Positions 1-64,000 of a stretch of 64,000 nucleotides of DNA are shown piece by piece. Location: NCBI GenBank assembly GCA_002840405.1, contig PHAR01000004.1, forward strand, positions 284,239 through 348,238, in the 5' to 3' direction. Made by a program: the position numbers and the translations under genes. Position 1 is the stretch's first letter; each line of letters starts with the position of its first letter. A model generated the notes under the pieces. That model worked only from the letters and a program-made list of their open reading frames with translations, had not been told where the DNA came from and ran no database searches. Source of the DNA: Deltaproteobacteria bacterium HGW-Deltaproteobacteria-8 (GTDB taxonomy: Bacteria > Desulfobacterota > Desulfovibrionia > Desulfovibrionales > Desulfovibrionaceae).

Positions 1-80
1 TTTACAGCATTTTGCAGTAAACCCTTGTTTTCTTTGGTGGAGACGAGGGGGATTGAACCCCTGGCCTATGCGTTGCGAAC
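1..80 (-). repeat. Left att copy: tRNA-Ala 3' half fragment with part of its terminator
   Basis: On the minus strand this is the 3' part of a tRNA gene: one side of the anticodon stem-loop, the T-arm, an acceptor 3' strand CGTCTCC, discriminator A and CCA (CCA complement at 34-36). Positions 1-30 are the distal part of the terminator hairpin that also follows the other two copies. Identity with the copies near 17.95 and 29.45 kb stops just after the anticodon loop (about position 79), where tyrosine integrases commonly cross over. The tRNA 5' half is absent here, so this is a displaced fragment marking the left end of island 1. Confidence 0.8.
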
Positions 81-222
81 CCTTCTGCCTAGCATTCCTG
101 ACTGAATCCTAACAAGCTTGATAACGCTTTATGCTCTATGATTACGCATGCTAATCTAGAGAGTTAAAGTGTCTTCAACCCATAGGCTGTTTGTTCAAAT
201 TTGACTGAATTTGACCTGCGTG

Positions 223-240
223 TTAGGAATAGGTTAGGAA
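223..240 (+). repeat. Putative integrase arm-type repeat, left end of island 1
   Basis: The 18-bp sequence TTAGGAATAGGTTAGGAA contains two direct TTAGGAA units. The same 18-mer (one mismatch in the right copy) recurs at 17,881-17,898 and 29,369-29,386, each time next to an att copy. A repeated short direct motif just inside both ends of an integrated element is typical of integrase arm-binding sites. The role is inferred; the repetition is seen directly. Confidence 0.55.
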
Positions 241-308
241 TTTGGAACGCTGGAAGCCTATGCGTAGCTTACGCAAACAGGCAAACGCGACACCTCAGGG
301 AGGCGGAA

Positions 309-1472
309 ATGGCAACAAAATACCACGTGGTGGACTCCGGGCGCTGGCCCGGCGTGTACAGCTACGAAAGCTCTGAGCGGCGTTTCCAGGGCAAGACTGA
401 CGTCTGCTATGTCGTTGCCTACCGGCTGGACCGCAAGCTGCGCTGGGAAAAGGTCGGCTGGAAATCCGAGGGCTACACGCCCCAGGTGGCAGCAGAAATT
501 CGCGCCGACCGCATGAAGCAGATTCGCCACGGCGAGGAGGTCAAGACCTCCAAGGAAATCCAGCAAGACAAGCGCCAGGCCAACCAGAGCATTGACGACA
601 TCGCCACGGCCTACTTTGAGGCCAAGAAGGGCGAACGCTGGCGGAACATCGACGAGAACCGCTACAAGAAGCACATCTCGCCTCTGCTGGGCCAGAAGAG
701 CGTCAGGACGCTCTGTAGCCTGGATGTGGCCAGGGTGAAACAAAACATGAAGGGGCTGTCCGCTGCGTCCATCTGGGGCGCTCTGGAGATACTGCGGCGC
801 GTGGTGAACTACGGGGCCAAGGTGGGCATGTGTCCGCGCTTGGCCTTTGTCATTGAGATGCCCAAGAAGGACAACGAGGTCGTGGAATATCTGGCCCCGG
901 AAGACGCCGCACGGCTCATGCGAGTGCTGGACGAATGGCCCACGCAAGACGCGCCTCGCATGCTTAAGCTGGCCATGTTCACAGGCATGCGCCGGGGCGA
1001 GATTTTCAAGCTCCAGGATCGCGACCTGGACTTTCGCGTAGGCTTTATCACCCTGCGCGCCCCCAAGGGTGGCAAGACCGCCTCGATTCCCATGAACCAG
1101 GTGGCGCGGGAGATACTTGAAGCACAGATCGAGCGCCGTAACGTACAGTGGCCGGACAGCACGCAAATCTTCCCCGGCAGGGGCGGCAGGCAGCGCACCG
1201 ACTGCAACGTGGTCGACCGCATCAAGGAAGCCGCTGGCCTGCCCGAGAGCTTCCGCATCTTCCACGGCCTGCGGCACCACTTTGCCGTGACCCTGGCCAA
1301 CTCCGGCAAGGTGCCCCTGGACATGATTGGTGAGCTTCTGACACACAAGAGCATGGCCATGACCAAGCGGTATGGCCAGTTCCTGCCGGGTACCCTGAAG
1401 AAGGCGGGAGATTTGGCGGCGGAGTTGATTATGGCCGAACTACCAGAGGTTGCTGAACTTGAGACAGCTTGA
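309..1472 (+). CDS. Tyrosine recombinase, island integrase
   Basis: Phage-type integrase of 387 residues that would catalyse site-specific insertion and excision at the adjacent tRNA site. Catalytic residues can be seen in family order: Arg228 in TGMRRGE, His319 and Arg322 in HGLRHH, His346 in LTHKS and the nucleophile Tyr355 in KRYGQF. The N-terminal half holds an arm-binding region and a SAM-like core-binding domain. I chose the ATG at 309 because AGGGAGGCGG lies 5-10 bases upstream; an in-frame extension back to 201 has no ribosome-binding site and would overlap the arm repeat. It lies about 230 bp inside the left att copy, the usual place for an island integrase. Confidence 0.93.
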   Translation: MATKYHVVDSGRWPGVYSYESSERRFQGKTDVCYVVAYRLDRKLRWEKVGWKSEGYTPQVAAEIRADRMKQIRHGEEVKTSKEIQQDKRQANQSIDDIATAYFEAKKGERWRNIDENRYKKHISPLLGQKSVRTLCSLDVARVKQNMKGLSAASIWGALEILRRVVNYGAKVGMCPRLAFVIEMPKKDNEVVEYLAPEDAARLMRVLDEWPTQDAPRMLKLAMFTGMRRGEIFKLQDRDLDFRVGFITLRAPKGGKTASIPMNQVAREILEAQIERRNVQWPDSTQIFPGRGGRQRTDCNVVDRIKEAAGLPESFRIFHGLRHHFAVTLANSGKVPLDMIGELLTHKSMAMTKRYGQFLPGTLKKAGDLAAELIMAELPEVAELETA

Positions 1473-1521
1473 TACCAATGCATATGTATTTGTTAAATAC
1501 TTCGGACTAGCGAGGCGCCAA

Positions 1522-2490
1522 ATGAAACGTGCATACGAATGGCTACTGCAGCAATTAAGGCTGGGAAGGATTCAAGAAGCGTTCGCAGTGACCATCGCTA
1601 TATCTGTTATGTTTATTTTTTCTTTGGCTTGTACGTATATAATGCAGATCGCATTAAAAAATGGTGCAAGTACGAAAGAAATATTCAGCATTCCTTTAAT
1701 GTTCATAGTCGCTGGGTTAGCTTTTGCAAAATATATTTCAGTCAATGTGTTTCGCCTTGCGATTACGATATACTCAGATGTTGACTTTGGTATTAGATTC
1801 GATGCAGGCGTGAAACTTTTGAATATAACATCAACAGATGATATGCTTTCATTAATTCAAAAGCATAAAATTGGGATTTACATATCAAGAGATGAACTAG
1901 AATCGGAATTTCTAACAAACGTAAAGGGGAAATATAACCACTTATTTTATGAAATTATGCAGAGTAAAGATTATATTCTTAAGTATATTAGCAAGAACCG
2001 TGTATTTTTTAAGAAGTCAGATTTTGAATTTGCAACAGCAGCTTATCAGAATATCCCACAGGAATATTCAAGTAATGTTTCTAAAGATATTGACGCTATA
2101 AGAGATAACAATAATGCGCTCATACTAGATAACGCAAAGATCTCATCTGAACTTAAAGAAGAAAAACGGCTTCATTGTTTGGCTAAAAATCGTGAAGATA
2201 CAGCTAGGGAGAGGAAAAGTATTGACTTGAAATTGTTTCAACTTGCAGTATGTGTAGCTGCAAGACTTGGAATGAACCATTCAAAAGGAATAAAACTTAC
2301 AAAGACACAAGTCAGGGTAATGATTGCCAATACTCTTAATCGTGATGATGAGTTTGTTGGGTTGAGGGAATCGGCAGAGGCTGAGTCCAAAGCTTTTGCT
2401 AAACGTGTACGGGATGGGTTGCCTAGCGAGATGGTAAACACCAGTGGAGCGCCCAAACAACCGTGTGGGTCTGATCCCCAAAACATCTAA
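1522..2490 (+). CDS. Hypothetical membrane protein with cytoplasmic tail
   Basis: No family is recognised. The 322-residue protein has two hydrophobic segments near the N-terminus (roughly residues 20-42 and 54-75) and then a long charged region of mixed helix with a Lys/Glu-rich stretch. The ATG at 1522 (MKRAYEW) is a reasonable start; an in-frame ATG at 1450 would overlap the integrase end by 23 bp. The gene is clearly AT-rich beside the GC-rich integrase, which suggests separately acquired cargo. A strong terminator follows. A membrane anchor plus soluble tail behind an integrase could be a defence or immunity gene, but nothing in the sequence proves it. Confidence 0.6.
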   Translation: MKRAYEWLLQQLRLGRIQEAFAVTIAISVMFIFSLACTYIMQIALKNGASTKEIFSIPLMFIVAGLAFAKYISVNVFRLAITIYSDVDFGIRFDAGVKLLNITSTDDMLSLIQKHKIGIYISRDELESEFLTNVKGKYNHLFYEIMQSKDYILKYISKNRVFFKKSDFEFATAAYQNIPQEYSSNVSKDIDAIRDNNNALILDNAKISSELKEEKRLHCLAKNREDTARERKSIDLKLFQLAVCVAARLGMNHSKGIKLTKTQVRVMIANTLNRDDEFVGLRESAEAESKAFAKRVRDGLPSEMVNTSGAPKQPCGSDPQNI

Positions 2491-2543
2491 TTTGTCGCTA
2501 ACGTAGACGTCGCGATCAGACTGTAATCGCAAATCTTTTTCAG

Positions 2544-2580
2544 AAAACCTCCCTCCCCTGCATCAGGGGAGGGAGGTTTT
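2544..2580 (+). terminator. Strong Rho-independent-type terminator
   Basis: A perfect 16-bp inverted repeat, AAAACCTCCCTCCCCT (2544-2559), loop GCATC, complement 2565-2580, ends in TTTT on the plus strand. The A-run on the other arm makes it potentially bidirectional. It closes the transcript of the membrane-protein gene. The rest of 2491-2695 shows no gene. Confidence 0.85.
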
Positions 2581-2695
2581 CTATTAAGCGGCCCAGAGCA
2601 GCCAATAGACTATTTCGCCTACCCCCAAATATAACGTGATCTCACTGCAAACAATCTAGTGCTAGCACGTCAACCTTTACCAAATGGAGGGACAT

Positions 2696-2947
2696 ATGTC
2701 TTCCCAAAAGCTCACCACCAAAGAAGCTGCTGCTTATCTCCGCCTTCAGCCTTGTACACTTGAGGCCTGGCGGTGCCACGGGCGCGGACCCAAGTTCCAA
2801 AAAATTGGAGGACGGAGGGTCTTGTACGATTTTGCCGATCTCATTGAATTTGCACGTGATTGTACCGTATTGACTTCGGACACCTGCCCCAGCCTTGCGA
2901 AATCCGCAATGGCCTCCAACTCTGGTCGCGGGGGCGGATCAAAGTGA
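2696..2947 (+). CDS. Small AlpA/excisionase-type helix-turn-helix protein
   Basis: An 83-residue DNA-binding protein of the MerR-like excisionase (AlpA) type. The core LTTKEAAAYLRLQPCTLEAWRCHGRGPKFQKIGGRRVLYD is the usual pattern of an HTH followed by a small wing that ends in R-x-hydrophobic-Y-x-x-x-D. The ATG at 2696 is preferred because GGAGGG sits 5 bases upstream; the ATG at 2684 lies inside that signal. Such proteins control integrase expression or excision, or act as small replication regulators on plasmids. The stop overlaps the next GTG by four bases (GTGA), so the two HTH genes are translationally coupled. Confidence 0.75.
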   Translation: MSSQKLTTKEAAAYLRLQPCTLEAWRCHGRGPKFQKIGGRRVLYDFADLIEFARDCTVLTSDTCPSLAKSAMASNSGRGGGSK

Positions 2948-3219
2948 AGCAGAATCGCGCTAAATCCAAGAAGGTCAAGATACCCACGTCCACCATTCCG
3001 GCCCTTTCACCTTCGGAACCCCACGACAAACTTCTTACCGAAAAACAAGCGGCCCCCATTGTCGGTTTCACCGTCCGCACCTTGCAGCAAAGGCGTTATA
3101 TGCGCCTCCCCCCTGACTATGTTCGACTACCGGGCACATGCTCAATCAGATACCGGCTGAGCGTCCTGTTGGCGTACGTTGAGCAGGGCGTTCAACGTCT
3201 CGCTGAGGGAGTATTATGA
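2944..3219 (+). CDS. Second small HTH (AlpA-like) protein
   Basis: A 91-residue basic protein starting at GTG 2944, overlapping the previous stop. A Lys/Pro-rich N-terminus is followed by LLTEKQAAPIVGFTVRTLQQRRYMRLPPDYVRLPG and a wing-like segment SIRYRLSVLLAYVEQG. That is again the MerR-like HTH layout, divergent from the neighbour. It overlaps the next gene by ATGA at 3216-3219, so three genes form one translationally coupled unit: HTH, HTH, helicase-like protein. One of these HTH proteins may bind the iterons of this element; that is inference from context. Confidence 0.6.
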   Translation: MKQNRAKSKKVKIPTSTIPALSPSEPHDKLLTEKQAAPIVGFTVRTLQQRRYMRLPPDYVRLPGTCSIRYRLSVLLAYVEQGVQRLAEGVL

Positions 3220-5099
3220 AAGAAAATGAAACGGCCCTGGAGGTGTTGCCAGACACCTCGCAGGGCCAAAACCAAAGCGATTCACCAAATAGACAGATAG
3301 CCCCGGCTCTCGAAGAAGGCAATGAAGCTGAATGTAACGAGAACCAATCAACCCAGCCCCCCGTGGTTGTCCCTGGAAGTAACTTGTTCCTTTCACGGCC
3401 TGACGGCGTCTACTACCGTGAACCGAGCAAAAATGGTGACGAGCGGACTCCGGTTTGGCTGTGCTCGCCATTGCAAGTGGTCGCGCAGACACGAGACGCT
3501 TCCGGCGGATGGGGCCTCTACTTGGCCGTGCAAGACCCACTTGGAGAGACCCACCAATGGGCAATGCCCAGGAGCATGATGGGGGGAAACGGGACAGCCT
3601 ACAGAGAAGAGCTTCTGCGAATGGGCCTCAGACTTGGGTACAATGGAAACAAGAGGCTGTACGAATATCTCATGTCCGCCTCCCCCGAGCGATTGATGCG
3701 CTGTGTCTCCAGCACTGGCTGGCATGATGGGCGCTTCGTTTTGCCAGACATCACGTATGGCCCCCAAGTCGGCGAAGAGATCATCATTCAAGGCTCATCA
3801 TCCGAAACCCCCTTCCGCACTCAAGGGTCACTCGAAGGGTGGCAAGATCAGATTGGCCGCTTATGCGAAGGCAACTCCCGGCTGGCGCTCGCCGTGTCCG
3901 CAGCCTTTGCAGGCCCACTCCTCCACCTGTTTGGCCATGAATCAGGCGGATTCCACTTCACGGGCAATTCGAGTGTAGGAAAAAGCACGCTATTGATGGT
4001 CGCTGGAAGCGTATGCGGCGGGGGTGGTCAATCCGGCTTTGTTCGGACCTGGCGAACCACAGATAATTCACTGGAGGCTGTCGCACCGGCGCACAACGAT
4101 GCGCTCCTTTGCCTTGATGAAATCGGGCAGGTGGCCCCGAGCGCAGCGGCAGGTATTGCCTACATGCTTGCCAACGGCCAGGGCAAAGGGCGGGCACGGA
4201 AGGATGGATCTTCACGCCTTATGCACTCTTGGCGGGTCATTTTCCTCAGCACGGGGGAACTCAAGTTTGAGCAGAAGGTACGAGAGGAAAAGAACCAGCG
4301 GTTCATGGCAGGACAATCCGTTCGCGTGGTAGACATCCCCGCCGATGCCGGGGCAAGAATAGGCGCTTTCGAAAACCTTCACGGTTTTAGAGACGGCAAG
4401 GCGTTCTCCGAACATCTCAACCGGGCAGCGTTGGCCTACTATGGGCTCCCCTTTCGGCGATACCTTGAACTGCTCACGACCGACCGAGATCACTTCAAGG
4501 AAAAAGCAAGCGTGTGGCTCCGTCGCTTTGAGGCCGAGGCGTGCCCGCCCCATGCTGATGGCCAGGTCAAACGCGTTGCGAATCGTTTCGGTCTCCTTGC
4601 CGCAGCTGGCGAACTCGCGACCGAAATGGGCATACTCCCGTGGCAGTCTGGCTGTGCGCTCTGGGCTGCCAAACGTTGTTTTCAAGACTGGGTGACATCT
4701 CGCGGTGGCCTGGGTGCGGCGGAGAAATTTGCTGCTCTCGCCAGGGTCCGAGACTTCCTTGCTGCAAATGGCTCAAGCCGTTTTGAAAGCTGGGACAAAT
4801 CGAACGGCGAACGCATCGCAAACCGTGCGGGATATCGACGCCAAAAGGGGGAATCCGTCGAATACCTTGTGTATAACGGTCCTTTCAAAAATGAGCTTTG
4901 CGCGGGAGGGGATCATTTGGCTATTGCGCAATATCTGTTGGAGCGGAGACACCTAATCCCCGGCGAAAATGGCAACCTGGCCAAAGGTCATAATCTCCAA
5001 CAGGAGGGAACGACCACTCGCTTTTTCACAATCAAGGCCTCGATCTTCGCAGATGATTTTGACGACCTCACCTGTAAAGTGGAGCAAGAACTCGTGTAA
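3216..5099 (+). CDS. DUF927-type helicase/primase-associated ATPase
   Basis: A 627-residue protein whose central and C-terminal part matches the DUF927 family found in mobile elements. Walker A is GNSSVGKST (about residues 250-258) and Walker B is ALLCLDE (296-302), followed by a sensor-like segment VIFLSTGE near 341. The first 50 residues look disordered. DUF927 proteins are superfamily-3-like ATPases associated with phage and plasmid replication. Here it sits in a coupled operon with two HTH proteins and converges on a relaxase-Toprim gene, which supports a replication helicase role. The start at 3216 follows GAGGGA and overlaps the upstream stop. Confidence 0.8.
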   Translation: MKENETALEVLPDTSQGQNQSDSPNRQIAPALEEGNEAECNENQSTQPPVVVPGSNLFLSRPDGVYYREPSKNGDERTPVWLCSPLQVVAQTRDASGGWGLYLAVQDPLGETHQWAMPRSMMGGNGTAYREELLRMGLRLGYNGNKRLYEYLMSASPERLMRCVSSTGWHDGRFVLPDITYGPQVGEEIIIQGSSSETPFRTQGSLEGWQDQIGRLCEGNSRLALAVSAAFAGPLLHLFGHESGGFHFTGNSSVGKSTLLMVAGSVCGGGGQSGFVRTWRTTDNSLEAVAPAHNDALLCLDEIGQVAPSAAAGIAYMLANGQGKGRARKDGSSRLMHSWRVIFLSTGELKFEQKVREEKNQRFMAGQSVRVVDIPADAGARIGAFENLHGFRDGKAFSEHLNRAALAYYGLPFRRYLELLTTDRDHFKEKASVWLRRFEAEACPPHADGQVKRVANRFGLLAAAGELATEMGILPWQSGCALWAAKRCFQDWVTSRGGLGAAEKFAALARVRDFLAANGSSRFESWDKSNGERIANRAGYRRQKGESVEYLVYNGPFKNELCAGGDHLAIAQYLLERRHLIPGENGNLAKGHNLQQEGTTTRFFTIKASIFADDFDDLTCKVEQELV

Positions 5100-5267
5100 C
5101 CACGTAACCATGCACGAGCGCAAGGCTTTTAGATGAAGAAGCCTGTAGGAAGGAAGTAACCGTGTAACAAAACCGACGATGGAGGTTACTTGGTTACTTC
5201 TTTCCTACAAGTTCTGTAACCGCTTAAGGCTAGAGCAATCATGAGTTACATCGGTTACAAAGGTTAC
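5096..5267. repeat. GTAACC/GGTTAC hexamer cluster, possible origin element
   Basis: Ten copies of GTAACC or its complement, eight perfect, lie in 172 bp: 5096, 5104, 5156, 5164 (GTAACA), 5184, 5192, 5216, 5244 (AGTTAC), 5253 and 5262. Several are paired at exactly 8-bp or 9-bp spacing. The pair at 5156/5164 reads GTAACC and the pair at 5184/5192 reads GGTTAC, so they face each other around a 14-bp centre. The cluster lies between two convergent genes, where no promoter is expected, so a protein-binding array for replication or for priming on single-stranded DNA is a plausible reading. Confidence 0.6.
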
Positions 5268-7069
5268 ATTCCTCTCCCTCTTCCCCGGCTTCTGCCTCTG
5301 ACGGGCTCTGGAAGCTCTGCTTTCCGTGTCGTGGCCTTCCGCTCAAGGCGTAGCCGCAGCCGCTCGTTCCAATCCTTCCCCTCATCCGGCGTCGCACGTC
5401 TGGCTTCCGGGTACTGCTGCCAGATGCGCCTTGCCTGTTCATCGCCTGCGGCATCTTTATCATGCGCGAGCTTCACTTCTTTGCCGTCCAGATAAGTCTT
5501 AAGGCGCTCCACGGGCATATTACCGCCCGTTGCCAGAATTGTGCTCTCCGGCAGCCACAGCTTCAGGCTGAGGGCATCAATCGGCCCTTCTGTCACATAT
5601 ACCTTGTTGTCAGTGCCCGGCAGGACAAAGGGCAATCCCCCTTGTCCCAAGGTCTGCTTGAACGGTTGTTCCCCGGTTCCTCGCTTGAACACACCAGAGC
5701 CCTTGTCACGCGCAAAGACGCAGTTGCTCCGATTGTCGCTGAACACGAGCCCTTGCTCATGTGCCCCGTCCACGATGCGGGCGGGAATCTTGCGCACCTC
5801 GCAGAGATAGTGCCGCGCACGCTCCCAAGTATGCTCCACAGCTTCGGGCATGCGAAATGGCTCATGAACCGCAGCCTCAGTGATTTTTGCGGCACGCTGT
5901 GGTGCAAACCTCACAAAGTCTTCCGCCAAGCTGCTGGAAGCCTCCCCCTCGCCAAACACCTCGGCCAGGTCTCGCACGGCGAGCTTGAACTCATCCTGCT
6001 TGTAGTCCGAAAGGTACATGACGAGGTTGATTGGCCCCTTGCTGCCCTTGCCGGTGGAGTTGTCCACCCAAAGCGAGTCTGTCACGCCGATATTCATGCC
6101 ATCTGGCAGTATGAACTTGCGGCTCTTGTAATTCGGTTTGCTGTCTGGTGCCTCCTGCCCCCCATACATGCGCTTCAGCACCTCGCACGGGTCGATGCCG
6201 CGCATTTTGTCGGCCTGTCTGCGCAGCTCGTCGCGCTCCTTGCTTAGGGCGGAGTTGGCTTGACGTAATTCCTCGGACTGTTTCTTGAGCATGGCATTCT
6301 CTTTGGCCAGGGCTTGCACAACGGGCACGGCCATTTCCCGCTGGGCCTTGGCGGCAGTCTCCGCCGTGGCGATTGCATAGTCTTGGAGCTTGGAGTCAGA
6401 GATACGGACGAGCTTTCCGGGCATTTCCGGCAGATCAACGCCCGTCAGTTTGGGTAACTCCGGTGCGTTCTCGCCCTGGGTAAGGGCATAGAATTTGGAA
6501 ACCTCTTGGTGCTTGGCGCGGGAGCCCTCCAAGCCCCGTTGGATACCCAACGGAGCCACGGCATTGGCATAGTCAGTTTGAAGCTCTGACAAGGTTCGGC
6601 GGGTTCCGCCGAACAGGGCGCGGCAATTGAGCTTGCCGGTATCGTTCAAGGGCACAAGCACGAACTGGATATGCGGGGTGGCCTCGTCGAGGTGCAAGAC
6701 TGCGCTGACAACCCGGTCGCCGTATTTCCGCTCAAGCCATTGCCTGGATACTTCCGCCCAATCCTCAAGGCGCATTGGGTCGTAGACTCCCGGCTCATGG
6801 ACCCTGCCTGGCCGAAAGTACTCGGGGCTGGCAGACAGAATGCCTTCAACAGCAAGGACGGCATTCTTGCGAATGGTCTGCTCGCCAATGCGTTCCCTGA
6901 CGGCCTGGGCCAAGTCGAGTCCCGGCTCGCCGACCACGAAGCGGTTTGCTTTCAGCCGCTCCGGGTCGGCATTTGGGGTCTCGCGCTTGCGGGAATTGTG
7001 CTCACCCGCTCCGCCTATTGCTCCCCATGATTTGAGCTTAGCGATGCGCAGGACTGTGTAAGCTGGCAT
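5264..7069 (-). CDS. MobV-family relaxase fused to a Toprim (primase-type) domain
   Basis: A 601-residue two-part protein. Residues 1-230 match Mob/Pre (MobV) relaxases: an N-terminal AYTVLRIAKLKSWGAIGGAG, H24-N-S-R as in the motif whose His is the nicking nucleophile of MobM, and HLDEATPHIQ at 126-135 in the metal-binding position (last residue Gln rather than His). A coiled region covers about 230-290. A CHC2/DUF3991-like segment is followed by a Toprim core with Glu494 in VTEGPIDAL and Asp537/Asp539 in HDKDAAGD. The protein would nick oriT and prime synthesis after transfer, a layout that parallels the IncQ MobA-RepB fusion by convergence. The C-terminus is an Arg/Gly tail. Confidence 0.85.
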   Translation of the reverse strand: MPAYTVLRIAKLKSWGAIGGAGEHNSRKRETPNADPERLKANRFVVGEPGLDLAQAVRERIGEQTIRKNAVLAVEGILSASPEYFRPGRVHEPGVYDPMRLEDWAEVSRQWLERKYGDRVVSAVLHLDEATPHIQFVLVPLNDTGKLNCRALFGGTRRTLSELQTDYANAVAPLGIQRGLEGSRAKHQEVSKFYALTQGENAPELPKLTGVDLPEMPGKLVRISDSKLQDYAIATAETAAKAQREMAVPVVQALAKENAMLKKQSEELRQANSALSKERDELRRQADKMRGIDPCEVLKRMYGGQEAPDSKPNYKSRKFILPDGMNIGVTDSLWVDNSTGKGSKGPINLVMYLSDYKQDEFKLAVRDLAEVFGEGEASSSLAEDFVRFAPQRAAKITEAAVHEPFRMPEAVEHTWERARHYLCEVRKIPARIVDGAHEQGLVFSDNRSNCVFARDKGSGVFKRGTGEQPFKQTLGQGGLPFVLPGTDNKVYVTEGPIDALSLKLWLPESTILATGGNMPVERLKTYLDGKEVKLAHDKDAAGDEQARRIWQQYPEARRATPDEGKDWNERLRLRLERKATTRKAELPEPVRGRSRGRGRGM

Positions 7070-7071
7070 GG

Positions 7072-7407
7072 CTACATGGGATTTCTGAGGAACTCAGCCG
7101 CCAACCAAGCCGCCCGCCCCTTCTTGTTCTTCCCAATCGTGAGGCGGTAGAGGCCCCCTTCGAGCCCTTCTTCTGAGAAATCAATTTCCCCGTCTTTCGG
7201 GGTGTAGTGCTTGCCATCCTCACGGAACGCACTCACGCGGAAACGCTCGCCCGTCTCGGGGACGGTGAAAAAGCATTGTAGGTTAATGCTCTTGCCCCAG
7301 ACCTTGAAATCAAGCACTGCCTCAAACTCTCCGATGACGGGTTCATAGGCATAGTCACGGGGCTCAAGTCCCAACTCCACGGCCTGGTCATAGGTAAAAG
7401 CTCTCAT
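7072..7407 (-). CDS. Hypothetical protein upstream of the relaxase
   Basis: A 111-residue protein starting at an ATG behind a good GGAGG signal (minus strand, about 7413-7418). It ends 2 bp before the relaxase start, so the two are co-transcribed. I do not recognise a family. It is mostly predicted beta structure (FEAVLDFKVWGKSINLQCFFTVPETGERFRVSAF) and ends with a basic helical segment. The position just upstream of a mob gene is where accessory relaxosome proteins are found, but it has no clear ribbon-helix-helix or other DNA-binding motif. Confidence 0.65.
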   Translation of the reverse strand: MRAFTYDQAVELGLEPRDYAYEPVIGEFEAVLDFKVWGKSINLQCFFTVPETGERFRVSAFREDGKHYTPKDGEIDFSEEGLEGGLYRLTIGKNKKGRAAWLAAEFLRNPM

Positions 7408-7438
7408 GCGTCCTCCATTTCCTACAGGTTAAAATCTC

Positions 7439-7507
7439 CATGCCGGAGGCATGCCCCGCGAAGCGGGCGAACAGAACAATTGCGGAGCAATTGTGGAGTG
7501 AGTCCAC
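7439..7507. other. Run of four small hairpins, oriT candidate
   Basis: Four adjacent inverted repeats: CATGCC-GGA-GGCATG (7439-7453), CCCGC-GAA-GCGGG (7455-7467), ACAATTGC-GGA-GCAATTGT (7476-7494) and GTGGA-GTGAG-TCCAC (7493-7507). Three have a GNA-type triloop. They lie directly upstream of the two-gene mob operon on the minus strand, where MobV and IncQ-type systems place oriT. A leader attenuator is the other possibility. The following stretch 7508-7797 holds no gene; it contains two copies of GAAGGCGCAGA (about 7598 and 7631). Confidence 0.45.
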
Positions 7508-7797
7508 ATTTGCCTTTCGCACGTCCTATCTATGCCCTGGCGCAGGACAAATGGCGATGAAGCCTATTGAAGCACAGTGTAATGGGAGGTGGCGACATTG
7601 AAGGCGCAGAAGTCGTTAATGGTGGGAGATGAAGGCGCAGAGATGAGGGAGGTATACGCTACGAAATCATTCACGCTGTAGGCTTCGCATACATAGACGC
7701 CATTCCTGGCAAGCGATAATCAGGCACTATTTCTACCGCAACGCACTAAAAATACCGTTCACTGGCGATAAAATAAGACCTCTGGCGCAAATCCCTT

Positions 7798-7914
7798 GCG
7801 GTGTAGGAAGCGCCATTAACGGTGTAGGAAAGCTCAAAAGCGGTGTAGGAAACGTGGTTGGCGGTGTAGGAAAGGCAAATTGCGGTGTAGAAATGCCAAA
7901 AGGCGGTGTAGAAG
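7798..7914 (+). repeat. Six iterons of exact 21-bp period, probable replication origin
   Basis: The core GCGGTGTAGGAAA starts at 7798, 7819, 7840, 7861, 7882 and 7903, always 21 bp apart. Copies 1-4 are near-perfect; copies 5 and 6 lack one G (GCGGTGTAGAAA, GCGGTGTAGAAG). The 8 bp between cores vary. Phasing of exactly two helical turns is characteristic of plasmid iterons bound by a replication initiator on one face of the DNA. No classic Rep gene is adjacent, so the initiator could be one of the HTH proteins at 2.7-3.2 kb or may be missing. Confidence 0.8.
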
Positions 7915-7986
7915 CTTTTCTAACACGCGAATCGCCCGGCCCTTGTGTTCGGGCGCGCTCCTGGGGCATCCTTGCGAACTTTTTGG

Positions 7987-8709
7987 CTATCTCTGGGGGG
8001 CGATTGAAGCGATGCTTTGCATCCGGCCGAGTATGACAGGCACGCGGGCCTGACTGCCTGGGTCTGGATGCAGGAGGCCCGGCAGGCCGTCCAGAAAGTC
8101 GTCGAGGTCGATCCAGGCCGCGCAGGTGGAGGCCAGGAACGTGCGAAGGTCCTCAGGAGCCTGCCGCACCTCGTCGACCACTTCGGGCCGCCCGTCTAGG
8201 ACCGTGACGAGGTCCTCCAGGTCGTGGCTGGCCATGAAGTCACCCCTGCCCTTGCGGCCCGGGGAATTGAACGCCACGACCTTCGTCCCCAAGAAGAACG
8301 GCGCGGAGATGACCCGAAGGGAGACGCCTTCGACTTCCAAGCTCTGAGCATGGCGCATGGCAGGCAGGTACCAGGGGTTGGTGAAGCCGAGAATACTCTC
8401 ATCTGTGGGCATGACGTCGAGGATAATCTTGGCGGTGCGGTGCTTCCAGCGGCAGATGACCTCTTCTTCCGACGCCTCAAAGAACCCATGCTCCCGCAAG
8501 CGGTCCACGAATCGGTAGTATCCCGTTCGCGACGCCACCTCGACCACGACGTCAACGTCGAGCGTGGGGCGGACATCTGGAGCGGCAGGGTCCGTCAGCA
8601 ACAATCCTGTCGCGGCTCCACCGACGAAAACGACCTCAGCTGCCAACTCACCCAGGAGGCGGGCCGCAGTCACGAGATTCTCGACGTTGCCGCGCCAGCG
8701 GGGTCTCAC
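7987..8709 (-). CDS. Nucleotidyltransferase-fold protein, AbiEii-like toxin candidate
   Basis: A 240-residue protein with a minimal nucleotidyltransferase core: VVFVGGAATGLLLTD (G-G sequence, residues about 28-42) followed by PTLDVDVVVEV, where the two Asp residues are in the metal-binding position. The rest resembles the AbiEii/AbiGii group, including HDLEDLVTVLDGR. These enzymes transfer nucleotides to tRNA or other targets and act as toxins or abortive-infection effectors. It starts at GTG 8709 behind AGGAAG and overlaps the stop of the upstream HTH gene by GTGA. A bicistronic HTH plus nucleotidyltransferase arrangement is that of type IV-like toxin-antitoxin pairs. Confidence 0.75.
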   Translation of the reverse strand: MRPRWRGNVENLVTAARLLGELAAEVVFVGGAATGLLLTDPAAPDVRPTLDVDVVVEVASRTGYYRFVDRLREHGFFEASEEEVICRWKHRTAKIILDVMPTDESILGFTNPWYLPAMRHAQSLEVEGVSLRVISAPFFLGTKVVAFNSPGRKGRGDFMASHDLEDLVTVLDGRPEVVDEVRQAPEDLRTFLASTCAAWIDLDDFLDGLPGLLHPDPGSQARVPVILGRMQSIASIAPQR

Positions 8710-9215
8710 TTCTTCCTCAAGAGCTGCGTCAGGAGGTCTTGGGCGAGGTTCTTCTCCCGAGCGCGTCCGATGCGCAGCGCATCAACGAGGGCCAACGCCT
8801 CGTAGAGCTTTGCGTCCTTCAGGCAGGCCTCAGGCATGGACTTGTAAAGCGGGTCGATGGCCACTCCTCGCTGGTCTCCCACGGCAGACGGCCATACCGT
8901 GTGCCCATTGGAACCGATTTCAAAGTGACCGGCGAGGACAGGAGCGCTGAACCCCGTTGGAACGCCACGCGTGACCGTGCCGGGCTCGGCTGGGAAGGCG
9001 TATTTGACCCCGTGGATGAGGAACTCCTCCAGGGCCGCCGCCTTGGGCCTATTCCGGTTCGCGTCGTAGAGCTTGGCGATGGTCGCCCGCTTGACACCTG
9101 CGTAGGCTTCAGCCCTGCTCATGCCGAGTTCAACGGCGACCAGGTACGGCGTCGCACCGGGCTCCGCAACAAACAGCTTGAGCATGAGGCACACGTCTTG
9201 GGGTTTGAGCATCAT
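8706..9215 (-). CDS. Winged-HTH regulator/antitoxin partner
   Basis: A 169-residue protein with an N-terminal HTH segment (KPQDVCLMLKLFVAEPGATPYLVAVELGMSRAEAYAGVKRA, written here as its extent, residues about 4-44) and a C-terminal region that ends in a helical, basic stretch. It is the first gene of the pair and is coupled to the nucleotidyltransferase. By position and layout it should repress the operon and neutralise the toxin, like AbiEi-type antitoxins, although the C-terminal domain is not one I recognise. The start is one of two tandem ATGs at 9213-9215 and 9210-9212; neither has a strong ribosome-binding site. Confidence 0.65.
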   Translation of the reverse strand: MMLKPQDVCLMLKLFVAEPGATPYLVAVELGMSRAEAYAGVKRATIAKLYDANRNRPKAAALEEFLIHGVKYAFPAEPGTVTRGVPTGFSAPVLAGHFEIGSNGHTVWPSAVGDQRGVAIDPLYKSMPEACLKDAKLYEALALVDALRIGRAREKNLAQDLLTQLLRKK

Positions 9216-9300
9216 GAGTTACCGCTATTCGGAAAAGAGCGAGGAGTCAAGAGGGATAATATTGTGCTTTGTGCTGCAACGATAGTGAGTTGAAAGTGTT

Positions 9301-9330
9301 TTCGTCTGCGAATCGCGAACTGTAGACGAA
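9301..9330. promoter_or_regulatory. Inverted repeat in the divergent promoter region
   Basis: TTCGTCT (9301-9307) and AGACGAA (9324-9330) form an inverted repeat with 16 bp between the arms. It lies between the divergent HTH/nucleotidyltransferase operon (minus) and the gene starting at 9544 (plus), so it could be an operator for the HTH protein. Nothing else in 9216-9543 looks coding; the region is AT-rich at 9290-9370. Confidence 0.35.
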
Positions 9331-9543
9331 TAACAACAAAACATACTGAAAATACACAGCAAATGGCTATAAAAGGCGTGGGTCGGGGGGGTGTGAGGAG
9401 TGTGACAAGTCGGAATGGACCAGGCCTGGAGAGAGGAAGTGAATGAACACCCGGCAGATAGTAACTAGACATTTGTGTCATTGATTTTTGTTGCCCGTCG
9501 CACGGCATTCACATAGCTTTTGACATCTCGTTTAACCGTAAGC

Positions 9544-10593
9544 ATGGAGCGCACACGCATGTGCTTTCTGATACAAATCGAATACATTACGCTCGCTGTT
9601 GGCTCTGTTGAGTTCAAATCATTCTGCTATGGCTTGTTCCCCTCTGTTCCGAAGCGAACGCTAAGAAGTCTCACAACCGGTTCGCCGCCGCGACGGAAGA
9701 CCACGGATGCTCTGGTGTCGGATATCCTAAGGTTAGCCCCTGACTTGGGAGAGGAGGTGGTGCGCTCGGCTTTGCAATTCAAGGGGTCGTGGAAAGATAT
9801 CATTGGAGTATACAAGGCAGGGTGCGGAGAATCATTCCCCAAATCGTTTGGCTATGCAGCAGAAGTTATCCTTCAGATTGAGAATGCACAGTTCGATGCG
9901 TTTACTGCCAAAGCTAAGGGAGATGCTCGTTGGGTGGACCAGTTCAAAAGGTCAGGACTCCCGGTTGAAGTGATACCTGACCACTATTTGGAAAAATTGG
10001 CACGGTTCGCAACGCTAAGAAAGACGAAGGCGAACGAGCATTTTATACCAGTTGAGTCCTTTAAGGTTTGTCTAAGAGCCTGGCTTTATGTGTTGGCTGC
10101 GCTTGAAGTGTCCTTAATTCATTCTAGTTTAGTTTCCCCAAACATTTGTGCGTGGGTTCACCGGAGAATGCCGTACTACAGAGCAAAAGAGCTTGTCGAT
10201 CCAATGCGAAAGTTTTTTGAAGACATTATGGAACGGCTAGGTATCAACACTCTTACTGAGTTTGCAAAACAGCTTCCTTCCTTAACAACTTCGCAAAGTG
10301 ATAGGGATATACAAAGTCAGAGAAGGCAAATCGCACGCTGGATGTCTGGAAATTCACTGCCAAGTTGGGAATACATAGGCGTTATTCGTGACAGATTTCA
10401 TGGAGTAGATGACTGGATATTCATTATGTATGGAGCGGCTCGACTTTTACAAGTCTTGTTGAATGACTGCAAACTCCAAATCCCGGCAGTTTTCTCTGAC
10501 GAAGAGATCCTCGTTGAAGTCTTCCAAGAGTACACGGTGTGGCAGGAATGCCACAAGATAGGTTTCGCAAAATGGAGCGTGGCGAGGGGCTAG
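9544..10593 (+). CDS. Hypothetical protein, cargo gene of island 1
   Basis: No family is recognised. The ATG at 9544 gives 349 residues; a TTG at 9520 is in frame but less likely. The protein is soluble and mostly helical. Around residues 245-285 the pattern TEFAKQLPSL...RRQIARWMSGNSLPSWEYI resembles a degenerate Cro/C1-type HTH in which a helix is followed by W-x-S-G-x-x-x-P. Base composition is lower in GC than the integrase or mob genes. It stands alone between a toxin-antitoxin-like pair and two small genes, a typical cargo position. Confidence 0.55.
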   Translation: MERTRMCFLIQIEYITLAVGSVEFKSFCYGLFPSVPKRTLRSLTTGSPPRRKTTDALVSDILRLAPDLGEEVVRSALQFKGSWKDIIGVYKAGCGESFPKSFGYAAEVILQIENAQFDAFTAKAKGDARWVDQFKRSGLPVEVIPDHYLEKLARFATLRKTKANEHFIPVESFKVCLRAWLYVLAALEVSLIHSSLVSPNICAWVHRRMPYYRAKELVDPMRKFFEDIMERLGINTLTEFAKQLPSLTTSQSDRDIQSQRRQIARWMSGNSLPSWEYIGVIRDRFHGVDDWIFIMYGAARLLQVLLNDCKLQIPAVFSDEEILVEVFQEYTVWQECHKIGFAKWSVARG

Positions 10594-10610
10594 GGCAAAC
10601 CCCTCGCCAC
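10579..10610. terminator. Hairpin at the end of the hypothetical gene
   Basis: GTGGCGAGGGG (10579-10589) and CCCCTCGCCAC (10600-10610) form a perfect 11-bp stem with a 10-nt loop that contains the stop codon of the upstream gene. There is no T-run on the plus strand. It lies between two convergent genes and could slow transcription from either side. Confidence 0.5.
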
Positions 10611-10618
10611 GGACTGGG

Positions 10619-10753
10619 CTACTCGTCAATATAGTCCTCATTGTTTGGATTGTGAGCGTCTGCCCAGTCGTCCATGTCAGCGTCGTTGTTTGGGTTATTA
10701 ATGTCGGACCACAAGTCCAGCTCTTCTTGGCTCATGTTTGAAGTGTCGGGCAT
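10619..10753 (-). CDS. 44-residue acidic small protein with a repeated NPNN motif
   Basis: A short open frame, ATG at 10753 to TAG at 10619, preceded by GGAGGAATAAATT on the minus strand, a good ribosome-binding site. The protein is very acidic and contains two similar blocks, WSDINNPNNDAD and WADAHNPNNEDY, so W-x-D-x-x-NPNN-D/E repeats. It has no signal peptide or membrane segment. Short proteins with an NPNN-x-x-Y motif occur as unannotated genes on plasmids and islands; I know no function. The internal repeat and the clear ribosome-binding site argue that it is real. Confidence 0.6.
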   Translation of the reverse strand: MPDTSNMSQEELDLWSDINNPNNDADMDDWADAHNPNNEDYIDE

Positions 10754-10887
10754 AATTTATTCCTCCGTGTTTGTTCTATAGCCATACAGGGTTTCGCCAA
10801 TTTTGGGGATGGCCGTAATCACTTGGCTCATTGCTCCACTACCTATTCGAGGAGGGAGCAAAACGCTCCCCCCCTCTTTCCCTTCAT

Positions 10888-11046
10888 CTACTTCTTCGGC
10901 GTTTCGTTCCTGGCCGCAGTGCCCTGAGCACGTGCGGCAAAAGAACCCGACGCCACTTTCCCACCATTGGCTCTGGCTTCAGCACTCTGGATACGAGAGG
11001 CATCGGTCTGGGTCATGGGTTTGGGGGATCCAGAATTCTTCGACAT
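10888..11046 (-). CDS. Small SMP-like plasmid protein
   Basis: A 52-residue protein starting at ATG 11046 behind AGGAGA. The pattern PMTQTDASRIQSAEARANGG followed by SGSFAARAQGTAARN is that of a family of small Ala/Ser-rich proteins often called seed-maturation-protein-like that are common on plasmids and in accessory DNA. The function is unknown. An in-frame upstream extension reaches 11250 but lacks a ribosome-binding site and reads like non-coding sequence. It follows the same strand as the 44-residue gene and may share its transcript. Confidence 0.65.
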   Translation of the reverse strand: MSKNSGSPKPMTQTDASRIQSAEARANGGKVASGSFAARAQGTAARNETPKK

Positions 11047-11370
11047 GGCATTCTCCTGGCTTAGGTTACATGTTAATCGATGTTCCCTCAGGTACCCGCG
11101 GTATAGCTCGCCTCCGCCGTCTTCGTGCCAAGCTGGATGCTCCTTATTGGCTTCGATAGAGAAGTAATAGCGTGTGGGGATAACCATGCAAAGGACAGCG
11201 GGCGGCAACAACGACTGCTCGCCTCTTAATCGTGCCCTTAGGCGTCTCAAGGCCTGAGACTTCGCTATCCACCCAAAACCTGTCGGCCGTCTGTGCAGGG
11301 CCTGATGACGGCTCTTTCTTGGCGCTTGGAGAGCCTTCAGGCAGGGGCTGGGTAGTGGAAGGCACAGCGG

Positions 11371-11529
11371 AACGCGCTCAAGGCGCAGACCACGGCCCTG
11401 GAGCGCAAGACCTGGGGGGATCGTGCTGATGGTAGACAGGAGCGGGCGCTACATCGTCCTGCCGAGACAGGAACAAAGGTGCAGCCTTACGAGACCAGGG
11501 ACAAGCGTCCGGCCCTGCGCCTGGAGTGA
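11371..11529 (+). pseudogene. Frameshifted remnant of a small plasmid-type protein
   Basis: One frame reads ALKAQTTALERKTWG, then the +1 frame continues IVLMVDRSGRYIVLP, then the first frame resumes with GTKVQPYETRDKRPALRLE and stop at 11,527. Each block reads like one continuous small protein, so two frameshifts have broken it. It lies immediately before another broken small gene. I recognise the style as that of small genes beside mobilization regions, but not a named family. Confidence 0.5.
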
Positions 11530-11532
11530 GCA

Positions 11533-11694
11533 ATGAACGAACTGGAATTGCATCTAAGGGACGCCCTGGCCAAGTGGGAGAGCTGTGTGGCCAGGTAGTT
11601 GGCAGCGAAGAATCAAGCCATCGAGCCCCTAACGAGACCCCTGCACGAATCCGAGCGGCAATTGCAGCGCTTGAGCGGGCTGGTCGGAAGGTGA
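11533..11694 (+). pseudogene. Remnant of a small coiled-coil protein with an in-frame stop
   Basis: From ATG 11,533 the frame reads MNELELHLRDALAKWESCVAR, then TAG at 11,596, then LAAKNQAIEPLTRPLHESERQLQRLSGLVGR and TGA at 11,692. The two halves together form an amphipathic coiled coil of the kind seen in small plasmid mobilization proteins. The amber stop makes it a pseudogene unless suppressed. The following 11,695-11,885 has no recognisable gene. Confidence 0.5.
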
Positions 11695-11885
11695 TAAGGA
11701 GGGGAAGAAGCCAGAGGCGAGACGGGCCTGGGCTGGAGAGATGAAGATTGTGCCAAGAATCAAACCGGGTTGCACTTTGGGTTTAACCTGGCACCCCCAG
11801 CATATGGGACGATTTGTCTTGGAGGACCATGACCGGAGGCCTCCTTCAGGAATTGAGCGGCCCGGAGAAAGCCGGCAGGTCAATG

Positions 11886-14612
11886 CTACTCTGAAGGTAC
11901 AAAAATGACCAAAAACTCGACTACATCTTTATGCTTAGCTCCACCATGAGACTTATGGACTGCTGGTGTACTAAAAGATTTAATGTTGCACGAGTGCTGA
12001 CTTGAAACTGACTTTATCACATTGACGATATTTGCTGAAGCAGTGTTTGAGTAGCTCCAAGCGCATGACCATCCAAGACTTAGAACACGGGAGATAATAT
12101 CATGCAACACATTACAAACAGCATTGCTATCCCTTGTAAAAAACTTTGAACTGAAGCGCTCTATAGGATGAGGTGTTAGCCCACTGCCAGAGCATGAAGG
12201 ATAATTATATTTAACAAGAGTCTCGAGCACATGGTAATACCTACTATATTCTTCTCTCGTATATGGTGGGTCTAAATACACTACGACATTCGAACTAGGC
12301 AAAACGTTACCTAACAAATTAAGTGAATTTTCCCAAGGACCATCAACCGTATGCACTGGTAATGACTTTGACTCACTGGATGCAGAAATACTTAAAAACC
12401 TAGAAACAAAATCGTGCACTATTGAGCGAGAGCGTGTGACCAATAAATCAGACAATGCCTTCTTGCTAATTGACCGGACATTCTTAACCTTCGGCTGTGC
12501 AAAGTGACCACCATAAGTTGTACCATTACAACTAACAGACGAAACCAAAGCACCTAATGCCCACTTTTTAACATAAGCATTATCTAATTGATCAATTGCA
12601 AAACGGAGACTATCAATTTCAAGAGATTGCCTTACACCAAAATATGAATTTGAAAAATATGATGTAAACAAACAATATGGATATCTATTTTGAGCAAAAA
12701 CTCTATTCTCAACCTCAGAAGCTGGATTCCAATCGTTACTAGCTAGATTATTAGCAATTGTAGGAAAATCCTTAATGAAAAGGTCATACCGAGTTCGAAG
12801 GATATCATTAGCCTCTGAGCAAAGGATTTCTGTTTCTTCATCAATAGAAGCAGGAATCAAAGACTTTAATGTCTCGAAATGCAGATAAAAACAACGCATA
12901 ATTGTTGTCAGTGCGCCATCTGCACTAGCAGAGTCGAATCCAGAACCTTGTATTGATGCTAAATATTGACAGAATTCTTGAGCATCAGATGCATATGTTG
13001 TCCAAAACTTAGAAAAAGCATTAGATGCGACACCTGACCCACACATCAAATCAACTATTATGCCATCTGATGATAAGATGGAAGAAATAGACTCAACAAG
13101 AAAGCTGCACAGCGCCCTTTTTGACCCCATATATTGAGGCGGATTGAGATAAGCGTTTAATTGCTCAGCGTCGGACATATTGATCCTATTAGCCTGTCGA
13201 AAAGCAAAATGAAGCAAGTCCAAACTATGGGTATGCAAAGTTGAATTGCACAAGAACTCAAACGTAAGGCTGGATTCTCCGGAATAATCTGAAATTATTG
13301 AAGAATAGCTCATAAGATTAACAAGAGAAGGAATAAAAGCTGGGACCTTGAAGCAATCCCTAGATACCCCCGTGATAGTATGACCATTTCCGAACCTGAT
13401 ACTGTACCAGACCTTATCCCTATCAACAGTTTTTGAAATAGAAAGACCAATTCCTGAAAGCCTAAAGTAGTCATCGTTCAAGAAGTACTCAGTCCCGCTT
13501 GAGTCGCAGTATTTTGGCAACAGCCCAAACTGTGATGCAAGAGCTAAGGTATCTGGATCGAGGCAGTACCTAGATTCGGCACTGATAGATGACATGACAT
13601 CTTCATAAGTTAGCAAGTGATGTGTAGTATGATGGCTCAAAATAAATGGGAAAGCCGTAGATGTATGATCGCTTCCAGCCAACTCGTTATGCGTTTTCAT
13701 ATTGGAAACGCTTTTACTGGACAAATCAATGGCCTCACGCACAAGAAGCAAGACTTCCATAGCGCCAACTTCTACACTGAAATTTGCAATATAATCACTG
13801 GATGATTTTGCCTTTAAACTAGCATTTCCGACTGCCACTCCAATCCCAGCCCATTTAAGCATAGTAACGTCATTGTTATTATCACCCATAGCCAACACTT
13901 GAGATCTATCCAACCGCAAAGCATTCGCGACGAACTCAAGCGCTCGTCCTTTTGTAGCTTCACGCGGGCAAATTTCTATGTAATTTGAGCCAAATGTATA
14001 AACAACACCGGCTAGCAAATCGAGAATCTTACAAATATGCGGGACAATAGCAGGATTATTGTAATGTAAAACAACAACAGATGGCTGCACAAATACATCA
14101 AAATCATTTTGCTGCAACCAACTAATTTTCATATCATTATAATCTAAACGTGGCCTATCTATTGATGACCATCCATATGCATACTCGATAGGGCTAACCT
14201 TATCTGAAGCAATAGCGTATGCAATGACCTTAACCGGGTATCGAGCAGGCATTGTCGCCAGAACGCACAAAGCTTCCCTACTAAGCAATTTCCTAGATAA
14301 AATTTCCCCATTCTTAGCCATTATTACAGCACCATTATACAAAATAACCGGGGTATCTTTCCCTTGTACAAGCTTATCGATTAATGTATTTGAGCCGTTA
14401 AGAGTTCGCCCGGTTGCTATGATCGTCCGAACATCATACTTAGGGCGGTTTAGCTTTGCTGCGAGTGAAGAAACGTTAAAAGGCAAGCTTGACTTATTGG
14501 ACAATAGCAATGTGCCGTCTAAATCCATTGCGATTAGACGTATCCTCGCAAACTGCGATAAGATTTCATTAGGGAAAGGAGACTTGTGAGATGGTAATTG
14601 CCTGTCAGACAT
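11886..14612 (-). CDS. HAD-IIB phosphatase fused to a D12-class DNA adenine methyltransferase
   Basis: A 908-residue fusion. Residues 24-290 are a Cof-like HAD phosphatase with all four motifs: D30-L-D32-G-T, T67-G-R, Lys221 (TKGRAL) and GDNNND at 243-248. Residues about 300-480 match nothing I know. Residues about 488-900 are an N6-adenine methyltransferase of the D12 (MTase alpha) type: YMGSK at 494-498, SAM-binding DLMCGSG from 521, catalytic DPPY at 781-784 followed by TREEYSRYYHVLET, and a terminal WSYSNTAS motif. The ATG at 14,612 overlaps the upstream stop by 8 bp; earlier ATGs lie deep inside that gene. It is AT-rich and the last gene of a four-gene operon. Joining a small-molecule phosphatase to a DNA methylase is unusual. 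Confidence 0.88.
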   Translation of the reverse strand: MSDRQLPSHKSPFPNEILSQFARIRLIAMDLDGTLLLSNKSSLPFNVSSLAAKLNRPKYDVRTIIATGRTLNGSNTLIDKLVQGKDTPVILYNGAVIMAKNGEILSRKLLSREALCVLATMPARYPVKVIAYAIASDKVSPIEYAYGWSSIDRPRLDYNDMKISWLQQNDFDVFVQPSVVVLHYNNPAIVPHICKILDLLAGVVYTFGSNYIEICPREATKGRALEFVANALRLDRSQVLAMGDNNNDVTMLKWAGIGVAVGNASLKAKSSSDYIANFSVEVGAMEVLLLVREAIDLSSKSVSNMKTHNELAGSDHTSTAFPFILSHHTTHHLLTYEDVMSSISAESRYCLDPDTLALASQFGLLPKYCDSSGTEYFLNDDYFRLSGIGLSISKTVDRDKVWYSIRFGNGHTITGVSRDCFKVPAFIPSLVNLMSYSSIISDYSGESSLTFEFLCNSTLHTHSLDLLHFAFRQANRINMSDAEQLNAYLNPPQYMGSKRALCSFLVESISSILSSDGIIVDLMCGSGVASNAFSKFWTTYASDAQEFCQYLASIQGSGFDSASADGALTTIMRCFYLHFETLKSLIPASIDEETEILCSEANDILRTRYDLFIKDFPTIANNLASNDWNPASEVENRVFAQNRYPYCLFTSYFSNSYFGVRQSLEIDSLRFAIDQLDNAYVKKWALGALVSSVSCNGTTYGGHFAQPKVKNVRSISKKALSDLLVTRSRSIVHDFVSRFLSISASSESKSLPVHTVDGPWENSLNLLGNVLPSSNVVVYLDPPYTREEYSRYYHVLETLVKYNYPSCSGSGLTPHPIERFSSKFFTRDSNAVCNVLHDIISRVLSLGWSCAWSYSNTASANIVNVIKSVSSQHSCNIKSFSTPAVHKSHGGAKHKDVVEFLVIFVPSE

Positions 14613-15603
14613 TCTGCACCACGTATATTTTGTGAGGAGTCCTTGTCGCCGTAGTCCTGGTTGTGTAACCTTTTGCGTCGAAAGTAAACGTTGACATTTT
14701 GCCATGCTCTGAAAGGATATCAATAAGTATTTTAGGCTTGATCAGACCGTTGTCAGTATAATGGAAAAGCAATGTATTGAATTTAGCCTTAGACAACATT
14801 TTATACAACGATTCACACGCTGAAGCTCGACTGTTATACCCAGAGACAACATGCCCTGTCACTGGAATACCGGACATTCCTTTAACTTCTGGGCATTCAC
14901 ATTTTGCGATCGTTTCTGGCAGATGGTAGTATCGTGAATACGACCTTTCGTTGTATGGTGGATCTAAATATAAAACATTGTAGCGATTACGCGCTGTCAA
15001 CAAATCAGCAGATTCATGAAAGCACTGTCCGTGTCCACCACGAGCAGACGGTACGACTAAATTAAATCTAAATGGATTTAAAGCTTTTCGATGCCAATTT
15101 TTTAAATAAGCGTAGTAGGTACCCGCTGTATTTGCAACATTGTCCATTCCACTTATTAAACCAGCAAGGAGCATTGCCTTCTCATCCGCATTCAAAAGGC
15201 CTTCACGAGTCCAACCGCTTATCAACTCTCGACATGCTTCAATCTTCATCGCGTTCGTTCTAGTAAAAAATCCGCGCCGATCGCTATATTCCTCAACGAA
15301 CCAACCATTCTTTGGTTCAACGCTGTTTAGAATGCTGTTAATACCTTCGAGAGAATTAACCCCTATCTTTGTAAATAATGTAGAAAAATTTGCTTCATTA
15401 GGAAATTTAATTTTCGATATCTGGAAATAGTGCGCAAATGTAAGCAGATCACCGCTCCAAACGTTGTAACCCTTTGATCTCAAATATGTTCCTACTGAAC
15501 CAATTCCACCGAAAGGATCACAGACTAGCCCAGAACCTGCATGTGTCTTGACAATCTCATAGATAACTTCATTTGCTGTAACCTTAGAACCAAAGTATCT
15601 CAT
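14605..15603 (-). CDS. D12-class N6-adenine DNA methyltransferase
   Basis: A 332-residue DNA adenine methylase. RYFGSK at 2-7 is motif X, DPFGGIG at 29-35 is the SAM-binding motif I, and DPPY at 214-217 is the catalytic motif IV. The latter continues NERSYSRYYHLPETIAK, close to the same segment of the fused methylase downstream (YSRYYH-x-x-ET shared), so the two are paralogues of one subfamily. A single D12 domain fills the chain, as expected for the family. The stop overlaps the next start by 8 bp. No endonuclease is recognisable nearby, so the pair may be a modification-only system or two halves acting on an asymmetric site. Confidence 0.88.
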   Translation of the reverse strand: MRYFGSKVTANEVIYEIVKTHAGSGLVCDPFGGIGSVGTYLRSKGYNVWSGDLLTFAHYFQISKIKFPNEANFSTLFTKIGVNSLEGINSILNSVEPKNGWFVEEYSDRRGFFTRTNAMKIEACRELISGWTREGLLNADEKAMLLAGLISGMDNVANTAGTYYAYLKNWHRKALNPFRFNLVVPSARGGHGQCFHESADLLTARNRYNVLYLDPPYNERSYSRYYHLPETIAKCECPEVKGMSGIPVTGHVVSGYNSRASACESLYKMLSKAKFNTLLFHYTDNGLIKPKILIDILSEHGKMSTFTFDAKGYTTRTTATRTPHKIYVVQNV

Positions 15604-15637
15604 ATGGTATTCCGATACGCGTATGCGTCAGCAAGGT

Positions 15638-16513
15638 TCACAATGAGTACTTTTTATGATGCTCAACATATCCATTAACATTTTCTGGGTCAGCAGAAAT
15701 TCGCTCAATAATTTTTTCTAGCCCTTCATCAAAAATGTTGCCGACATACAATTGGAAATTTTCACTACCGGGGTAAGGATCAATACAAATGGCACCGTTT
15801 CCATAAATCAAAACACAATCACCTTTACTCTTGTAATCATAGTGAATTATCTCAACTTTCGCAGCATCGTCACTTTGACGAAGGCGTTCTAATAATGAAC
15901 GCAAAGCATCGTCATCTACAGTTCCTTTATTATCAACATATTCTTTGCCTGCTCCACTTTTCATCAACTCGAACAGAAACAAGTGACTAATCTGCTCAGC
16001 AGCACACCATTTCAGAATCTCACACAAGTCATCTACCGATTCGTTCGTGACAACTGTCGCAGCATAAATTGATACTCTTAAGTCTCTTAAGATGGCGATT
16101 GCAGATTCCATCTCTTCAAACGAACCCACGCAATCCACAACCTTGTCATGCTTCTCACGAATCCCATGAACACTGAAACGGACAGCATCGACATTTCCAC
16201 CCACTGCCTTAATGTTTTTCTTTAGCAGTCGTCCATTTGCTGTTAGCAGCACATTCTTGAACCCCAACCTTGTTGTATATGACAACACTTCATACAATTC
16301 TTTGTAGAGCAGTGGGTCACCTCCGGTAAAGCATAGCCTCTTTGTACCGTGCCTCCAGAGCATCTCAGAAATCTTTGTAAAATTAACTACTGGGTATACT
16401 TTTTGACTTCTATCTGGTTCGCAGCAAAATGGGCAATGGTATTCGCATGCCCCAGTAAGCTTAAATCCTACAGAACTTAACACTAAGTTGTCAGCACCTT
16501 GGCCTTTTTTCAT
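15638..16513 (-). CDS. Radical SAM enzyme of the MoaA-like type
   Basis: A 291-residue radical SAM protein. The [4Fe-4S] motif CEYHCPFC uses Cys23, Cys27 and Cys30; TGGDPLL at 63-69 is the SAM-contacting GGE-type motif (Asp in place of Glu). The C-terminal part, with GNGAICIDPYPGS and VGNIFDEGLEKIIERI, resembles the end of MoaA/SPASM-type proteins but has too few Cys for a second full cluster. The ATG at 16,513 has AGGGG seven bases upstream. It lies 34 bp before the methylase gene in the same operon. The substrate cannot be read from the sequence; radical chemistry on a nucleotide or base that the methylases or the HAD domain handle is a hypothesis. Confidence 0.85.
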   Translation of the reverse strand: MKKGQGADNLVLSSVGFKLTGACEYHCPFCCEPDRSQKVYPVVNFTKISEMLWRHGTKRLCFTGGDPLLYKELYEVLSYTTRLGFKNVLLTANGRLLKKNIKAVGGNVDAVRFSVHGIREKHDKVVDCVGSFEEMESAIAILRDLRVSIYAATVVTNESVDDLCEILKWCAAEQISHLFLFELMKSGAGKEYVDNKGTVDDDALRSLLERLRQSDDAAKVEIIHYDYKSKGDCVLIYGNGAICIDPYPGSENFQLYVGNIFDEGLEKIIERISADPENVNGYVEHHKKYSL

Positions 16514-16536
16514 ACTTATCCCCTGAGACTAGTTTT

Positions 16537-17184
16537 TCACAAAAGTGATAGAATTTCCCTAATCTTTACTCGGTGCGTCGTGGCAAACCCCAGAAACATA
16601 TTATTAGTAGTGTTTTGATCCTCAGCTGAAATTCTCATCATCCTATGGCCTAAAAAGTAAAAACATGCCGCAAGCAACAATGCAGTCGAAAAACCAACAT
16701 AGTAGTTTGACCTCACAAGAAAAAATTCAACAGTCTCACCGTTATCATAAGATATCCCAATGTAACACGAAATGGCGATCCACACCAAAGACATTGCATA
16801 TGACAAAGCAGCCAGATTACCGTGCATTATCCAAATAGCATGATGAAGACTTATGCTTCCATTATCTTCTTTAATTGCCATGTCATTGATTGCCGACAAA
16901 ATATAATATGGGTCAAGTACAGTTCCAATATTGCTCTGAAGTTTTCTGAAAAATTCAGATTTGCACTTGTCGTAATCATGCCTCAACCTGTACATTCTGA
17001 GTCCATCTATAACAAACCCAAACAGGACGCCCAGGACAAGCAAGCCTAGAGGTGTTAATGTTGTGACAATCTCTTTTCCAACCCGAGGCGAAAGAAAAGC
17101 CACTGGAAATAGGATATATGCGACAGTACAGAGCCCTGGCACAAGATACCATATCATGTGAGCTATAGAGATCTGCGTGATCAT
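16537..17184 (-). CDS. Four-helix membrane protein, first gene of the cassette
   Basis: No family is recognised. The 215-residue protein (ATG 17,184 after AGGTGA; a GTG at 17,193 is also possible) has four hydrophobic segments at about residues 11-31, 40-62, 125-147 and 160-182. A soluble loop of about 60 residues separates helices 2 and 3, and about 30 residues follow the last helix. The gene is AT-rich like the three that follow and ends 23 bp before the radical SAM start, so the four genes form one transcription unit. A membrane component in a modification cassette could be a sensor, transporter or effector. The region 17,194-17,530 upstream shows no gene. Confidence 0.65.
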   Translation of the reverse strand: MITQISIAHMIWYLVPGLCTVAYILFPVAFLSPRVGKEIVTTLTPLGLLVLGVLFGFVIDGLRMYRLRHDYDKCKSEFFRKLQSNIGTVLDPYYILSAINDMAIKEDNGSISLHHAIWIMHGNLAALSYAMSLVWIAISCYIGISYDNGETVEFFLVRSNYYVGFSTALLLAACFYFLGHRMMRISAEDQNTTNNMFLGFATTHRVKIREILSLL

Positions 17185-17530
17185 GACTGTCACCTATCCC
17201 CATATTTAGAAAATTGGCGCAGCAATGTGTTTAGAGCTAATACGCCAAAGGAGAAACTCCAGCCCCACTATTGAGCCTCATCTCCTCCGCCCTAAAGTCT
17301 CGCTCCATTTTTGGGCGCACCTAAACCTTTCAAAGAAGTGAAAGTTTGCAGCTCGGGGCAATCCCAGGGCCCAGTTTGTCTTGCTTTGGTTTTTCTATCG
17401 GACCTTGCCTCCCCTGACAATATGCCAATACACAATAGTATCGATATCAGCAGGTGGTTTTGACCTGCCTGCCCCTTTTCGGACCAGTTGAAACTTGAGA
17501 GAGTGGCCCCCAGAGAAGCAAGGGGGAGCC

Positions 17531-17821
17531 ATGAGGAAGGCCGACCGCGAGCCGGTGTCCCAGGTCGCCAAGAAGCTCGGCATCCGTGAACAGACGATTT
17601 ACACTTGATGCCAACGTTTCTGCGGCGAACGCCGATGAGGTGAAGCGTCTGCGGCAGCTGGAGCAAGAGAATTCACGCCTGAAGAAGCTTCTGACTGAGC
17701 GCGACCTTGAAATCGAGGAGATGAAGGAGATTGCCGCAAAATGATGGTGAGCGCACCCGCCAGACGCCAGCAAGCAGCCTTCGCTTTCCGGCGCGGGCTG
17801 TGCAATCTGCGAACCATACCC
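17531..17821 (+). pseudogene. IS3-family transposase remnant (orfA and start of orfB)
   Basis: The frame from ATG 17,531 gives QVAKKLGIREQTIYT, then a TGA and a frameshift, then the leucine-zipper part of OrfA, DEVKRLRQLEQENSRLKKLL and EIEEMKEIAAK, ending at TGA 17,744. OrfB starts at the overlapping ATG 17,744 with MVSAPARRQQAAFAFRRGL and diverges about 20 residues later. The HTH plus zipper and the ATGA overlap of orfA and orfB are diagnostic of IS3-type elements. The catalytic DDE part is missing. The remnant ends about 60 bp from the internal att copy. Confidence 0.8.
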
Positions 17822-17880
17822 CGTAGCCCTTGTTCGGGCTTTGGGGTGAGTCCTAAATTATGGTCGCGTCCAGGCGCTGT

Positions 17881-17990
17881 TAGGAATAGGTTAGGAAAAT
17901 GAAACAAGGGTTTACAGCATTTTGCCGTAAACCCTTGTTTTCTTTGGTGGAGACGAGGGACTGAACCCCTGGCCTATGCGTTGCGAAGGC
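17881..17990 (-). repeat. Internal att copy between the two islands
   Basis: It contains the 18-bp arm repeat (17,881-17,898), the tRNA terminator hairpin CAAGGGTTTAC/GTAAACCCTTG (17,906-17,916 and 17,928-17,938) and the tRNA 3' half up to the anticodon loop (to about 17,987). Relative to the other copies the T-stem is damaged (GAGGGACTGAACC instead of GAGGGGGATTGAACC), so it is a decayed fragment and not a tRNA. It marks the junction of two elements inserted one behind the other. The next 130 bp up to the PP2C gene hold nothing I recognise and no second arm repeat. Confidence 0.8.
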
Positions 17991-18126
17991 GTGGACTGTA
18001 CCTATACTTCGAGTTCGCAAAAGTTCTTGGCGTTGGGCATCTCGCCAGCTGCTGCCATTGAAGTTCCATGCACCCTGCGGTGTGCCCAGGCTCAGGCCAA
18101 CCAGAACGCAACACATCCAGAGCGAT

Positions 18127-18861
18127 TCAGATACGCAGTGCCACCACGGTGACGTTGTCCGTGCCGCCGCCTTCAAGCGCTGCGGCAATAAGCTTTACGA
18201 CGCCAGACTCGATGGAGAGTTCAGGGCGCAGGCGCTCAGCAATCGCCTCGTCGCCGAGCACCTTGTGCAGGCCATCGGTGGCGAGCAGAAGGACATCCCC
18301 AGGCAACAGTTCCAGCACTCCCGAGTCCGGGGCACACACCGAGCAACCGACACACTGGTCGAGGACATGGCGGAACGGGTGCTTTGTTGCTTCTTCCGGC
18401 GTCATGCTGCCGTCGTCAAGAAAGGTCTGGAGAAAACTGTGGTCCACACTGACCTGCCGGAGAAGGCCGCCGCGTAGATGGTACAGGCGGCTGTCGCCCA
18501 CATGGGCCCAGTATGCCTTGGAGCCGCAAACAGCGACGGCGGTCGTCGTGGTGCCCATGCCGTCAAGCGTGGGGATCTTGGCCGCCTGCTTGGTGATGGC
18601 TTGGTCAGCCTCTTTGATGGCTGCGGCAAGGGCCGCCGCACTTGGGACACCCGGGAAGTTATGCGCCGCAAGCACATCCACCGAGATCTGCGCCGCCACG
18701 TCTCCGCCCGCAGCGCCGCCCATGCCATCGGCAACCGCGGCCAAAAGACCACCGCAGTCCAGCTCCCGCACAAGGGAGCGGTCCTCGTTGCGCTTGCGCT
18801 TTGGGCCGATGTCTGTGGCTGCAAAGACTTCCACGCTGTATCCTTTGTTGCTTTCAGGCAT
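18127..18861 (-). CDS. PP2C-type Ser/Thr protein phosphatase
   Basis: A 244-residue PPM/PP2C phosphatase. Motifs appear in family order: DIGPKRKRNED at 16-26, ADGMGGAAGGDVAA with the metal-binding Asp, HVGDSRLYHLR, LLLATDGL and GGTDNVTVV near the C-terminus. It dephosphorylates Ser/Thr residues with two Mn or Mg ions. It lies 11 bp downstream of a Ser/Thr kinase gene on the same strand, the classic kinase-phosphatase pair, so it most likely reverses the kinase's action. It is soluble, of normal family length, and intact. Confidence 0.92.
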   Translation of the reverse strand: MPESNKGYSVEVFAATDIGPKRKRNEDRSLVRELDCGGLLAAVADGMGGAAGGDVAAQISVDVLAAHNFPGVPSAAALAAAIKEADQAITKQAAKIPTLDGMGTTTTAVAVCGSKAYWAHVGDSRLYHLRGGLLRQVSVDHSFLQTFLDDGSMTPEEATKHPFRHVLDQCVGCSVCAPDSGVLELLPGDVLLLATDGLHKVLGDEAIAERLRPELSIESGVVKLIAAALEGGGTDNVTVVALRI

Positions 18862-18872
18862 TGATCGCGTGG

Positions 18873-20663
18873 TTACGGGGACGTCAGGGCCGTGCGGAAA
18901 CCGACATCAAAGAACGCTTCCCAAGGCTGGCGCCGCAGATGCGATTCCGGTCCCTGGTCTTTGACCATACCCCCGACGACATGAAATTCCGTGCTGTCTC
19001 CCTGCCCTGGCACACGCACCCATTCCCGGACGTTCTTGCCAAGCCCCCGGACCCCAAGCGCGTTGGGAGGTGACATGATAACGGGCAGCAGCCTGTTGGC
19101 CGCAGCAGGGTCGTCCGGTGCCGTAATTGTTGCCTGAGGCTTGGCGCTAGGGGCAGTAGTCACCGCACCGCCCATTTCCTCCGCATGATTCCAATGCCCC
19201 TTGGTCGGCAGCGTCAGCCCGTAATGTCGGGCATAGGCCTGTGCGCCTAAGGCAGTCACTCGCACCACCGGGTTCAAGGCGAAGGTCGGAGGCAACACGA
19301 ACGCGCCGTTCTGGTAAAGGATCGGCTCATAGCCTTCCGTCACTTCTCCCAGGATCAGCCAGATTTCCCCATTCCCCATAACCGTGCCGTCCTGCACCTT
19401 AACGCCGGGAACGCTTCGTAAAAATCCAACGAACTGGTGATTGGTGACGAGCGTTTCACCGAGGTAGAAGGGAGCCACGGCGGCTGACGTTGAACCATGA
19501 TTTTGGGCTTGCCCAGGGACGAGTCGCAGGGTGGCCCCGTCCTTGCCGATGATGCTTTCAGGAAGCGGGCGCGCCGTCGGGAACAGGGTGGCCTTGCCGC
19601 CCCCGCGCGACTCAAGCTCCGCCACCTCGCCGGAAAGCACCTGAAGTTCGTTTCTGGAAAGCGGTTCGTCGTTTGAGAAATGATACCAGAGCCCGACGCC
19701 CAAGAGGAGCACAACCACGACTGCCGCTACAACCCAGGTGCGTCTGGTCGCCTTTGTGACCGCCGCCTGGACTCCATCACCGATGAGACCGCGCAGGCTT
19801 TCCCGCAGGTCTTTGACAGAGGGCGTCCGCTCGTTCCTATCCCGCGCCGTGGCCTGCTGGATGATCCCGTCGAGGCGCTTCATGAACGGCGTCTGCGGCG
19901 CCGGGAGGGCGGCAGTCTTGAAGGGCTGGCTGTTTTCCTTGTTCAGCTTGCCGATCACCGCAGCGTACAGGATCTTCCCGAGGGCATAAATGTCCGCGCG
20001 CCCGTCCGCCATGGCGAGCCCCAGGAACTGTTCCTCTGGCATGTAGGGCACGGTGCCGAGGATATGGTGGGACTTGGTGACGTCGTCCGTGAAATCGCCA
20101 CCGGCCAGACCAAAGTCGGCAATTTTGGGGACTCCGTCGCTGATCAATACATTGGCGGGCTTAAGATCGCGGTGGATGATTCCGGCCGCATGGATGGCTT
20201 CCACGCCGTCGAGAACCGGCAAGAAGAACTTGCGGACCCACTCCTTGATGCGCTCCTCGTCGTCGCCAAAGCCTTCCTCGGGCATGGTCAGCTTGAGCGT
20301 CGAACCGGGCACGTATTCCATAGCGATGTAGTCGAGACTCTGCCCGTCGATCTGCACCTGATCGAAGTCAAAGACCTGGATCACGTTGGGGTGACGAAGC
20401 CGGGCCATGACCATGACCTCACGGCGGAAGCGGTCCAACTCTGACTTAAGCTCCTCCTTGTCGCCGTGTAGGCTCTCCACAAAGGCTTTGGACATGATCT
20501 TGAGCGCCACCTTGCGCTCCAGGTTCACCTGATTGGCCAGGTAGACCTCGCCCTTGCCCCCGGTGGCGATGTGCCCGAGGATCTCCCACTTGCCGTTGAT
20601 GACGGTCTTCTCGGCAAGGAGCGGCGCGGTCGCGGCCTCGGTAATTTCATAGTCAGTGGACAT
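18873..20663 (-). CDS. Transmembrane Ser/Thr kinase with FGE/SUMF1-like domain
   Basis: A 596-residue protein with a cytoplasmic Hanks-type kinase: glycine loop GHIATGGKGEV (30-40), Lys55 in VALKIM, catalytic HRDLKPAN, and DFGLAGG. One membrane helix, TWVVAAVVVVLLLGVGLWYHF (about 308-328), is followed by an outer FGE-sulfatase-type domain (YLGETLVTNHQFVGFL, LPTKGHWNHAEEMGG, VREWVR, GFRTALT). In true formylglycine-generating enzymes the last motif is GFRC with a catalytic Cys; here it is Thr, so this domain is probably a ligand sensor and not an oxidase. It pairs with the PP2C gene downstream. Sensor kinases of this layout are known, but the ligand is not. Confidence 0.9.
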   Translation of the reverse strand: MSTDYEITEAATAPLLAEKTVINGKWEILGHIATGGKGEVYLANQVNLERKVALKIMSKAFVESLHGDKEELKSELDRFRREVMVMARLRHPNVIQVFDFDQVQIDGQSLDYIAMEYVPGSTLKLTMPEEGFGDDEERIKEWVRKFFLPVLDGVEAIHAAGIIHRDLKPANVLISDGVPKIADFGLAGGDFTDDVTKSHHILGTVPYMPEEQFLGLAMADGRADIYALGKILYAAVIGKLNKENSQPFKTAALPAPQTPFMKRLDGIIQQATARDRNERTPSVKDLRESLRGLIGDGVQAAVTKATRRTWVVAAVVVVLLLGVGLWYHFSNDEPLSRNELQVLSGEVAELESRGGGKATLFPTARPLPESIIGKDGATLRLVPGQAQNHGSTSAAVAPFYLGETLVTNHQFVGFLRSVPGVKVQDGTVMGNGEIWLILGEVTEGYEPILYQNGAFVLPPTFALNPVVRVTALGAQAYARHYGLTLPTKGHWNHAEEMGGAVTTAPSAKPQATITAPDDPAAANRLLPVIMSPPNALGVRGLGKNVREWVRVPGQGDSTEFHVVGGMVKDQGPESHLRRQPWEAFFDVGFRTALTSP

Positions 20664-20799
20664 GCGTGTTCCTTAGTCCCATGGCGGGAATGATTTCAGA
20701 AGATGTGTTGCGGGAACGTCGCTCATACCCCTGTCGGCCTATTCAGCGCAACATCAAGCGCCGACAAGGCCAACCAAATGCCGTAGCTCTCAGTGCATG

Positions 20800-23277
20800 T
20801 CAAAGCTTCACCGAGCGCAAGCGCAGAGCGTTGGTCAGTACCGACACGGAGCTGAAGCTCATGGCGGCGGCCGCAATCATGGGACTGAGCAGCAGGCCGA
20901 AGGCCGGGTACAGCACCCCGGCGGCCAGGGGCACGCCAAGGGCGTTGTAGACAAAGGCGAAGAACAAATTCTCCTTGATGTTGCGCATGGTGGCCCTGCT
21001 GAGCCGTCGGGCCCGGATGATCCCAAGGAGGTCGCCCTTGACCAGGGTAATGCCTGCGCTCTCCATGGCGACGTCCGTCCCGGCGCCCATGGCGATGCCG
21101 ACCTGGGCGCGAGCCAGGGCCGGAGCATCGTTGATGCCGTCCCCGGCCATGGCGACAATGCGGCCTTCGCTCTGAAGAGCCATGACCTTTTCGAGCTTGC
21201 CCTCGGGCAGGACCTCGGCCACGATCTCGTCGATGCCAAGGGCTCCGGCCACGGCTTCGGCTGTGGCCTTGCTGTCCCCGGTGAGCATGATGATGCGGAT
21301 GTTCTCCTCGTGCAGCCTGGCGATGGCCTCCCTTGTGGTCGGCTTGATGGGGTCGGCCACGCTGACCAGCCCGGCGATTACCCCGTCCACAGCCACGAAC
21401 ATGGCGGTCTGGCCCAGCTTCCGCAGCGCGTCAGCCTTGGCGTCAAGGCCCTTCGGGTCCACCTTCAGCTCGTCCAGCAACTTCCGGTTGCCCAGGGCAA
21501 CGGCCTTGCCTTCCACCGTGCCGGAAACGCCGCGCCCAGTGTGGGACTGGAAGTCCGCCACCGCAACCAGAACCGCGCCGCGTTCCGTCGCGCCCCGCAC
21601 AAGGGCCTCGGCCAGGGGGTGCTCGCTGCCCCGTTCCAGGCTTCCAACAAGCGTGAGCAGGCTGGTCTCGTCATAGCCCTCGGCCGCGACGACCTCGATG
21701 AGCTTCGGCTTGCCCTCGGTCAGGGTGCCGGTCTTGTCCACCACCAGGGTGTCGACCTTGCGCATGGTCTCAATGGCTTCCGCGTTCTTAAACAGCACGC
21801 CGAGCGTCGCCCCACGGCCCGTGGCCACCATGATGGACACAGGGGTCGCCAGGCCCAGGGCGCACGGACAGGCGATGATGAGCACCGACACCGCTGCCAC
21901 CAGCGCATGCGCGAGGCGGGGCTCCGGCCCATAGATCATCCATGCGGCAAAGGCGAGCAAGGCGGAGCCGATGACCGCTGGCACGAAATACCCGGCCACA
22001 AGATCCGCGAGCTTTTGGATAGGGGCGCGGCTGCGCTGGGCATCGCCCACCATCCGCACGATTTGCGCCAGCAGGGTGTCCGAGCCGACCTTTTCGGCGC
22101 GGATGCGCATGGAGCCAACGCCGTTCACCGTGGCGCCCACCACCTTGTCGCCCTCGGCCTTGGCAACGGGCAAGGGCTCGCCGGTGATCATCGACTCATC
22201 GACGTTGCTTGAGCCGTCCAGAACAACGGCGTCCACCGGAATTTTCTCGCCCGGGCGCACCCGGAGCGTGTCCCCGGCGTGCACGGTCTCAAGAGGCACA
22301 TCCTCTTCCGACCCGTCGGGGTTGATGCGCCGGGCGGTTTTGGGCGCCAGCCCAAGCAAGGCCTTAATGGCCGCGCCGGTGCGGCTACGCGCCCGCAACT
22401 CCAGAACCTGGCCGAGCAGTACCAGGGCGATGATGACGGCCCCGGCCTCAAAGTATACCTCGACAAGGCCGTTTATCCGCATTGCTTCCGGGAATATCCC
22501 CGGCAGGAACAAGGCGACGATGCTATAGCCGTAGGCGGCGGCCACGCCAAGGCCGATGAGGGTGAACATGTTCAAACTCTTGTTCATGACCGACTGCACG
22601 GCCCGGACGAAGAACGGCCATCCGGCCCAGAGCACCACCGGCGTGGCGAGCAGGAATTCAAGCCAGATGAATCCAGCCGGACTCAGCAGGCCGTCCAGGG
22701 GGCGGCCGGGAATCATGCCGCGCATGGCGCTGACAAGCACCGGCAGGGACAAGGCTGAGGCTACGATGAAACGCCTACGCATGTCGTCATATTCGGGATT
22801 GCTGTCCTCTTCCGAACCGCCAGCGCGCGGCTCCAGCGCCATGCCGCACTTGGGACAGGTGCCCGGGCCCAGCTGGACGACTTCGGGGTGCATGGGACAG
22901 GTATATTCGTCGCTCTGCCGCGAGGGGGCAGGCATCACCGGCTCCAGCGCCATGCCGCACTTGGGGCAGGTGCCTGGGCCATCTTGCACCACCTCGGGGT
23001 GCATGGGGCAGGTGTATTTGCCTGGCGCACTCTCTGCTGCGCGGACCGAAGCGGAGACTGGAACATCATGTCCGTTGTGGGCATACCGCTCCGGGTCTGC
23101 AGCGAATTTCACCTGACAGCCCTTGCTGCAAAAATGATATGTCACGCCTTCGTGATCAGTCTTGAGCGTGCCGCCATCCACCGGCACATCCATGCCGCAT
23201 ACGGGGTCCTTGGCCATCTGGCTGGCGCCTCCGGCGTGACTATGGGCATGCTGGTGTCCGTGGTCGTGCTCGCTCAT
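20800..23277 (-). CDS. copA: Cu(I)-exporting P1B-type ATPase with YHS and two HMBD domains
   Basis: An 825-residue heavy-metal pump. The first 20 residues are His-rich; a YHS domain ([19 protein letters not shown], about 22-60) and two heavy-metal-binding repeats [11 protein letters not shown]...[10 protein letters not shown] (about 88-113 and 125-150) replace the usual HMA domains. The core has TGE (365-367), the CPC metal site at 470-472, the phosphorylated Asp514 in [13 protein letters not shown], and a terminal [16 protein letters not shown] helix with the M-x-x-S-S signature of Cu(I) transport. It moves Cu(I) out of the cytoplasm, where the neighbouring multicopper oxidase and Met-rich proteins would deal with it. 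Ag(I) is possible. Confidence 0.95.
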
Positions 23278-23348
23278 GGCATCCTCCTTTGGGAGAGCCT
23301 CTCAAGTGCGTCCCCCCAGTCTCCTGCGCCTTGCTCATGCGGCAATAT

Positions 23349-23786
23349 CTATTTCAGTTGCCAGGCGAACACCCTTTCCGGAACGTCCGCAATCCCCTTG
23401 AGGCGCAGCGTGATCGTGGTTACGCCGTCGCCCAGGGGAGGAAAGCTCAAAACGCCTGTACGATGGTGCCCGCCCGGAGGGGAGCCTTCCCAGCCCGTGG
23501 GCGTGAGCACGTTTCCCTTGCCATCTTCAAGGGTGGCTATCTTGGTCAGATCGAAGCCAAGCTCGACGCTGTGCGTGCTCAAAGTCACGTCAAAGCGGAC
23601 CGCCTTGTTAGGGACGATGTCCTTGGGGCCGACCTCGACAGTGACGCCACGCTGGCTGTCGGAAATCTTCTGTAGACCAGCGTAGGTCTTGCCTGCCGCG
23701 AAGCTCTCGGATGCGGCAGTAAGCCCGACAATCGCGACAAGAAGGAGCATCGCCACCAGAATGGCTTTGGCATGTACCCGTTTCAT
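23349..23786 (-). CDS. Exported hypothetical protein beside copA
   Basis: A 145-residue protein with a clear Sec signal peptide (MKRVHAKAILVAMLLLVAIVGLTAASESFAAG). The ATG at 23,786 is chosen for GGAGACT just upstream; a longer in-frame reading has no ribosome-binding site. The mature part is beta-rich (VRFDVTLSTHSVELGFDL, GVTTITLRLKGI) with a GGHHRTG segment that could bind metal. No named family is recognised. It lies 71 bp upstream of copA on the same strand, so a periplasmic copper-related role is likely but unproven. The region 23,787-24,033 shows no other gene. Confidence 0.7.
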   Translation of the reverse strand: MKRVHAKAILVAMLLLVAIVGLTAASESFAAGKTYAGLQKISDSQRGVTVEVGPKDIVPNKAVRFDVTLSTHSVELGFDLTKIATLEDGKGNVLTPTGWEGSPPGGHHRTGVLSFPPLGDGVTTITLRLKGIADVPERVFAWQLK

Positions 23787-24033
23787 CGTAGTCTCCTTTT
23801 CCGGTTTGAGAACGCCGATTGCGGCCAACACGCTTGTGTCCTGATGCGCCAAAGGGCTTCAATATACCTTTCCCCCGGCGCAATGACAACATCAAGGGTT
23901 ACAATTCCTACGTCAACGCCTTGATTGCCCTCGTCTATCGGAGACCGCTCTGCTGCCGCCTTTCACGGCATTGCATCGACAAGAAGGGAACCTCCCAACC
24001 GCCAAGCGTTGAACCTGGCCCCGCTGCCCCAGA

Positions 24034-25176
24034 CTACTCCGCCATCTCGCAGCGTGGCGCACCGTCCTGATCACGGCTGGAGAGAAACGCGTCGACCACG
24101 TCCCCGCTCCACTGCCTGTCGCGCCAGGCCCGCAACTCCTTGCAGGCTTCGTCCGAATCAAGAGCCTTCCGGTAGGGCCGAGTGGAGGTCATGGCATCGT
24201 ACGAGTCGGCCACGGCAATGATCCGAGACAACAACGGAATGCTCTCACCGGCGAGACCGTCGGGGTAGCCCTTGCCGTCGTGGCGCTCGTGGTGATGGCG
24301 TATGACCGGCAGGATGTCCGCAAGGGACTCGACGTTGGAGAGCATGCGAGCGCCGATCTCCGGATGGCGCTTCATAATGGCGAACTCCTCATCCGAAAGC
24401 CGGGCCTCCTTGAGCAGAATGTTGTCAGGCACGCCGATCTTTCCGATGTCGTGCAGCAACGCGGCCATGGACAGCCTGTGCTGCGTCGGCTCGTCCAGGT
24501 CAAGGCCCTTGGCGATCTGTAGCGAGTATTGGGCCACGCGCACGGAATGGCCCTTGGTGTATGGTTCGCGGGCTTCCAACGCGGTGATGAGAGAGGTCAG
24601 CGCCGCCGTTGTCTGCTTTTCCCTGGTCTCAAGCTCGGCCACCTTGCGCTCGCGGATGGTCGCCACATACCCCAAAACAATGAGCAGGATGCTCAGCAGG
24701 CCGACGCCGATGGTCAAAGCGCGGATGTTCCTTTGGGCGTTGTGCAACTCGTCGCGGTGTTCCTGAGTGTGCGCGGCGAGGATCGGCATAAGCTTGGTCA
24801 AACCCGTTTCCACTCCAGTGTAGTCCCCCTGCTCCAAGGCTGTGCGAACCTGCCCGGCCTCGGCCAAAATCTCCAGGAGGCTCTGGCTGCGCGCCCTGGG
24901 CCAAGCCGTGTTCACCTGCGCGGAGAGCTTGTCCAAGGCATAGGTGAAGTGTCTGGCGGCGATGTTGTCACGCACCTGATGCCGCTTTTCCCCCTCGGCA
25001 ACGGTCTTCAGGTGCTGGCTGCCCTCCATGAGGTTCTCAAAATTCAGGATGGTCGGCGTGTAGTAGGAAGTGACCGCGTCGCTGAAGCTCACGATGCGCA
25101 ACACAAGCACAACGATCATCGTCCCCAGGGCCAGGGACAGCAGCACCGGAGTGTAGGTCTTCAGGCGTGACTTCAT
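24034..25176 (-). CDS. Membrane HD-GYP cyclic-di-GMP phosphodiesterase
   Basis: A 380-residue protein with a membrane helix at 10-30, a periplasmic four-helix sensor-like region, a second helix at about 152-172 and a cytoplasmic HD-GYP domain. HDIGKIGVPD carries the metal-binding HD pair and HHERHDGKGYPDGL carries the GYP signature, so hydrolysis of cyclic di-GMP is expected. The KGHSVRVAQYSLQIAK segment opens the domain. It sits between copper genes on the same strand and might link metal stress to surface behaviour; the sensor domain gives no ligand. The last 25 residues after the domain look unstructured. Confidence 0.9.
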   Translation of the reverse strand: MKSRLKTYTPVLLSLALGTMIVVLVLRIVSFSDAVTSYYTPTILNFENLMEGSQHLKTVAEGEKRHQVRDNIAARHFTYALDKLSAQVNTAWPRARSQSLLEILAEAGQVRTALEQGDYTGVETGLTKLMPILAAHTQEHRDELHNAQRNIRALTIGVGLLSILLIVLGYVATIRERKVAELETREKQTTAALTSLITALEAREPYTKGHSVRVAQYSLQIAKGLDLDEPTQHRLSMAALLHDIGKIGVPDNILLKEARLSDEEFAIMKRHPEIGARMLSNVESLADILPVIRHHHERHDGKGYPDGLAGESIPLLSRIIAVADSYDAMTSTRPYRKALDSDEACKELRAWRDRQWSGDVVDAFLSSRDQDGAPRCEMAE

Positions 25177-25292
25177 CGAAATGTCCCTCTCCGCATGCGC
25201 TCCACGGTCATCCTGATTGACTGATCCAAGAATGGAAAATGGTGGACGACCATACGCAGCCGCCCACCCGTTCGTGCTTTAGCAGCGCGAGC

Positions 25293-25613
25293 CTATTTCG
25301 CCGTCTGGACCTTATGACCATAGCCCTGGTTCATGGGCATGTTGGCCGTGTTCATAGCGGCGGGACCCATTTTGCCCTCGGCCATGGCCTGGTACATGGG
25401 CATGTTGGCCGTGTTCATGCCCTGGCCCATCATGCCATGTCCCATCTGGCCTTGCCCCATGTGGCCCTGGCCCATGCCCCGGCCCATCTGCCAGGTGGAA
25501 GCTACCTTCGCCTGGTCGTTGGTTTTGGTGGCATCGGCAGCGAGGGCGAGGGAAGCGGAAAGGGCCAGCGCCAGCGCGGCGGCGACAACGGTGGTGGTGA
25601 AGCGTCTGTTCAT
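25293..25613 (-). CDS. Met-rich exported protein, probable copper binder
   Basis: A 106-residue protein with a signal peptide (NRRFTTTVVAAALALALSASLALAAD). The mature chain is mostly Met, Gly, Gln and His: GRGMGQGHMGQGQMGHGMMGQG and the repeat NTANMPM, present twice. Clusters of Met and His are typical of Cu(I)/Ag(I)-binding periplasmic proteins. The ATG at 25,613 follows ACGGAG; the in-frame extension upstream is non-coding in style. It lies downstream of the multicopper oxidase and may have its own sigma-54-type promoter. Confidence 0.75.
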   Translation of the reverse strand: MNRRFTTTVVAAALALALSASLALAADATKTNDQAKVASTWQMGRGMGQGHMGQGQMGHGMMGQGMNTANMPMYQAMAEGKMGPAAMNTANMPMNQGYGHKVQTAK

Positions 25614-25685
25614 GATGTTACTCCGTCTTGAGAGGTTTCGGGCCGCCGCTTCGCAATCTGGGCGTGCCCACGATGACTGCCTTAG

Positions 25686-25702
25686 AGCAGAACCCATGCC
25701 AA
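25686..25702 (-). promoter_or_regulatory. Possible sigma-54 promoter for the Met-rich gene
   Basis: On the minus strand TTGGCATGGGTTCTGCT has GG and GC separated by exactly 10 nt, as in the -24/-12 consensus TGGCAC-N5-TTGC, with two mismatches (T for C, C for T). It is about 73 nt upstream of the start at 25,613. The match is moderate and no enhancer site was found. Confidence 0.35.
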
Positions 25703-25779
25703 GACGAGTAGTTGCATTATTTCATGGCGTTATGCATTTTATCATACCAAACTCGGCGGATATGTGCGAAGGGCTGCAC

Positions 25780-25819
25780 GCGCTCCTGCACCTCTCTGTG
25801 CAAGCAGGTGCAGGAGCGC
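25780..25819. terminator. Hairpin downstream of the multicopper oxidase gene
   Basis: GCGCTCCTGCACC (25,780-25,792) and GGTGCAGGAGCGC (25,807-25,819) form a perfect 13-bp stem with a 14-nt loop, 25 bp beyond the oxidase stop codon. There is no T-run, so it may be a weak terminator or an mRNA-stabilising end. Confidence 0.5.
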
Positions 25820-25844
25820 TGTAGCCGCGTGTCCATCTTCAGAC

Positions 25845-27455
25845 TTACAGAACCCGCACGTTGAGCATCATGCCCTGGTCCTCGTGCTCCAGGTTGTGGC
25901 AGTGGAACAGGAAAAGTTGCTCGCCGGGATAATTCGGGGTGCGGAAGTCGATGCTAAGCGAGACGGTCTCCCCCGGCCAGACGAGTACCGTATCCTTGAA
26001 ACCAAGGTCCGTGGCCAGGCGGCCCTGGCCGTCCACGGCCCGGCTGCGGACCTGGGCCGGGCTGCCGCGCCGCTCCAGCACCCGGTAGAAATACCCGTGC
26101 AGGTGCATGGGGTGCGGCATGCTGGCCTCGGGGTTGTGGATCTGCCAGGTCTCCAGGCCACGCTTCTTCACCACAATGGGCGCTTCCCCCATGGCGTAGG
26201 TCAGGCCGTTGATGGTCCAGCCCCCCATGTGCCGCATGGCCAGGGCGATGGGCCGCACCGGGCCGCCAGAGGCGGGCTGCGCCAGGGCGGGCAGCTTGGC
26301 CGGAATCTTTCTGTCGTAGGTCTGCTTGCGTTCCACCAGCAACCGCGCGATCGGGTAGCTGTCGCCCTCGCCCAGCGCGCCGTGGCCGCCAGATTCATGC
26401 CCGCCGCCCGTGCCACCGCCCATGCCGCCCCCCATCATTCCTCCCATCATGCCACCCATCTCATTGTGCATGGGGTCAAAGGGCAGGTTCTGGAGGAAGA
26501 CCTCCTGGCCGGGCGCCAGGGCGCGCAGGTCGAGCAGCACGTCCACGCGCTCGCCCGGTGCCAGGAACACCTCGGTGAGGCGTTGCGGCGCGGGCAAAAA
26601 GCCCCCGTCATTGCCGACGAGGACAAAGGGCAGGGCCTTTCCGCCCTGCACAAAGGCCAGGTTGTAGAGGCGTGCTGTGGAGCCGTTGAGCACGCGGAAG
26701 CGATACAGCCGCGTAGCCACCTTCATGGTCGGCCTGAGGGCGCCGTTGGCCAGCACCGAGCCGCCCAGGTAGCCCATGAGCAGATCCTCCATGGAGGGTG
26801 AGTAGTCCAGCTGGCCGTCAGGGGTGAAACGCTTGTCCTGGAGCACCACGGGGATGTCGTTCACGCCCAGGCGCAGGTCGAGTTCCTTGGCGAAGGCCTC
26901 CTCCTCGGCATCGCGAACGATGAAGAAAGACGACAGGCCGTAGTAGGACTGCTTGGCCGTGAGGCCGTGCGGGTGCGGGTGGTACCAGTAGGTACCGGCC
27001 CGGTTGGTGACGGGGAACGAGTAGTCGTAGCTCTCCCCCGGCCCCACGGCATAGGAGGGGTGCCCGGCCTGACGCCAGGGCCCGTCCACGCCGTGCCAGT
27101 GGATGATGGTCGGCTCGGGCAACATGTTGACCAGAGTGGCGTTAAACTGCTGGCCCTTGCGCAACACCAGCACCGGGTTCTGGAAGGTCTTGCCGCCCTG
27201 CGTTGCTGCGTAGGCCAGCATGGGCGCACCAGTGGCCGGGAGCAGCCCAGGCACCTTCGTGGCCATGAGGGCGACATTGCCCTTCGGCGCCAAGAGCCCG
27301 TATAGCCCGGACCCGCCCGGCAAAGGCAGGGGGGAGTCAAACCCGGTGGTTTTGGCTGCGGCAAAAAGGCCGGTGGGAAGCCCGGCGTTCATGCCAAGGG
27401 CCAGCAAGGCGGCCTTGGCGGAAAGGGACATAAATTCTCTACGGCTCTGGGTCAT
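25845..27455 (-). CDS. Tat-exported multicopper oxidase (CueO/CopA-like)
   Basis: A 536-residue three-cupredoxin oxidase. The N-terminus SRREFMSLSAKAALLALGM is a twin-arginine signal. All four copper motifs are present: HWHGVDG, YHPHPHG, HPMHLHG and HCHNLEHEDQGMM, the last with the type-1 Cys, His and axial Met. An insertion rich in Met, Gly and His (residues about 330-360, HNEMGGMMGGMMGGGMGGG) resembles the Met-rich copper-uptake segment of CueO. It would oxidise Cu(I) to the less toxic Cu(II) in the periplasm, complementing the exporter. The 365 bp upstream (27,456-27,820) is the divergent promoter region; I saw no gene or clear operator there. Confidence 0.94.
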   Translation of the reverse strand: MTQSRREFMSLSAKAALLALGMNAGLPTGLFAAAKTTGFDSPLPLPGGSGLYGLLAPKGNVALMATKVPGLLPATGAPMLAYAATQGGKTFQNPVLVLRKGQQFNATLVNMLPEPTIIHWHGVDGPWRQAGHPSYAVGPGESYDYSFPVTNRAGTYWYHPHPHGLTAKQSYYGLSSFFIVRDAEEEAFAKELDLRLGVNDIPVVLQDKRFTPDGQLDYSPSMEDLLMGYLGGSVLANGALRPTMKVATRLYRFRVLNGSTARLYNLAFVQGGKALPFVLVGNDGGFLPAPQRLTEVFLAPGERVDVLLDLRALAPGQEVFLQNLPFDPMHNEMGGMMGGMMGGGMGGGTGGGHESGGHGALGEGDSYPIARLLVERKQTYDRKIPAKLPALAQPASGGPVRPIALAMRHMGGWTINGLTYAMGEAPIVVKKRGLETWQIHNPEASMPHPMHLHGYFYRVLERRGSPAQVRSRAVDGQGRLATDLGFKDTVLVWPGETVSLSIDFRTPNYPGEQLFLFHCHNLEHEDQGMMLNVRVL

Positions 27456-27820
27456 TGGAAAAACCTCCTGGAAGCGACAGCGCGCTCCCGCCTAACGGGT
27501 GAGCTCTTCCTGCTCGGTGGCGTTGGCGGCACGAGGCCACTCTTCCACCATGCTTCATCGTTACGCCCATTTCACCGGAACAAGCAAGAGGACGGAAGGG
27601 AACTCAAATATTGAGGGGGGATTTCGCCAGCACCTTTTGGGAGTGAGCTCGCACGCTCAAAAATGCGTGACAATTCTCTGAAAAAATCTTTGCCATTCAT
27701 CGCAGACGGAGTATAAACGCAATTAGTTATGGCAATTTCCTGAAGCGGTAACGATTCTGGTTCTGCCGAATTCTTCTGGGGAATTTTTCGGGAACAACAT
27801 CCACCAACAGGAGTCGCGTC

Positions 27821-28261
27821 ATGAAAAAGTTCTTTGGTTCCGGCAAATCGCTTGTGCTGACCGTGGCCACCGTCGCCGCCCTGGCCCTGGCTCCGTCCCT
27901 GCTGCTGGCCGCCGAGCAGACCCCCGGCAGCATGATGGGCACTGGCCAGACCGCCATGGGCGCTGGTCAGGCCATGATGTCGGGCTCCCAGCAAGGCACC
28001 ATGATGACAAAGGGCGGTGACATGATGATGAAAGGCGGCACCGTGATGATGGACGCAAAGCGTATGTCCGCCGGTGAGAAGATGATGACCGAAGGCCAGA
28101 AGCTGATGGGAACCGGTGGTGCCATGGGCAGCGGCCAGACCATGATGATGGATGGCGAAAAAATGATGATGGATGGCAAGAAACTGATGCAGGACGGCTA
28201 TGCCAAGATGCAGGAAGGCAGGAAGCAGATGGGCCTGGACCTGAAGAAGGGAGCCAAATAG
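27821..28261 (+). CDS. Met-rich exported protein with MM repeats
   Basis: A 146-residue protein with a signal peptide (KKFFGSGKSLVLTVATVAALALAPSLLLAAE). The mature part has about a dozen MM or MMM clusters in a repeating pattern such as TMMTKGGDMMMKGGTVMMD and GEKMMMDGKKLMQDG, with Lys and Asp between. The repeats could form amphipathic helices that bind Cu(I) through Met sulfur. AGGAG lies 8 bases before the ATG. It is divergent from the multicopper oxidase and probably shares metal control with it. No named family is recognised. Confidence 0.75.
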   Translation: MKKFFGSGKSLVLTVATVAALALAPSLLLAAEQTPGSMMGTGQTAMGAGQAMMSGSQQGTMMTKGGDMMMKGGTVMMDAKRMSAGEKMMTEGQKLMGTGGAMGSGQTMMMDGEKMMMDGKKLMQDGYAKMQEGRKQMGLDLKKGAK

Positions 28262-28292
28262 CCTCTCCCTCTGCCCGCTGACGTCTCGCATC

Positions 28293-28314
28293 GGGGGTGG
28301 CTCCGGCCACCCCC
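28293..28314 (+). terminator. Hairpin after the Met-rich gene
   Basis: GGGGGTGGC (28,293-28,301), loop TCCG, GCCACCCCC (28,306-28,314). The 9-bp GC stem lies between the Met-rich gene and the SHOCT gene. There is no T-run, so partial read-through into the next gene is likely. Confidence 0.5.
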
Positions 28315-28339
28315 ATACACATACCACAAGGAGCAGAAC

Positions 28340-28621
28340 ATGCAGTTCGTCGCTTTGGATTCCCTTCGTTTTCTGTGCCAGAATGGGCCTGGTTACGGCC
28401 CCGGCTATGGAATGTACGGCGGATATAACATGATGTCCTCCTATGGCGGCGGACTGATGATGATCGTACTTCTGGCCGTGGTCTTTTTCCTTTTCTACAG
28501 GCTCTCCCGCTCCGGTGGCGGACAGGCAGAGTCGGCGCTCGACACCCTCAAGAAGCGTTACGCCAAGGGCGAGATCACAAAGGAAGACTTCGAGCGCATG
28601 AAGCAGGACCTCAAGGACTGA
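28340..28621 (+). CDS. Small membrane protein with SHOCT domain
   Basis: A 93-residue protein: a Gly/Tyr/Met-rich N-terminus (GPGYGPGYGMYGGYNMM), one membrane helix (LMMIVLLAVVFFLFYRL, about 40-56) and a C-terminal SHOCT domain (ALDTLKKRYAKGEITKEDFERMKQDL). SHOCT domains are short two-helix modules found at the ends of many membrane proteins and thought to mediate oligomerisation. Such proteins often occur in copper and silver resistance clusters. AAGGAG lies 8 bases before the ATG. Confidence 0.8.
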   Translation: MQFVALDSLRFLCQNGPGYGPGYGMYGGYNMMSSYGGGLMMIVLLAVVFFLFYRLSRSGGGQAESALDTLKKRYAKGEITKEDFERMKQDLKD

Positions 28622-28691
28622 ATATCAACGCCCTATGCCTCGCGCCATTTTCAGACCACTGCTAACATAGGAGTAAACAACGGGGGGTACG

Positions 28692-29183
28692 ATGAAGAAA
28701 GCCATTGTTGCTACAATTTTGGTTATCGCTTTTGGCATTACCTTTAGTTCTTCATTTAAGGCACATGCTCAAATGAATAATGGCATGATGGGAAACGTTG
28801 GAACCGCATGGGGAACGGAGGTCTTTCGCTCGAACGGAGAACGAATCTATTTCACTGCCACAAGTGATCGCGGTACGGAAATTTCCTACACATACGGACC
28901 TCGATCGAATGGCTGGATGATGATGGGAGGGCGTATGGCATGTGTTTCATGTCACGGCCCCACTGGACAGGGCGGCATACACAGGATGATGATGCAGGTG
29001 ATGAATTCCAAGGATATTCGCTGGTCAACCCTGCAACCCGAATTTAATGCTGAAAAATTCCGGCTGGCTGTTGTGAAAGGTCAGGATCCCGATGGCACAC
29101 AGTTGAAAAGAGACATGCCGCGCTGGAATATCAGTAACGAAGATCTGGCTGATCTGATTGATTTTCTCAAAACGCTGCATTAG
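28692..29183 (+). CDS. Exported class I cytochrome c
   Basis: A 163-residue protein with a signal peptide (KKAIVATILVIAFGITFSSSFKAHA) and one haem-binding CVSCH motif at about residues 96-100. A later RDMPRWNISNEDLADLIDFLKTL carries the distal Met ligand candidate and the C-terminal helix typical of class I cytochromes. Between the signal and the haem motif lies a Met-rich, beta-like segment of about 70 residues that is not part of a standard cytochrome fold. It could accept electrons from Cu(I) oxidation. The gene is lower in GC than the copper genes before it. Confidence 0.85.
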   Translation: MKKAIVATILVIAFGITFSSSFKAHAQMNNGMMGNVGTAWGTEVFRSNGERIYFTATSDRGTEISYTYGPRSNGWMMMGGRMACVSCHGPTGQGGIHRMMMQVMNSKDIRWSTLQPEFNAEKFRLAVVKGQDPDGTQLKRDMPRWNISNEDLADLIDFLKTLH

Positions 29184-29362
29184 CGGGTTGAAGCCCAGCC
29201 ACTTCAGGACAGCCCGGATGCTCCCGGCAACGTCGATGACCAATTTTTTGCGGGTGAACGCATCAACGAGAGTCAAATACTTCACCTGCTGACCGTTGGC
29301 GCAGGCGGCGTACACGAAGCCCCCCGTCTCATGTCCCATGCCACCGTGTACGAGCATCCCAC
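29184..29362 (-). pseudogene. IS3-family transposase (integrase core) fragment
   Basis: The minus strand reads GGFVYAACANGQQVKYLTLVDAFTRKKLVIDVAGSI, which is the rve catalytic core around the first Asp of IS3-type OrfB proteins. It has no start, no stop of its own and no DDE completion. It abuts the right arm repeat at 29,369. The first-half remnant of an IS3 element at 17,531-17,821 is on the opposite strand, so these could be two pieces of one rearranged insertion sequence or of two related ones. Confidence 0.7.
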
Positions 29363-29368
29363 GTCCCG

Positions 29369-29386
29369 TTAGGAATACGTTAGGAA
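29369..29386 (+). repeat. Arm-type repeat at the right end of island 2
   Basis: TTAGGAATACGTTAGGAA differs at one base from the copies at 223-240 and 17,881-17,898. It lies 48 bp from the tRNA CCA end. It marks the right end of the inserted DNA and is the probable binding site for the integrase encoded at 309-1472. Confidence 0.55.
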
Positions 29387-29394
29387 AATGAAAA

Positions 29395-29425
29395 AATGGT
29401 TTACAGCATTTTGCCGTAAACCATT
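29395..29425 (-). terminator. Rho-independent terminator of the tRNA gene
   Basis: AATGGTTTAC (29,395-29,404) and GTAAACCATT (29,416-29,425) form a 10-bp stem that on the minus strand is followed by TTTTTT. In the internal copy the same stem has G-C in place of the T-A pair (AAGGGTTTAC/GTAAACCCTT). The paired change keeps the stem, which shows that the hairpin has been under selection. Confidence 0.75.
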
Positions 29426-29433
29426 GTTTTCTT

Positions 29434-29509
29434 TGGTGGAGACGAGGGGGATTGAACCCCTGGCCTATGCGTTGCGAACGCATCGCTCTCCCAGCTGAGC
29501 TACGGGTCA
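29434..29509 (-). tRNA. tRNA-Ala(CGC)-like gene with a mispaired acceptor stem, island target
   Basis: The D-arm GCTC/GAGC, the anticodon stem ATGCG/CGCAT with loop TTCGCAA (anticodon CGC, Ala) and the T-arm AGGGG/CCCCT are perfect, and CCA is encoded. The acceptor 3' strand CGTCTCC would suit a 5' strand GGGGACG with the Ala identity pair G3-U70, but the actual 5' strand is TGACCCG, giving only four of seven pairs and A3-U70. The gene is therefore either damaged or chimeric. Its first bases are the stop codon of the neighbouring lipoprotein gene. The 3' half is duplicated at 17.95 kb and at 1-80. Confidence 0.6.
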
Positions 29510-30172
29510 CTGCTTCGGCAAGCGGATCACCAAACGCGGCGGAGGCTGCGACAGGTTCTCCACACGCCAGCGGTAGGCCCCGCCGGGCACAGCGGGCGTT
29601 TTCCAGGCGTTGTGGCTCAGGACCTGGATGCCCTCGGCCAGCTTGATCGACACGTCCCCGTCGACATGGATCCCGAGTGCCTCGGCGTTGCGGCCGACCA
29701 CCGCGTCCTTGAGCCAGATGCTCAAGCTGCCGTCCGGCCCCTGCGCATAGGCCAGGGGCACCTCACGCTCCTGGAAAATGACCGCGCCGCCACCGATGCT
29801 GCCCTTGCCCGCAATGGTGAAACGCACGCGCCCGCCGCCAACGGCCTTGACGTTCTGTACGCGCGGGTCCTTGCGCGCGGCCTCCAGGTCCTTGGACAGG
29901 GTCGCCTCAGCGGCGTCCTTCATCTTTTGAACGTCCTCGGGCTTGAGCTTGCCGGTCCTGGCCTCATAGTCCGCACGCCGCACGGCGTACACCGTCTCCG
30001 CGTGCGCGGCCGAGCCGTCCACGAAATAGGTATAGCTGCCGTCTGCCGCGATGCGCACGCGCACCACGTAGCTCTCAAGCGTCCAGCAGCCCTGCAGGAG
30101 CGGCAAAACGAGCAGCACGAGGAGGCCCAGCAGGAGCAGGCGGGGCGTGGTGTGGGTTCCCGGACGAGACAT
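29507..30172 (-). CDS. Hypothetical lipoprotein
   Basis: A 221-residue exported protein with a lipoprotein signal peptide; LLQGC places the lipidated Cys at residue 29. The mature part is mainly beta structure with repeated short strands (YVVRVRIAADGSYTYFVDGSA, GRVRFTIAGKGSIGGGAVIFQ) and ends LVIRLPKQ. No family is recognised. The stop codon overlaps the first three bases of the tRNA-like sequence, so the end of this gene and the 5' end of the tRNA may both have been altered by the same rearrangement. Confidence 0.75.
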   Translation of the reverse strand: MSRPGTHTTPRLLLLGLLVLLVLPLLQGCWTLESYVVRVRIAADGSYTYFVDGSAAHAETVYAVRRADYEARTGKLKPEDVQKMKDAAEATLSKDLEAARKDPRVQNVKAVGGGRVRFTIAGKGSIGGGAVIFQEREVPLAYAQGPDGSLSIWLKDAVVGRNAEALGIHVDGDVSIKLAEGIQVLSHNAWKTPAVPGGAYRWRVENLSQPPPRLVIRLPKQ

Positions 30173-30277
30173 GCACGCACCCTACCCTGCGTCGCGGCGT
30201 CCTGGCAAGGGCGCGTCCCTTGACAGGGCAGGCCCGAGCCCCTACCTTCCGCCTCACCAAAACCAAGGAGTGATTCC

Positions 30278-30592
30278 ATGCCCTACGATATCCGGCTCGT
30301 GAAGCTCATCAACGGGGAATCCGTCATCGGCAAATGGAGCGACGACGGCAAGACCATCACCGATCCCGCCGTGCTCCAGACCGTGCCCAGCCAGCAGGGC
30401 GTGCAGATGATGCTCCTGCCCTTCGGCTACCCCTTTGAGCAGGAGATCACCGGCGAAATCTCCACGGCCCACGTGCTCTACGAGTACAAGAAGGCCCCGG
30501 AGGAGCTGAAGACCAAGTACCTGGAAGCCTCGAGCAACCTGACGCTCTCCGCCCCCGGCGGCGGCAACATCTCCCAGCTGCTCAAAAAATAG
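30278..30592 (+). CDS. Small conserved-type hypothetical protein, possibly Sm-like
   Basis: A 104-residue soluble protein. The first 50 residues, with IRLVKLINGESVIGKWSDDGKTITDPAVLQ and MMLLPFGYPF, have the strand pattern of small Sm-like or barrel folds in which a hydrophobic strand is followed by NGE-x-V-x-G. A charged helix and a flexible tail follow. Such proteins occur next to metabolic genes in Desulfovibrio-like genomes without a known role. It is divergent from the lipoprotein and is followed by about 120 bp before the radical SAM gene. Confidence 0.65.
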   Translation: MPYDIRLVKLINGESVIGKWSDDGKTITDPAVLQTVPSQQGVQMMLLPFGYPFEQEITGEISTAHVLYEYKKAPEELKTKYLEASSNLTLSAPGGGNISQLLKK

Positions 30593-30710
30593 CGGGCTTC
30601 GCCCCGCCTGGAGCCCTTCTCAGCGATGACCGGGGCGGTGGGCCAAACAGTCCTGCCGCCCCGTTTCCCGTCTTCCCGAAAACCATCTTTACAGTCCAAG
30701 GAGCCTACGC

Positions 30711-33407
30711 GTGAAGGAACTCTTGCCTCTGCTGCCCCGCCCCAGCCGCTACCTCGGCAACGAGTGGGGGACCGTGCGCAAGGACCCGGCGACCTTACGC
30801 GCCCGCGTGGCCCTGGCCTTCCCGGACCTCTACGAGGTGGGCATGAGCTACCTCGGCCAGAAGATCCTGCTCCAGGCCGTCAACGAGCGCGAGGGCCTGC
30901 AGGCCGAGCGCGTCTACGCCCCCTGCCAGGACACGGCCGCCATCCTGCGCGAGCACGCAGCGCCGCTCGCCACCATGGAGACCGACACGCCGCTGGCCCA
31001 GATGGACGCCGTGGCCTTCAGCCTGACCCACGAACTCTGCTACACCAACGTCCTGTACATGCTCGACCTGGCGCAGATCCCCCTCCATGCTTCTGACCGC
31101 CTCGCCGGCAAAGAGGATGGCGGCGACTGGCCGCTGGTCATGGCCGGCGGCGGGGCCTGCTTCGATCCCGAGCCCCTGGCCGAATTCCTGGACCTTATGG
31201 TCCTGGGCGACGGCGAGATGGTGCTGCCGGAGATTTTGCAGCGCGTGGCCGATGCGCGCGCGGCGAAAACGCCCAGGGCCGAACTCTTGCGCCAGCTCAC
31301 CACCCTGCCCGGCGTGTACGTGCCGAGCCTGTTCGCCTGGGACGGGCCGGGAACGGCCGTGCGCCCGCTTCTGCCGGGCTACGAGCGCGTGGAAAAGGCC
31401 CTGGTGGCCGACATCGAGGGCGCGAGCTTCCCGGTGTCCCCGGCCGTGCCCTTTGGCCAGGCCATCCACGACCGCTACACCCTGGAGCTGGCGCGCGGCT
31501 GCACGCGCGGCTGCCGCTTCTGCCACGCGGGCATGGTCTACCGCCCGGTGCGTGAGAAGAGCCCGGAGCAGCTGGACGCCCAGCTCATAGAGGCCATCAG
31601 CGCCACCGGCTTCGAGGAAGTGTCCATGCTCTCCCTGTCCACGGGCGACTACTCGGCCCTGGAAGCGCTTTTCGACACCACCTTTTCGCGCTGCGCGGCC
31701 GAGCAGGTGACCATCTCCCTGCCCTCCCTGCGCGTGGGCTCCCTGTCCGAGCACGTCATGGGCCGCATCGCCAGCATCCGCCGCACCGGGGCCACCATCG
31801 CTCCAGAGGCGGGCAGCCAGCGCCTGCGCGACGTCATCAACAAGGGCGTCACTGAGGAGGGGCTCATCGAGCACGTGCGCATCCTCTTCGAGCACGGCTG
31901 GCAGCAGGTGAAGCTCTACTTCATGATCGGCCTGCCCACCGAGACCGACGAGGACCTGGACGCCATCGCCGACCTTTGCGTCAAGGTGCGCGACGCTGCC
32001 GGGCGCCACGTCAAGCGCCTGCAGGTCACGGCCGCGGTGTCGCCCTTTGTGCCCAAGACGCACACCCCCTTCCAGTGGGACGGCCAGATCGGCATGGACG
32101 AGATCCGCCGCCGCATCTACCGCATCAAGGACGCGCTCAAGCCCTACAAGCGCATCACCCTCAAGTACCACCAGCCGGAGATGAGCTACCTCGAAGGCGT
32201 GTTCTCGCGCGGGGACCGCCGCCTCGGCCCGGTCATCGAGAGCGCCTACAGGAAGGGCGCGCTGTTCTCCAGCTGGCGCGACCATTTGAAGCTGGAGCCC
32301 TACATGGAGGCCCTGGCCGAGCACGGCCTCACGGCCGAGGAGTTCCAGGCCCCGCGCGACGTGGACGCGCCCCTGCCCTGGGACCACCTGGGCTGCGGGG
32401 TGAGCAAGGAGTTTCTGCTGACCGAGCGCAGGCGCGCCCTGGAGGCCAAGCTCACCGAGGACTGCCGCTACGGGGCCTGCCGCAACTGCGGGGTCTGCAG
32501 CCATGACGGCCGCGTGTCGCGCCTGACGAAACAGGCCGAGGGCCAGGCGGCATCGGGCGGAATCCGCCCGCGCCTGGTCTTTGCCAGTCGCGACCAGGAT
32601 GAGGCTGCGGCCGCCCCCGTGGACAACAATCAGGGCGGCCGGACTGACACGCCGGAAGAAATTCAGGCGGCTGCGGAAGCCAAGGCGGCCGACACCGCCG
32701 CCAACACTGCGGCCGACAATGCCGCCCTTGTCGCAGCCAGCGCCGCCACCAAGCTGACCCTCTCCGAGCGCCAGGCCCAGTACCGCATCTGGTACGAGAA
32801 GCTGGACGAGGCCGCGTACCTGAGCCAGCTGGAGCTGCAGAGCATCCTGGAGCGGGCGCTTAGGCGCGCGCGGTTCCCGCTGTCCTTCAGCGCGGGCTAC
32901 CACCCCATGCCGCGCATCTCCTTTGGCCGCGCGCTGCCCGTGGGCGTGGAGAGCATGGCCGAGTGGTTCACCCTGACCCTGCGCGAGAACCTGCCCCCGG
33001 AGTTCGTGCTGGACACCCTGGCCGCGCAGATGCCAGACGGGCTCACCCCCATCCGCATCGAGCCCATGGGCGTGCTGGAACGGACCAAGCAGGCCGTGCG
33101 CGAAAAGTTCCTGGTACGCTACAGCGGCGGCGCGGAAGACATCGCGCGCTGGCTGGGCCACTGGACCGAGCTGCTCACAAAAGAGACCTACGTGGTGGAG
33201 CGCAAGAGCAAGAACGGCCCCAAGCCCACGGACGTGCGCGCCCTGCTGGCCGAGGTGAGCCTGGAAGGCCCGGACGCCGTGCGCCTGACCTTTGACTGGT
33301 CCAAGGAATACATGAGCCCGGTGAACCTGGTGCGCGCCGTGAACGAGCCCATCTCGCCGCTCTCGGCGCACCTGGTCAAGGTCGGGCAGGAGTTCCCGGC
33401 GGGCTAG
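30711..33407 (+). CDS. Large radical SAM protein with C-terminal DUF2344 domain (TIGR03960-type)
   Basis: An 898-residue protein of the TIGR03960/TIGR03936 fusion type. Residues 1-250 form the N-terminal domain characteristic of the family (LARPSRYLGNE-like start, LPDLYEVGMSYLG). The cluster motif is CTRGCRFCHAG at about 264-274, followed by a TIM-barrel core with APEAGSQRLRDVINKG. A Cys-rich element CRYGACRNCGVCSHD lies near 585-600, then an Ala-rich linker (about 640-685), then DUF2344 (YRIWYEKLDEAAYLSQLEL, FSAGYHPMPRISFG). The family is thought to modify RNA or ribosomal components, but this is not settled. GTG at 30,711 follows AAGGAG. A shorter relative lies at 53,000. Confidence 0.9.
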   Translation: MKELLPLLPRPSRYLGNEWGTVRKDPATLRARVALAFPDLYEVGMSYLGQKILLQAVNEREGLQAERVYAPCQDTAAILREHAAPLATMETDTPLAQMDAVAFSLTHELCYTNVLYMLDLAQIPLHASDRLAGKEDGGDWPLVMAGGGACFDPEPLAEFLDLMVLGDGEMVLPEILQRVADARAAKTPRAELLRQLTTLPGVYVPSLFAWDGPGTAVRPLLPGYERVEKALVADIEGASFPVSPAVPFGQAIHDRYTLELARGCTRGCRFCHAGMVYRPVREKSPEQLDAQLIEAISATGFEEVSMLSLSTGDYSALEALFDTTFSRCAAEQVTISLPSLRVGSLSEHVMGRIASIRRTGATIAPEAGSQRLRDVINKGVTEEGLIEHVRILFEHGWQQVKLYFMIGLPTETDEDLDAIADLCVKVRDAAGRHVKRLQVTAAVSPFVPKTHTPFQWDGQIGMDEIRRRIYRIKDALKPYKRITLKYHQPEMSYLEGVFSRGDRRLGPVIESAYRKGALFSSWRDHLKLEPYMEALAEHGLTAEEFQAPRDVDAPLPWDHLGCGVSKEFLLTERRRALEAKLTEDCRYGACRNCGVCSHDGRVSRLTKQAEGQAASGGIRPRLVFASRDQDEAAAAPVDNNQGGRTDTPEEIQAAAEAKAADTAANTAADNAALVAASAATKLTLSERQAQYRIWYEKLDEAAYLSQLELQSILERALRRARFPLSFSAGYHPMPRISFGRALPVGVESMAEWFTLTLRENLPPEFVLDTLAAQMPDGLTPIRIEPMGVLERTKQAVREKFLVRYSGGAEDIARWLGHWTELLTKETYVVERKSKNGPKPTDVRALLAEVSLEGPDAVRLTFDWSKEYMSPVNLVRAVNEPISPLSAHLVKVGQEFPAG

Positions 33408-33419
33408 AGCCCTGGCCCG

Positions 33420-34508
33420 TCAGGGCACCGGGACCGTGGTGTAGGGCCGTGTCGGGTCGGGCTTCAGCGTGCCCTTGCCCGGAAAGATGGCGTCGTACTG
33501 CAGGTTGTCGCCCGGCTCGCTGAAATACCCGTCGGCCACAGTCTCCGCCTTGCCCATCCGCAACAGCTCGCTCAACGTCACCAGCTCATAGCCGCGCTTG
33601 CGCAGGCCCTTGAGCACCCTGGTCAGCACCTCGAAGGTCTTCTCCGGCACGGCGTTGGCGTGCATGAGCACGATGGACCCCGGCCGGATGAGGGCCAGAT
33701 CGGTGCGCGCAATGGTCGCCGGGGAATGCACCTCCTCGTCGCGCTCTCCCTCCACGTCCCACTGGATCACCGGATATCCCGCTCTCGCCAGCTCCTCCAG
33801 GGCCAGCTTCGAGCTGCGGCCATAGGGCAGGCGCATGACGCGCAGGGCCTGGGGCACCCGGGCCACACGCGCGCCCAGGCCGCGAGCCTCGGCCCGGCGG
33901 ACAAGCTCCTGGCGCAAGAGCGCGTACTGGACCTGGGTCGGCTGCATCTGGGCGCGGATCTGCGCCTGGTCCATGAGGGCCAGGTTGCCGTGGGTCCAGG
34001 TGTGGCTGCCCAGCTCGAAGCGCGGGTCGGCCATGAGCTGCAGGGTCTTTTCCGGGTGCGAACGCATCCACTTGCCGCCTGCGAAGAACGTGGCCTTGAG
34101 CTTGTGTGCGCGCAACAGGTTGATGATCCGGTTCTCGTACCCGGCCACGTTGTTGGCGCGCTCGCACAGGTCAAAGGTCACGGCCACCACCTTGCGGCCA
34201 CCCCGCACGTTCACCCGCCGGATGACCCCGCGCAGTTCCGGCGGCACCGGCGGCAGGGCGAGGGACGCCAGCAGATCGGGCGGCAGGTCTGCCGGAAGAT
34301 ACGGCGGCAGGGACGGGTCGGGTGCGCTGACCGCGCCGATGACGCGGTCAGCAGCGCTCCCGGCCAACTCGGCCGGGGTCCAGAGGCCGCTTTGCAGCGG
34401 GCCGGAGCCGAAGGTCAGGGGCTTTTCCCCTGCGGACAGGCAGGTGGCTGCGGCGGGCAAGAGGAACAGGCAAAACGCGAGGATCAGGACACGAAAGGGT
34501 GCGTTCAT
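33420..34508 (-). CDS. Exported polysaccharide deacetylase family protein
   Basis: A 362-residue protein with a signal peptide (NAPFRVLILAFCLFLLPAAATCLSAG). The NodB-type domain starts at VVAVTFDLCERANNV, has HTWTHGN as the metal-binding His motif, and ends LIRPGSIVLMHANAVPEKTFEVL. In most deacetylases the first motif is TFDDG; here it is TFDLCE, as in a subset whose substrate is unknown. It probably acts on peptidoglycan or an outer polysaccharide. The ATG at 34,508 is used because the signal peptide begins there; in-frame sequence upstream is not protein-like. It converges with the radical SAM gene. Confidence 0.85.
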   Translation of the reverse strand: MNAPFRVLILAFCLFLLPAAATCLSAGEKPLTFGSGPLQSGLWTPAELAGSAADRVIGAVSAPDPSLPPYLPADLPPDLLASLALPPVPPELRGVIRRVNVRGGRKVVAVTFDLCERANNVAGYENRIINLLRAHKLKATFFAGGKWMRSHPEKTLQLMADPRFELGSHTWTHGNLALMDQAQIRAQMQPTQVQYALLRQELVRRAEARGLGARVARVPQALRVMRLPYGRSSKLALEELARAGYPVIQWDVEGERDEEVHSPATIARTDLALIRPGSIVLMHANAVPEKTFEVLTRVLKGLRKRGYELVTLSELLRMGKAETVADGYFSEPGDNLQYDAIFPGKGTLKPDPTRPYTTVPVP

Positions 34509-34591
34509 GGGCCGGGGCTCCAGGGGTTGGGGGCTTTGGCCTGCGGGCAGGCTGCCGCGCATCATTCCAGAAGCGCCGCGCGCGCCAATAC

Positions 34592-35611
34592 CTACTTGAG
34601 CTTGCCCATGGTCACCAGCATGGCCTGGAGGTTGCGCGAGAGCTCGGAGTCGTAGCCGGGGTCCTGGACCAGGACGCCTGCGGCCTTCATGGGCTCCATG
34701 GCCTCGGCGTAGACCCGCTTGGTGGTCATGGCGCAATAGGAATCGGCCAGGGCGCAGAGCCTGCCCACATCGCCCACGGAGCCACCCAGCTTCTTCTGCG
34801 GATAGCCGGTGCCGGTGACGCGCTCGTGGTGGTCGGTGACGCACTCCTCGACCTCCGGAAACTTGAGGTCGAGCTTGGCCAGCATCTCGTAGCCGGTCTG
34901 GGTGTGGCGCTGGACCTTGCCGCGTTCGTCCGGGGTCAGCTGCTTGCCCTTCTCGCGGATGAAGTTCGGGACCTTGCTCATGCCCAGGTCGTGCAGGAAG
35001 AGCCCCACAGTCAGATGGTCGAAGACCTTGCGCTTGATGTCCCCGGCCTCGTACTGCGCGGCCTTGACCTTGGAGTGGATGGCCAGGCCCATGATGCCCG
35101 AGTTGAAGGAATGGTTCTCCAGGCTGTGGACCGGGTGCAGGCGCCGGGTCAGGGCCCGGATGCGGTGGATGTCGTGGTACAGGTACTCGGTCAGGACCAT
35201 GACGTCGGTCCAGAGCCTGGCCAGCACCAGGGGCACGGGCTGGTCGAAGAACTCGGCCAGGCGCCGGGTCAGGGCCTGGGTGAAGATGTCGGCGATCTCG
35301 GTCTCGTGCAGGTTCTTGTCCACCAGCACCAGATCCAGCTGGTAGCTGATGTGCTTGACGTAGATGGGATGGTCGGCGCGGGAGACGAAGACCACCCCCT
35401 CGTTCACCATCTGGGCCAGCTGTTCCACCTGCTCGTTGGAGAGCCGCTCCCCGCCCTTGCAGAACAGGACGATGCGCGCCACGTCCTCCTGGAACCGGAA
35501 CAGGTCCAGCGGCGGGCGGTACTTGCTGAAGCTCTCCAGAATATCCATGTTGATCTGGTAGTATTGCTCATCCAGGGCATTCGGGATGTCGACCTTCTTT
35601 TTCTCTGCCAT
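34592..35611 (-). CDS. HD-GYP-type domain protein
   Basis: A 339-residue soluble protein. The N-terminal 150 residues are a helical region seen in several Desulfovibrio-type HD proteins. The C-terminal HD domain has FLHDLGMSKVPNFI with the metal-binding His-Asp and DHHERVTGTGYPQKKLGG with a GYP motif, then LCALADSYCAMTTKRVY. It is likely a cyclic di-GMP phosphodiesterase. The start is the ATG at 35,611, which has GGGACAGG upstream; longer in-frame readings are GC-rich noise. It is divergent from mraZ with about 320 bp between them. Confidence 0.85.
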   Translation of the reverse strand: MAEKKKVDIPNALDEQYYQINMDILESFSKYRPPLDLFRFQEDVARIVLFCKGGERLSNEQVEQLAQMVNEGVVFVSRADHPIYVKHISYQLDLVLVDKNLHETEIADIFTQALTRRLAEFFDQPVPLVLARLWTDVMVLTEYLYHDIHRIRALTRRLHPVHSLENHSFNSGIMGLAIHSKVKAAQYEAGDIKRKVFDHLTVGLFLHDLGMSKVPNFIREKGKQLTPDERGKVQRHTQTGYEMLAKLDLKFPEVEECVTDHHERVTGTGYPQKKLGGSVGDVGRLCALADSYCAMTTKRVYAEAMEPMKAAGVLVQDPGYDSELSRNLQAMLVTMGKLK

Positions 35612-35851
35612 GCCTGTCCCTTTCCCACCTTGAGGCCCCTGGCGGGCCTCTCGCCCGCCTTGGCCTAGGCCGCCATAAGGTGCGCCCGGGCCGGAGGCCC
35701 TGTTTTTCTTCGCCCTGCCCAAACCGCCCGGCCTCGCCTGCCGGGCTTGTAACCGCCATGCATCGCTCACTGTTCCAAACAACCCCCGGGGTGAGGGGAA
35801 TGCAGGCATGAGCACTACCCTCATTTCCGAAAGATGAAAATGTTTTTTGTG

Positions 35852-35878
35852 TTGACTTTCCCCTGGAATTCGTAAAAA
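35852..35878 (+). promoter_or_regulatory. Probable mraZ promoter
   Basis: TTGACT (35,852-35,857) is a good -35 hexamer; an AT-rich TAAAAA (35,873-35,878) lies 15 bp further as a weak -10. It directly precedes the MraZ box array. The rest of 35,612-35,850 shows no gene. Confidence 0.5.
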
Positions 35879-35879
35879 A

Positions 35880-35915
35880 GTGGGGCGAAGTGGAAAAACG
35901 TGGGAATAAGTGGTA
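35880..35915 (+). promoter_or_regulatory. MraZ operator: four GTGG boxes at 10-bp spacing
   Basis: GTGGGG at 35,880, GTGGAA at 35,890, GTGGGA at 35,900 and GTGGTA at 35,910 are spaced exactly 10 bp apart. This is the arrangement bound by the MraZ repressor, whose ring presents repeated DNA-binding faces. It lies between the promoter and the mraZ start, so autorepression of the dcw operon is expected. Confidence 0.85.
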
Positions 35916-35930
35916 GGGAGAGGGGAAAAA

Positions 35931-36380
35931 GTGCGCTTACTTGGTCATGCCCATCGCAGTCTGGATCCGAAGGGACGGCTCATGCTGACCCCGGAGTTCC
36001 GCGACCAGCTCCTGGCGGAATCGCCGGAGGGCAAGGTGGTGCTGACCATGTTCGAGGGCCAGATCATCGGGATCACCCCCGCCCAGTGGGAGACGTTCTT
36101 GTCCGAGCTGGACAAGATCAGCGTTCCTTCGGCCACGCTCCAGGATGTGCGCCGCAAGGCCCACTTCTGCTACGCGGAGGTCGTGCTGGACAAGCAGGGC
36201 CGCATCCAGCTGCCCACGCACCTGCGCAAGAGCGGCCGCATCGACCGGGACATCGTCCTGGCCGGCGTGGGCAGGCGTTTTGAGATCTGGGACAAGGACC
36301 GCTTCGAGGCCCTGCTGGAGCAGAGCCACGCGGATGTCTCCGAAGAAATGGCCAGGGCGAACATCGCTCTACCCTTCTAG
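35931..36380 (+). CDS. mraZ: MraZ, dcw operon transcriptional repressor
   Basis: A 149-residue protein made of two AbrB-like repeats. GHAHRSLDPKGRLMLTPEFR starts the first and AEVVLDKQGRIQLPTHLR the second, each with the D-x-K/Q-GR-x-x-hydrophobic-P signature. It binds the GTGG boxes upstream. I use GTG 35,931 (VRLLGHAH) since AGGGAGAGGGG lies 7-17 bases before it and MraZ normally begins only a few residues before the G-H-x-x motif; a GTG at 35,910 falls inside the operator. Confidence 0.95.
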   Translation: MRLLGHAHRSLDPKGRLMLTPEFRDQLLAESPEGKVVLTMFEGQIIGITPAQWETFLSELDKISVPSATLQDVRRKAHFCYAEVVLDKQGRIQLPTHLRKSGRIDRDIVLAGVGRRFEIWDKDRFEALLEQSHADVSEEMARANIALPF

Positions 36381-36389
36381 CTGGCGGGA

Positions 36390-37376
36390 ATGACCATGAG
36401 CGATGCGCAGGAGGTCCCCCACATCCCGGTGATGCTGAAGGAGATTGTGGAGTACCTCGGCCCCAAGGCCGGCGGCCGCTACCTCGACGGCACCCTGGGC
36501 CTGGCCGGGCACAGCCTCGGGCTCTTGCGGGCCGCGGGCGGCAAGGCCGAGCTCATCTGCCTGGACCGCGACGAGCAGGCGCTGGCCCTGGCGCGCGAGC
36601 GTTTGAAGGAATTTCCGGGCCAGGCGCACACCTTCCACCTGGCCTTCAGCGATTTCGAGGAGGCCCTGGAAGAGGCCGGATGGGACGGTCTCGACGGCGC
36701 GGTGCTCGACCTGGGCGTGTCCTCGCTCCAGTTGGACGAGCCCGGGCGCGGGTTCAGCTTCATGGCCGACGGCCCCCTGGACATGCGCATGGACGCCACC
36801 AGCGGCATGGACTCGGCCCGCGTGCTGGTGAACAGGGCGCACTTCGACGACCTGAAGCAGATCATCCGCGACCTGGGCGACGAGCCCCTGGGCGGAAAAA
36901 TCGCTCGCGCCATCGTGCGCATACGTGAGCAGGAAGAAATTCGCACCACGTCAAGACTTGCGGAGATCGTGGCCAAGGCGTATCCCCCCGACCGCCGCCG
37001 CGAGGCCCGCAATCACCCGGCCACACGCACTTTCATGGCCCTGCGCATGGCCGTAAACAACGAGATCGGCGAGATCAAAGAATTTCTGGAGCGCATCGTG
37101 CGATATCTGAAACCAGGGGCCCGGCTGGCCGTCATCTCGTTTCACTCCGCGGAGGACCGCGAGGTGAAGGAGGCCTTTCGCCATTGGGCCAAGGGCTGCC
37201 GCTGCCCGCTTGAGCAGCAGATCTGCACCTGCGACCGCACCCCCCTGGCGCGCATCCTGACCAAGAAGCCCCAGCTGCCCACGCAGCTGGAGATGGACCG
37301 CAACCCGCGCAGCCGCAGCGCCAAGCTGCGCGTAGCCGAGCGCCTGGGGCCGCCAGCGGCCGGAGCACGGCCATGA
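36390..37376 (+). CDS. rsmH: 16S rRNA m4C1402 methyltransferase RsmH
   Basis: A 328-residue SAM-dependent methyltransferase (MraW). HIPVMLKEIVEYL opens the domain, DGTLGLAGHSLGLL is the SAM-binding motif I, DGAVLDLGVSSLQLD is motif IV and NHPATRTFMALRMAVNNE lies in the substrate side. It methylates C1402 of 16S rRNA. A second ATG at 36,396 has slightly better spacing to the GGCGGG signal. It is the second dcw gene, 10 bp after mraZ, and overlaps the next start by ATGA. Confidence 0.96.
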   Translation: MTMSDAQEVPHIPVMLKEIVEYLGPKAGGRYLDGTLGLAGHSLGLLRAAGGKAELICLDRDEQALALARERLKEFPGQAHTFHLAFSDFEEALEEAGWDGLDGAVLDLGVSSLQLDEPGRGFSFMADGPLDMRMDATSGMDSARVLVNRAHFDDLKQIIRDLGDEPLGGKIARAIVRIREQEEIRTTSRLAEIVAKAYPPDRRREARNHPATRTFMALRMAVNNEIGEIKEFLERIVRYLKPGARLAVISFHSAEDREVKEAFRHWAKGCRCPLEQQICTCDRTPLARILTKKPQLPTQLEMDRNPRSRSAKLRVAERLGPPAAGARP

Positions 37377-37663
37377 GCGCCTCCAAGGGGTCGCTGCTCA
37401 TGTATTTCTGCACCATCAGCGGCGTGCTGCTCTTAAGCCTGTCCTCGGTCTGGCTGAACATTGAGCGCATGGACCTGGCCTACGACTTGAGCAAGCTGGA
37501 GAAGGAGCTGGGCAGCCGCACCGCGCTGGCCTCCAAGCTCGAACTGGAGCGCAACAACCTGATCTCGCCATATCGTCTCAAGCGCCTGGCGGCCACGTAC
37601 GGGCTTGGGCCTGTGGGGCCGGGGCAGATGCGCCTGATGACCGGGCAGGATCAGGGGAAGTAG
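37373..37663 (+). CDS. ftsL: Cell-division protein FtsL
   Basis: A 96-residue bitopic membrane protein: a short N-terminus, a membrane helix (LMYFCTISGVLLLSLSSVWL, about 9-28) and a periplasmic coiled coil (LAYDLSKLEKELGSRTALASKLELERN) ending in LKRLAATYGLG. This size, topology and place between rsmH and ftsI identify FtsL despite little sequence conservation in the family. It bridges FtsQ/FtsB and the FtsWI synthase. The start overlaps the rsmH stop. Confidence 0.85.
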   Translation: MSASKGSLLMYFCTISGVLLLSLSSVWLNIERMDLAYDLSKLEKELGSRTALASKLELERNNLISPYRLKRLAATYGLGPVGPGQMRLMTGQDQGK

Positions 37664-37678
37664 TCGGCAGGGGCGGCC

Positions 37679-39661
37679 ATGACGAAACGAGTGCAGCGCA
37701 GCCGGGGCGGGGCTCCGGCCAGGCCCAAGACAGACCTCGGCAAGCTCAAGCTGTTGCTGGTGGGCCTCATCTTCGCCGCCATCTGGGTGGCGCTCTGGGG
37801 CCGGGCCGCTTACGTCCAGCTCTACCTCGGCCCGGAACTCAAGAAGGGCGCCGAGAAACAGAGCCTGGCCACCGGGTTTGAATTGGGAGAACGGGGCCGC
37901 ATCTACGACAGAAACGGCTCCATATTGGCCACAAGCGTGGAGAGCAAGTCCGTGTACGTTTCGCCCATCAAGGTCGACAACGCGGCCCAGACCGCCCAAA
38001 TTCTGGCCCAAATCCTCGACGTTCCCAAAAAGAGCGTGGAGCACGATCTGGCCTCGAAGAAAGGCTTTGTCTGGATTAAGCGCCAGATCGGCGACCGCGA
38101 GGCTCAGGCTCTTGAGGCCGAGAAGCTGCCGGGCGTGTTCCTGACCAACGAATACCGCCGCATGTTCCCCAACCACCATTCCGCCGGGCAGGTGCTCGGC
38201 TTTGTCGGCGTGGACGGCTTGGGCCTGGAGGGCATGGAGAAGCGTTTCGAGACCCGCATGGCCGGCCGCCAGGCCAAATACGTGGTCCAGCGCGACGCCA
38301 CCGGGCGCAGGCTGTACTTGGACGACCAGGGCCGCGAGATGGACATCCGGGGGGCCGACGTCAAGCTGACGCTGGACACCGTGATCCAGGATGCCGCCGA
38401 ACAGTCCCTGGCCGAGGCCGTGACCAAGTATAACGGCCGCTCGGGCATGGCCATTGTGGTCAAGGTCGACACCGGCGAGATACTGGCCCTGGCCCACTTC
38501 CCCTTCCTGAACCCCAACGCCGCGAGCCTGTCCAGGCCCTCGGCGCGCCGTTTCCGCGCCGCGCTCGACATGTTCGAGCCGGGCTCCATCATGAAGCCCT
38601 TCGTCTTCGCGGCCGCGCTCGAGCAGAAGGTCATCGACCAGAGCAAAATTTTCGACTGCGAGAACGGCAAGTGGGTCCTGCGCGGCAAGACCATCCGCGA
38701 CACGCACCCCTACCGCTGGCTCTCGGCCAACCGCATCCTGCGCTACTCAAGCAACATCGGCACTGCCAAGATCGGCCTGGCCCTGGGCGCACAGCCCTAC
38801 TACAGCGCCCTGCGCAAGCTGGGCTTCGGCGAGCGCTCCGGCCTGGACATCCCCTCCGAATCCGCTGGCCTGCTGCGCCAGCCCAAGGAATGGGGCGAGT
38901 TCGACCTGGCCACCATCTCCTTTGGCCAGGGCATCGGCGTCACCGGCCTGCAGATGGCCCGGGCCTATATGGTCCTGGCCAACAAGGGCGTGCCCAAGCC
39001 GCTTAAGCTGGTCCTCGACCCGGCCCCGACGCCCCAGCCTCCGGCCAACCGCGTGTTCAGCGAGCAGACCGTGGAAACCGTGCTCTCAATGATGCGCGAA
39101 GTTGTGGAAGAGGACGGCACAGGCAAGCTGGCGCGCATCCCCGGCGTGCTGGGAGCTGGCAAGACCGGCACCGCGCAGAAGGCGGCGGCCACCGGCAAGG
39201 GCTACGGCGAGGGCAACGTGGCCTCGTTCGTGGGCCTCTACCCCGGCGACAAGCCCGAGTATCTCATCATGGTCATCGTGGACGAACCCTCGCCCGTGGC
39301 CTTCGGCGGCATCGTCTGCGCGCCGGCCGTGCGCGACATCGCCATCAAGACCCTGTCGTACTACAACCGCCTGCCCGAGGCCAAAGCCTCGACCCAGCCC
39401 GAGCCCTCGGAGTCGTCCATGCAGGCCAAGGCCACCCGCGCCCCCTCGGCCACGGCCGGGGCGAACGTGCCGGACCTCACGGGCCTGCCCGTGCGCCGGG
39501 CGCTGGAGGTCCTGGGCAAGCGCGGCATCGTGCCCGAGATCAAGGGCTCCGGCATGGTCATCTCACGCCAGAAGCCGCTGCCGGGCGAAGCCTGGCCCGA
39601 GGCCAAGAGCACCAGCAAGGATGGCGGATTCGTCCTCTGGCTGCAGGAGGGGACAAAGTGA
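37679..39661 (+). CDS. ftsI: Division transpeptidase FtsI (PBP3) with PASTA domain
   Basis: A 660-residue class B penicillin-binding protein. A membrane helix at about 22-40 is followed by the dimerisation domain (RGRIYDRNGSILA) and the transpeptidase: S303-I-M-K306, SSN near 358-360 and K495-T-G. A C-terminal PASTA domain (VPDLTGLPVRRALEVLGKRG, about 595-655) follows a Ser/Thr/Ala-rich linker. PASTA on FtsI is known in Gram-positives and some deltaproteobacteria. It cross-links septal peptidoglycan. The start is 15 bp after the ftsL stop. Confidence 0.96.
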   Translation: MTKRVQRSRGGAPARPKTDLGKLKLLLVGLIFAAIWVALWGRAAYVQLYLGPELKKGAEKQSLATGFELGERGRIYDRNGSILATSVESKSVYVSPIKVDNAAQTAQILAQILDVPKKSVEHDLASKKGFVWIKRQIGDREAQALEAEKLPGVFLTNEYRRMFPNHHSAGQVLGFVGVDGLGLEGMEKRFETRMAGRQAKYVVQRDATGRRLYLDDQGREMDIRGADVKLTLDTVIQDAAEQSLAEAVTKYNGRSGMAIVVKVDTGEILALAHFPFLNPNAASLSRPSARRFRAALDMFEPGSIMKPFVFAAALEQKVIDQSKIFDCENGKWVLRGKTIRDTHPYRWLSANRILRYSSNIGTAKIGLALGAQPYYSALRKLGFGERSGLDIPSESAGLLRQPKEWGEFDLATISFGQGIGVTGLQMARAYMVLANKGVPKPLKLVLDPAPTPQPPANRVFSEQTVETVLSMMREVVEEDGTGKLARIPGVLGAGKTGTAQKAAATGKGYGEGNVASFVGLYPGDKPEYLIMVIVDEPSPVAFGGIVCAPAVRDIAIKTLSYYNRLPEAKASTQPEPSESSMQAKATRAPSATAGANVPDLTGLPVRRALEVLGKRGIVPEIKGSGMVISRQKPLPGEAWPEAKSTSKDGGFVLWLQEGTK

Positions 39662-41142
39662 TGCCCGCCACACGCAAGCGCTGGAACGAATTGATGGCCC
39701 TGGTGGGCCGCGGGCTCATGGTCCGCACGGACTCGCGCGAGGTTCGCCCGGGCGAGGCCTTTGCCCTCATGCCCGCTGCGGGCGGGAACAGTTCCGCGTT
39801 CCTGGCCCAGGCCCTGTCCAAGGGCGCGGCCTGGATCGTTGCCGGACCGGACGTGACCCTGCCGCAGGACGCCACAGCAAGGCTCATGGCCGTGGCCGAC
39901 GTGCCCGACGCCCTGGGCCTTTTGGCCGCCAAATATTTCCACACCCACCAGCAGGCCATGCAGGTGGTGGCCGTCACCGGCACCAACGGCAAGACCACCA
40001 TCACCTACCTGCTGGAAGGCCTGCTCGCGGCGGCGGGCCGCAAGGTCGGCGTGCTGGGCACCGTCAGCTACCGCTGGCCCGGCACCAGCATCGACGCCAG
40101 CCTGACCACGCCCGGCTGCTGGCGCCTGCACGAGCTCTTCGCCCGGATGTCCAAGGACGGCATCGACACCGTTGTCATGGAGGCCAGCTCCCACGCCCTG
40201 CACCAGAAGCGCGTGGCAGGCCTGGAGTTCGACGCGGCCGTGCTCATCAACCTGACCCAGGACCACCTGGACTACCACGGCAATTTCGAAGACTACTACC
40301 AGGCCAAGAAGCTCCTGTTCACCAGCTTTCCGCGCACGGACAAGTTCAAGGCCGCCAACGCCGACGACCCCTACGGCCTGCGCCTGCTCTCCGAGCTGAC
40401 CGACGCCGTGGGCTTTACTTTGGCGGATGCCAAGAGCCCCGGAAACCGCATGCTGCGCGGAACCATGACCTCCTGCACCGGCAAGGGCGTGTCCCTGCGC
40501 ATGGAGTTCGAGGGCAAATGCTGGACGCTTGATTCCGGGCTGGTGGGCGCGCACAACGCCTCCAACCTCATGGCCGCCCAGGCCGTGGGGCTGGGCCTGG
40601 GCCTCGGCCCGGCGGACATGCAGGCGCTCGCGCCCTTCACCGGCGTGCCCGGCCGACTGGAGCGCGTGGCGAACGACCGGAATCTCGACATCTTCGTGGA
40701 CTACGCGCACACCCCGGACGCGCTCAAGAACGTGCTCGGCGCCCTGCGCGCGCTGGACTTCTCCCGCGTCATCACCGTGTTCGGCTGCGGTGGCGACCGC
40801 GACCGCACCAAGCGCCCGCTCATGGGCCGCGCCGTGGCCGAGAACTCGGACGTGGCCGTGCTGACCAGCGACAACCCGCGCCACGAGACGCCCCTTGAGA
40901 TCATGGCCGACGTGCGTCCGGGCCTTGTGAACGGCCCTGCGGGACTGACCGTCATCGAGGAGCCGGACCGCTACAAGGCCTTGTGCAAGGCCCTTGGCCT
41001 CATGCGTCCCGGCGACGCCCTGCTCGTGGCGGGCAAGGGGCATGAGAGCTACCAGCAGATCGGCGACGTCAAGCACCCCTTCTCCGATGTCGAGGCCGTG
41101 GGCCGCGCCATCCGCGAAGTGCATGGCGAGGTGCATTCATGA
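39661..41142 (+). CDS. murE: UDP-MurNAc-tripeptide synthetase MurE
   Basis: A 493-residue Mur ligase. The ATP-binding motif is GTNGKTTITYL; the substrate-binding C-domain has DNPRHETP, and the DNPR motif is the signature for adding meso-diaminopimelate. It acts in the cytoplasm on UDP-MurNAc-Ala-Glu. The ATG at 39,661 overlaps the ftsI stop by one base and follows GGAGGGG; a GTG at 39,658 is also possible. It overlaps murF by ATGA. Confidence 0.96.
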   Translation: MPATRKRWNELMALVGRGLMVRTDSREVRPGEAFALMPAAGGNSSAFLAQALSKGAAWIVAGPDVTLPQDATARLMAVADVPDALGLLAAKYFHTHQQAMQVVAVTGTNGKTTITYLLEGLLAAAGRKVGVLGTVSYRWPGTSIDASLTTPGCWRLHELFARMSKDGIDTVVMEASSHALHQKRVAGLEFDAAVLINLTQDHLDYHGNFEDYYQAKKLLFTSFPRTDKFKAANADDPYGLRLLSELTDAVGFTLADAKSPGNRMLRGTMTSCTGKGVSLRMEFEGKCWTLDSGLVGAHNASNLMAAQAVGLGLGLGPADMQALAPFTGVPGRLERVANDRNLDIFVDYAHTPDALKNVLGALRALDFSRVITVFGCGGDRDRTKRPLMGRAVAENSDVAVLTSDNPRHETPLEIMADVRPGLVNGPAGLTVIEEPDRYKALCKALGLMRPGDALLVAGKGHESYQQIGDVKHPFSDVEAVGRAIREVHGEVHS

Positions 41143-42533
41143 ACATGAAGCTTGGCGCCATCGCCCTCGCCCTGACAGGAGCGGGCCTGCCGGAGCCGGA
41201 AGGTTCCCGCGTGATCACGAACGTGCGCACCGACTCTCGTGAAGTCCAGCCCGGCGACCTCTTCGTCTGCCTCAAGGGCGAGCGCTTCGACGCCCACAGC
41301 TTCGCTGTCCAAGTTTTGGAGGCCGGAGCCGCAGCCATCGTGGCCTCGCGCCCGCTGGAAGGAATTTCCTGCCCGGTCCTGCTGGTGGACGACACGCTCA
41401 CCGCGCTCGGTCGGCTGGCCCGCGCCTGGCGTGATGCGACCTCGGCCAAGGTGCTGGCCCTCACCGGCAGCGCGGGCAAGACCACGGTGAAGGAGCTGCT
41501 GGCCCAGACCCTGGCCAACAGCATGAACGTGGCCAAGAACCACAAGAATTTCAACAACCAGGTGGGCCTGCCCCTGTCCATGCTCGCGGCCAGCGGCCAG
41601 GAAGAAGCCTGGGTCATGGAGGTGGGCATCAGCAAAGCCCACGACATGGCCGAACTGGGCGTCATCATCGCCCCGGACCTGGCACTGGTGCTGAACATCG
41701 GACCCGCGCACCTGGAAGGCCTGGGCAGCATCCAAGGCGTGGCCAAGGCCAAGGCCGCGCTGCTCGCGCACCTGCGTCCGGGCGGCCTGGGCCTGTGCAG
41801 CATGGACTACCCCGAACTCTGGGCCGAGGCGCAGGCCGTGTTGCCCGGCGTGGTCGGCTTCTCCGCCGTCGACAGCTTCGCAAAATACTACGCGCGCTTC
41901 GAGGAGGCCCTGCCCGGCGGGCGCGGCCTGTACGAAATCATCACTGACGGCCAGGCCTTCTGGGCCGAGCTGCCGGCCTGCGGCGCGCACTTCGCAGAGA
42001 ACGCAGCCGCCGTAGCCGGGGCCTGCCATCTGCTGGGCCTGACGCCCGACCAGATCGCCGACGGCCTGGCCAAGGCCGAGCTGCCGGGCCAGCGCTTCTG
42101 CTGCGCCGAGGCTGGCGGCTGGCGCGTGGTGGACGACTCCTACAACGCCAACCCGCTGTCCATGCGCCGCAGCCTGGAGGCCGCGCGGCTTCTGGCCGGT
42201 GACGCGCCCCTGGTGCTGGTCTTGGGCGACATGAAGGAGCTGGGCGCAGGCGCGGCCAAGGCCCACGAGGAGATGGGCACGCTGCTGCCGGGGCTCAAGC
42301 CCGTGGCCGTGTTCTTCCAGGGCGAGTTCGCCGCCGCCGTGGCGCGTGGCGCCGGGAACGGCACCGCCATCACCGAAGTTTCCGAGCCCGCCATTGTGCT
42401 GGGCGCGCTTCATGCCATGAAGGCCGGCGTGGTCCTGGTCAAGGGCTCGCGCTCCTGCCGCATGGAACTCTACGCCCAGGCGCTTCTGGCTGGGCTCAAG
42501 GACAGCGATCCCGCGAAAGGGAGCTGCGCATGA
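41139..42533 (+). CDS. murF: UDP-MurNAc-pentapeptide synthetase MurF
   Basis: A 464-residue Mur ligase that adds D-Ala-D-Ala. [22 protein letters not shown] is the N-terminal uridine-binding part, [12 protein letters not shown] the P-loop, and [16 protein letters not shown] the substrate motif typical of MurF. The start overlaps the murE stop (ATGA). Length is normal. Confidence 0.96.
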
Positions 42534-43606
42534 TCTATCATCTGCTCTACCCGCTTGCGGCCAAGATCTCGCTGTTCAACGTCCTGCGCTACATCACCTT
42601 CCGCAGCGTCTATGCGCTGTTGACCGCGCTGGTGATCTCCATCCTGCTCGGCCCGAAGCTCATCGAGTGGCTGAAAGCCCTGCGCTGCCGCCAGCACATC
42701 CTGGAAGAAGTGGCCTGCCACCAGGCCAAGGAAGGCACCCCGACCATGGGCGGCCTGCTCATCGGCGTGTCCCTGGTCACGAGCGTGCTGCTCTGGGGCG
42801 ATCTGACCAACGTCTACATCTGGCTCACGCTGTACGTCTTCGTGGGCTTCGGGGTCATCGGCTTCTGGGACGACTACACCAAGGTGGTCAAGAAGCAGAA
42901 CAAGGGCATCTCCCCGCGCGCCAAGCTGGCCGGGCAAATCTTCGTGGCCGGGTCGGCCATCGCGCTGTTGATCTTCCAGCCCGCCTACTCCACGCAACTC
43001 GCCGTGCCCTTCTTCAAGCACATCCACCCGGACCTGGGGCTGTTCTATCTGCCCTTCGCCGTGCTGGTGCTGGTGGGCTCAAGCAACGCCGTGAACCTCA
43101 CCGACGGGCTGGACGGCTTGGCCATCGGCCCGCTGGTGGTCTCCGCCGCCTGTTTCGCCATCTTCATTTACGCCGCAGGCAACGCGGTGATCTCCTCGTA
43201 CCTGAGCATCACCCCCGTGCCCGGCGTGGGCGAGGTGACGGTGTTCTGCGGGGCGCTGGTGGGCGCGGGCCTGGGCTTCCTCTGGTTCAACGCCTACCCG
43301 GCCCAGGTGTTCATGGGCGACGTGGGCTCGCTTTCCCTTGGCGGCACGCTGGGGTTCATCGCCGTGCTGGCCAAGCAGGAGCTGGTGCTGGTGCTGGTGG
43401 GCGGCGTGTTCGTGTTCGAAACCCTCTCGGTGATCCTCCAGGTGGGCTACTTCAAGATGAGCGGCGGCAAGCGCATCTTCCGCATGGCCCCGCTGCACCA
43501 CCACTTCGAGCTCAAGGGCATCCCCGAGTCCAAGATCATCATCCGTTTCTGGATCCTTTCCATTCTCATGGCCCTCATGGCCCTGAGCACGCTGAAGTTG
43601 CGGTAG
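42530..43606 (+). CDS. mraY: Phospho-MurNAc-pentapeptide translocase MraY
   Basis: A 358-residue membrane enzyme with about ten helices that makes lipid I. GTPTMGG, the Asp-rich [25 protein letters not shown] and the His-rich [12 protein letters not shown] are the conserved cytoplasmic loops of the family. It overlaps murF by ATGA. Confidence 0.97.
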
Positions 43607-43615
43607 GTGGCGGGC

Positions 43616-44959
43616 ATGAACAGAAAACGTGACCTCTTGAAAAGTCTAAAGATTTTCGAGAACCGCCTCGTCGTCGTGGTCGGCGCAGGCGTTTCCGGGC
43701 TGGCCGCCTGCCGCTACCTGCTGTCCCTGGGGGCCACCGTGCGCCTGGTGGACGCCAAGGCCGACCTGTCCCAGGACGTGCTCCTGAAGGTCACCGAAAA
43801 TCCCGCCGCCGCAGACCTGACCCTGGAAACCGGGCCGCACACGCCCGCCCAGTTCAACGACGCGCACCTGGTGGTGCTCTCCCCCGGCGTGCCGGTGAAG
43901 AAGCTCGCGGGCGTGCTGGCGGGTGTCGCGCCCTGGCGCGTGGTGGCCGAGATGGAGTTCGCCTCCTGGTTCCTGGACGAGCCGGTCATCGCCATCACCG
44001 GCACCAACGGCAAGACCACCACCACGACGCTGGTCGGCCACATCCTCAAGCACGCGGGCCTGACTCCCTTCCTGGGCGGCAACATCGGCACGCCCCTGTG
44101 CGACTACCTGATGGGCGATTCCCCGGCCGACGTGCTGGTCATCGAAATTTCGAGCTTCCAGCTCCAGAACTGCCGCACCTTCGCCCCGAGGGTCGCGGCC
44201 CTGCTCAACTTCTCCGCCAACCACCTGGACTACCACCTGGACATGGAGGAGTACCTCTCGGCCAAGCTGAACCTCTTCGCCCGCCAGGACCACGGCAGCA
44301 CCGCCGTCATCCCCCAGGCCATGCGCGCGGAGCTCGCGGCCAGGAACTTCACCCGCGCCCGCGTCGACGCCTTCACCGCAGACACGGATTTCGATTGCCC
44401 CGGCCTGCCGGGCGCGCACAACCGCGAGAACATCGCCGCGGCCTGGCGCATGGTGCGGCCCTTCGGCGTCAGCGAGGCCCAGGCGCGCGCGGCGATCCAA
44501 GCCTTCCACGCCCTGCCCCACCGCATCGAGCCCGTGGGCGAAGTTGCCGGCGTGCTCTTCGTCAACGACTCCAAGGCCACCACGCTGGACTCCGTGGCCG
44601 CAGCCGTGAAAAGCTTCGAGAGGCCCGTGCGCCTGCTGCTGGGCGGTGTGTTCAAGGGCGGCGTGGTCGAGGACATCCTGCCCGCGCTCAAGGGGCGCGT
44701 CGTGTCCGTGGGCCTGTTCGGCGCCAGCCGCGAGGTCTTCGAGCCCGCGCTCAGAGCGCACTTCCCCGTGGCCTGGGACCAGACCCTGGAGGCCGCCGTG
44801 CGCCGCCAGTTCAGCCAGGCCAGGCCCGGCGAGATGATCCTGCTTTCCCCGGCCACGGCCAGCTTCGACGCCTACTCCGGCTATGCCGAGCGCGGCCGCG
44901 ACTTCGCGCGCGTGGCCAAGGCCCTGTCGGGTGAGACGGCTCCGGAGGTGGCGACATGA
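43616..44959 (+). CDS. murD: UDP-MurNAc-L-alanine:D-glutamate ligase MurD
   Basis: A 447-residue Mur ligase adding D-Glu. VVGAGVSGLAACRYLLSLGA is the N-terminal Rossmann motif, GTNGKTTTTTLVGHIL the P-loop and NDSKATTLDSVAAAV the adenine-side motif typical of MurD. I use the ATG at 43,616 with AGGTGG upstream; a GTG at 43,607 lies at the mraY stop. It overlaps ftsW by ATGA. Confidence 0.96.
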   Translation: MNRKRDLLKSLKIFENRLVVVVGAGVSGLAACRYLLSLGATVRLVDAKADLSQDVLLKVTENPAAADLTLETGPHTPAQFNDAHLVVLSPGVPVKKLAGVLAGVAPWRVVAEMEFASWFLDEPVIAITGTNGKTTTTTLVGHILKHAGLTPFLGGNIGTPLCDYLMGDSPADVLVIEISSFQLQNCRTFAPRVAALLNFSANHLDYHLDMEEYLSAKLNLFARQDHGSTAVIPQAMRAELAARNFTRARVDAFTADTDFDCPGLPGAHNRENIAAAWRMVRPFGVSEAQARAAIQAFHALPHRIEPVGEVAGVLFVNDSKATTLDSVAAAVKSFERPVRLLLGGVFKGGVVEDILPALKGRVVSVGLFGASREVFEPALRAHFPVAWDQTLEAAVRRQFSQARPGEMILLSPATASFDAYSGYAERGRDFARVAKALSGETAPEVAT

Positions 44960-46065
44960 ACCAGCGCCGGAGCACCCAGTACTATCCCATGGACTACTGG
45001 CTCCTGTTCGCCGCCATCCTGCTGGCGGGCATCGGGCTGATCATGGTCTTTTCGAGTTCGGGCATGATGGCCGAGCGGTTCTACCACGACAAGTACCTGT
45101 TCTTCAAAAAGCAGGCGATGTTCAGCGTGGTCGGCATCGCGGCCATGATCTTCTGCGCGCGGGTGAACCGCAAGTTCTTCTACGACCTGACCTACGTGTG
45201 GATGTTCGTGGCCATCATGCTGCTGGGCCTGTGCCTGGTCATCGGCACCACGGCAGGCGGCGCGCGGCGCTGGATACACATGGGGCCGTTCTCGCTCCAG
45301 CCGCTGGAGTTCGCCAAGCCCGCACTGGTGCTCTACCTGGCCTATTTCTTCGCCAGGAAGCAGGAGATCATGCAGGTCAAGACCTTCAGCGTGGGCTTCA
45401 TCCCGCCCTTTGCGGCCACGGGCGTCATGAGCCTGCTCCTGCTCATGCAGCCGGACTTCGGCGGGGCCATGCTGCTGGCCATCCTGCTCATGTTCATGTG
45501 CCTGGCCGGGGGCACGCGCATCATCTACCTGCTGGGCGCGGCGCTCGCGGGCGGCTGGGGCGGCTGGCTGCTCATCGCCTCCTCGCCCTATCGCCTCAAG
45601 CGCTGGACCGCCTTCCTGGACCCCTTCGCCACGGCCCAGACCACGGGCTACCAGTTGGTGCAGTCGCTCTACGCCTTCGGCTCCGGCCGGTTCTTCGGCG
45701 CGGGCTTGGGCGCGGGCAAGCAGAAGTTGCTCTTCCTGCCCGAGGCGCACAACGACTTCATCATGGCCGTGGTGGGCGAGGAGCTTGGCTTCCTGGGCCT
45801 GTCCCTGGTGCTGCTGCTCATGGGCTTCCTGTTCCTGCGGGCCTTCCGCGTGGCCTTCCTCCAGGAGGACCTCATGGACCGGCTCACGGCCTTCGGCATG
45901 ACCATCGTGCTGGCTCTCGGCGCCTGCATGAACCTGGCCGTGGTGCTCGGCACCGTGCCGCCCAAGGGCGTGCCCATGCCCTTCATCAGCTACGGCGGCA
46001 GCTCGCTCATCGTGTCCTTCATCTGTGTGGGCATCCTCCTCAACCTTTCGAGGAACCGGACATGA
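44956..46065 (+). CDS. ftsW: Septal peptidoglycan glycosyltransferase FtsW
   Basis: A 369-residue SEDS-family membrane protein with ten hydrophobic segments. GGARRWIHMGPFSLQPLEFAKPALVLYLAYFFA and MQPDFGGAML carry the conserved catalytic region, and VPMPFISYGGSSL is the terminal SEDS motif. It polymerises septal glycan with FtsI. It overlaps murD and murG by ATGA at each end. Confidence 0.97.
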   Translation: MNQRRSTQYYPMDYWLLFAAILLAGIGLIMVFSSSGMMAERFYHDKYLFFKKQAMFSVVGIAAMIFCARVNRKFFYDLTYVWMFVAIMLLGLCLVIGTTAGGARRWIHMGPFSLQPLEFAKPALVLYLAYFFARKQEIMQVKTFSVGFIPPFAATGVMSLLLLMQPDFGGAMLLAILLMFMCLAGGTRIIYLLGAALAGGWGGWLLIASSPYRLKRWTAFLDPFATAQTTGYQLVQSLYAFGSGRFFGAGLGAGKQKLLFLPEAHNDFIMAVVGEELGFLGLSLVLLLMGFLFLRAFRVAFLQEDLMDRLTAFGMTIVLALGACMNLAVVLGTVPPKGVPMPFISYGGSSLIVSFICVGILLNLSRNRT

Positions 46066-47150
46066 GCGCGGCGCAGCGTATTTCACGCCTGGTGGTCACC
46101 ACCGGAGGCACCGGGGGGCACATCTTCCCGGCTCTGGCCGTGGCTGCGGAGGCGCGCCGCCGCGACCCCGAGGCCCGGGTGCTCTTCCTGGGCGGAAGCG
46201 GCCCCGAGGGCGAGCTGGCGCGCAAGGCCGGGCTGGCTTTCGAGGCGCTGCCTGCCAGCGGCGTGCTGGGCAAGGGCCTCAAGGCCCTGCTGGCCACGGT
46301 CTGGGTGGGCCGCAGCGTGATCCTGGCCACGCGCGCGCTCAGGCGCTTCAAGCCCGAGGCTGTCATCGGCTTCGGCGGATACGCGGGCTTCTGCCCGGTG
46401 CTGGCCGCCGCGCTGCTCGGCATCCCCACGGCCGTGCACGAGCAGAACTCCGTGCCCGGCGTGACCAACCGCATCCTGGGCAAGCTGGTGCGCCGCGTGT
46501 TCGTGTCCTTTGAGGACAACCGCAAACATTTCCCCCCGGCCAAGACCCTGCGCACCGGCAACCCCGTGCGCGCGGAGATCGCCTGCGTGGACCGCACGCC
46601 GGGCAAAAGCCGCAACCTGCTGGTGCTGGGCGGAAGCCAGGGCGCCAAGGCCTTGAGCGACCTCGTGGTGGCCGCCCTGCCGCAGCTGCAAAGCGCGCGG
46701 GTGAACATCCTGCACCAGGCGGGCCGGGCCGACGTGGAGCGCATCAAGGCCGCCTACCGCGTGGCCGGAGCCGATGACGCCTGCGTTCACGGCTTCGTGG
46801 AGGACATGGCCGGAGCCTACGCCTGGGCCGATCTGGCCCTGTGCCGGGCCGGGGCCTCGACGATTTTCGAGCTGGCGGCCACAGGCACCCCGTCGGTGCT
46901 GGTGCCCTTCCCCTTTGCCGCCCACGACCACCAGCGCGTCAACGCCAAGGCCCTGGAAGCCCTGGGCGCAGCCATCCTGGCCGACCAGAAAGACCAGGAC
47001 GGGGCAAGCCTGGCGGACATCGTGCTTGGACTTTTGGGCGACACGGCAAGGCTCGGCTCCATGGGCCGCGCGGCCAGGGAGTTCGCCCGGCCAGACGCTG
47101 CGGCGCGCATCGTGGACGCCCTGGAAGAACTCTGCCGCCAGGCGGCCTGA
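46062..47150 (+). CDS. murG: Lipid II synthase MurG (GlcNAc transferase)
   Basis: A 362-residue GT-B enzyme. [16 protein letters not shown] is the N-terminal glycine-rich loop, [14 protein letters not shown] the second, [14 protein letters not shown] the acceptor side, and [13 protein letters not shown] with [24 protein letters not shown] the nucleotide-sugar domain. The true start is ATG 46,062 (MSAAQRISR), overlapping the ftsW stop; a longer open frame upstream is only a shadow inside ftsW. Confidence 0.97.
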
Positions 47151-47188
47151 ACGATGAAGACGATGACGAAGACCATGAGGGCACGGAC

Positions 47189-48634
47189 ATGACAGAGACG
47201 ACGAAAATCGCGATCCCCGGCATGAGCGCCAGCCCGGCCATGTACAGCCGCGTCTCCACCGTGCACATGGTCGGCATCGGCGGCGCGGGCATGAGCGGCA
47301 TCGCCGAGGTGCTCTTGAACATGGGCTTCACCGTCACCGGCTCGGACATGGCCGCAGGCAGCGCCGTGCACCGGCTAAAGAAGCTCGGCGCCACGGTCTT
47401 CATCGGCCACGGGGCCAACAACGTGGGCAAGGCCGACGTTGTGGTCAAGTCCACGGCCATCCAGGACCAGAACCCTGAACTCGTCCGCGCCCGCGAGATG
47501 AGCATCCCCATCATCCCCCGGGCGGAGATGCTGGCCGAGCTCATGCGCATGCGCACCGGCATCGCCGTGGCCGGAACCCACGGCAAGACCACCACCACCT
47601 CGCTTCTGGCGACCATCTTCACCGAGGCCGGCCTGGACCCCACGGTCATCATCGGCGGACGGCTGAACACCTACGGCAGCAACGCGCGCCTGGGCGAGGG
47701 CGAGTTTTTGATCGCCGAGGCCGACGAGAGCGACGGTTCCTTCCTCTGCCTCTCGCCCATCATGACCGTGGTCACCAACGTGGACCGCGACCACATGGAC
47801 TTCTACGCCGACATGGAGGCCATCGACCACGCCTTCACCACTTTCATGAACGGCATCCCCTTCTACGGGGTCAACGTGGTCTGCGGCGACGACCCCGGCG
47901 TGACGCGCCTTTTGCCGCTCATCAAGCGCCCCTGCCTGACGTACGGCCTGGGCAAGAAGAACCGCCTGCGCGGCGAGATCGTGGCCACGGCCCTGCGCAG
48001 CATCTTCGAGGTGACCCTGGACGGCGAGCCCTGGGCCCAGGTGACCCTGGCGCATCCGGGCCTGCACAACGTGCTGAACTCGCTGGGAGCCATCGGCGTG
48101 GCCATCGAGGCCGGTCTGCCCAAGGACGCCATCCTGCAGGGACTGGCCAATTTCGGAGGCGTGGGCCGCCGCTTCGAGCGCAAGGGCGAACGCCATGGCG
48201 TGCTCGTGGTCGACGACTACGGCCACCACCCGGCCGAGATCAAGGCCACGCTGGAGACCGCCCGCGCCTGCTACCCGGACCGCAGGCTCATCGTGGCCTT
48301 CCAGCCGCACCGCTTCTCGCGCACCCAGGCCCTGTTCGGGGACTTCTGCACCGTGTTCACCCAGGCCGACCTGCTGCTGTTGACCGAGATCTACCCGGCC
48401 AGCGAGGCCCCGATCCCCGGCGTCAACGGCCTGTCCCTGGCCCAGGGCATCAAGCAGGTGAGCAAGACCAAGGTGCGCTTCTTCCCGGATTTCGCGAGCA
48501 TCGAGCGCCAGCTGAAGGAAATCTTGAAGCCTGGCGACCTGCTTTTGACCCTGGGGGCCGGGAGCATCTGGACCGTGGGCGAGCACTGGCTGAACGAGCC
48601 TGACGACGAAACAACCATGACCCTCGAGGTATAG
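47189..48634 (+). CDS. murC: UDP-MurNAc:L-alanine ligase MurC
   Basis: A 481-residue Mur ligase. [21 protein letters not shown] is the N-terminal nucleotide fold, [13 protein letters not shown] the P-loop and [15 protein letters not shown] the family-specific motif. The ATG at 47,189 follows GAGGGC; in-frame sequence further upstream lies inside murG. A 38-bp gap after murG is the longest since ftsL apart from those around ftsA. Confidence 0.96.
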
Positions 48635-48639
48635 AAGCG

Positions 48640-49548
48640 ATGCCCCTGACCCTCACGCGCGACGTGCTCCTGAAGGAGCGCACCACCCTCCGGCTGGGCG
48701 GCCCTGCCCTGGCCGAGGCCGTGGTCACGTGCGAGGCGGGTCTGGACGAGCTGGCGCGCGCCCTGCCCGGCCTGGGTGGTCTCCCCCTGGCGCTGGGCGC
48801 GGGGAGCAACATCCTGGCCGGAGACGGCCCCCACAAGCTGGTGCTGGTGCGCGCGGCCAATGACGCCGAGCCGGATGTTTCCGCGCAGCCCGGCGGCCCT
48901 GACGGCAAGACCATCCTGGTGCGCGCAGGCGCGGGCCTGCGCCTGCCGAGGCTGCTGGGCCTCTGCCAGCACGCGGGCCTGACCGGCCTGGAGAGCCTCA
49001 CCGGCGTTCCGGGCAGCATCGGCGGCAGCGTGGCCATGAACGCGGGCTCCTACGGCGTGGAGCTGGGCGCGCTCCTGACCCGGGTGCGCGTGTGGACCCC
49101 GGAAGGCGGGCTCGTCTGGCGCGAGGCGACGGACTGCGCCTTCGGCTATCGGCATTTCAACCCGGAGGTCACGGCCGGGTTCTGGCTCGTCTGGGAGGCG
49201 GAGTTCGCCCTGAGCGCGGAGACGCCCACCGCTGTGCGCCAGCGCATGGAGACGGTCTACGAGAAGAAGAAGACCAGCCAGCCCGTCACGGCCAAAAGCG
49301 CGGGCTGCGTGTTCAAGAACCCGGAAGGAGCGCCCGCAGGAATGGGCGCCGGGCGGCTGCTGGACGAGGCCGGGGTCAAGGGCAAACGCCTGGGCGGCAT
49401 GGCCTTCTCCACGGTGCACGCGAATTTTCTGGTCAACGAGGGCGGCGGCACCGCAGCCGAGGCCCTGGAGCTTTTGGAATACGGCCGGGCCGCGGTCTTT
49501 GACCGTTTCGGCCTGGACCTGGAAACCGAAGTGAAGGTGCTGCCATGA
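48640..49548 (+). CDS. murB: UDP-N-acetylenolpyruvoylglucosamine reductase MurB
   Basis: A 302-residue flavoprotein. TTLRLGGPALA is the substrate-binding N-terminus, GAGSNILAGD the FAD loop, GVPGSIGGSVAMNAGSYG the central FAD-binding motif and SAGCVFKNPEG the catalytic Ser region. The C-terminal VHANFLVNEGGGTAAE contains the type I domain signature. It starts 5 bp after murC. Confidence 0.95.
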   Translation: MPLTLTRDVLLKERTTLRLGGPALAEAVVTCEAGLDELARALPGLGGLPLALGAGSNILAGDGPHKLVLVRAANDAEPDVSAQPGGPDGKTILVRAGAGLRLPRLLGLCQHAGLTGLESLTGVPGSIGGSVAMNAGSYGVELGALLTRVRVWTPEGGLVWREATDCAFGYRHFNPEVTAGFWLVWEAEFALSAETPTAVRQRMETVYEKKKTSQPVTAKSAGCVFKNPEGAPAGMGAGRLLDEAGVKGKRLGGMAFSTVHANFLVNEGGGTAAEALELLEYGRAAVFDRFGLDLETEVKVLP

Positions 49549-50393
49549 TGCGTTCCGGCGGGATGCAGCGCAAGCCGCGCGAGACGCGCAAGCCACCGGT
49601 GCGCCTGAACAGGCAGCGCAAGGACTCAGGCGGCGGCCTGGTCATGGACACGGCCGTGGCCGTGAAAAACGCCCTGCTCTTCTTCGCCGCCCTGCTGCTG
49701 CTTGGCAGCCTGGGGGCCTCGCTGATCTACGGTTACCGCTTCGTCACCACCACCCCGGCCCTGGGACTGACCGAGATCGCCGTGAGTGGCAACATGCGCC
49801 TGACCTACGGCCAGGTGCTGGAGATTGCGGGCCTGCACCTGGGCCAGAACAGCCTGGGCGTCAACGTGAGCCGGGTCGAGTCCTCGCTCTCGCGCAACCC
49901 CTGGGTGGAGTTCGTCACCGTGCGCCGCGAGCTGCCGGACAAGCTCTTCATCACCATGGTCGAGCGCCAGCCCTCGTTCTGGGTGCGCAAGGACGGCGCG
50001 CTGTACTTCGCCGACGCCAAGGGCGCCGTCATCACGCAGCTGTCCCCCGGCGACTCGGCCTCGCTGCCGCTCCTGGAGATCTCCCCCGAGCTGGCGGACC
50101 AGCAGCAGGTGGTGGAGGCCATGGTGGCGCGCATGAACAAACAGGACCTGCCCTTTGCCCTGGGCCAGATGGCCTGGGTGAAGTTCACGGATTCCGGCCA
50201 GGTGGAGTTGTACCTGGACGCCCTGCACATCCGGGTGCGGGCAGAACTTTCGGACTGGGACACACACTTCAGTCGCATTGAGACCGTCTGGCGGGACCTC
50301 AAGCTGCGCGGGGAGACCGGGCAGGTTGCGGCCATCGAGGCCAGCGGCGGCAAGGTTTGGGTTGAGAAGAGGCAGAAGCGCGGGGCTTCCTGA
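49545..50393 (+). CDS. ftsQ: Cell-division protein FtsQ
   Basis: A 282-residue bitopic protein. A basic cytoplasmic N-terminus (KPRETRKPPVRLNRQRK) precedes the membrane helix (NALLFFAALLLLGSLGASLIYG, about 42-63). A POTRA domain (LTEIAVSGNMRLTYGQVLEIAGLHLGQN) and the FtsQ domain (NPWVEFVTVRRELPDKLFITMVERQP) follow. It scaffolds FtsL/FtsB in the divisome. It overlaps murB by ATGATG. No ddl gene is present between murB and ftsQ. Confidence 0.93.
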   Translation: MMRSGGMQRKPRETRKPPVRLNRQRKDSGGGLVMDTAVAVKNALLFFAALLLLGSLGASLIYGYRFVTTTPALGLTEIAVSGNMRLTYGQVLEIAGLHLGQNSLGVNVSRVESSLSRNPWVEFVTVRRELPDKLFITMVERQPSFWVRKDGALYFADAKGAVITQLSPGDSASLPLLEISPELADQQQVVEAMVARMNKQDLPFALGQMAWVKFTDSGQVELYLDALHIRVRAELSDWDTHFSRIETVWRDLKLRGETGQVAAIEASGGKVWVEKRQKRGAS

Positions 50394-50447
50394 CGGGGAA
50401 GAATAGGGAAGACCCAGCCCTTTGGCGAGTAAACAAGGGAGGAAAAC

Positions 50448-51686
50448 ATGGCCAAGAGCGACATCATCGTCGGCCTGGACATCGGCACCACGAAGATTTG
50501 CGCCGTGGTGGGCGAAGCCAAGGATGACGGAGTGGTGGACATCATCGGCATCGGCACAAGCCCGTCTACGGGTCTGCGCCGCGGCGTGGTGGTGAACATC
50601 GAGCAGACGGTTCAATCCATCAAAAAGGCCCTGGAAGAGGCCGAGCTGATGGCCGGGTGCGAGATCCATTCGGTTTACGCGGGCATCGCGGGCAGCCACA
50701 TCAAGGGCTTCAACAGCCACGGGGTCATCGCCGTCAAGGGCGGCGAGGTCACCCAGAAGGACGTGGACCGCGTCATCGAGGCCGCCAAGGCCGTGGCCAT
50801 CCCGCTGGACCGCGAGGTGATCCACACCCTGCCCCAGGAATTCATCGTCGACGACCAGCGCGGCATCGCCGATCCGCTGGGCATGGCCGGCGTGCGCCTG
50901 GAGGTGAAGGTCCACATCGTCACGGGTGCTGTGACCTCGGCCCAGAACATCGTGCGCTCGTGCCACCGCTCGGGGCTCGACGTGGCCGACATCGTGCTCG
51001 AGTCCCTGGCCTCCAGCAAAGCCGTTCTCTCCGCCGAGGAGCGTGAGATCGGCGTGTGCCTGGTGGACCTGGGCGGCGGCACCACGGACATCGCCATCTT
51101 CTCCAAGGACTCCATCAAGCACACTGCCGTGCTGGCCCTGGGCGGCAACAACCTGACCAACGACATCGCGTTTGGCCTGCGCACGCCCATGACCGCCGCC
51201 GAAAAAATCAAGATCGACCACGGTTGCGCCCTGGCCGAGATGGTCAAGGTGGACGAGGTCATCGAAGTGCCGAGCGTGGGCGGCCGTGATTCCCGGGCCA
51301 TGAGCAAGCGCGTGCTGGCCGAGATCTGCGAGCCGCGGTGCGAGGAGATCCTGGCCCTGGTGGACCAGGAGCTCATCAAGAGCGGCTACAAGAGCCAGAT
51401 CGCCGCAGGCGTGGTCTTGACCGGCGGAACCTCGCTCATCCACGGCATGCAGGACCTGGCCGAACAGGTCTTCGACCTGCCCGTGCGCATCGGCTACCCC
51501 GAGTACGTGGGCGGCCTGTACGACATGGTCAACAACCCCAAGTACGCCACCGCCGTGGGCCTGCTGCTCTTCGGAGCGGAGAACCGCCAGGTGAAGAGCG
51601 GCGGCGGGGATTTCCGCATCCGCGACGACAATGTGTTCAACCGCATTCTCGGACGGATGAAGAAGTGGTTCGTGGACATCGCCTAA
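50448..51686 (+). CDS. ftsA: Cell-division ATPase FtsA
   Basis: A 412-residue actin-fold protein. GLDIGTTKICAVVGE is the phosphate 1 motif, GVCLVDLGGGTTDIAIF the phosphate 2 motif and GVVLTGGTSLIHGM the adenosine motif. The C-terminal MKKWFVDIA is the membrane-targeting amphipathic helix. GGGAGG lies 8 bases before the ATG. It tethers FtsZ to the membrane. Confidence 0.96.
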   Translation: MAKSDIIVGLDIGTTKICAVVGEAKDDGVVDIIGIGTSPSTGLRRGVVVNIEQTVQSIKKALEEAELMAGCEIHSVYAGIAGSHIKGFNSHGVIAVKGGEVTQKDVDRVIEAAKAVAIPLDREVIHTLPQEFIVDDQRGIADPLGMAGVRLEVKVHIVTGAVTSAQNIVRSCHRSGLDVADIVLESLASSKAVLSAEEREIGVCLVDLGGGTTDIAIFSKDSIKHTAVLALGGNNLTNDIAFGLRTPMTAAEKIKIDHGCALAEMVKVDEVIEVPSVGGRDSRAMSKRVLAEICEPRCEEILALVDQELIKSGYKSQIAAGVVLTGGTSLIHGMQDLAEQVFDLPVRIGYPEYVGGLYDMVNNPKYATAVGLLLFGAENRQVKSGGGDFRIRDDNVFNRILGRMKKWFVDIA

Positions 51687-51746
51687 GCGCGGTGTGTTTC
51701 ATAGGGGAAGGTCCAAGCATCATCACTGATCAGGGAGGAGGAAGTC

Positions 51747-52991
51747 ATGGCACATTTTGAAATCGACAGCGACATGAGCGCGAAAATCAAGGTCATCGGC
51801 TGCGGTGGCGGCGGCGGCAACGCCATCAACAACATGATCCAGTCCCAGTTGACCGGCGTCAGCTTCATCGCCGCCAACACCGACGCCCAGGACATCGAGA
51901 AGTCGCTGGCCGACCACACCATCCAGCTGGGCGGCAAGCTGACCAAGGGCCTGGGCGCTGGCGCCAACCCCGAGGTGGGCCGCAACGCCGCCTTGGAGAG
52001 CATCGACCAGATCCGCGACATTCTCGCCAACACCGACATGGTCTTCATCACCGCAGGCATGGGCGGCGGAACGGGCACCGGCGCAGCGCCGGTCATCGCC
52101 CAGGCCGCCCGCGAGGCCGGAGCGCTCACCGTGGCCGTGGTCACCAAGCCCTTCTACTTCGAGGGCAAGCGCCGCATGCAGCAGGCCGAGAAAGGCATCG
52201 CCGAACTGAAGCAGGTGGTCGACTCCATCATCACCATCCCCAACGACCGCCTGCTCCAGATGGCGGCCAAGAAGGCCGGCTTCGCCGACATGCTGAAAAA
52301 AGCCGACGAGGTCCTGTTCTACGCCGTCAAGGGCATCTCCGACCTCATCACCGTGCACGGCCTGATCAACCTGGACTTCGCCGACGTCAAGGCCATCATG
52401 ACCGGCTCGGGCATGGCGCTGATGGGCACCGGCATCGCCTCCGGCGAGAACCGCGCCCGCGAGGCCGCGCTCAAGGCCATCACCAGCCCGCTGCTGGAAG
52501 ACGTGTCCATCGCCGGCGCGCGCGGCGTTCTGTACAACATCACCGCCGGAGCCGACCTCGGCACCGACGAGATCCAGGAGGTCAGCGACCTCATCGCCAA
52601 GGAAGCCCACGATCAGGCCAACATCGTGTTCGGCGTGGTGGCCGACGACAGCCTGGGCGACGAGCTCTGCGTCACGGTCATCGCCACCAGCATCGAGCAG
52701 CGCGAGGTCGCGCCCAAGCCGGAGACCCTCGGCGGCCTGCGGCCCATCCTGACCCCGCTGCAGACCCCGCTGCGTCCTGGCCGCCGCAACACCATCAGCA
52801 GCGTCATCGCCGGAAACAACCGCGAGGTCCCGGCCTTCATGCGCTTCGGCGCCGCAGCAACCCCGGCCGAAGGCCAGGCCCAGAGCCCGCGTGCGGCGCT
52901 TCGGGCCATGGGCGCGCCCGGCGAAGAGGACTTCCTGTTTGAGGATGACGAGCTGGATACCCCGGCTTACATCCGCAAGAACGCGGACTAG
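51747..52991 (+). CDS. ftsZ: Cell-division tubulin homologue FtsZ
   Basis: A 414-residue GTPase. GCGGGGGNAINNMI, the tubulin signature GGGTGTGAAP and NLDFADVKAIM are present. The flexible linker ends in a short acidic tail, DELDTPAYIRKN, where DTPAYIR is the conserved C-terminal peptide that binds FtsA. AGGGAGGAGG lies 8 bases before the ATG. It is the last classic dcw gene; the radical SAM gene follows 8 bp later and probably shares the transcript. Confidence 0.97.
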   Translation: MAHFEIDSDMSAKIKVIGCGGGGGNAINNMIQSQLTGVSFIAANTDAQDIEKSLADHTIQLGGKLTKGLGAGANPEVGRNAALESIDQIRDILANTDMVFITAGMGGGTGTGAAPVIAQAAREAGALTVAVVTKPFYFEGKRRMQQAEKGIAELKQVVDSIITIPNDRLLQMAAKKAGFADMLKKADEVLFYAVKGISDLITVHGLINLDFADVKAIMTGSGMALMGTGIASGENRAREAALKAITSPLLEDVSIAGARGVLYNITAGADLGTDEIQEVSDLIAKEAHDQANIVFGVVADDSLGDELCVTVIATSIEQREVAPKPETLGGLRPILTPLQTPLRPGRRNTISSVIAGNNREVPAFMRFGAAATPAEGQAQSPRAALRAMGAPGEEDFLFEDDELDTPAYIRKNAD

Positions 52992-52999
52992 GAGCGCTC

Positions 53000-54709
53000 A
53001 TGAGACGCCCTTCCGGGGCGGGGGAGAAGCGCCAGCGCAGGCGTGGACCCGAAACCCGTCCCGGAAAGTCCATGCCTGCGCCACCGGACCACGGCGGCCG
53101 TCTCCCTGCGGCCCTGGTGATCACCGGCGATGAGGGCATGGGCCTCTCGGCCCTGGGTTGGCAGGCGGTGTACCGCCTGCTCTCGGACAGGCCAGAGATA
53201 GCCGTGGAACGCTTCTTCCTCGGCAAGGGCTTCGATGCGCCCGTCTCAGCGGACAGTCAGAGAGATCTCGGACTCTTCCCCTTGATGGCGGCGAGCGTCT
53301 CTTTTGAGGAGGACTTCCTCCCCTTCCTCAGGGCGCTCGCCGCAGCGGGCGTTCCGTCCACCCGGACGGAACGCCCGGACTATCCGCTGGTGCTCGTGGG
53401 CGGACCCATCGCCTTTCTCAATCCCGCGCCCCTGGCCCCCCTGGCCGACGCCTTCTTCGTGGGCGAGGCCGAGGCCGGGCTCGTGGACTTCTGCCTGAAG
53501 CTGAAAACCGCCGTGTTCGACGGCGTGAGCAAGCAGGACTTCCTCCACTCCGCCAAGGACATGCCCGGCATCTACGTGCCGGGGCTGTCCAAGACCCCGG
53601 TGCGCCGCGTGGTGGACATGAGCCCGGACAGCTGCGGGCTCCTCAGCACCCCGGCCTACTCCTGCTTCACCGGCCCCCAGGCCGCCTTCCCGGACTCCCT
53701 GCTGCTTGAGGTCAACCGGGGCTGCCCCCATGCCTGCCGCTTCTGCGCCGCCGGGTTCGTTTACCGCCCCCCGCGCCACGCCAGCATCGAGTCGCTCCAG
53801 GCCATCGTGGAGGAGGCCCAGCCGCCCAAGGTTGGGCTGGTGGGCACGGCCCTCACGGACTGGCCGGACCTGCTCCCCTTCCTGCGCTGGCTGAACGCCC
53901 GCAAGACCAAATTTTCCCTTTCGTCACTGAGGGCCGATGGCCTGACCGAGGAGCTGCTGGGCTTCCTGCGCGAGTGCGGCATCCGCACCGTGACCCTGGC
54001 CCTGGAGGGCGCAAGCGAGCGCCTGCGCCACGCCGCCAACAAGAAGCTCGACGCCGAGGTCTTTCTGGCCGCTGTGGAGCGCGCCGCGCGCCTGGGGGTC
54101 AACCACCTGCGCGTGTACCTCATCCTGGGCTGGCCCTGGGAAGGGCCTGAGGACTATGACGAGCTGGAGGGCTTCCTGGGCCGCATCCTCCAGGCCCGCG
54201 ACCAGGGGCACGGTAAGAAGACCAAGGAGTTCATGCGCATCACCCTGGGCGCGAGTTCGCTGGTGCCCAAGCCCTGGACCCCCATGCAGTGGGCGCCCAT
54301 GGCCTCGGAGGAGGCCCTCATCCAGGGCCAGAAGCGCCTGCGCGACATGACGAAAAACCTTCGCGGCGTGGCCCTGCAGGTGGACGCCCCCTTTCAGGCC
54401 CGTCTCCAGGGCGTGCTCTCGCGCGGGGGCGAGGAGGCCTTTGAGCTGGTGCAGCTGGCCGCAGCCCATGGCGGCTGGAAAAAGGCCATGCGCCTCTGGG
54501 CGGACCAGGCCACGCAGATTCTGGACCGCGAACGCGGCGAGCACGAGGCCTTCCCCTGGGAGGTCATCGACACGGGCGTGGCCCGCGCCAGCCTGTGGCG
54601 CGAATGGACCCGGGCCGCGCGTTCGCTGGCCACCCCGGGCTGCCCCAAGGGCGGCTGCGAGGACTGCGGCATCTGCGGCATGGACAAGTGGCTGAAGGCC
54701 AAGGACTGA
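53000..54709 (+). CDS. Radical SAM protein related to TIGR03960 family
   Basis: A 569-residue protein. The N-terminal domain (ALVITGDEGMGLSALGWQAVYRLLSDRPEI, LVLVGGPIAFLNPAPLAPLADAFFVGEAE) is the B12-binding-like part seen in the larger relative at 30,711. The cluster motif is CPHACRFCAAGFVYRPP (Cys-x3-Cys-x2-Cys) and TLALEGASERLRHAANK is in the barrel. The C-terminus carries CPKGGCEDCGICG, like the Cys-rich element before DUF2344 in the relative. DUF2344 itself is absent. The target is unknown. GGAGCG precedes the ATG at 53,000, only 8 bp after ftsZ. Confidence 0.88.
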   Translation: MRRPSGAGEKRQRRRGPETRPGKSMPAPPDHGGRLPAALVITGDEGMGLSALGWQAVYRLLSDRPEIAVERFFLGKGFDAPVSADSQRDLGLFPLMAASVSFEEDFLPFLRALAAAGVPSTRTERPDYPLVLVGGPIAFLNPAPLAPLADAFFVGEAEAGLVDFCLKLKTAVFDGVSKQDFLHSAKDMPGIYVPGLSKTPVRRVVDMSPDSCGLLSTPAYSCFTGPQAAFPDSLLLEVNRGCPHACRFCAAGFVYRPPRHASIESLQAIVEEAQPPKVGLVGTALTDWPDLLPFLRWLNARKTKFSLSSLRADGLTEELLGFLRECGIRTVTLALEGASERLRHAANKKLDAEVFLAAVERAARLGVNHLRVYLILGWPWEGPEDYDELEGFLGRILQARDQGHGKKTKEFMRITLGASSLVPKPWTPMQWAPMASEEALIQGQKRLRDMTKNLRGVALQVDAPFQARLQGVLSRGGEEAFELVQLAAAHGGWKKAMRLWADQATQILDRERGEHEAFPWEVIDTGVARASLWREWTRAARSLATPGCPKGGCEDCGICGMDKWLKAKD

Positions 54710-54955
54710 AGATCAAAGGCTAAAGGCCTGGGGCTCCAGCGGGAGCCGGAAGCCTAAACACCAGGACGACCCCGCCTTGCCCCGATTCGCTTCGAAGCTC
54801 CGCAGCCGAACACTCGCACACCCCGAACAGCTCTCCGCACTGCCCGCAGCCAGGCCCTGAAATATGGGCCGCCTATTCGCCGCACTCCAGGGCGAACAGG
54901 CCCATCCGCCAGGCTTGGCAACCCTGCTCCTGCCCCCCCCTTGTGCAGCCTCTGC

Positions 54956-54998
54956 GCACAAATACTTGTGCAACGATTGTGCAACACGGTGCACAATC
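54956..54998. promoter_or_regulatory. Two TTGTGC palindromes upstream of the ZraP-like gene
   Basis: GCACAA-ATAC-TTGTGC (54,956-54,971) and GATTGTGC-N8-GCACAATC (54,975-54,998) are two inverted repeats of the same half-site; one more TTGTGC lies at 54,941. They end about 50 bp upstream of the sigma-54 promoter, where an NtrC-type activator would bind. The activator encoded at 57,894 is the obvious candidate. The stretch 54,710-54,940 shows no gene. Confidence 0.65.
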
Positions 54999-55046
54999 GC
55001 TACGGAGCGCACACACCAAAACATTGATAATATTGATTATAAATTT

Positions 55047-55061
55047 TGGCACGGTGCATGC
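55047..55061 (+). promoter_or_regulatory. Sigma-54 promoter of the ZraP-like gene
   Basis: TTGGCACGGTGCATGCT: TGGCAC at 55,047-55,052 and TGC at 55,059-55,061. The GG and GC pairs are separated by 10 nt, as required for -24/-12 promoters, with one mismatch (ATGC for TTGC). AT-rich DNA lies just upstream. It is about 87 bp before the ATG at 55,148. Confidence 0.75.
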
Positions 55062-55147
55062 TTATATGTACGCAACACCGAGCGAAACGCCGCTTGGAAA
55101 GGTCCGCTCACCTCCAGAAGAGCAAAAACAATATTGAGGAGCATCCC

Positions 55148-55666
55148 ATGAACAAGCGCATCGTCATCACCTTCACCGTTTTGGCCCTGGTTTCCATGTC
55201 GGCCTTCGCCATGGCCGCTGGCAAGGGCACCCGCGCCCGCAACTACGAGCCCACCCTGACCCCGGAGAAGCAGGCTGCGGTCGAGAAGATCGTGGACCAG
55301 CACCACGTCAAGCTCGTCGAGCTGCGCGAGCAGATCTGGGCCAAGCAGACCGAGTTGCAGGCCCTGAGCCGCTCCGGCAAGGCCGAGAAGTCGGACATCC
55401 AGTCCCTCATCGGTGACATCTCCAAGCTGCGCACCACCATGAACACGGAACGTGACGCCATGCGCACCGAGATCGAGAAGGAAACCGGCATCAAGGCCTT
55501 TGGACGCGGCTTTCATCGCGGCGGCGGCTACGGCGGCGGAGCGGGCATGGGCTACGGCGCTGGCGAAGGCTGCCCCGGCATCGGCGGCGGCAGCGGCATG
55601 GGCTACGGCCCCGGCAGCGGCATGGGCTACGGTGGCCACGGCGGCATGATGGGCGGCGCCTACTAG
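55148..55666 (+). CDS. ZraP/Spy-like periplasmic protein
   Basis: A 172-residue exported protein. After the signal peptide (NKRIVITFTVLALVSMSAFAMAAG) comes a helical hairpin domain typical of zinc-resistance-associated proteins: LTPEKQAAVEKIVDQHHVKLVELREQIWAKQTELQAL, then DIQSLIGDISKLRTTMNTERDAM. The tail is Gly/Met/Tyr-rich (GMGYGPGSGMGYGGHGGMMGG) and may bind metal. ZraP is a zinc-dependent chaperone and repressor of the ZraSR pathway. The ATG at 55,148 follows GAGGAG. A sigma-54 promoter precedes it and its kinase and regulator follow. Confidence 0.85.
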   Translation: MNKRIVITFTVLALVSMSAFAMAAGKGTRARNYEPTLTPEKQAAVEKIVDQHHVKLVELREQIWAKQTELQALSRSGKAEKSDIQSLIGDISKLRTTMNTERDAMRTEIEKETGIKAFGRGFHRGGGYGGGAGMGYGAGEGCPGIGGGSGMGYGPGSGMGYGGHGGMMGGAY

Positions 55667-55703
55667 GCCCCTTCCGCACATCCCTACAACGATCCCACGC
55701 AAC

Positions 55704-55740
55704 GGCGGTCCGGCTGGTTCCTTCCCCCAGCCGGGCCGCC
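55704..55740 (+). terminator. Hairpin after the ZraP-like gene
   Basis: GGCGGTCCGGCTGG (55,704-55,717) and CCAGCCGGGCCGCC (55,727-55,740) form a long GC stem with one mismatch and a 9-nt loop. There is no T-run. It would give high expression of the ZraP-like gene and lower read-through into the kinase, as is usual in such operons. Confidence 0.55.
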
Positions 55741-55854
55741 CTTCCCATTAACCGCCCAGAGTTGTTGACAGCCGCGCCCGAAGCAGCCATGCACTTTCGA
55801 ACCGGGACGAGTTCTGCCAGCCAAAACCCGCAGCAAAGCATCGGAAACAGGAAC

Positions 55855-57893
55855 ATGGAACTGCGCTCCTTCAACAAAGACAAAGCCCCGCTCCTGGCGG
55901 CAGTGGTCGCGCTGCTGATCCTGGGCGCGGGCAGCGTGTTCCTCACCTGGCAGAACATCCGCCGCCAGCGAGAACTGGTGGACCAGCATCTGCTGCTCTC
56001 CGCCGGGGCCGTGCTGCACGGAGTCGAGGCCAACCTCATGCGCATCATGCACGGCATGGGGCGCTCCCCGGACCTCGCCAACCGCCTGTTCCCGACCATC
56101 AAGGAATTTTTCCAGGAGATCACCGCCTCAGGCGACATCGTGTTCCTCGGCGTGTTCGGCGAAGACGGCTCCCTGGTCGTGTCCTCGGCCAAGGGGGACA
56201 CTCCCGTGGCCATCGCCCTGCCCGAAGAGATCGTGGCCGAGTTGGAGACCAATGGCCACTGGGAAGGCCCCCTGCAATACCAGGGCAAGACCGCGCTGTT
56301 CGCCGCCCTGCGCGCCCGGCCCAGCCTCTCGCGCATCTGCTCCGATGTGGTCCAGGGCGTGCCCATCCTTCCCCAGGAGCTGCGGCCTCGCGGTTCCGGT
56401 TCAGGCCGAGGCCTAGGCCGCGGCCAGGGGCGCGGCCTGGGCTTTGGCCAGGGCGCCGACCCCAGAACAGGCATGGGCGCGGGCATGGGCCCTGGCATGG
56501 GTCGGGGCATGATGGCCCCGCCGCCGGACGAAGCCGGCCCGGCGCGCCCGCCCGACGTGCCCTCCATGTTCCTGGTGGCGGCCTTGAGCCCGGCCAAGCA
56601 CCTGGCCCAGTTCGACGCCTATCGCCGGGCGGCCCTGCTCCAGACCGGCTACGTGCTCGGCGCCGCCGCCGTGCTCTGGTTCCTGGCCCTGGCCTACTTG
56701 AGCCGCCGCAACCAGGCGTTGAAGGCCGCGCGCCTGGAGCGCTTCCACTCCAAGCTTTTGGACAACATGCCCGACGGCCTGCTGACCCTTGGGCCTGGCG
56801 GCCTGATCCTCTCGGCCAACGGCTCGGCCGCGCGTCTGCTCATGGGTGACAAGAGCGCCGACAAAGACAACGACAAGCGAAACGGGGACGGCGAGGCGGA
56901 CCTCACGGGCCGCAGCTTCCGCGAATTCCCCTTTGCCGAGATGGCCGCCACGGACGGCTCGCGCCCGGACGAATGGCGGCAGTACGAACACGACGGCCGC
57001 ATCCTGGAGGTGCTCTGCCTGCCCCTGCAGGCCGAGGGCAACTCCGAGGTCCCGGCGGAACAGGCCGAGGAGAAGCTCGTGCTCCTGCGCGACCGCACCC
57101 GCATGAAGAGCCTGGAGGACGACCTGGCCGAGGCCAAGCGCCTGGCGGCCATCGGCTCGCTGGCGGCAGGCGTGGCGCACGAGATCAGAAACCCGCTCTC
57201 CTCCCTGCGCGGCTTCGCCCAGCTCTTTGCCACCAAGCTCAAGGGACAGGAGCCCCTGTCCTCGTACGCCTGCACCATGGTCCAGGAGGCTGACCGCCTG
57301 AACCGCGTGGTCACGGACCTTTTGTACCTGGCCCGCCCGCGCGAGCTGACCCCGGACCCGGTGGACCTGGTCCAGGTGGTGGAGAGCCTGCAAGGATTGC
57401 TGCGCTTCGACCTGGAGGCCAAGGGCGTGACGCCCAAACTCGAGCTGGCCGAGACGCACCTCTGCGCCGACGAGGACGGCCTCAAGCAGGCGCTGTTGAA
57501 CCTCATGGTCAACGCCCTGGACGCCCTGCCCGACGGGGGCGGCGGCGCCATCACCCTGTCCTCCCGGTCCTCCTCTCCGGCGGATGGCGGCGACAGCGGC
57601 GTCTGGGTCAGCGTGGCCGACACCGGCCAAGGCATGGACGAGGAGGTGCGCAGACAGGCCTTCGAGCCCTTCTTCACTGCCAAGCGCCAGGGCACGGGCC
57701 TGGGCCTGGCCATTGTCCAGGGCATCATGCGCGCCCACAAGGGCCGCGCGCTGATCGACTCCACGCCGGGCCAGGGCACGACCGTGCACCTCTTTTTCCC
57801 GGACTGTCTTGAAACCGCCAGCGAAAGCGCGGGAAAAAACGCTGAAGACAACGCCCGCGAGATCAGCGGGCCCGACGCCGGAGGTGACGTGGC

Positions 57894-57897
<4 letters not shown>
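55855..57897 (+). CDS. ZraS-like sensor histidine kinase
   Basis: A 680-residue membrane kinase. Helix 1 (APLLAAVVALLILGAGSVFLTW, about 11-32) and helix 2 (TGYVLGAAAVLWFLALAYL, about 264-282) enclose a periplasmic sensor that contains an unusual Gly/Arg/Met-rich insert (about 180-225, GRGLGRGQGRGLGFGQG and GMGAGMGPGMGRGMM). A PAS-like segment follows, then HisKA with GVAHEIRNPLSSLRGFAQL and the HATPase core. The insert is like the tail of the ZraP-like protein and may bind the same metal or the same partner. It overlaps the regulator gene by ATGA. The ATG at 55,855 follows CAGGAA. Confidence 0.9.
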
Positions 57898-59294
<1,397 letters not shown>

Positions 59295-59334
59295 CCCCAC
59301 CCGCCAGCGCCTCCATTCCAGCGAATCTGGCCCG

Positions 59335-59360
59335 TTGACATTATGGGCATATGCCCATAA
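59335..59360 (+). promoter_or_regulatory. Promoter with a perfect 20-bp palindrome, DUF134 operator
   Basis: TTGACA (59,335-59,340) is a consensus -35. It is followed immediately by TTATGGGCATATGCCCATAA (59,341-59,360), a perfect palindrome that covers the spacer up to a weak -10 (CATAAC at 59,356-59,361). A protein bound there would block the polymerase. The DUF134 DNA-binding protein encoded 25 bp further on is the likely repressor. Confidence 0.75.
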
Positions 59361-59384
59361 CTTCTCCTCCCACGGAGGGCTCTC

Positions 59385-59849
59385 ATGCCGCGACCAAAAT
59401 GCTGCCGGAAGGTCTCCGGCGCGCCTGCCTGCAAACTGTTCAAGCCCATGGGCGTGCCCGCGTCCTCCCTCGAAGCGACGGTGCTCAGCCTCGACGAGTA
59501 CGAGGCCATCCGCCTGGCGGACTTCGAGGGCCTGTACCAGGAAGAGGCCGCCGGACGCATGGGCGTCTCGCGCCAGACCTTTGGCCGGACCATCGGGGCA
59601 GCGCGCAGGAAAGTCGCCCGCGCCCTGGTGCTGGGACTTGTCCTGCGCATCGAGGTCCCTGAAAACGAGGCAGCGCTGCTGCCCAAGCTGCGGCACTTTG
59701 CCTGCTCCGGGTGCGCGCATTCCTGGGCCGAGCCCTTCGGCTCTGGCCGACCCGACGCCTGCCCGGCCTGCGGCAGCGCCAATTTTCAACGCAGCGGCTG
59801 CCTTGGCCCCTCCTCCTGCCACACAACGCCAACCAAACCCAACGCCTGA
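59385..59849 (+). CDS. DUF134 DNA-binding protein with C-terminal zinc ribbon
   Basis: A 154-residue regulator of the DUF134 (COG1342) family. KCCRKV and FKPMGVPASSLEATVLSLDEYEAIRLADFEGLYQEEAAGRMGVSRQTFGRTI is the family's N-terminal HTH region. A C-terminal ribbon (CSGCAHSW and CPACGSANF) is an extra metal-binding part not found in all members. The partner gene at 59,868 is the usual neighbour. GGAGGG precedes the ATG. The palindrome upstream points to autoregulation. Confidence 0.85.
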   Translation: MPRPKCCRKVSGAPACKLFKPMGVPASSLEATVLSLDEYEAIRLADFEGLYQEEAAGRMGVSRQTFGRTIGAARRKVARALVLGLVLRIEVPENEAALLPKLRHFACSGCAHSWAEPFGSGRPDACPACGSANFQRSGCLGPSSCHTTPTKPNA

Positions 59850-59867
59850 AACCAAAGGAAGAACCCC

Positions 59868-60248
59868 ATGCTCAAGATCGCCATCCCCACCCGTAGCGGA
59901 ACCGTCGACGAACACTTCGGGCACTGCGAGTCCTTCACCATCTACAGCCTGAACCAGGACAAGTCCGTGGCCAGCCAGGAAAGCTTCACCCCGCCCCCGG
60001 CCTGCGGCTGCAAATCCAACCTCATCCCCACCCTGGTGGACATGGGCATCAGCCTGCTCATCGCCGGGAACATGGGCGAGGGCGCGGTGCAGCGCCTCGG
60101 CCAGGCGGGCATCAAGGTCATCCGCGGCGCCTCCGGCCCGGTGGACGCGGCCCTGCAGGCCTGGGTGGACGGCAAGCTCGCGGACAAGCAGATCGTGTGC
60201 GTGGCGCACGGCGCCGACCACGAGTGCCACCATGGCGAAGGCCACTAG
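59868..60248 (+). CDS. NifX/NifB-C-like (dinitrogenase cofactor) family protein
   Basis: A 126-residue protein of the NifX/COG1433 fold: KIAIPTRSGTVDEHFGHCESFTIY at the start, LVDMGISLLIAGNMGEGAVQRLGQAGIKVIRG in the middle. Such proteins bind iron-molybdenum clusters or precursors; in sulfate reducers a DUF134 gene and a NifX-like gene are often adjacent. The extra CGCK and the His-rich C-terminus (HECHHGEGH) could bind metal. It lies 18 bp after the regulator gene. Confidence 0.85.
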   Translation: MLKIAIPTRSGTVDEHFGHCESFTIYSLNQDKSVASQESFTPPPACGCKSNLIPTLVDMGISLLIAGNMGEGAVQRLGQAGIKVIRGASGPVDAALQAWVDGKLADKQIVCVAHGADHECHHGEGH

Positions 60249-60310
60249 GCCGAGCCAAGGCAGTGCCTCCGGCGGCCAAAGGGCCTGAGGCCCTTTGGAA
60301 TCCCCATTAC

Positions 60311-60355
60311 GCCGAAAGGGCTGTGTCAGGCTTCGCCTGACACAGCCCTTTCGGC
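60311..60355. repeat. Perfect 21-bp inverted repeat
   Basis: Two 21-nt perfect arms (60,311-60,331 and 60,335-60,355) start GCCGAAAGGGCTGTG and are separated by TTC. With no T-run it is probably a REP-like or stabilising element. Further GC hairpins follow at 60,367-60,389, 60,396-60,414 and around 60,425-60,440 (two copies of GGGGCGGAGCCCCTGG). This 260-bp gap after the NifX-like gene has no gene. Confidence 0.75.
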
Positions 60356-60507
60356 TGATGAGGGGTCCGGGGGAAATCATTTCCCCCGGCGGGGTCCAGG
60401 GGCGGAGCCCCTGGCGGGGGTGTCGGGGGCGGAGCCCCTGGCCCTTCGTTGACAGCCTTGCTCAAAGGCCGTACTTCTGCGCGCATCATTTGAGGGGGAA
60501 AAAGCCC

Positions 60508-60738
60508 ATGCGCGAGAAGGTCGAAGCCGCCCTGGCCAAGGTGCGGCCCATGCTCCAGGCCGATGGCGGCGACGTCGAGCTGGTGGAGGTCACGGACAGG
60601 GGCATCGTCCGCGTGCGCCTCACTGGCCGGTGCAAGACCTGCCCCATGTCCCAGCAGACTTTGCGCAACAGCGTGGAGCGCATCGTCCTGCGCGAAGTGC
60701 GCGGCATCAAGGCCGTCGAGGCCGTGGAAGAGGCATAA
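60508..60738 (+). CDS. NifU C-terminal domain (Nfu-type) iron-sulfur scaffold
   Basis: A 76-residue protein consisting of one Nfu domain: VRPMLQADGGDVELVEVTDRGIVRVRLTGRCKTCPMSQQTL. The CKTC pair is the cluster-binding CxxC. It probably carries [4Fe-4S] clusters to target proteins. The ATG at 60,508 follows GAGGGGG; in-frame sequence upstream is repeat DNA. Confidence 0.9.
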   Translation: MREKVEAALAKVRPMLQADGGDVELVEVTDRGIVRVRLTGRCKTCPMSQQTLRNSVERIVLREVRGIKAVEAVEEA

Positions 60739-60804
60739 AGCCCCGCAACCCCGCGCCATCCCGCCGATTTCCCCAATCACCACAGCTTCAGGAGACATAT
60801 CCAC

Positions 60805-62208
60805 ATGACCACCGTCACCCGCTTCGCGCCCAGCCCCACCGGCTACCTGCACATCGGCGGCGCGCGCACCGCGCTGTTCAGCTGGATTTTGGCCAAGAGC
60901 AAGGGCGGCACGTTCCTGTTGCGCGTGGAGGACACCGACCGCGAGCGCAGCACCAAGCAGGCCACGGACGCCATCATCGAGGCCATGGCCTGGCTGGACC
61001 TGGCCGCCGAAGGCACCGCCGTGTTCCAGAGCGAGCGCTTCGACCTGTACAACAGCCACATCGACCAGTTGCTGGCCGCTGGCCGCGCCTACTGGTGCTC
61101 CTGTACGCCGGAAGAGGTCGAGGCCATGCGCGAGAAGGCCCGGGCCGAAGGCAAGAAGCCCAAGTACGACGGCCGCTGCCGCGAGCTGGGCCTCGGGCCC
61201 GGCGCTGGGCGCGTGGTGCGTTTCAAGACTCCGCAGGACGGCGTCACCGCCTTTCACGACATGGTGAAAGGCCCCACGGCCGTGCAGAACGCCGAAATGG
61301 ACGACATGATCCTGCGCCGCAGCGACGGCGCGCCCACCTACAATCTGGCCGTGGTGGTGGACGACCACGCCATGGGCGTGACGGACGTTTTGCGCGGCGA
61401 CGACCACGTGGCCAACACCCCGCGCCAGATCCTGCTGTACCAGGCCTTTGGCTGGGACGTGCCGAAGTTCGGCCACGTGCCCATGATCCTCGGCCCGGAC
61501 AAGGCCAAGCTTTCCAAGCGCCACGGCGCGCTCTCGGTGATGGAGTACAAGAAGCTCGGCTACCTGCCCGAGGCCCTGGTGAACTATCTGGCGCGCCTGG
61601 GCTGGGCCTGCGGCGACCAGGAGATCTTCAGCCGCGAGGAGCTGGTGAAGCTCTTCCCTGCGGGCAACCTGGGCAACTCGCCCTCGGTGTTCGACATCAA
61701 AAAGCTGGAGTGGCTGAACGCCCACTACATCAAGGAATCCACCCCCGAGCGCCTGGCCGCGCTGTTGCCGGAGTACCTGGCCGATGCGGGCGACACAGAG
61801 GGCCTGAACCTCGACCCGGCCTACCTGGCGAGCATCATGCCCCTGCTCCAGCCGCGCGCCAAGACGCTGGTGGAGATGGCCGACATGGCCCGCTTCTTCC
61901 TCCTGCCCACGGACAAGCTCGTATACGACGAGAAGGCCGTGGCCGACCAGCTCAAGCCGGAATCCCGCGAGCTGCTGGCCGCGCTGCTGCCCATCTACGA
62001 GGCTGCTGGCGACTACTCTGACCACAAGGCGCTCGAAGCCGCCACCCAGGCCTTCCTGGACGCGCGCGAGCTGAAGTTCAAGGCCGTGGCCCAACCCCTG
62101 CGCGTGGCCCTCACCGGCAAGACCGCCAGCCCCGGCCTGTTCGAGACCATGGCCGTGCTCGGCCGTGCCGAGTCTTTGGCGCGCATCAAGCGGGCTTTGA
62201 GCCTGTAA
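60805..62208 (+). CDS. gltX: Glutamyl-tRNA synthetase
   Basis: A 467-residue class I synthetase. PSPTGYLHIGGARTALF holds the HIGH motif, GPDKAKLSKRHGA the KMSKS motif, and RVEDTDRERST the family signature. The zinc-like motif CSCTPEE...YDGRCRELG is present at about 98-130. It charges tRNA-Glu (and perhaps tRNA-Gln). Length is normal. Confidence 0.97.
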   Translation: MTTVTRFAPSPTGYLHIGGARTALFSWILAKSKGGTFLLRVEDTDRERSTKQATDAIIEAMAWLDLAAEGTAVFQSERFDLYNSHIDQLLAAGRAYWCSCTPEEVEAMREKARAEGKKPKYDGRCRELGLGPGAGRVVRFKTPQDGVTAFHDMVKGPTAVQNAEMDDMILRRSDGAPTYNLAVVVDDHAMGVTDVLRGDDHVANTPRQILLYQAFGWDVPKFGHVPMILGPDKAKLSKRHGALSVMEYKKLGYLPEALVNYLARLGWACGDQEIFSREELVKLFPAGNLGNSPSVFDIKKLEWLNAHYIKESTPERLAALLPEYLADAGDTEGLNLDPAYLASIMPLLQPRAKTLVEMADMARFFLLPTDKLVYDEKAVADQLKPESRELLAALLPIYEAAGDYSDHKALEAATQAFLDARELKFKAVAQPLRVALTGKTASPGLFETMAVLGRAESLARIKRALSL

Positions 62209-62223
62209 GCCGGGGCGCTGCAA

Positions 62224-63282
62224 ATGACCCACGCACCCTGCTTCGCCAGCGACAACTACGCGGGCGTGCATCCCCTTGTCATGGCCGCGCTGGCAACGGC
62301 CAATGACGGCCCGGCCCCGGCCTACGGGGCGGACAAGCTGACCCAGGCCGCGCGCGCGCGCTTCAAGGAAGTGCTCGGCGAGAGCGCCGAGGTCTTCTTC
62401 GTGTTCCTGGGCACCGCGGCCAACGTGCTCTGCCTCCAGGCCATGACCAGGCCGCACCACGCCGTGCTTTGCGCCAATACCGCGCACATCAACGTGGACG
62501 AGTGCGGCGCGCCGGAGCGGCACCTCGGCTGCAAGCTTTTGTGCGTGCACACGCCCGAGGGCAAGCTCTCGCCGGAGCTGCTGCGGCCCTTCCTGCACCA
62601 CCTGGGCAACGAGCACCACAACCAGCCGCGCGTGATTTCCATAGCCCAGGCCACGGAGCTCGGCACCGTTTACAGCATCGACGAGATCCGCAGCCTTGCC
62701 AGCTTCGCCCACAATCACGGCCTGCTGCTGCACATGGACGGCTCGCGCCTGGGCAACGCGGCCGTGGCCCTGGGCTGCGAACTGCGCGACATGACCAATG
62801 ACGCGGGCGTGGACGCGCTCAGCTTTGGCGGCACCAAGAACGGGCTCATGTTCGGCGAGGCTGTCGTCTTCTTTCGCCCTGAGTTGGCGCAGGACTTTCC
62901 CTACCTCCGCAAGCAGGGCATGCAGCTCTGCTCCAAGATGCGCTTCATCGCCGCCCAGTTCCTGGCGCTGCTCCACGACGATGGCGAAGGCGGCAAAGGC
63001 GGCCTGTGGCGCAAAAACGCTGCCCAAGCCAACGCCATGGCCCGGCTTCTGGCCGAGCGCGTGGCGGAGATCCCGGGCGTCACCATCACCCAGCAGCCGC
63101 AGACCAACGCCGTGTTCGCGCAGCTCGCCCCGGCGGTCATCGCCCGGTTGCAGCAGCGTTTCGCCTTCTATGTGTGGGACGTTGAGCAGAGCGTGGTGCG
63201 CTGGATGACCAGCTTCGCCACCACCGAGGCCGAGGTGGAGCAGTTCGCCCAGGCCGTGCGCAAAGAAGCGCTGGCAGGCTGA
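62224..63282 (+). CDS. ltaE: Low-specificity threonine aldolase-like PLP enzyme
   Basis: A 352-residue fold-type I PLP enzyme. FASDNYAGVHPLVMAAL opens the chain, GTAANVLCLQA is the cofactor loop, LHMDGSRLGNA the Asp motif and SFGGTKNG carries the PLP Lys. It cleaves threonine to glycine and acetaldehyde. It starts 15 bp after gltX and is likely co-transcribed with it. Related beta-eliminating lyases are an alternative. Confidence 0.85.
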   Translation: MTHAPCFASDNYAGVHPLVMAALATANDGPAPAYGADKLTQAARARFKEVLGESAEVFFVFLGTAANVLCLQAMTRPHHAVLCANTAHINVDECGAPERHLGCKLLCVHTPEGKLSPELLRPFLHHLGNEHHNQPRVISIAQATELGTVYSIDEIRSLASFAHNHGLLLHMDGSRLGNAAVALGCELRDMTNDAGVDALSFGGTKNGLMFGEAVVFFRPELAQDFPYLRKQGMQLCSKMRFIAAQFLALLHDDGEGGKGGLWRKNAAQANAMARLLAERVAEIPGVTITQQPQTNAVFAQLAPAVIARLQQRFAFYVWDVEQSVVRWMTSFATTEAEVEQFAQAVRKEALAG

Positions 63283-63307
63283 GGCCAGCCGCGTAACCAC
63301 AACAACA

Positions 63308-63333
63308 AAAGGGGGAGCAAACGCTCCCCCTTT
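63308..63333. terminator. Bidirectional terminator between ltaE and the ZraP-like gene
   Basis: AAAGGGGGAGC (63,308-63,318), loop AAAC, GCTCCCCCTTT (63,323-63,333). It has a T-run on one strand and a matching A-run on the other, between two convergent genes. Confidence 0.85.
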
Positions 63334-63364
63334 CCGTTTCAGACTGAGGCCTCAGCGAGAGGGA

Positions 63365-63871
63365 CTAGTAGCCGCCGTTCATCATGCCGCCGTAGCCCAT
63401 GCCGCCCCAGCCACCGCCGCCGCCATAGCCGCCGTTCATCATGCCGCCGTAGCCACCGCCACCGTAGCCCATGCCGCCGTTGCCCATCCCGCCAACGGGG
63501 AGCCCCTGCTTGACCAACTGCTTGCGCAAGTTCACCTGGTCCGCAAAAAGCTTGGCGTTGAGGTCAGCGATCTCCTTGGTCAGGGTCTCGACCCGCTTGT
63601 CGTCGGTCTTGCCGCTGTAGAGCTGGGCGTTCAACTCCGAATGCTTGGCAAAAAGCTGCTGCCGGAGCTGGGCCGTGGCCTGGTAGTGCTCGTTGTAGAG
63701 CTTCTGCATGGCCGCGAACTTCTCCTGGCTTATGCCCGTGTCGCCACCGCCCCCCCAGCCATAACCGCCCATCATGCCCGGCCCATACATCTGGGCGCTG
63801 GACAGGCCGCTTAAACCAAGCAGCAGCACCGCAGCGAAAGACACGCAAAGGATATACTTGCAGAATTTCAT
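63365..63871 (-). CDS. Second ZraP/Spy-like periplasmic protein
   Basis: A 168-residue exported protein. The signal peptide (KFCKYILCVSFAAVLLLGLSGLSSAQ) is followed by a Gly/Tyr/Met stretch, a helical domain (ISQEKFAAMQKLYNEHYQATAQLRQQLFAKHSELNAQL, VETLTKEIADLNAKLFADQ) and a long Gly/Met/Asn-rich tail with repeats of GYGGMMNGGYGGG. It is related in layout to the one at 55,148. AAGGAG precedes the ATG at 63,871. No sigma-54 motif was found in 63,872-64,000, so it is controlled differently. Confidence 0.8.
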   Translation of the reverse strand: MKFCKYILCVSFAAVLLLGLSGLSSAQMYGPGMMGGYGWGGGGDTGISQEKFAAMQKLYNEHYQATAQLRQQLFAKHSELNAQLYSGKTDDKRVETLTKEIADLNAKLFADQVNLRKQLVKQGLPVGGMGNGGMGYGGGGYGGMMNGGYGGGGGWGGMGYGGMMNGGY

Positions 63872-64000
63872 TGTCAGACTCCTTGCTTGAATGTGTGGAA
63901 CAACGAAAACAATGAATCTGCATTTGCTGTTAGCATAGGTCTGTGGTTATGGCTAGGCCTTGCCGCACATTTGACGAGCTCTTGGCCGAAGTCACGGCAA

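Follow-up and report, generated by a model that had tools for sequence, protein, structure and literature searches.

A HAD-IIB phosphatase linked to a pair of DNA adenine methylases in a family of mobile gene cassettes

We have found that a HAD-IIB phosphatase gene and the genes of two D12-class DNA adenine methylases, M1 and M2, form the conserved core of a mobile operon. The HAD gene lies beside M1 in all 13 of the distinct cassettes collected here, and M2 is visible in 12 of them. In one cassette, found in the 64,000 nucleotides of Desulfovibrionaceae DNA that were analysed (the window), HAD and M2 are fused. A first-pass annotation of the window had singled out this gene and treated the covalent joining of phosphatase and methylase as the essential point. 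The idea that the two belong together holds up well, with HAD beside M1 throughout and the catalytic HAD motifs I-IV kept in 13/13 cassettes, the window included (by pattern, that for motif III being loose). The weight placed on the joining is not supported: HAD is a separate gene in 12/13 cassettes and fused in the window only. The fusion is real in the assembly, yet it is a rare state of genes that are otherwise apart in this family. In our view the family of 13 cassettes is a more interesting result than the fusion itself.

Cassettes of two types in mobile settings

Members of the family were found with a pattern for M1 only, LDPPYNxRxYxxxYHLPET, which was scanned over genome contigs. It matched ten genome loci, which represent nine distinct cassettes, and a HAD homologue adjoins M1 in 10/10. 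The count of 13 comprises these nine, the window, a Bradyrhizobium plasmid, a phage contig and one genome from the host's family (G609), and is a lower bound, the pattern being strict. Three of the 13 M1 motif matches (window, Bradyrhizobium and phage contig) shaped the pattern and nine were selected by it, leaving only G609 as independent. G609 was the one cassette added by a search of the order with the fused protein and a search of the class with M1 (348 genomes each, strict E limits). The same searches returned a methylase-only match in another genome, G617. An 8-mer scan of genome contigs with the fused protein gave no relative, and a pattern for M2 found only the known phage contig among viral contigs.

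Repeated views of a cassette were counted once. L079 and L080 come from two assemblies but hold one and the same cassette, of which L072 and L069 give shorter views. Likewise, L067, L068, L070, L071, L073, L074, L075 and L076 are shorter views of L087, L082, L086, L081, L078, L085, L084 and L083, respectively; L042, L043 and L077 are one viral contig, and L003 and L013 one plasmid.

The cassettes fall into two types. Type B (n=4) is defined by a membrane protein with about four hydrophobic regions (4-TM) together with a radical-SAM protein, and has the order 4-TM, radical SAM, M1, HAD, M2. It comprises the window, L078 (Desulfobacterales), L079/L080 (metagenome-assembled genomes, Proteobacteria and Desulfobacteraceae) and L081 (Geobacter). 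In L079/L080 the pair lies on the strand opposite to M1-HAD-M2. Type A (n=9) has the order M1, HAD, GGDEF-TS, MT, M2, where GGDEF-TS is a GGDEF-type protein with a thymidylate-synthase-fold (TS-fold) part and MT is a small methyltransferase. Its members are three Clostridia loci (L082, L083 and L084), L085 (Caenimonas), L086 (Pseudomonas), L087 (Herbaspirillum), the Bradyrhizobium plasmid, the phage contig and G609. The hosts of the two types presumably belong to at least three phyla.

Some cassettes are incomplete or interrupted. The contig of L083 ends inside the GGDEF gene, leaving M2 unseen, that of L082 ends inside M2, and the G609 cassette is split over two contigs. On the Bradyrhizobium plasmid (CP126019) we find M1, HAD-IIB, a GGDEF gene that IS1380 appears to have broken, the small methyltransferase and a split M2. 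A contig from IMG/VR with phage-type genes carries M1, HAD, GGDEF-TS, MT and M2 in one row.

The settings of these cassettes are diverse and mobile. There is a relaxase in the window, a relaxase-like gene in G609 and a phage contig (the last two by reading), in addition to the Bradyrhizobium plasmid. The Geobacter cassette adjoins TniQ, TniB and TnsA/Mu-transposase-type genes of Tn7/Tni type.

The motifs of the core proteins are well kept. The motif III Lys column is invariant in 12 aligned HADs. M1 of the window matches MethyltransfD12 (PF02086) with 70.8 bits against a cut-off of 22, and DPPY is present both in M1 and in the fused protein. The pattern for the GSK motif of M1 misses 3/13 and that for motif I misses 4/13. 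M2 motifs are kept in 10/10 complete M2 proteins, with DAPY as motif IV in some, a count that omits the unseen M2 of L083, the cut one of L082 and the split Bradyrhizobium gene.

We built a tree from 12 of the 13 HADs (without G609) and nine outgroup HADs. For the outgroup 29 loci were tried, of which these nine yielded alignments of 170 residues or more. The HAD of the window clusters with its type B counterparts (support 98/95). All 12 system HADs lie on one side of a weakly supported branch (71/78), in a tree with long branches, including that of Bradyrhizobium, and uneven composition.

The fused gene and the window operon

The fused gene is the last of a low-GC operon that encodes the 4-TM protein, the radical-SAM protein, M1 and the fusion (Table 1). 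The first-pass annotation was silent on the other three genes. GC content is 38-42% over the operon stretch and mostly 59-70% in the window sequence that lies to the right of it, so the operon stretch was probably imported. Its surroundings read as an integrated mobilizable element.

Table 1. Features of the window operon and its surroundings, with positions in the window
Feature	Position	Strand	Remarks
Putative tyrosine recombinase	201-1472		By reading
DUF927	3216-5099
Mob_Pre/Toprim relaxase	5264-7069
Two genes matching PADLOC candidate system PDC-M21	7987-9215		Beside the cassette
Fused gene HAD::M2	11886..14612	minus	908 aa, ATG start
M2 part, D12-class adenine methylase	11886..13142	minus	Residues 491-908 and stop
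N-terminal region of M2	13143..13700	minus	Residues 305-490; Met305 codon at 13700
HAD-IIB phosphatase part	13710..14612	minus	Residues 1-301
M1, second D12-class methylase	14605..15603	minus	332 aa; 8-nt overlap with fused gene
Radical-SAM protein, viperin/MoaA-like	15638..16513	minus	291 aa; CxxxCPFC; under curated viperin cut-off
4-TM membrane protein	16537..17193	minus	218 aa; proposed effector

The gene is one uninterrupted frame of 908 codons, without an internal stop. In 500 mononucleotide shuffles of its DNA the longest open stretch was 177 codons, therefore a frame of this length is not due to chance. The protein consists of a HAD-IIB part (residues ~1-301), a middle region and M2 (~491-908). 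The first-pass annotation had described the HAD and methylase motifs as intact in one frame, and a script places all of them as described: DLDGT at 30, ATGR at 66 (T67), TKGR at 220 (K221) and GDNNND at 243 for the phosphatase, and YMGSK at 494, DLMCGSG at 521 and DPPY at 781 for the methylase. Pfam also finds both families above their cut-offs in one protein. Hydrolase_3 scores 130.5 bits against a cut-off of 20.9 (1.2e-37, residues 27-285), and MethyltransfD12 scores 35.8 against 22 (9.4e-9, best stretch 774-809). The curated HAD-IIB model TIGR01484 is matched with 64.0 bits, above its cut-off of 41.8, and the Cof-type HAD-IIB model TIGR00099 with 110.3 bits, below its cut-off of 137.

An AlphaFold2 model of the fused protein has a mean pLDDT of 79 and a pTM of 0.62. 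The HAD part is mostly confident, with 10-residue means of 76-97 and one block at 58. It is followed by a helix (280-308), by a stretch below 50 (305-329) and then by the middle region and the methylase. When the whole model was used in structure searches, the matches listed were to HAD proteins, with no methylase among the best 50 listed.

Between phosphatase and methylase the first-pass annotation saw an unknown domain of 180 residues. The stretch exists, but a comparison with stand-alone M2 proteins shows it to be mostly their N-terminal region, and we have rejected an independent inserted domain. BLAST alignments with the window protein begin at its residue 325 or 351 for stand-alone type B M2 proteins, and at residue 333 for the G609 M2. 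For several type A M2 proteins the similarity begins only at ~422-494, thus the middle region is poorly conserved in these.

The joined frame could conceivably be a sequencing or assembly error, a lost stop or a frame slip at about residues 301-305, with HAD and M2 being separate genes here too. In favour of an error, the HAD part has about the same end point as its stand-alone relatives, and Met305, close to where stand-alone M2 proteins begin, may be a former start codon of M2. In the three remaining type B loci gaps of 5, 32 and 87 nt separate the frames of HAD and M2, and the fused state occurs in 1/13 cassettes, as an allele seen in one assembly only. That said, the frame is open throughout in an assembly of 13 contigs that is rated 100% complete, and no ribosome-binding site is evident by eye ahead of Met305. 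On balance we consider an error at the joint unlikely. The first-pass annotation had itself counted a separately made HAD and methylase against its reading; the 12 relatives with separate genes come close to this case, but in this genome the two share a frame.

Whole-genome searches with the fused protein revealed no second fusion in 59 relatives, and none in 395 genomes of the phylum, where the best two candidates per genome, at most, were scored. We rejected an origin in which GGDEF-TS and MT were lost from between HAD and M2, because the HAD of the window clusters with those of type B, whose genes already adjoin M2. In the window the HAD and M2 genes, neighbours in the other type B cassettes, appear to have fused, which suggests that their products act as parts of a single complex. 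The value of the fused gene is as a hint of physical cooperation between HAD and methylase, which separate genes alone would not give.

Proposed function and its rivals

Our preferred reading, to which we lean by a small margin, is that the cassettes encode a mobile, methylation-marked anti-phage system of the second-messenger type, with phosphatase and methylases acting together. From the precedents of MhoVII, BREX and Panoptes we infer the self-marking by M1 and M2, the nucleotide signal to an effector and the tuning by HAD; defence, the messenger, the gating by methylation and the HAD substrate are thus to be read as proposals. Judging by their family, the most likely role of M1 and M2 is adenine methylation of both strands at a single asymmetric site, which would mark host DNA as self. 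In type A the signal maker would be a nucleotide cyclase of GGDEF type that carries a thymidylate-synthase-fold domain and is followed by the small methyltransferase; in type B, the window included, it would be the viperin/MoaA-like radical-SAM enzyme. When unmarked phage DNA is sensed, death or arrest of the cell would follow from membrane damage, caused by a patatin phospholipase in some type A cassettes and by the 4-TM protein in type B. The most likely target of HAD is the signal nucleotide or a precursor. HAD may keep the signal low while the methylases engage self DNA, or it may complete signal synthesis when they are not engaged; equally, it may deplete phage nucleotides. The main hint that HAD contacts the methylases is the fusion in the window.

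The candidate signal makers can be described further. The GGDEF-type motif is intact in 9/9 type A loci; in Pfam, 7/7 of the type A proteins scanned match GGDEF, 3/7 match the Cas10 second palm, and a single one matches Thymidylat_synt, at 0.084. The TS-fold part was recognised by structure. For the C-terminal part of the phage copy (636-858) the closest fold is the phage dCMP hydroxylase AfhB (9iqu; Z 17.9, rmsd 2.8, 197 aligned), and Foldseek also finds thymidylate synthases and dCMP or CMP hydroxymethylases. A PCH/PCL/PCV pattern, which we take to be the usual cysteine site of the synthases, is absent in the nine loci that hold this region, so nucleotide sensing or some other chemistry is possible. 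PADLOC gave no match for the GGDEF protein. In tblastn, the Bradyrhizobium GGDEF protein found itself and GGDEF-only matches among plasmids, and the phage copy found one weak GGDEF match among phages. A motif pattern for the small methyltransferase misses 3/8. In type B, CxxxCPFC is present in 4/4 radical-SAM proteins. A relative with 23% identity lies on an E. coli plasmid, next to genes annotated as deoxynucleoside kinase and NudI.

Effector-type genes are found beside several cassettes. In the three Clostridia type A cassettes a patatin gene lies upstream of M1, with a 4-nt overlap in two and a 12-nt gap in one. The three patatins match the PADLOC 'Effector, Phospholipase' models (5.4e-94, 7.6e-94 and 3.8e-92), which we take to be its models for CBASS effectors. 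A neighbour of the Pseudomonas cassette, on the opposite strand, weakly matches the PADLOC '2TM' effector model (1.4e-9). No effector was recognised beside the other 5/9 type A cassettes (L085, L087, Bradyrhizobium, phage contig and G609), four of these having been judged by reading alone; in L085 two neighbours were scanned, one of which has weak, sub-cut-off lipase matches. Family scans and PADLOC gave no convincing family for the 4-TM protein of the window, PADLOC matched neither of two 4-TM proteins, and tblastn of the window protein in plasmids found none.

A signalling nucleotide had already been suggested as the target of the phosphatase by the first-pass annotation. This now seems a fair guess, since a GGDEF-type protein is present in nine relatives, three of which also have an effector-type phospholipase. 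Its alternative, in which the phosphatase would remove a modified nucleotide where the DNA is methylated, gains nothing from the fold. The best VIA match of HAD is 1rkq (YidA type; Z 28.5, rmsd 2.5, 260 aligned), so by predicted fold it resembles small-molecule phosphatases of the YidA type, a likeness with no bearing on action on DNA.

Several points weigh against a role in defence. It is proposed from a gene-level comparison of only 13 cassettes. The window operon has no cyclase, and its radical-SAM protein is only a presumed messenger maker. Furthermore, a methylase pair with no nuclease recognised alongside is also compatible with a system for modification alone. A more ambitious form of the proposal sees in M1-HAD-M2 the sensor part of a new immune class. 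Here methylation would gate a nucleotide second messenger, which a phosphatase in, or fused to, the methylase pair would control according to marked or unmarked DNA, and the signal maker, be it GGDEF/TS-fold or radical SAM, would be interchangeable, as would the effector, be it patatin or 4-TM. We put this forward tentatively and think it rather doubtful as a whole. The preferred reading, if right, would link a DNA methylation self mark with nucleotide messengers and membrane-damaging effectors, which usually belong to separate branches of immunity.

The strongest functional rival is a pathway for hypermodification of DNA or nucleotides. In such a pathway the radical-SAM protein, or the TS-fold protein with the small methyltransferase, would make a modified nucleotide, HAD would trim phosphates, and M1 and M2 would act on the DNA. 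The likeness to AfhB speaks for it, as do the neighbours of the E. coli radical-SAM relative and the presence of a cassette in a phage contig. The patatins upstream of M1 (three cassettes) and the 4-TM protein (four) would have no obvious role in it, however, and the intact GGDEF-type motifs of all type A loci also speak against it, as does the missing cysteine pattern, which still leaves room for other chemistry. We judge hypermodification to be improbable.

An ordinary type II restriction-modification methylase pair that acquired a metabolic HAD by chance is very unlikely. M1 and M2 do match PADLOC type II methylase models, and among five loci with M1-like enzymes elsewhere (four plasmid, one phage) an annotated restriction enzyme adjoins in two, McrC-type genes in one and an annotated HAD in none; but HAD linkage in 13/13 distinct cassettes compares with no HAD-homologous stretch at E 1e-5 in 18/18 viral loci with more distant methylases (L044-L061, several short or cut), and neither reading of the cassettes nor family scans of representative members brought a restriction enzyme to light. 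For the four window proteins this negative is to be read with the fast divergence of restriction enzymes in mind.

Comparison with known systems

The methylase pair of the preferred reading, a defence system marked by methylation, has its closest parallels in FokI, LlaI and MhoVII, and M1 matches records annotated as LlaI and FokI methylases. In these systems there are two methylases, one per strand of an asymmetric site; MhoVII is reported to mark the two strands of GATG/CATC (PMC12898733). The cassettes differ in having HAD and signalling-type genes and no recognised restriction enzyme, and reportedly only the M2 of MhoVII is of the D12 branch.

BREX/Pgl, with PglX and PglZ, is similar in outline: methylation of an asymmetric site is reported to mark self, with a long-putative phosphatase as a conserved partner. 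Here, in contrast, there is a D12 methylase pair instead of PglX, and a HAD fold instead of that of PglZ, which is the alkaline-phosphatase fold. PADLOC matched no BREX families, PglZ and BrxC included, among the four window operon proteins. One paper calls PglZ a metal-dependent nuclease in its title (PMC12205998), a warning about phosphatase labels.

On the signalling side, CBASS with a patatin (CapV type) shares with the family an effector-model phospholipase, directly upstream in three type A cassettes, and a nucleotide-cyclase-type enzyme in the type A operon. It differs in that the cassettes have a GGDEF/TS-fold protein instead of a cGAS/DncV-like nucleotidyltransferase, plus two DNA methylases and HAD, and the window has neither cyclase nor patatin. 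PADLOC found no such nucleotidyltransferase among the four window proteins and the GGDEF protein, MT and HAD of the phage copy. Panoptes combines OptS, an mCpol, with the membrane effector OptE (PMC12657218), and type A alone resembles it in pairing a palm-fold cyclase of the GGDEF/Cas10 class with a membrane-acting effector. Panoptes consists of two genes, however, and the word 'methyltransferase' is absent from the text of that paper. No Cap15-like effector was recognised in the cassettes, and none of the four window proteins matched GGDEF or mCpol.

Viperins usually carry GGEP, whereas the radical-SAM protein of the window has GGDP. It does match the pVip models of PADLOC (best 65.9 bits), but it scores only 52 bits with the viperin model NF038283, under the NCBI cut-off of 180, and we have rejected it as a true viperin. 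The small methyltransferase of the phage copy weakly matches PADLOC mad2 of MADS (7.2e-8, residues 107-213), although this is a partial match only, in a common methyltransferase fold. PADLOC gave no match for the HAD of the phage copy. DefensePredictor DS-9, a metallophosphatase with a HAD, likewise places a HAD phosphatase within a defence system; its other partners differ, and the likeness to the cassette HAD is one of description. The function of the DS-9 HAD in defence is stated to be still unknown (PMC13092281), a question for which the cassettes would offer a testable setting if the preferred reading is right.

The literature we covered, with preprints and most subscription papers lying outside it, provisionally holds no description of such cassettes. 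By the tests made, the family falls outside CBASS, Panoptes and BREX. In the preferred reading it would resemble CBASS and Panoptes in its signalling and BREX in its marking.

Genes beside the cassettes

The window cassette adjoins a pair of genes that overlap each other and match PDC-M21B and PDC-M21A, a candidate system in PADLOC. Pfam and PADLOC scans gave no match for the 357-codon frame that lies between this pair and the cassette, nor for the additional small protein of the Desulfobacteraceae type B cassette, which was recovered from two assemblies.

Features in the window and at other loci (L numbers)
Feature	Coordinates	Strand	Remarks
PDC-M21B/M21A candidate pair	window 7987-9215	-	PADLOC matches 3.5e-57, 5.7e-46
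357-codon frame	window 9520-10593	+
PP2C-type phosphatase adjoining Ser/Thr kinase with FGE-sulfatase domain	window 18127-20663	-
Small protein	L079:3441-4016; L080:4269-4844		Directly upstream of 4-TM gene
Complete type A cassette	L043:4279-11266		IMG/VR contig 3300050336_000114
Lipase-like frame	L085:4801-6057		Convergent with Caenimonas cassette; Pfam matches under cut-off
Distant radical-SAM relative, then genes annotated deoxynucleoside kinase and NudI	L088:7974-9984		E. coli plasmid NZ_CP027324.1
964-aa frame, M2-like methylase joined to second methylase-like region	L004:1578-4472		Gut phage contig; by reading

Type A cassettes

The complete type A cassette in the table shares its contig with structural-type phage genes, as recognised by reading. 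On the Bradyrhizobium plasmid CP126019.1 (loci L003 and L013) the cassette is apparently decaying; IS1380 is inserted within its GGDEF gene, and the methylase M2 is split into two overlapping frames. A further effector may be encoded by the lipase-like frame that lies next to the cassette of Caenimonas.

Distant relatives

The E. coli plasmid genes that include the distant radical-SAM relative are possibly a nucleotide-analogue cluster.
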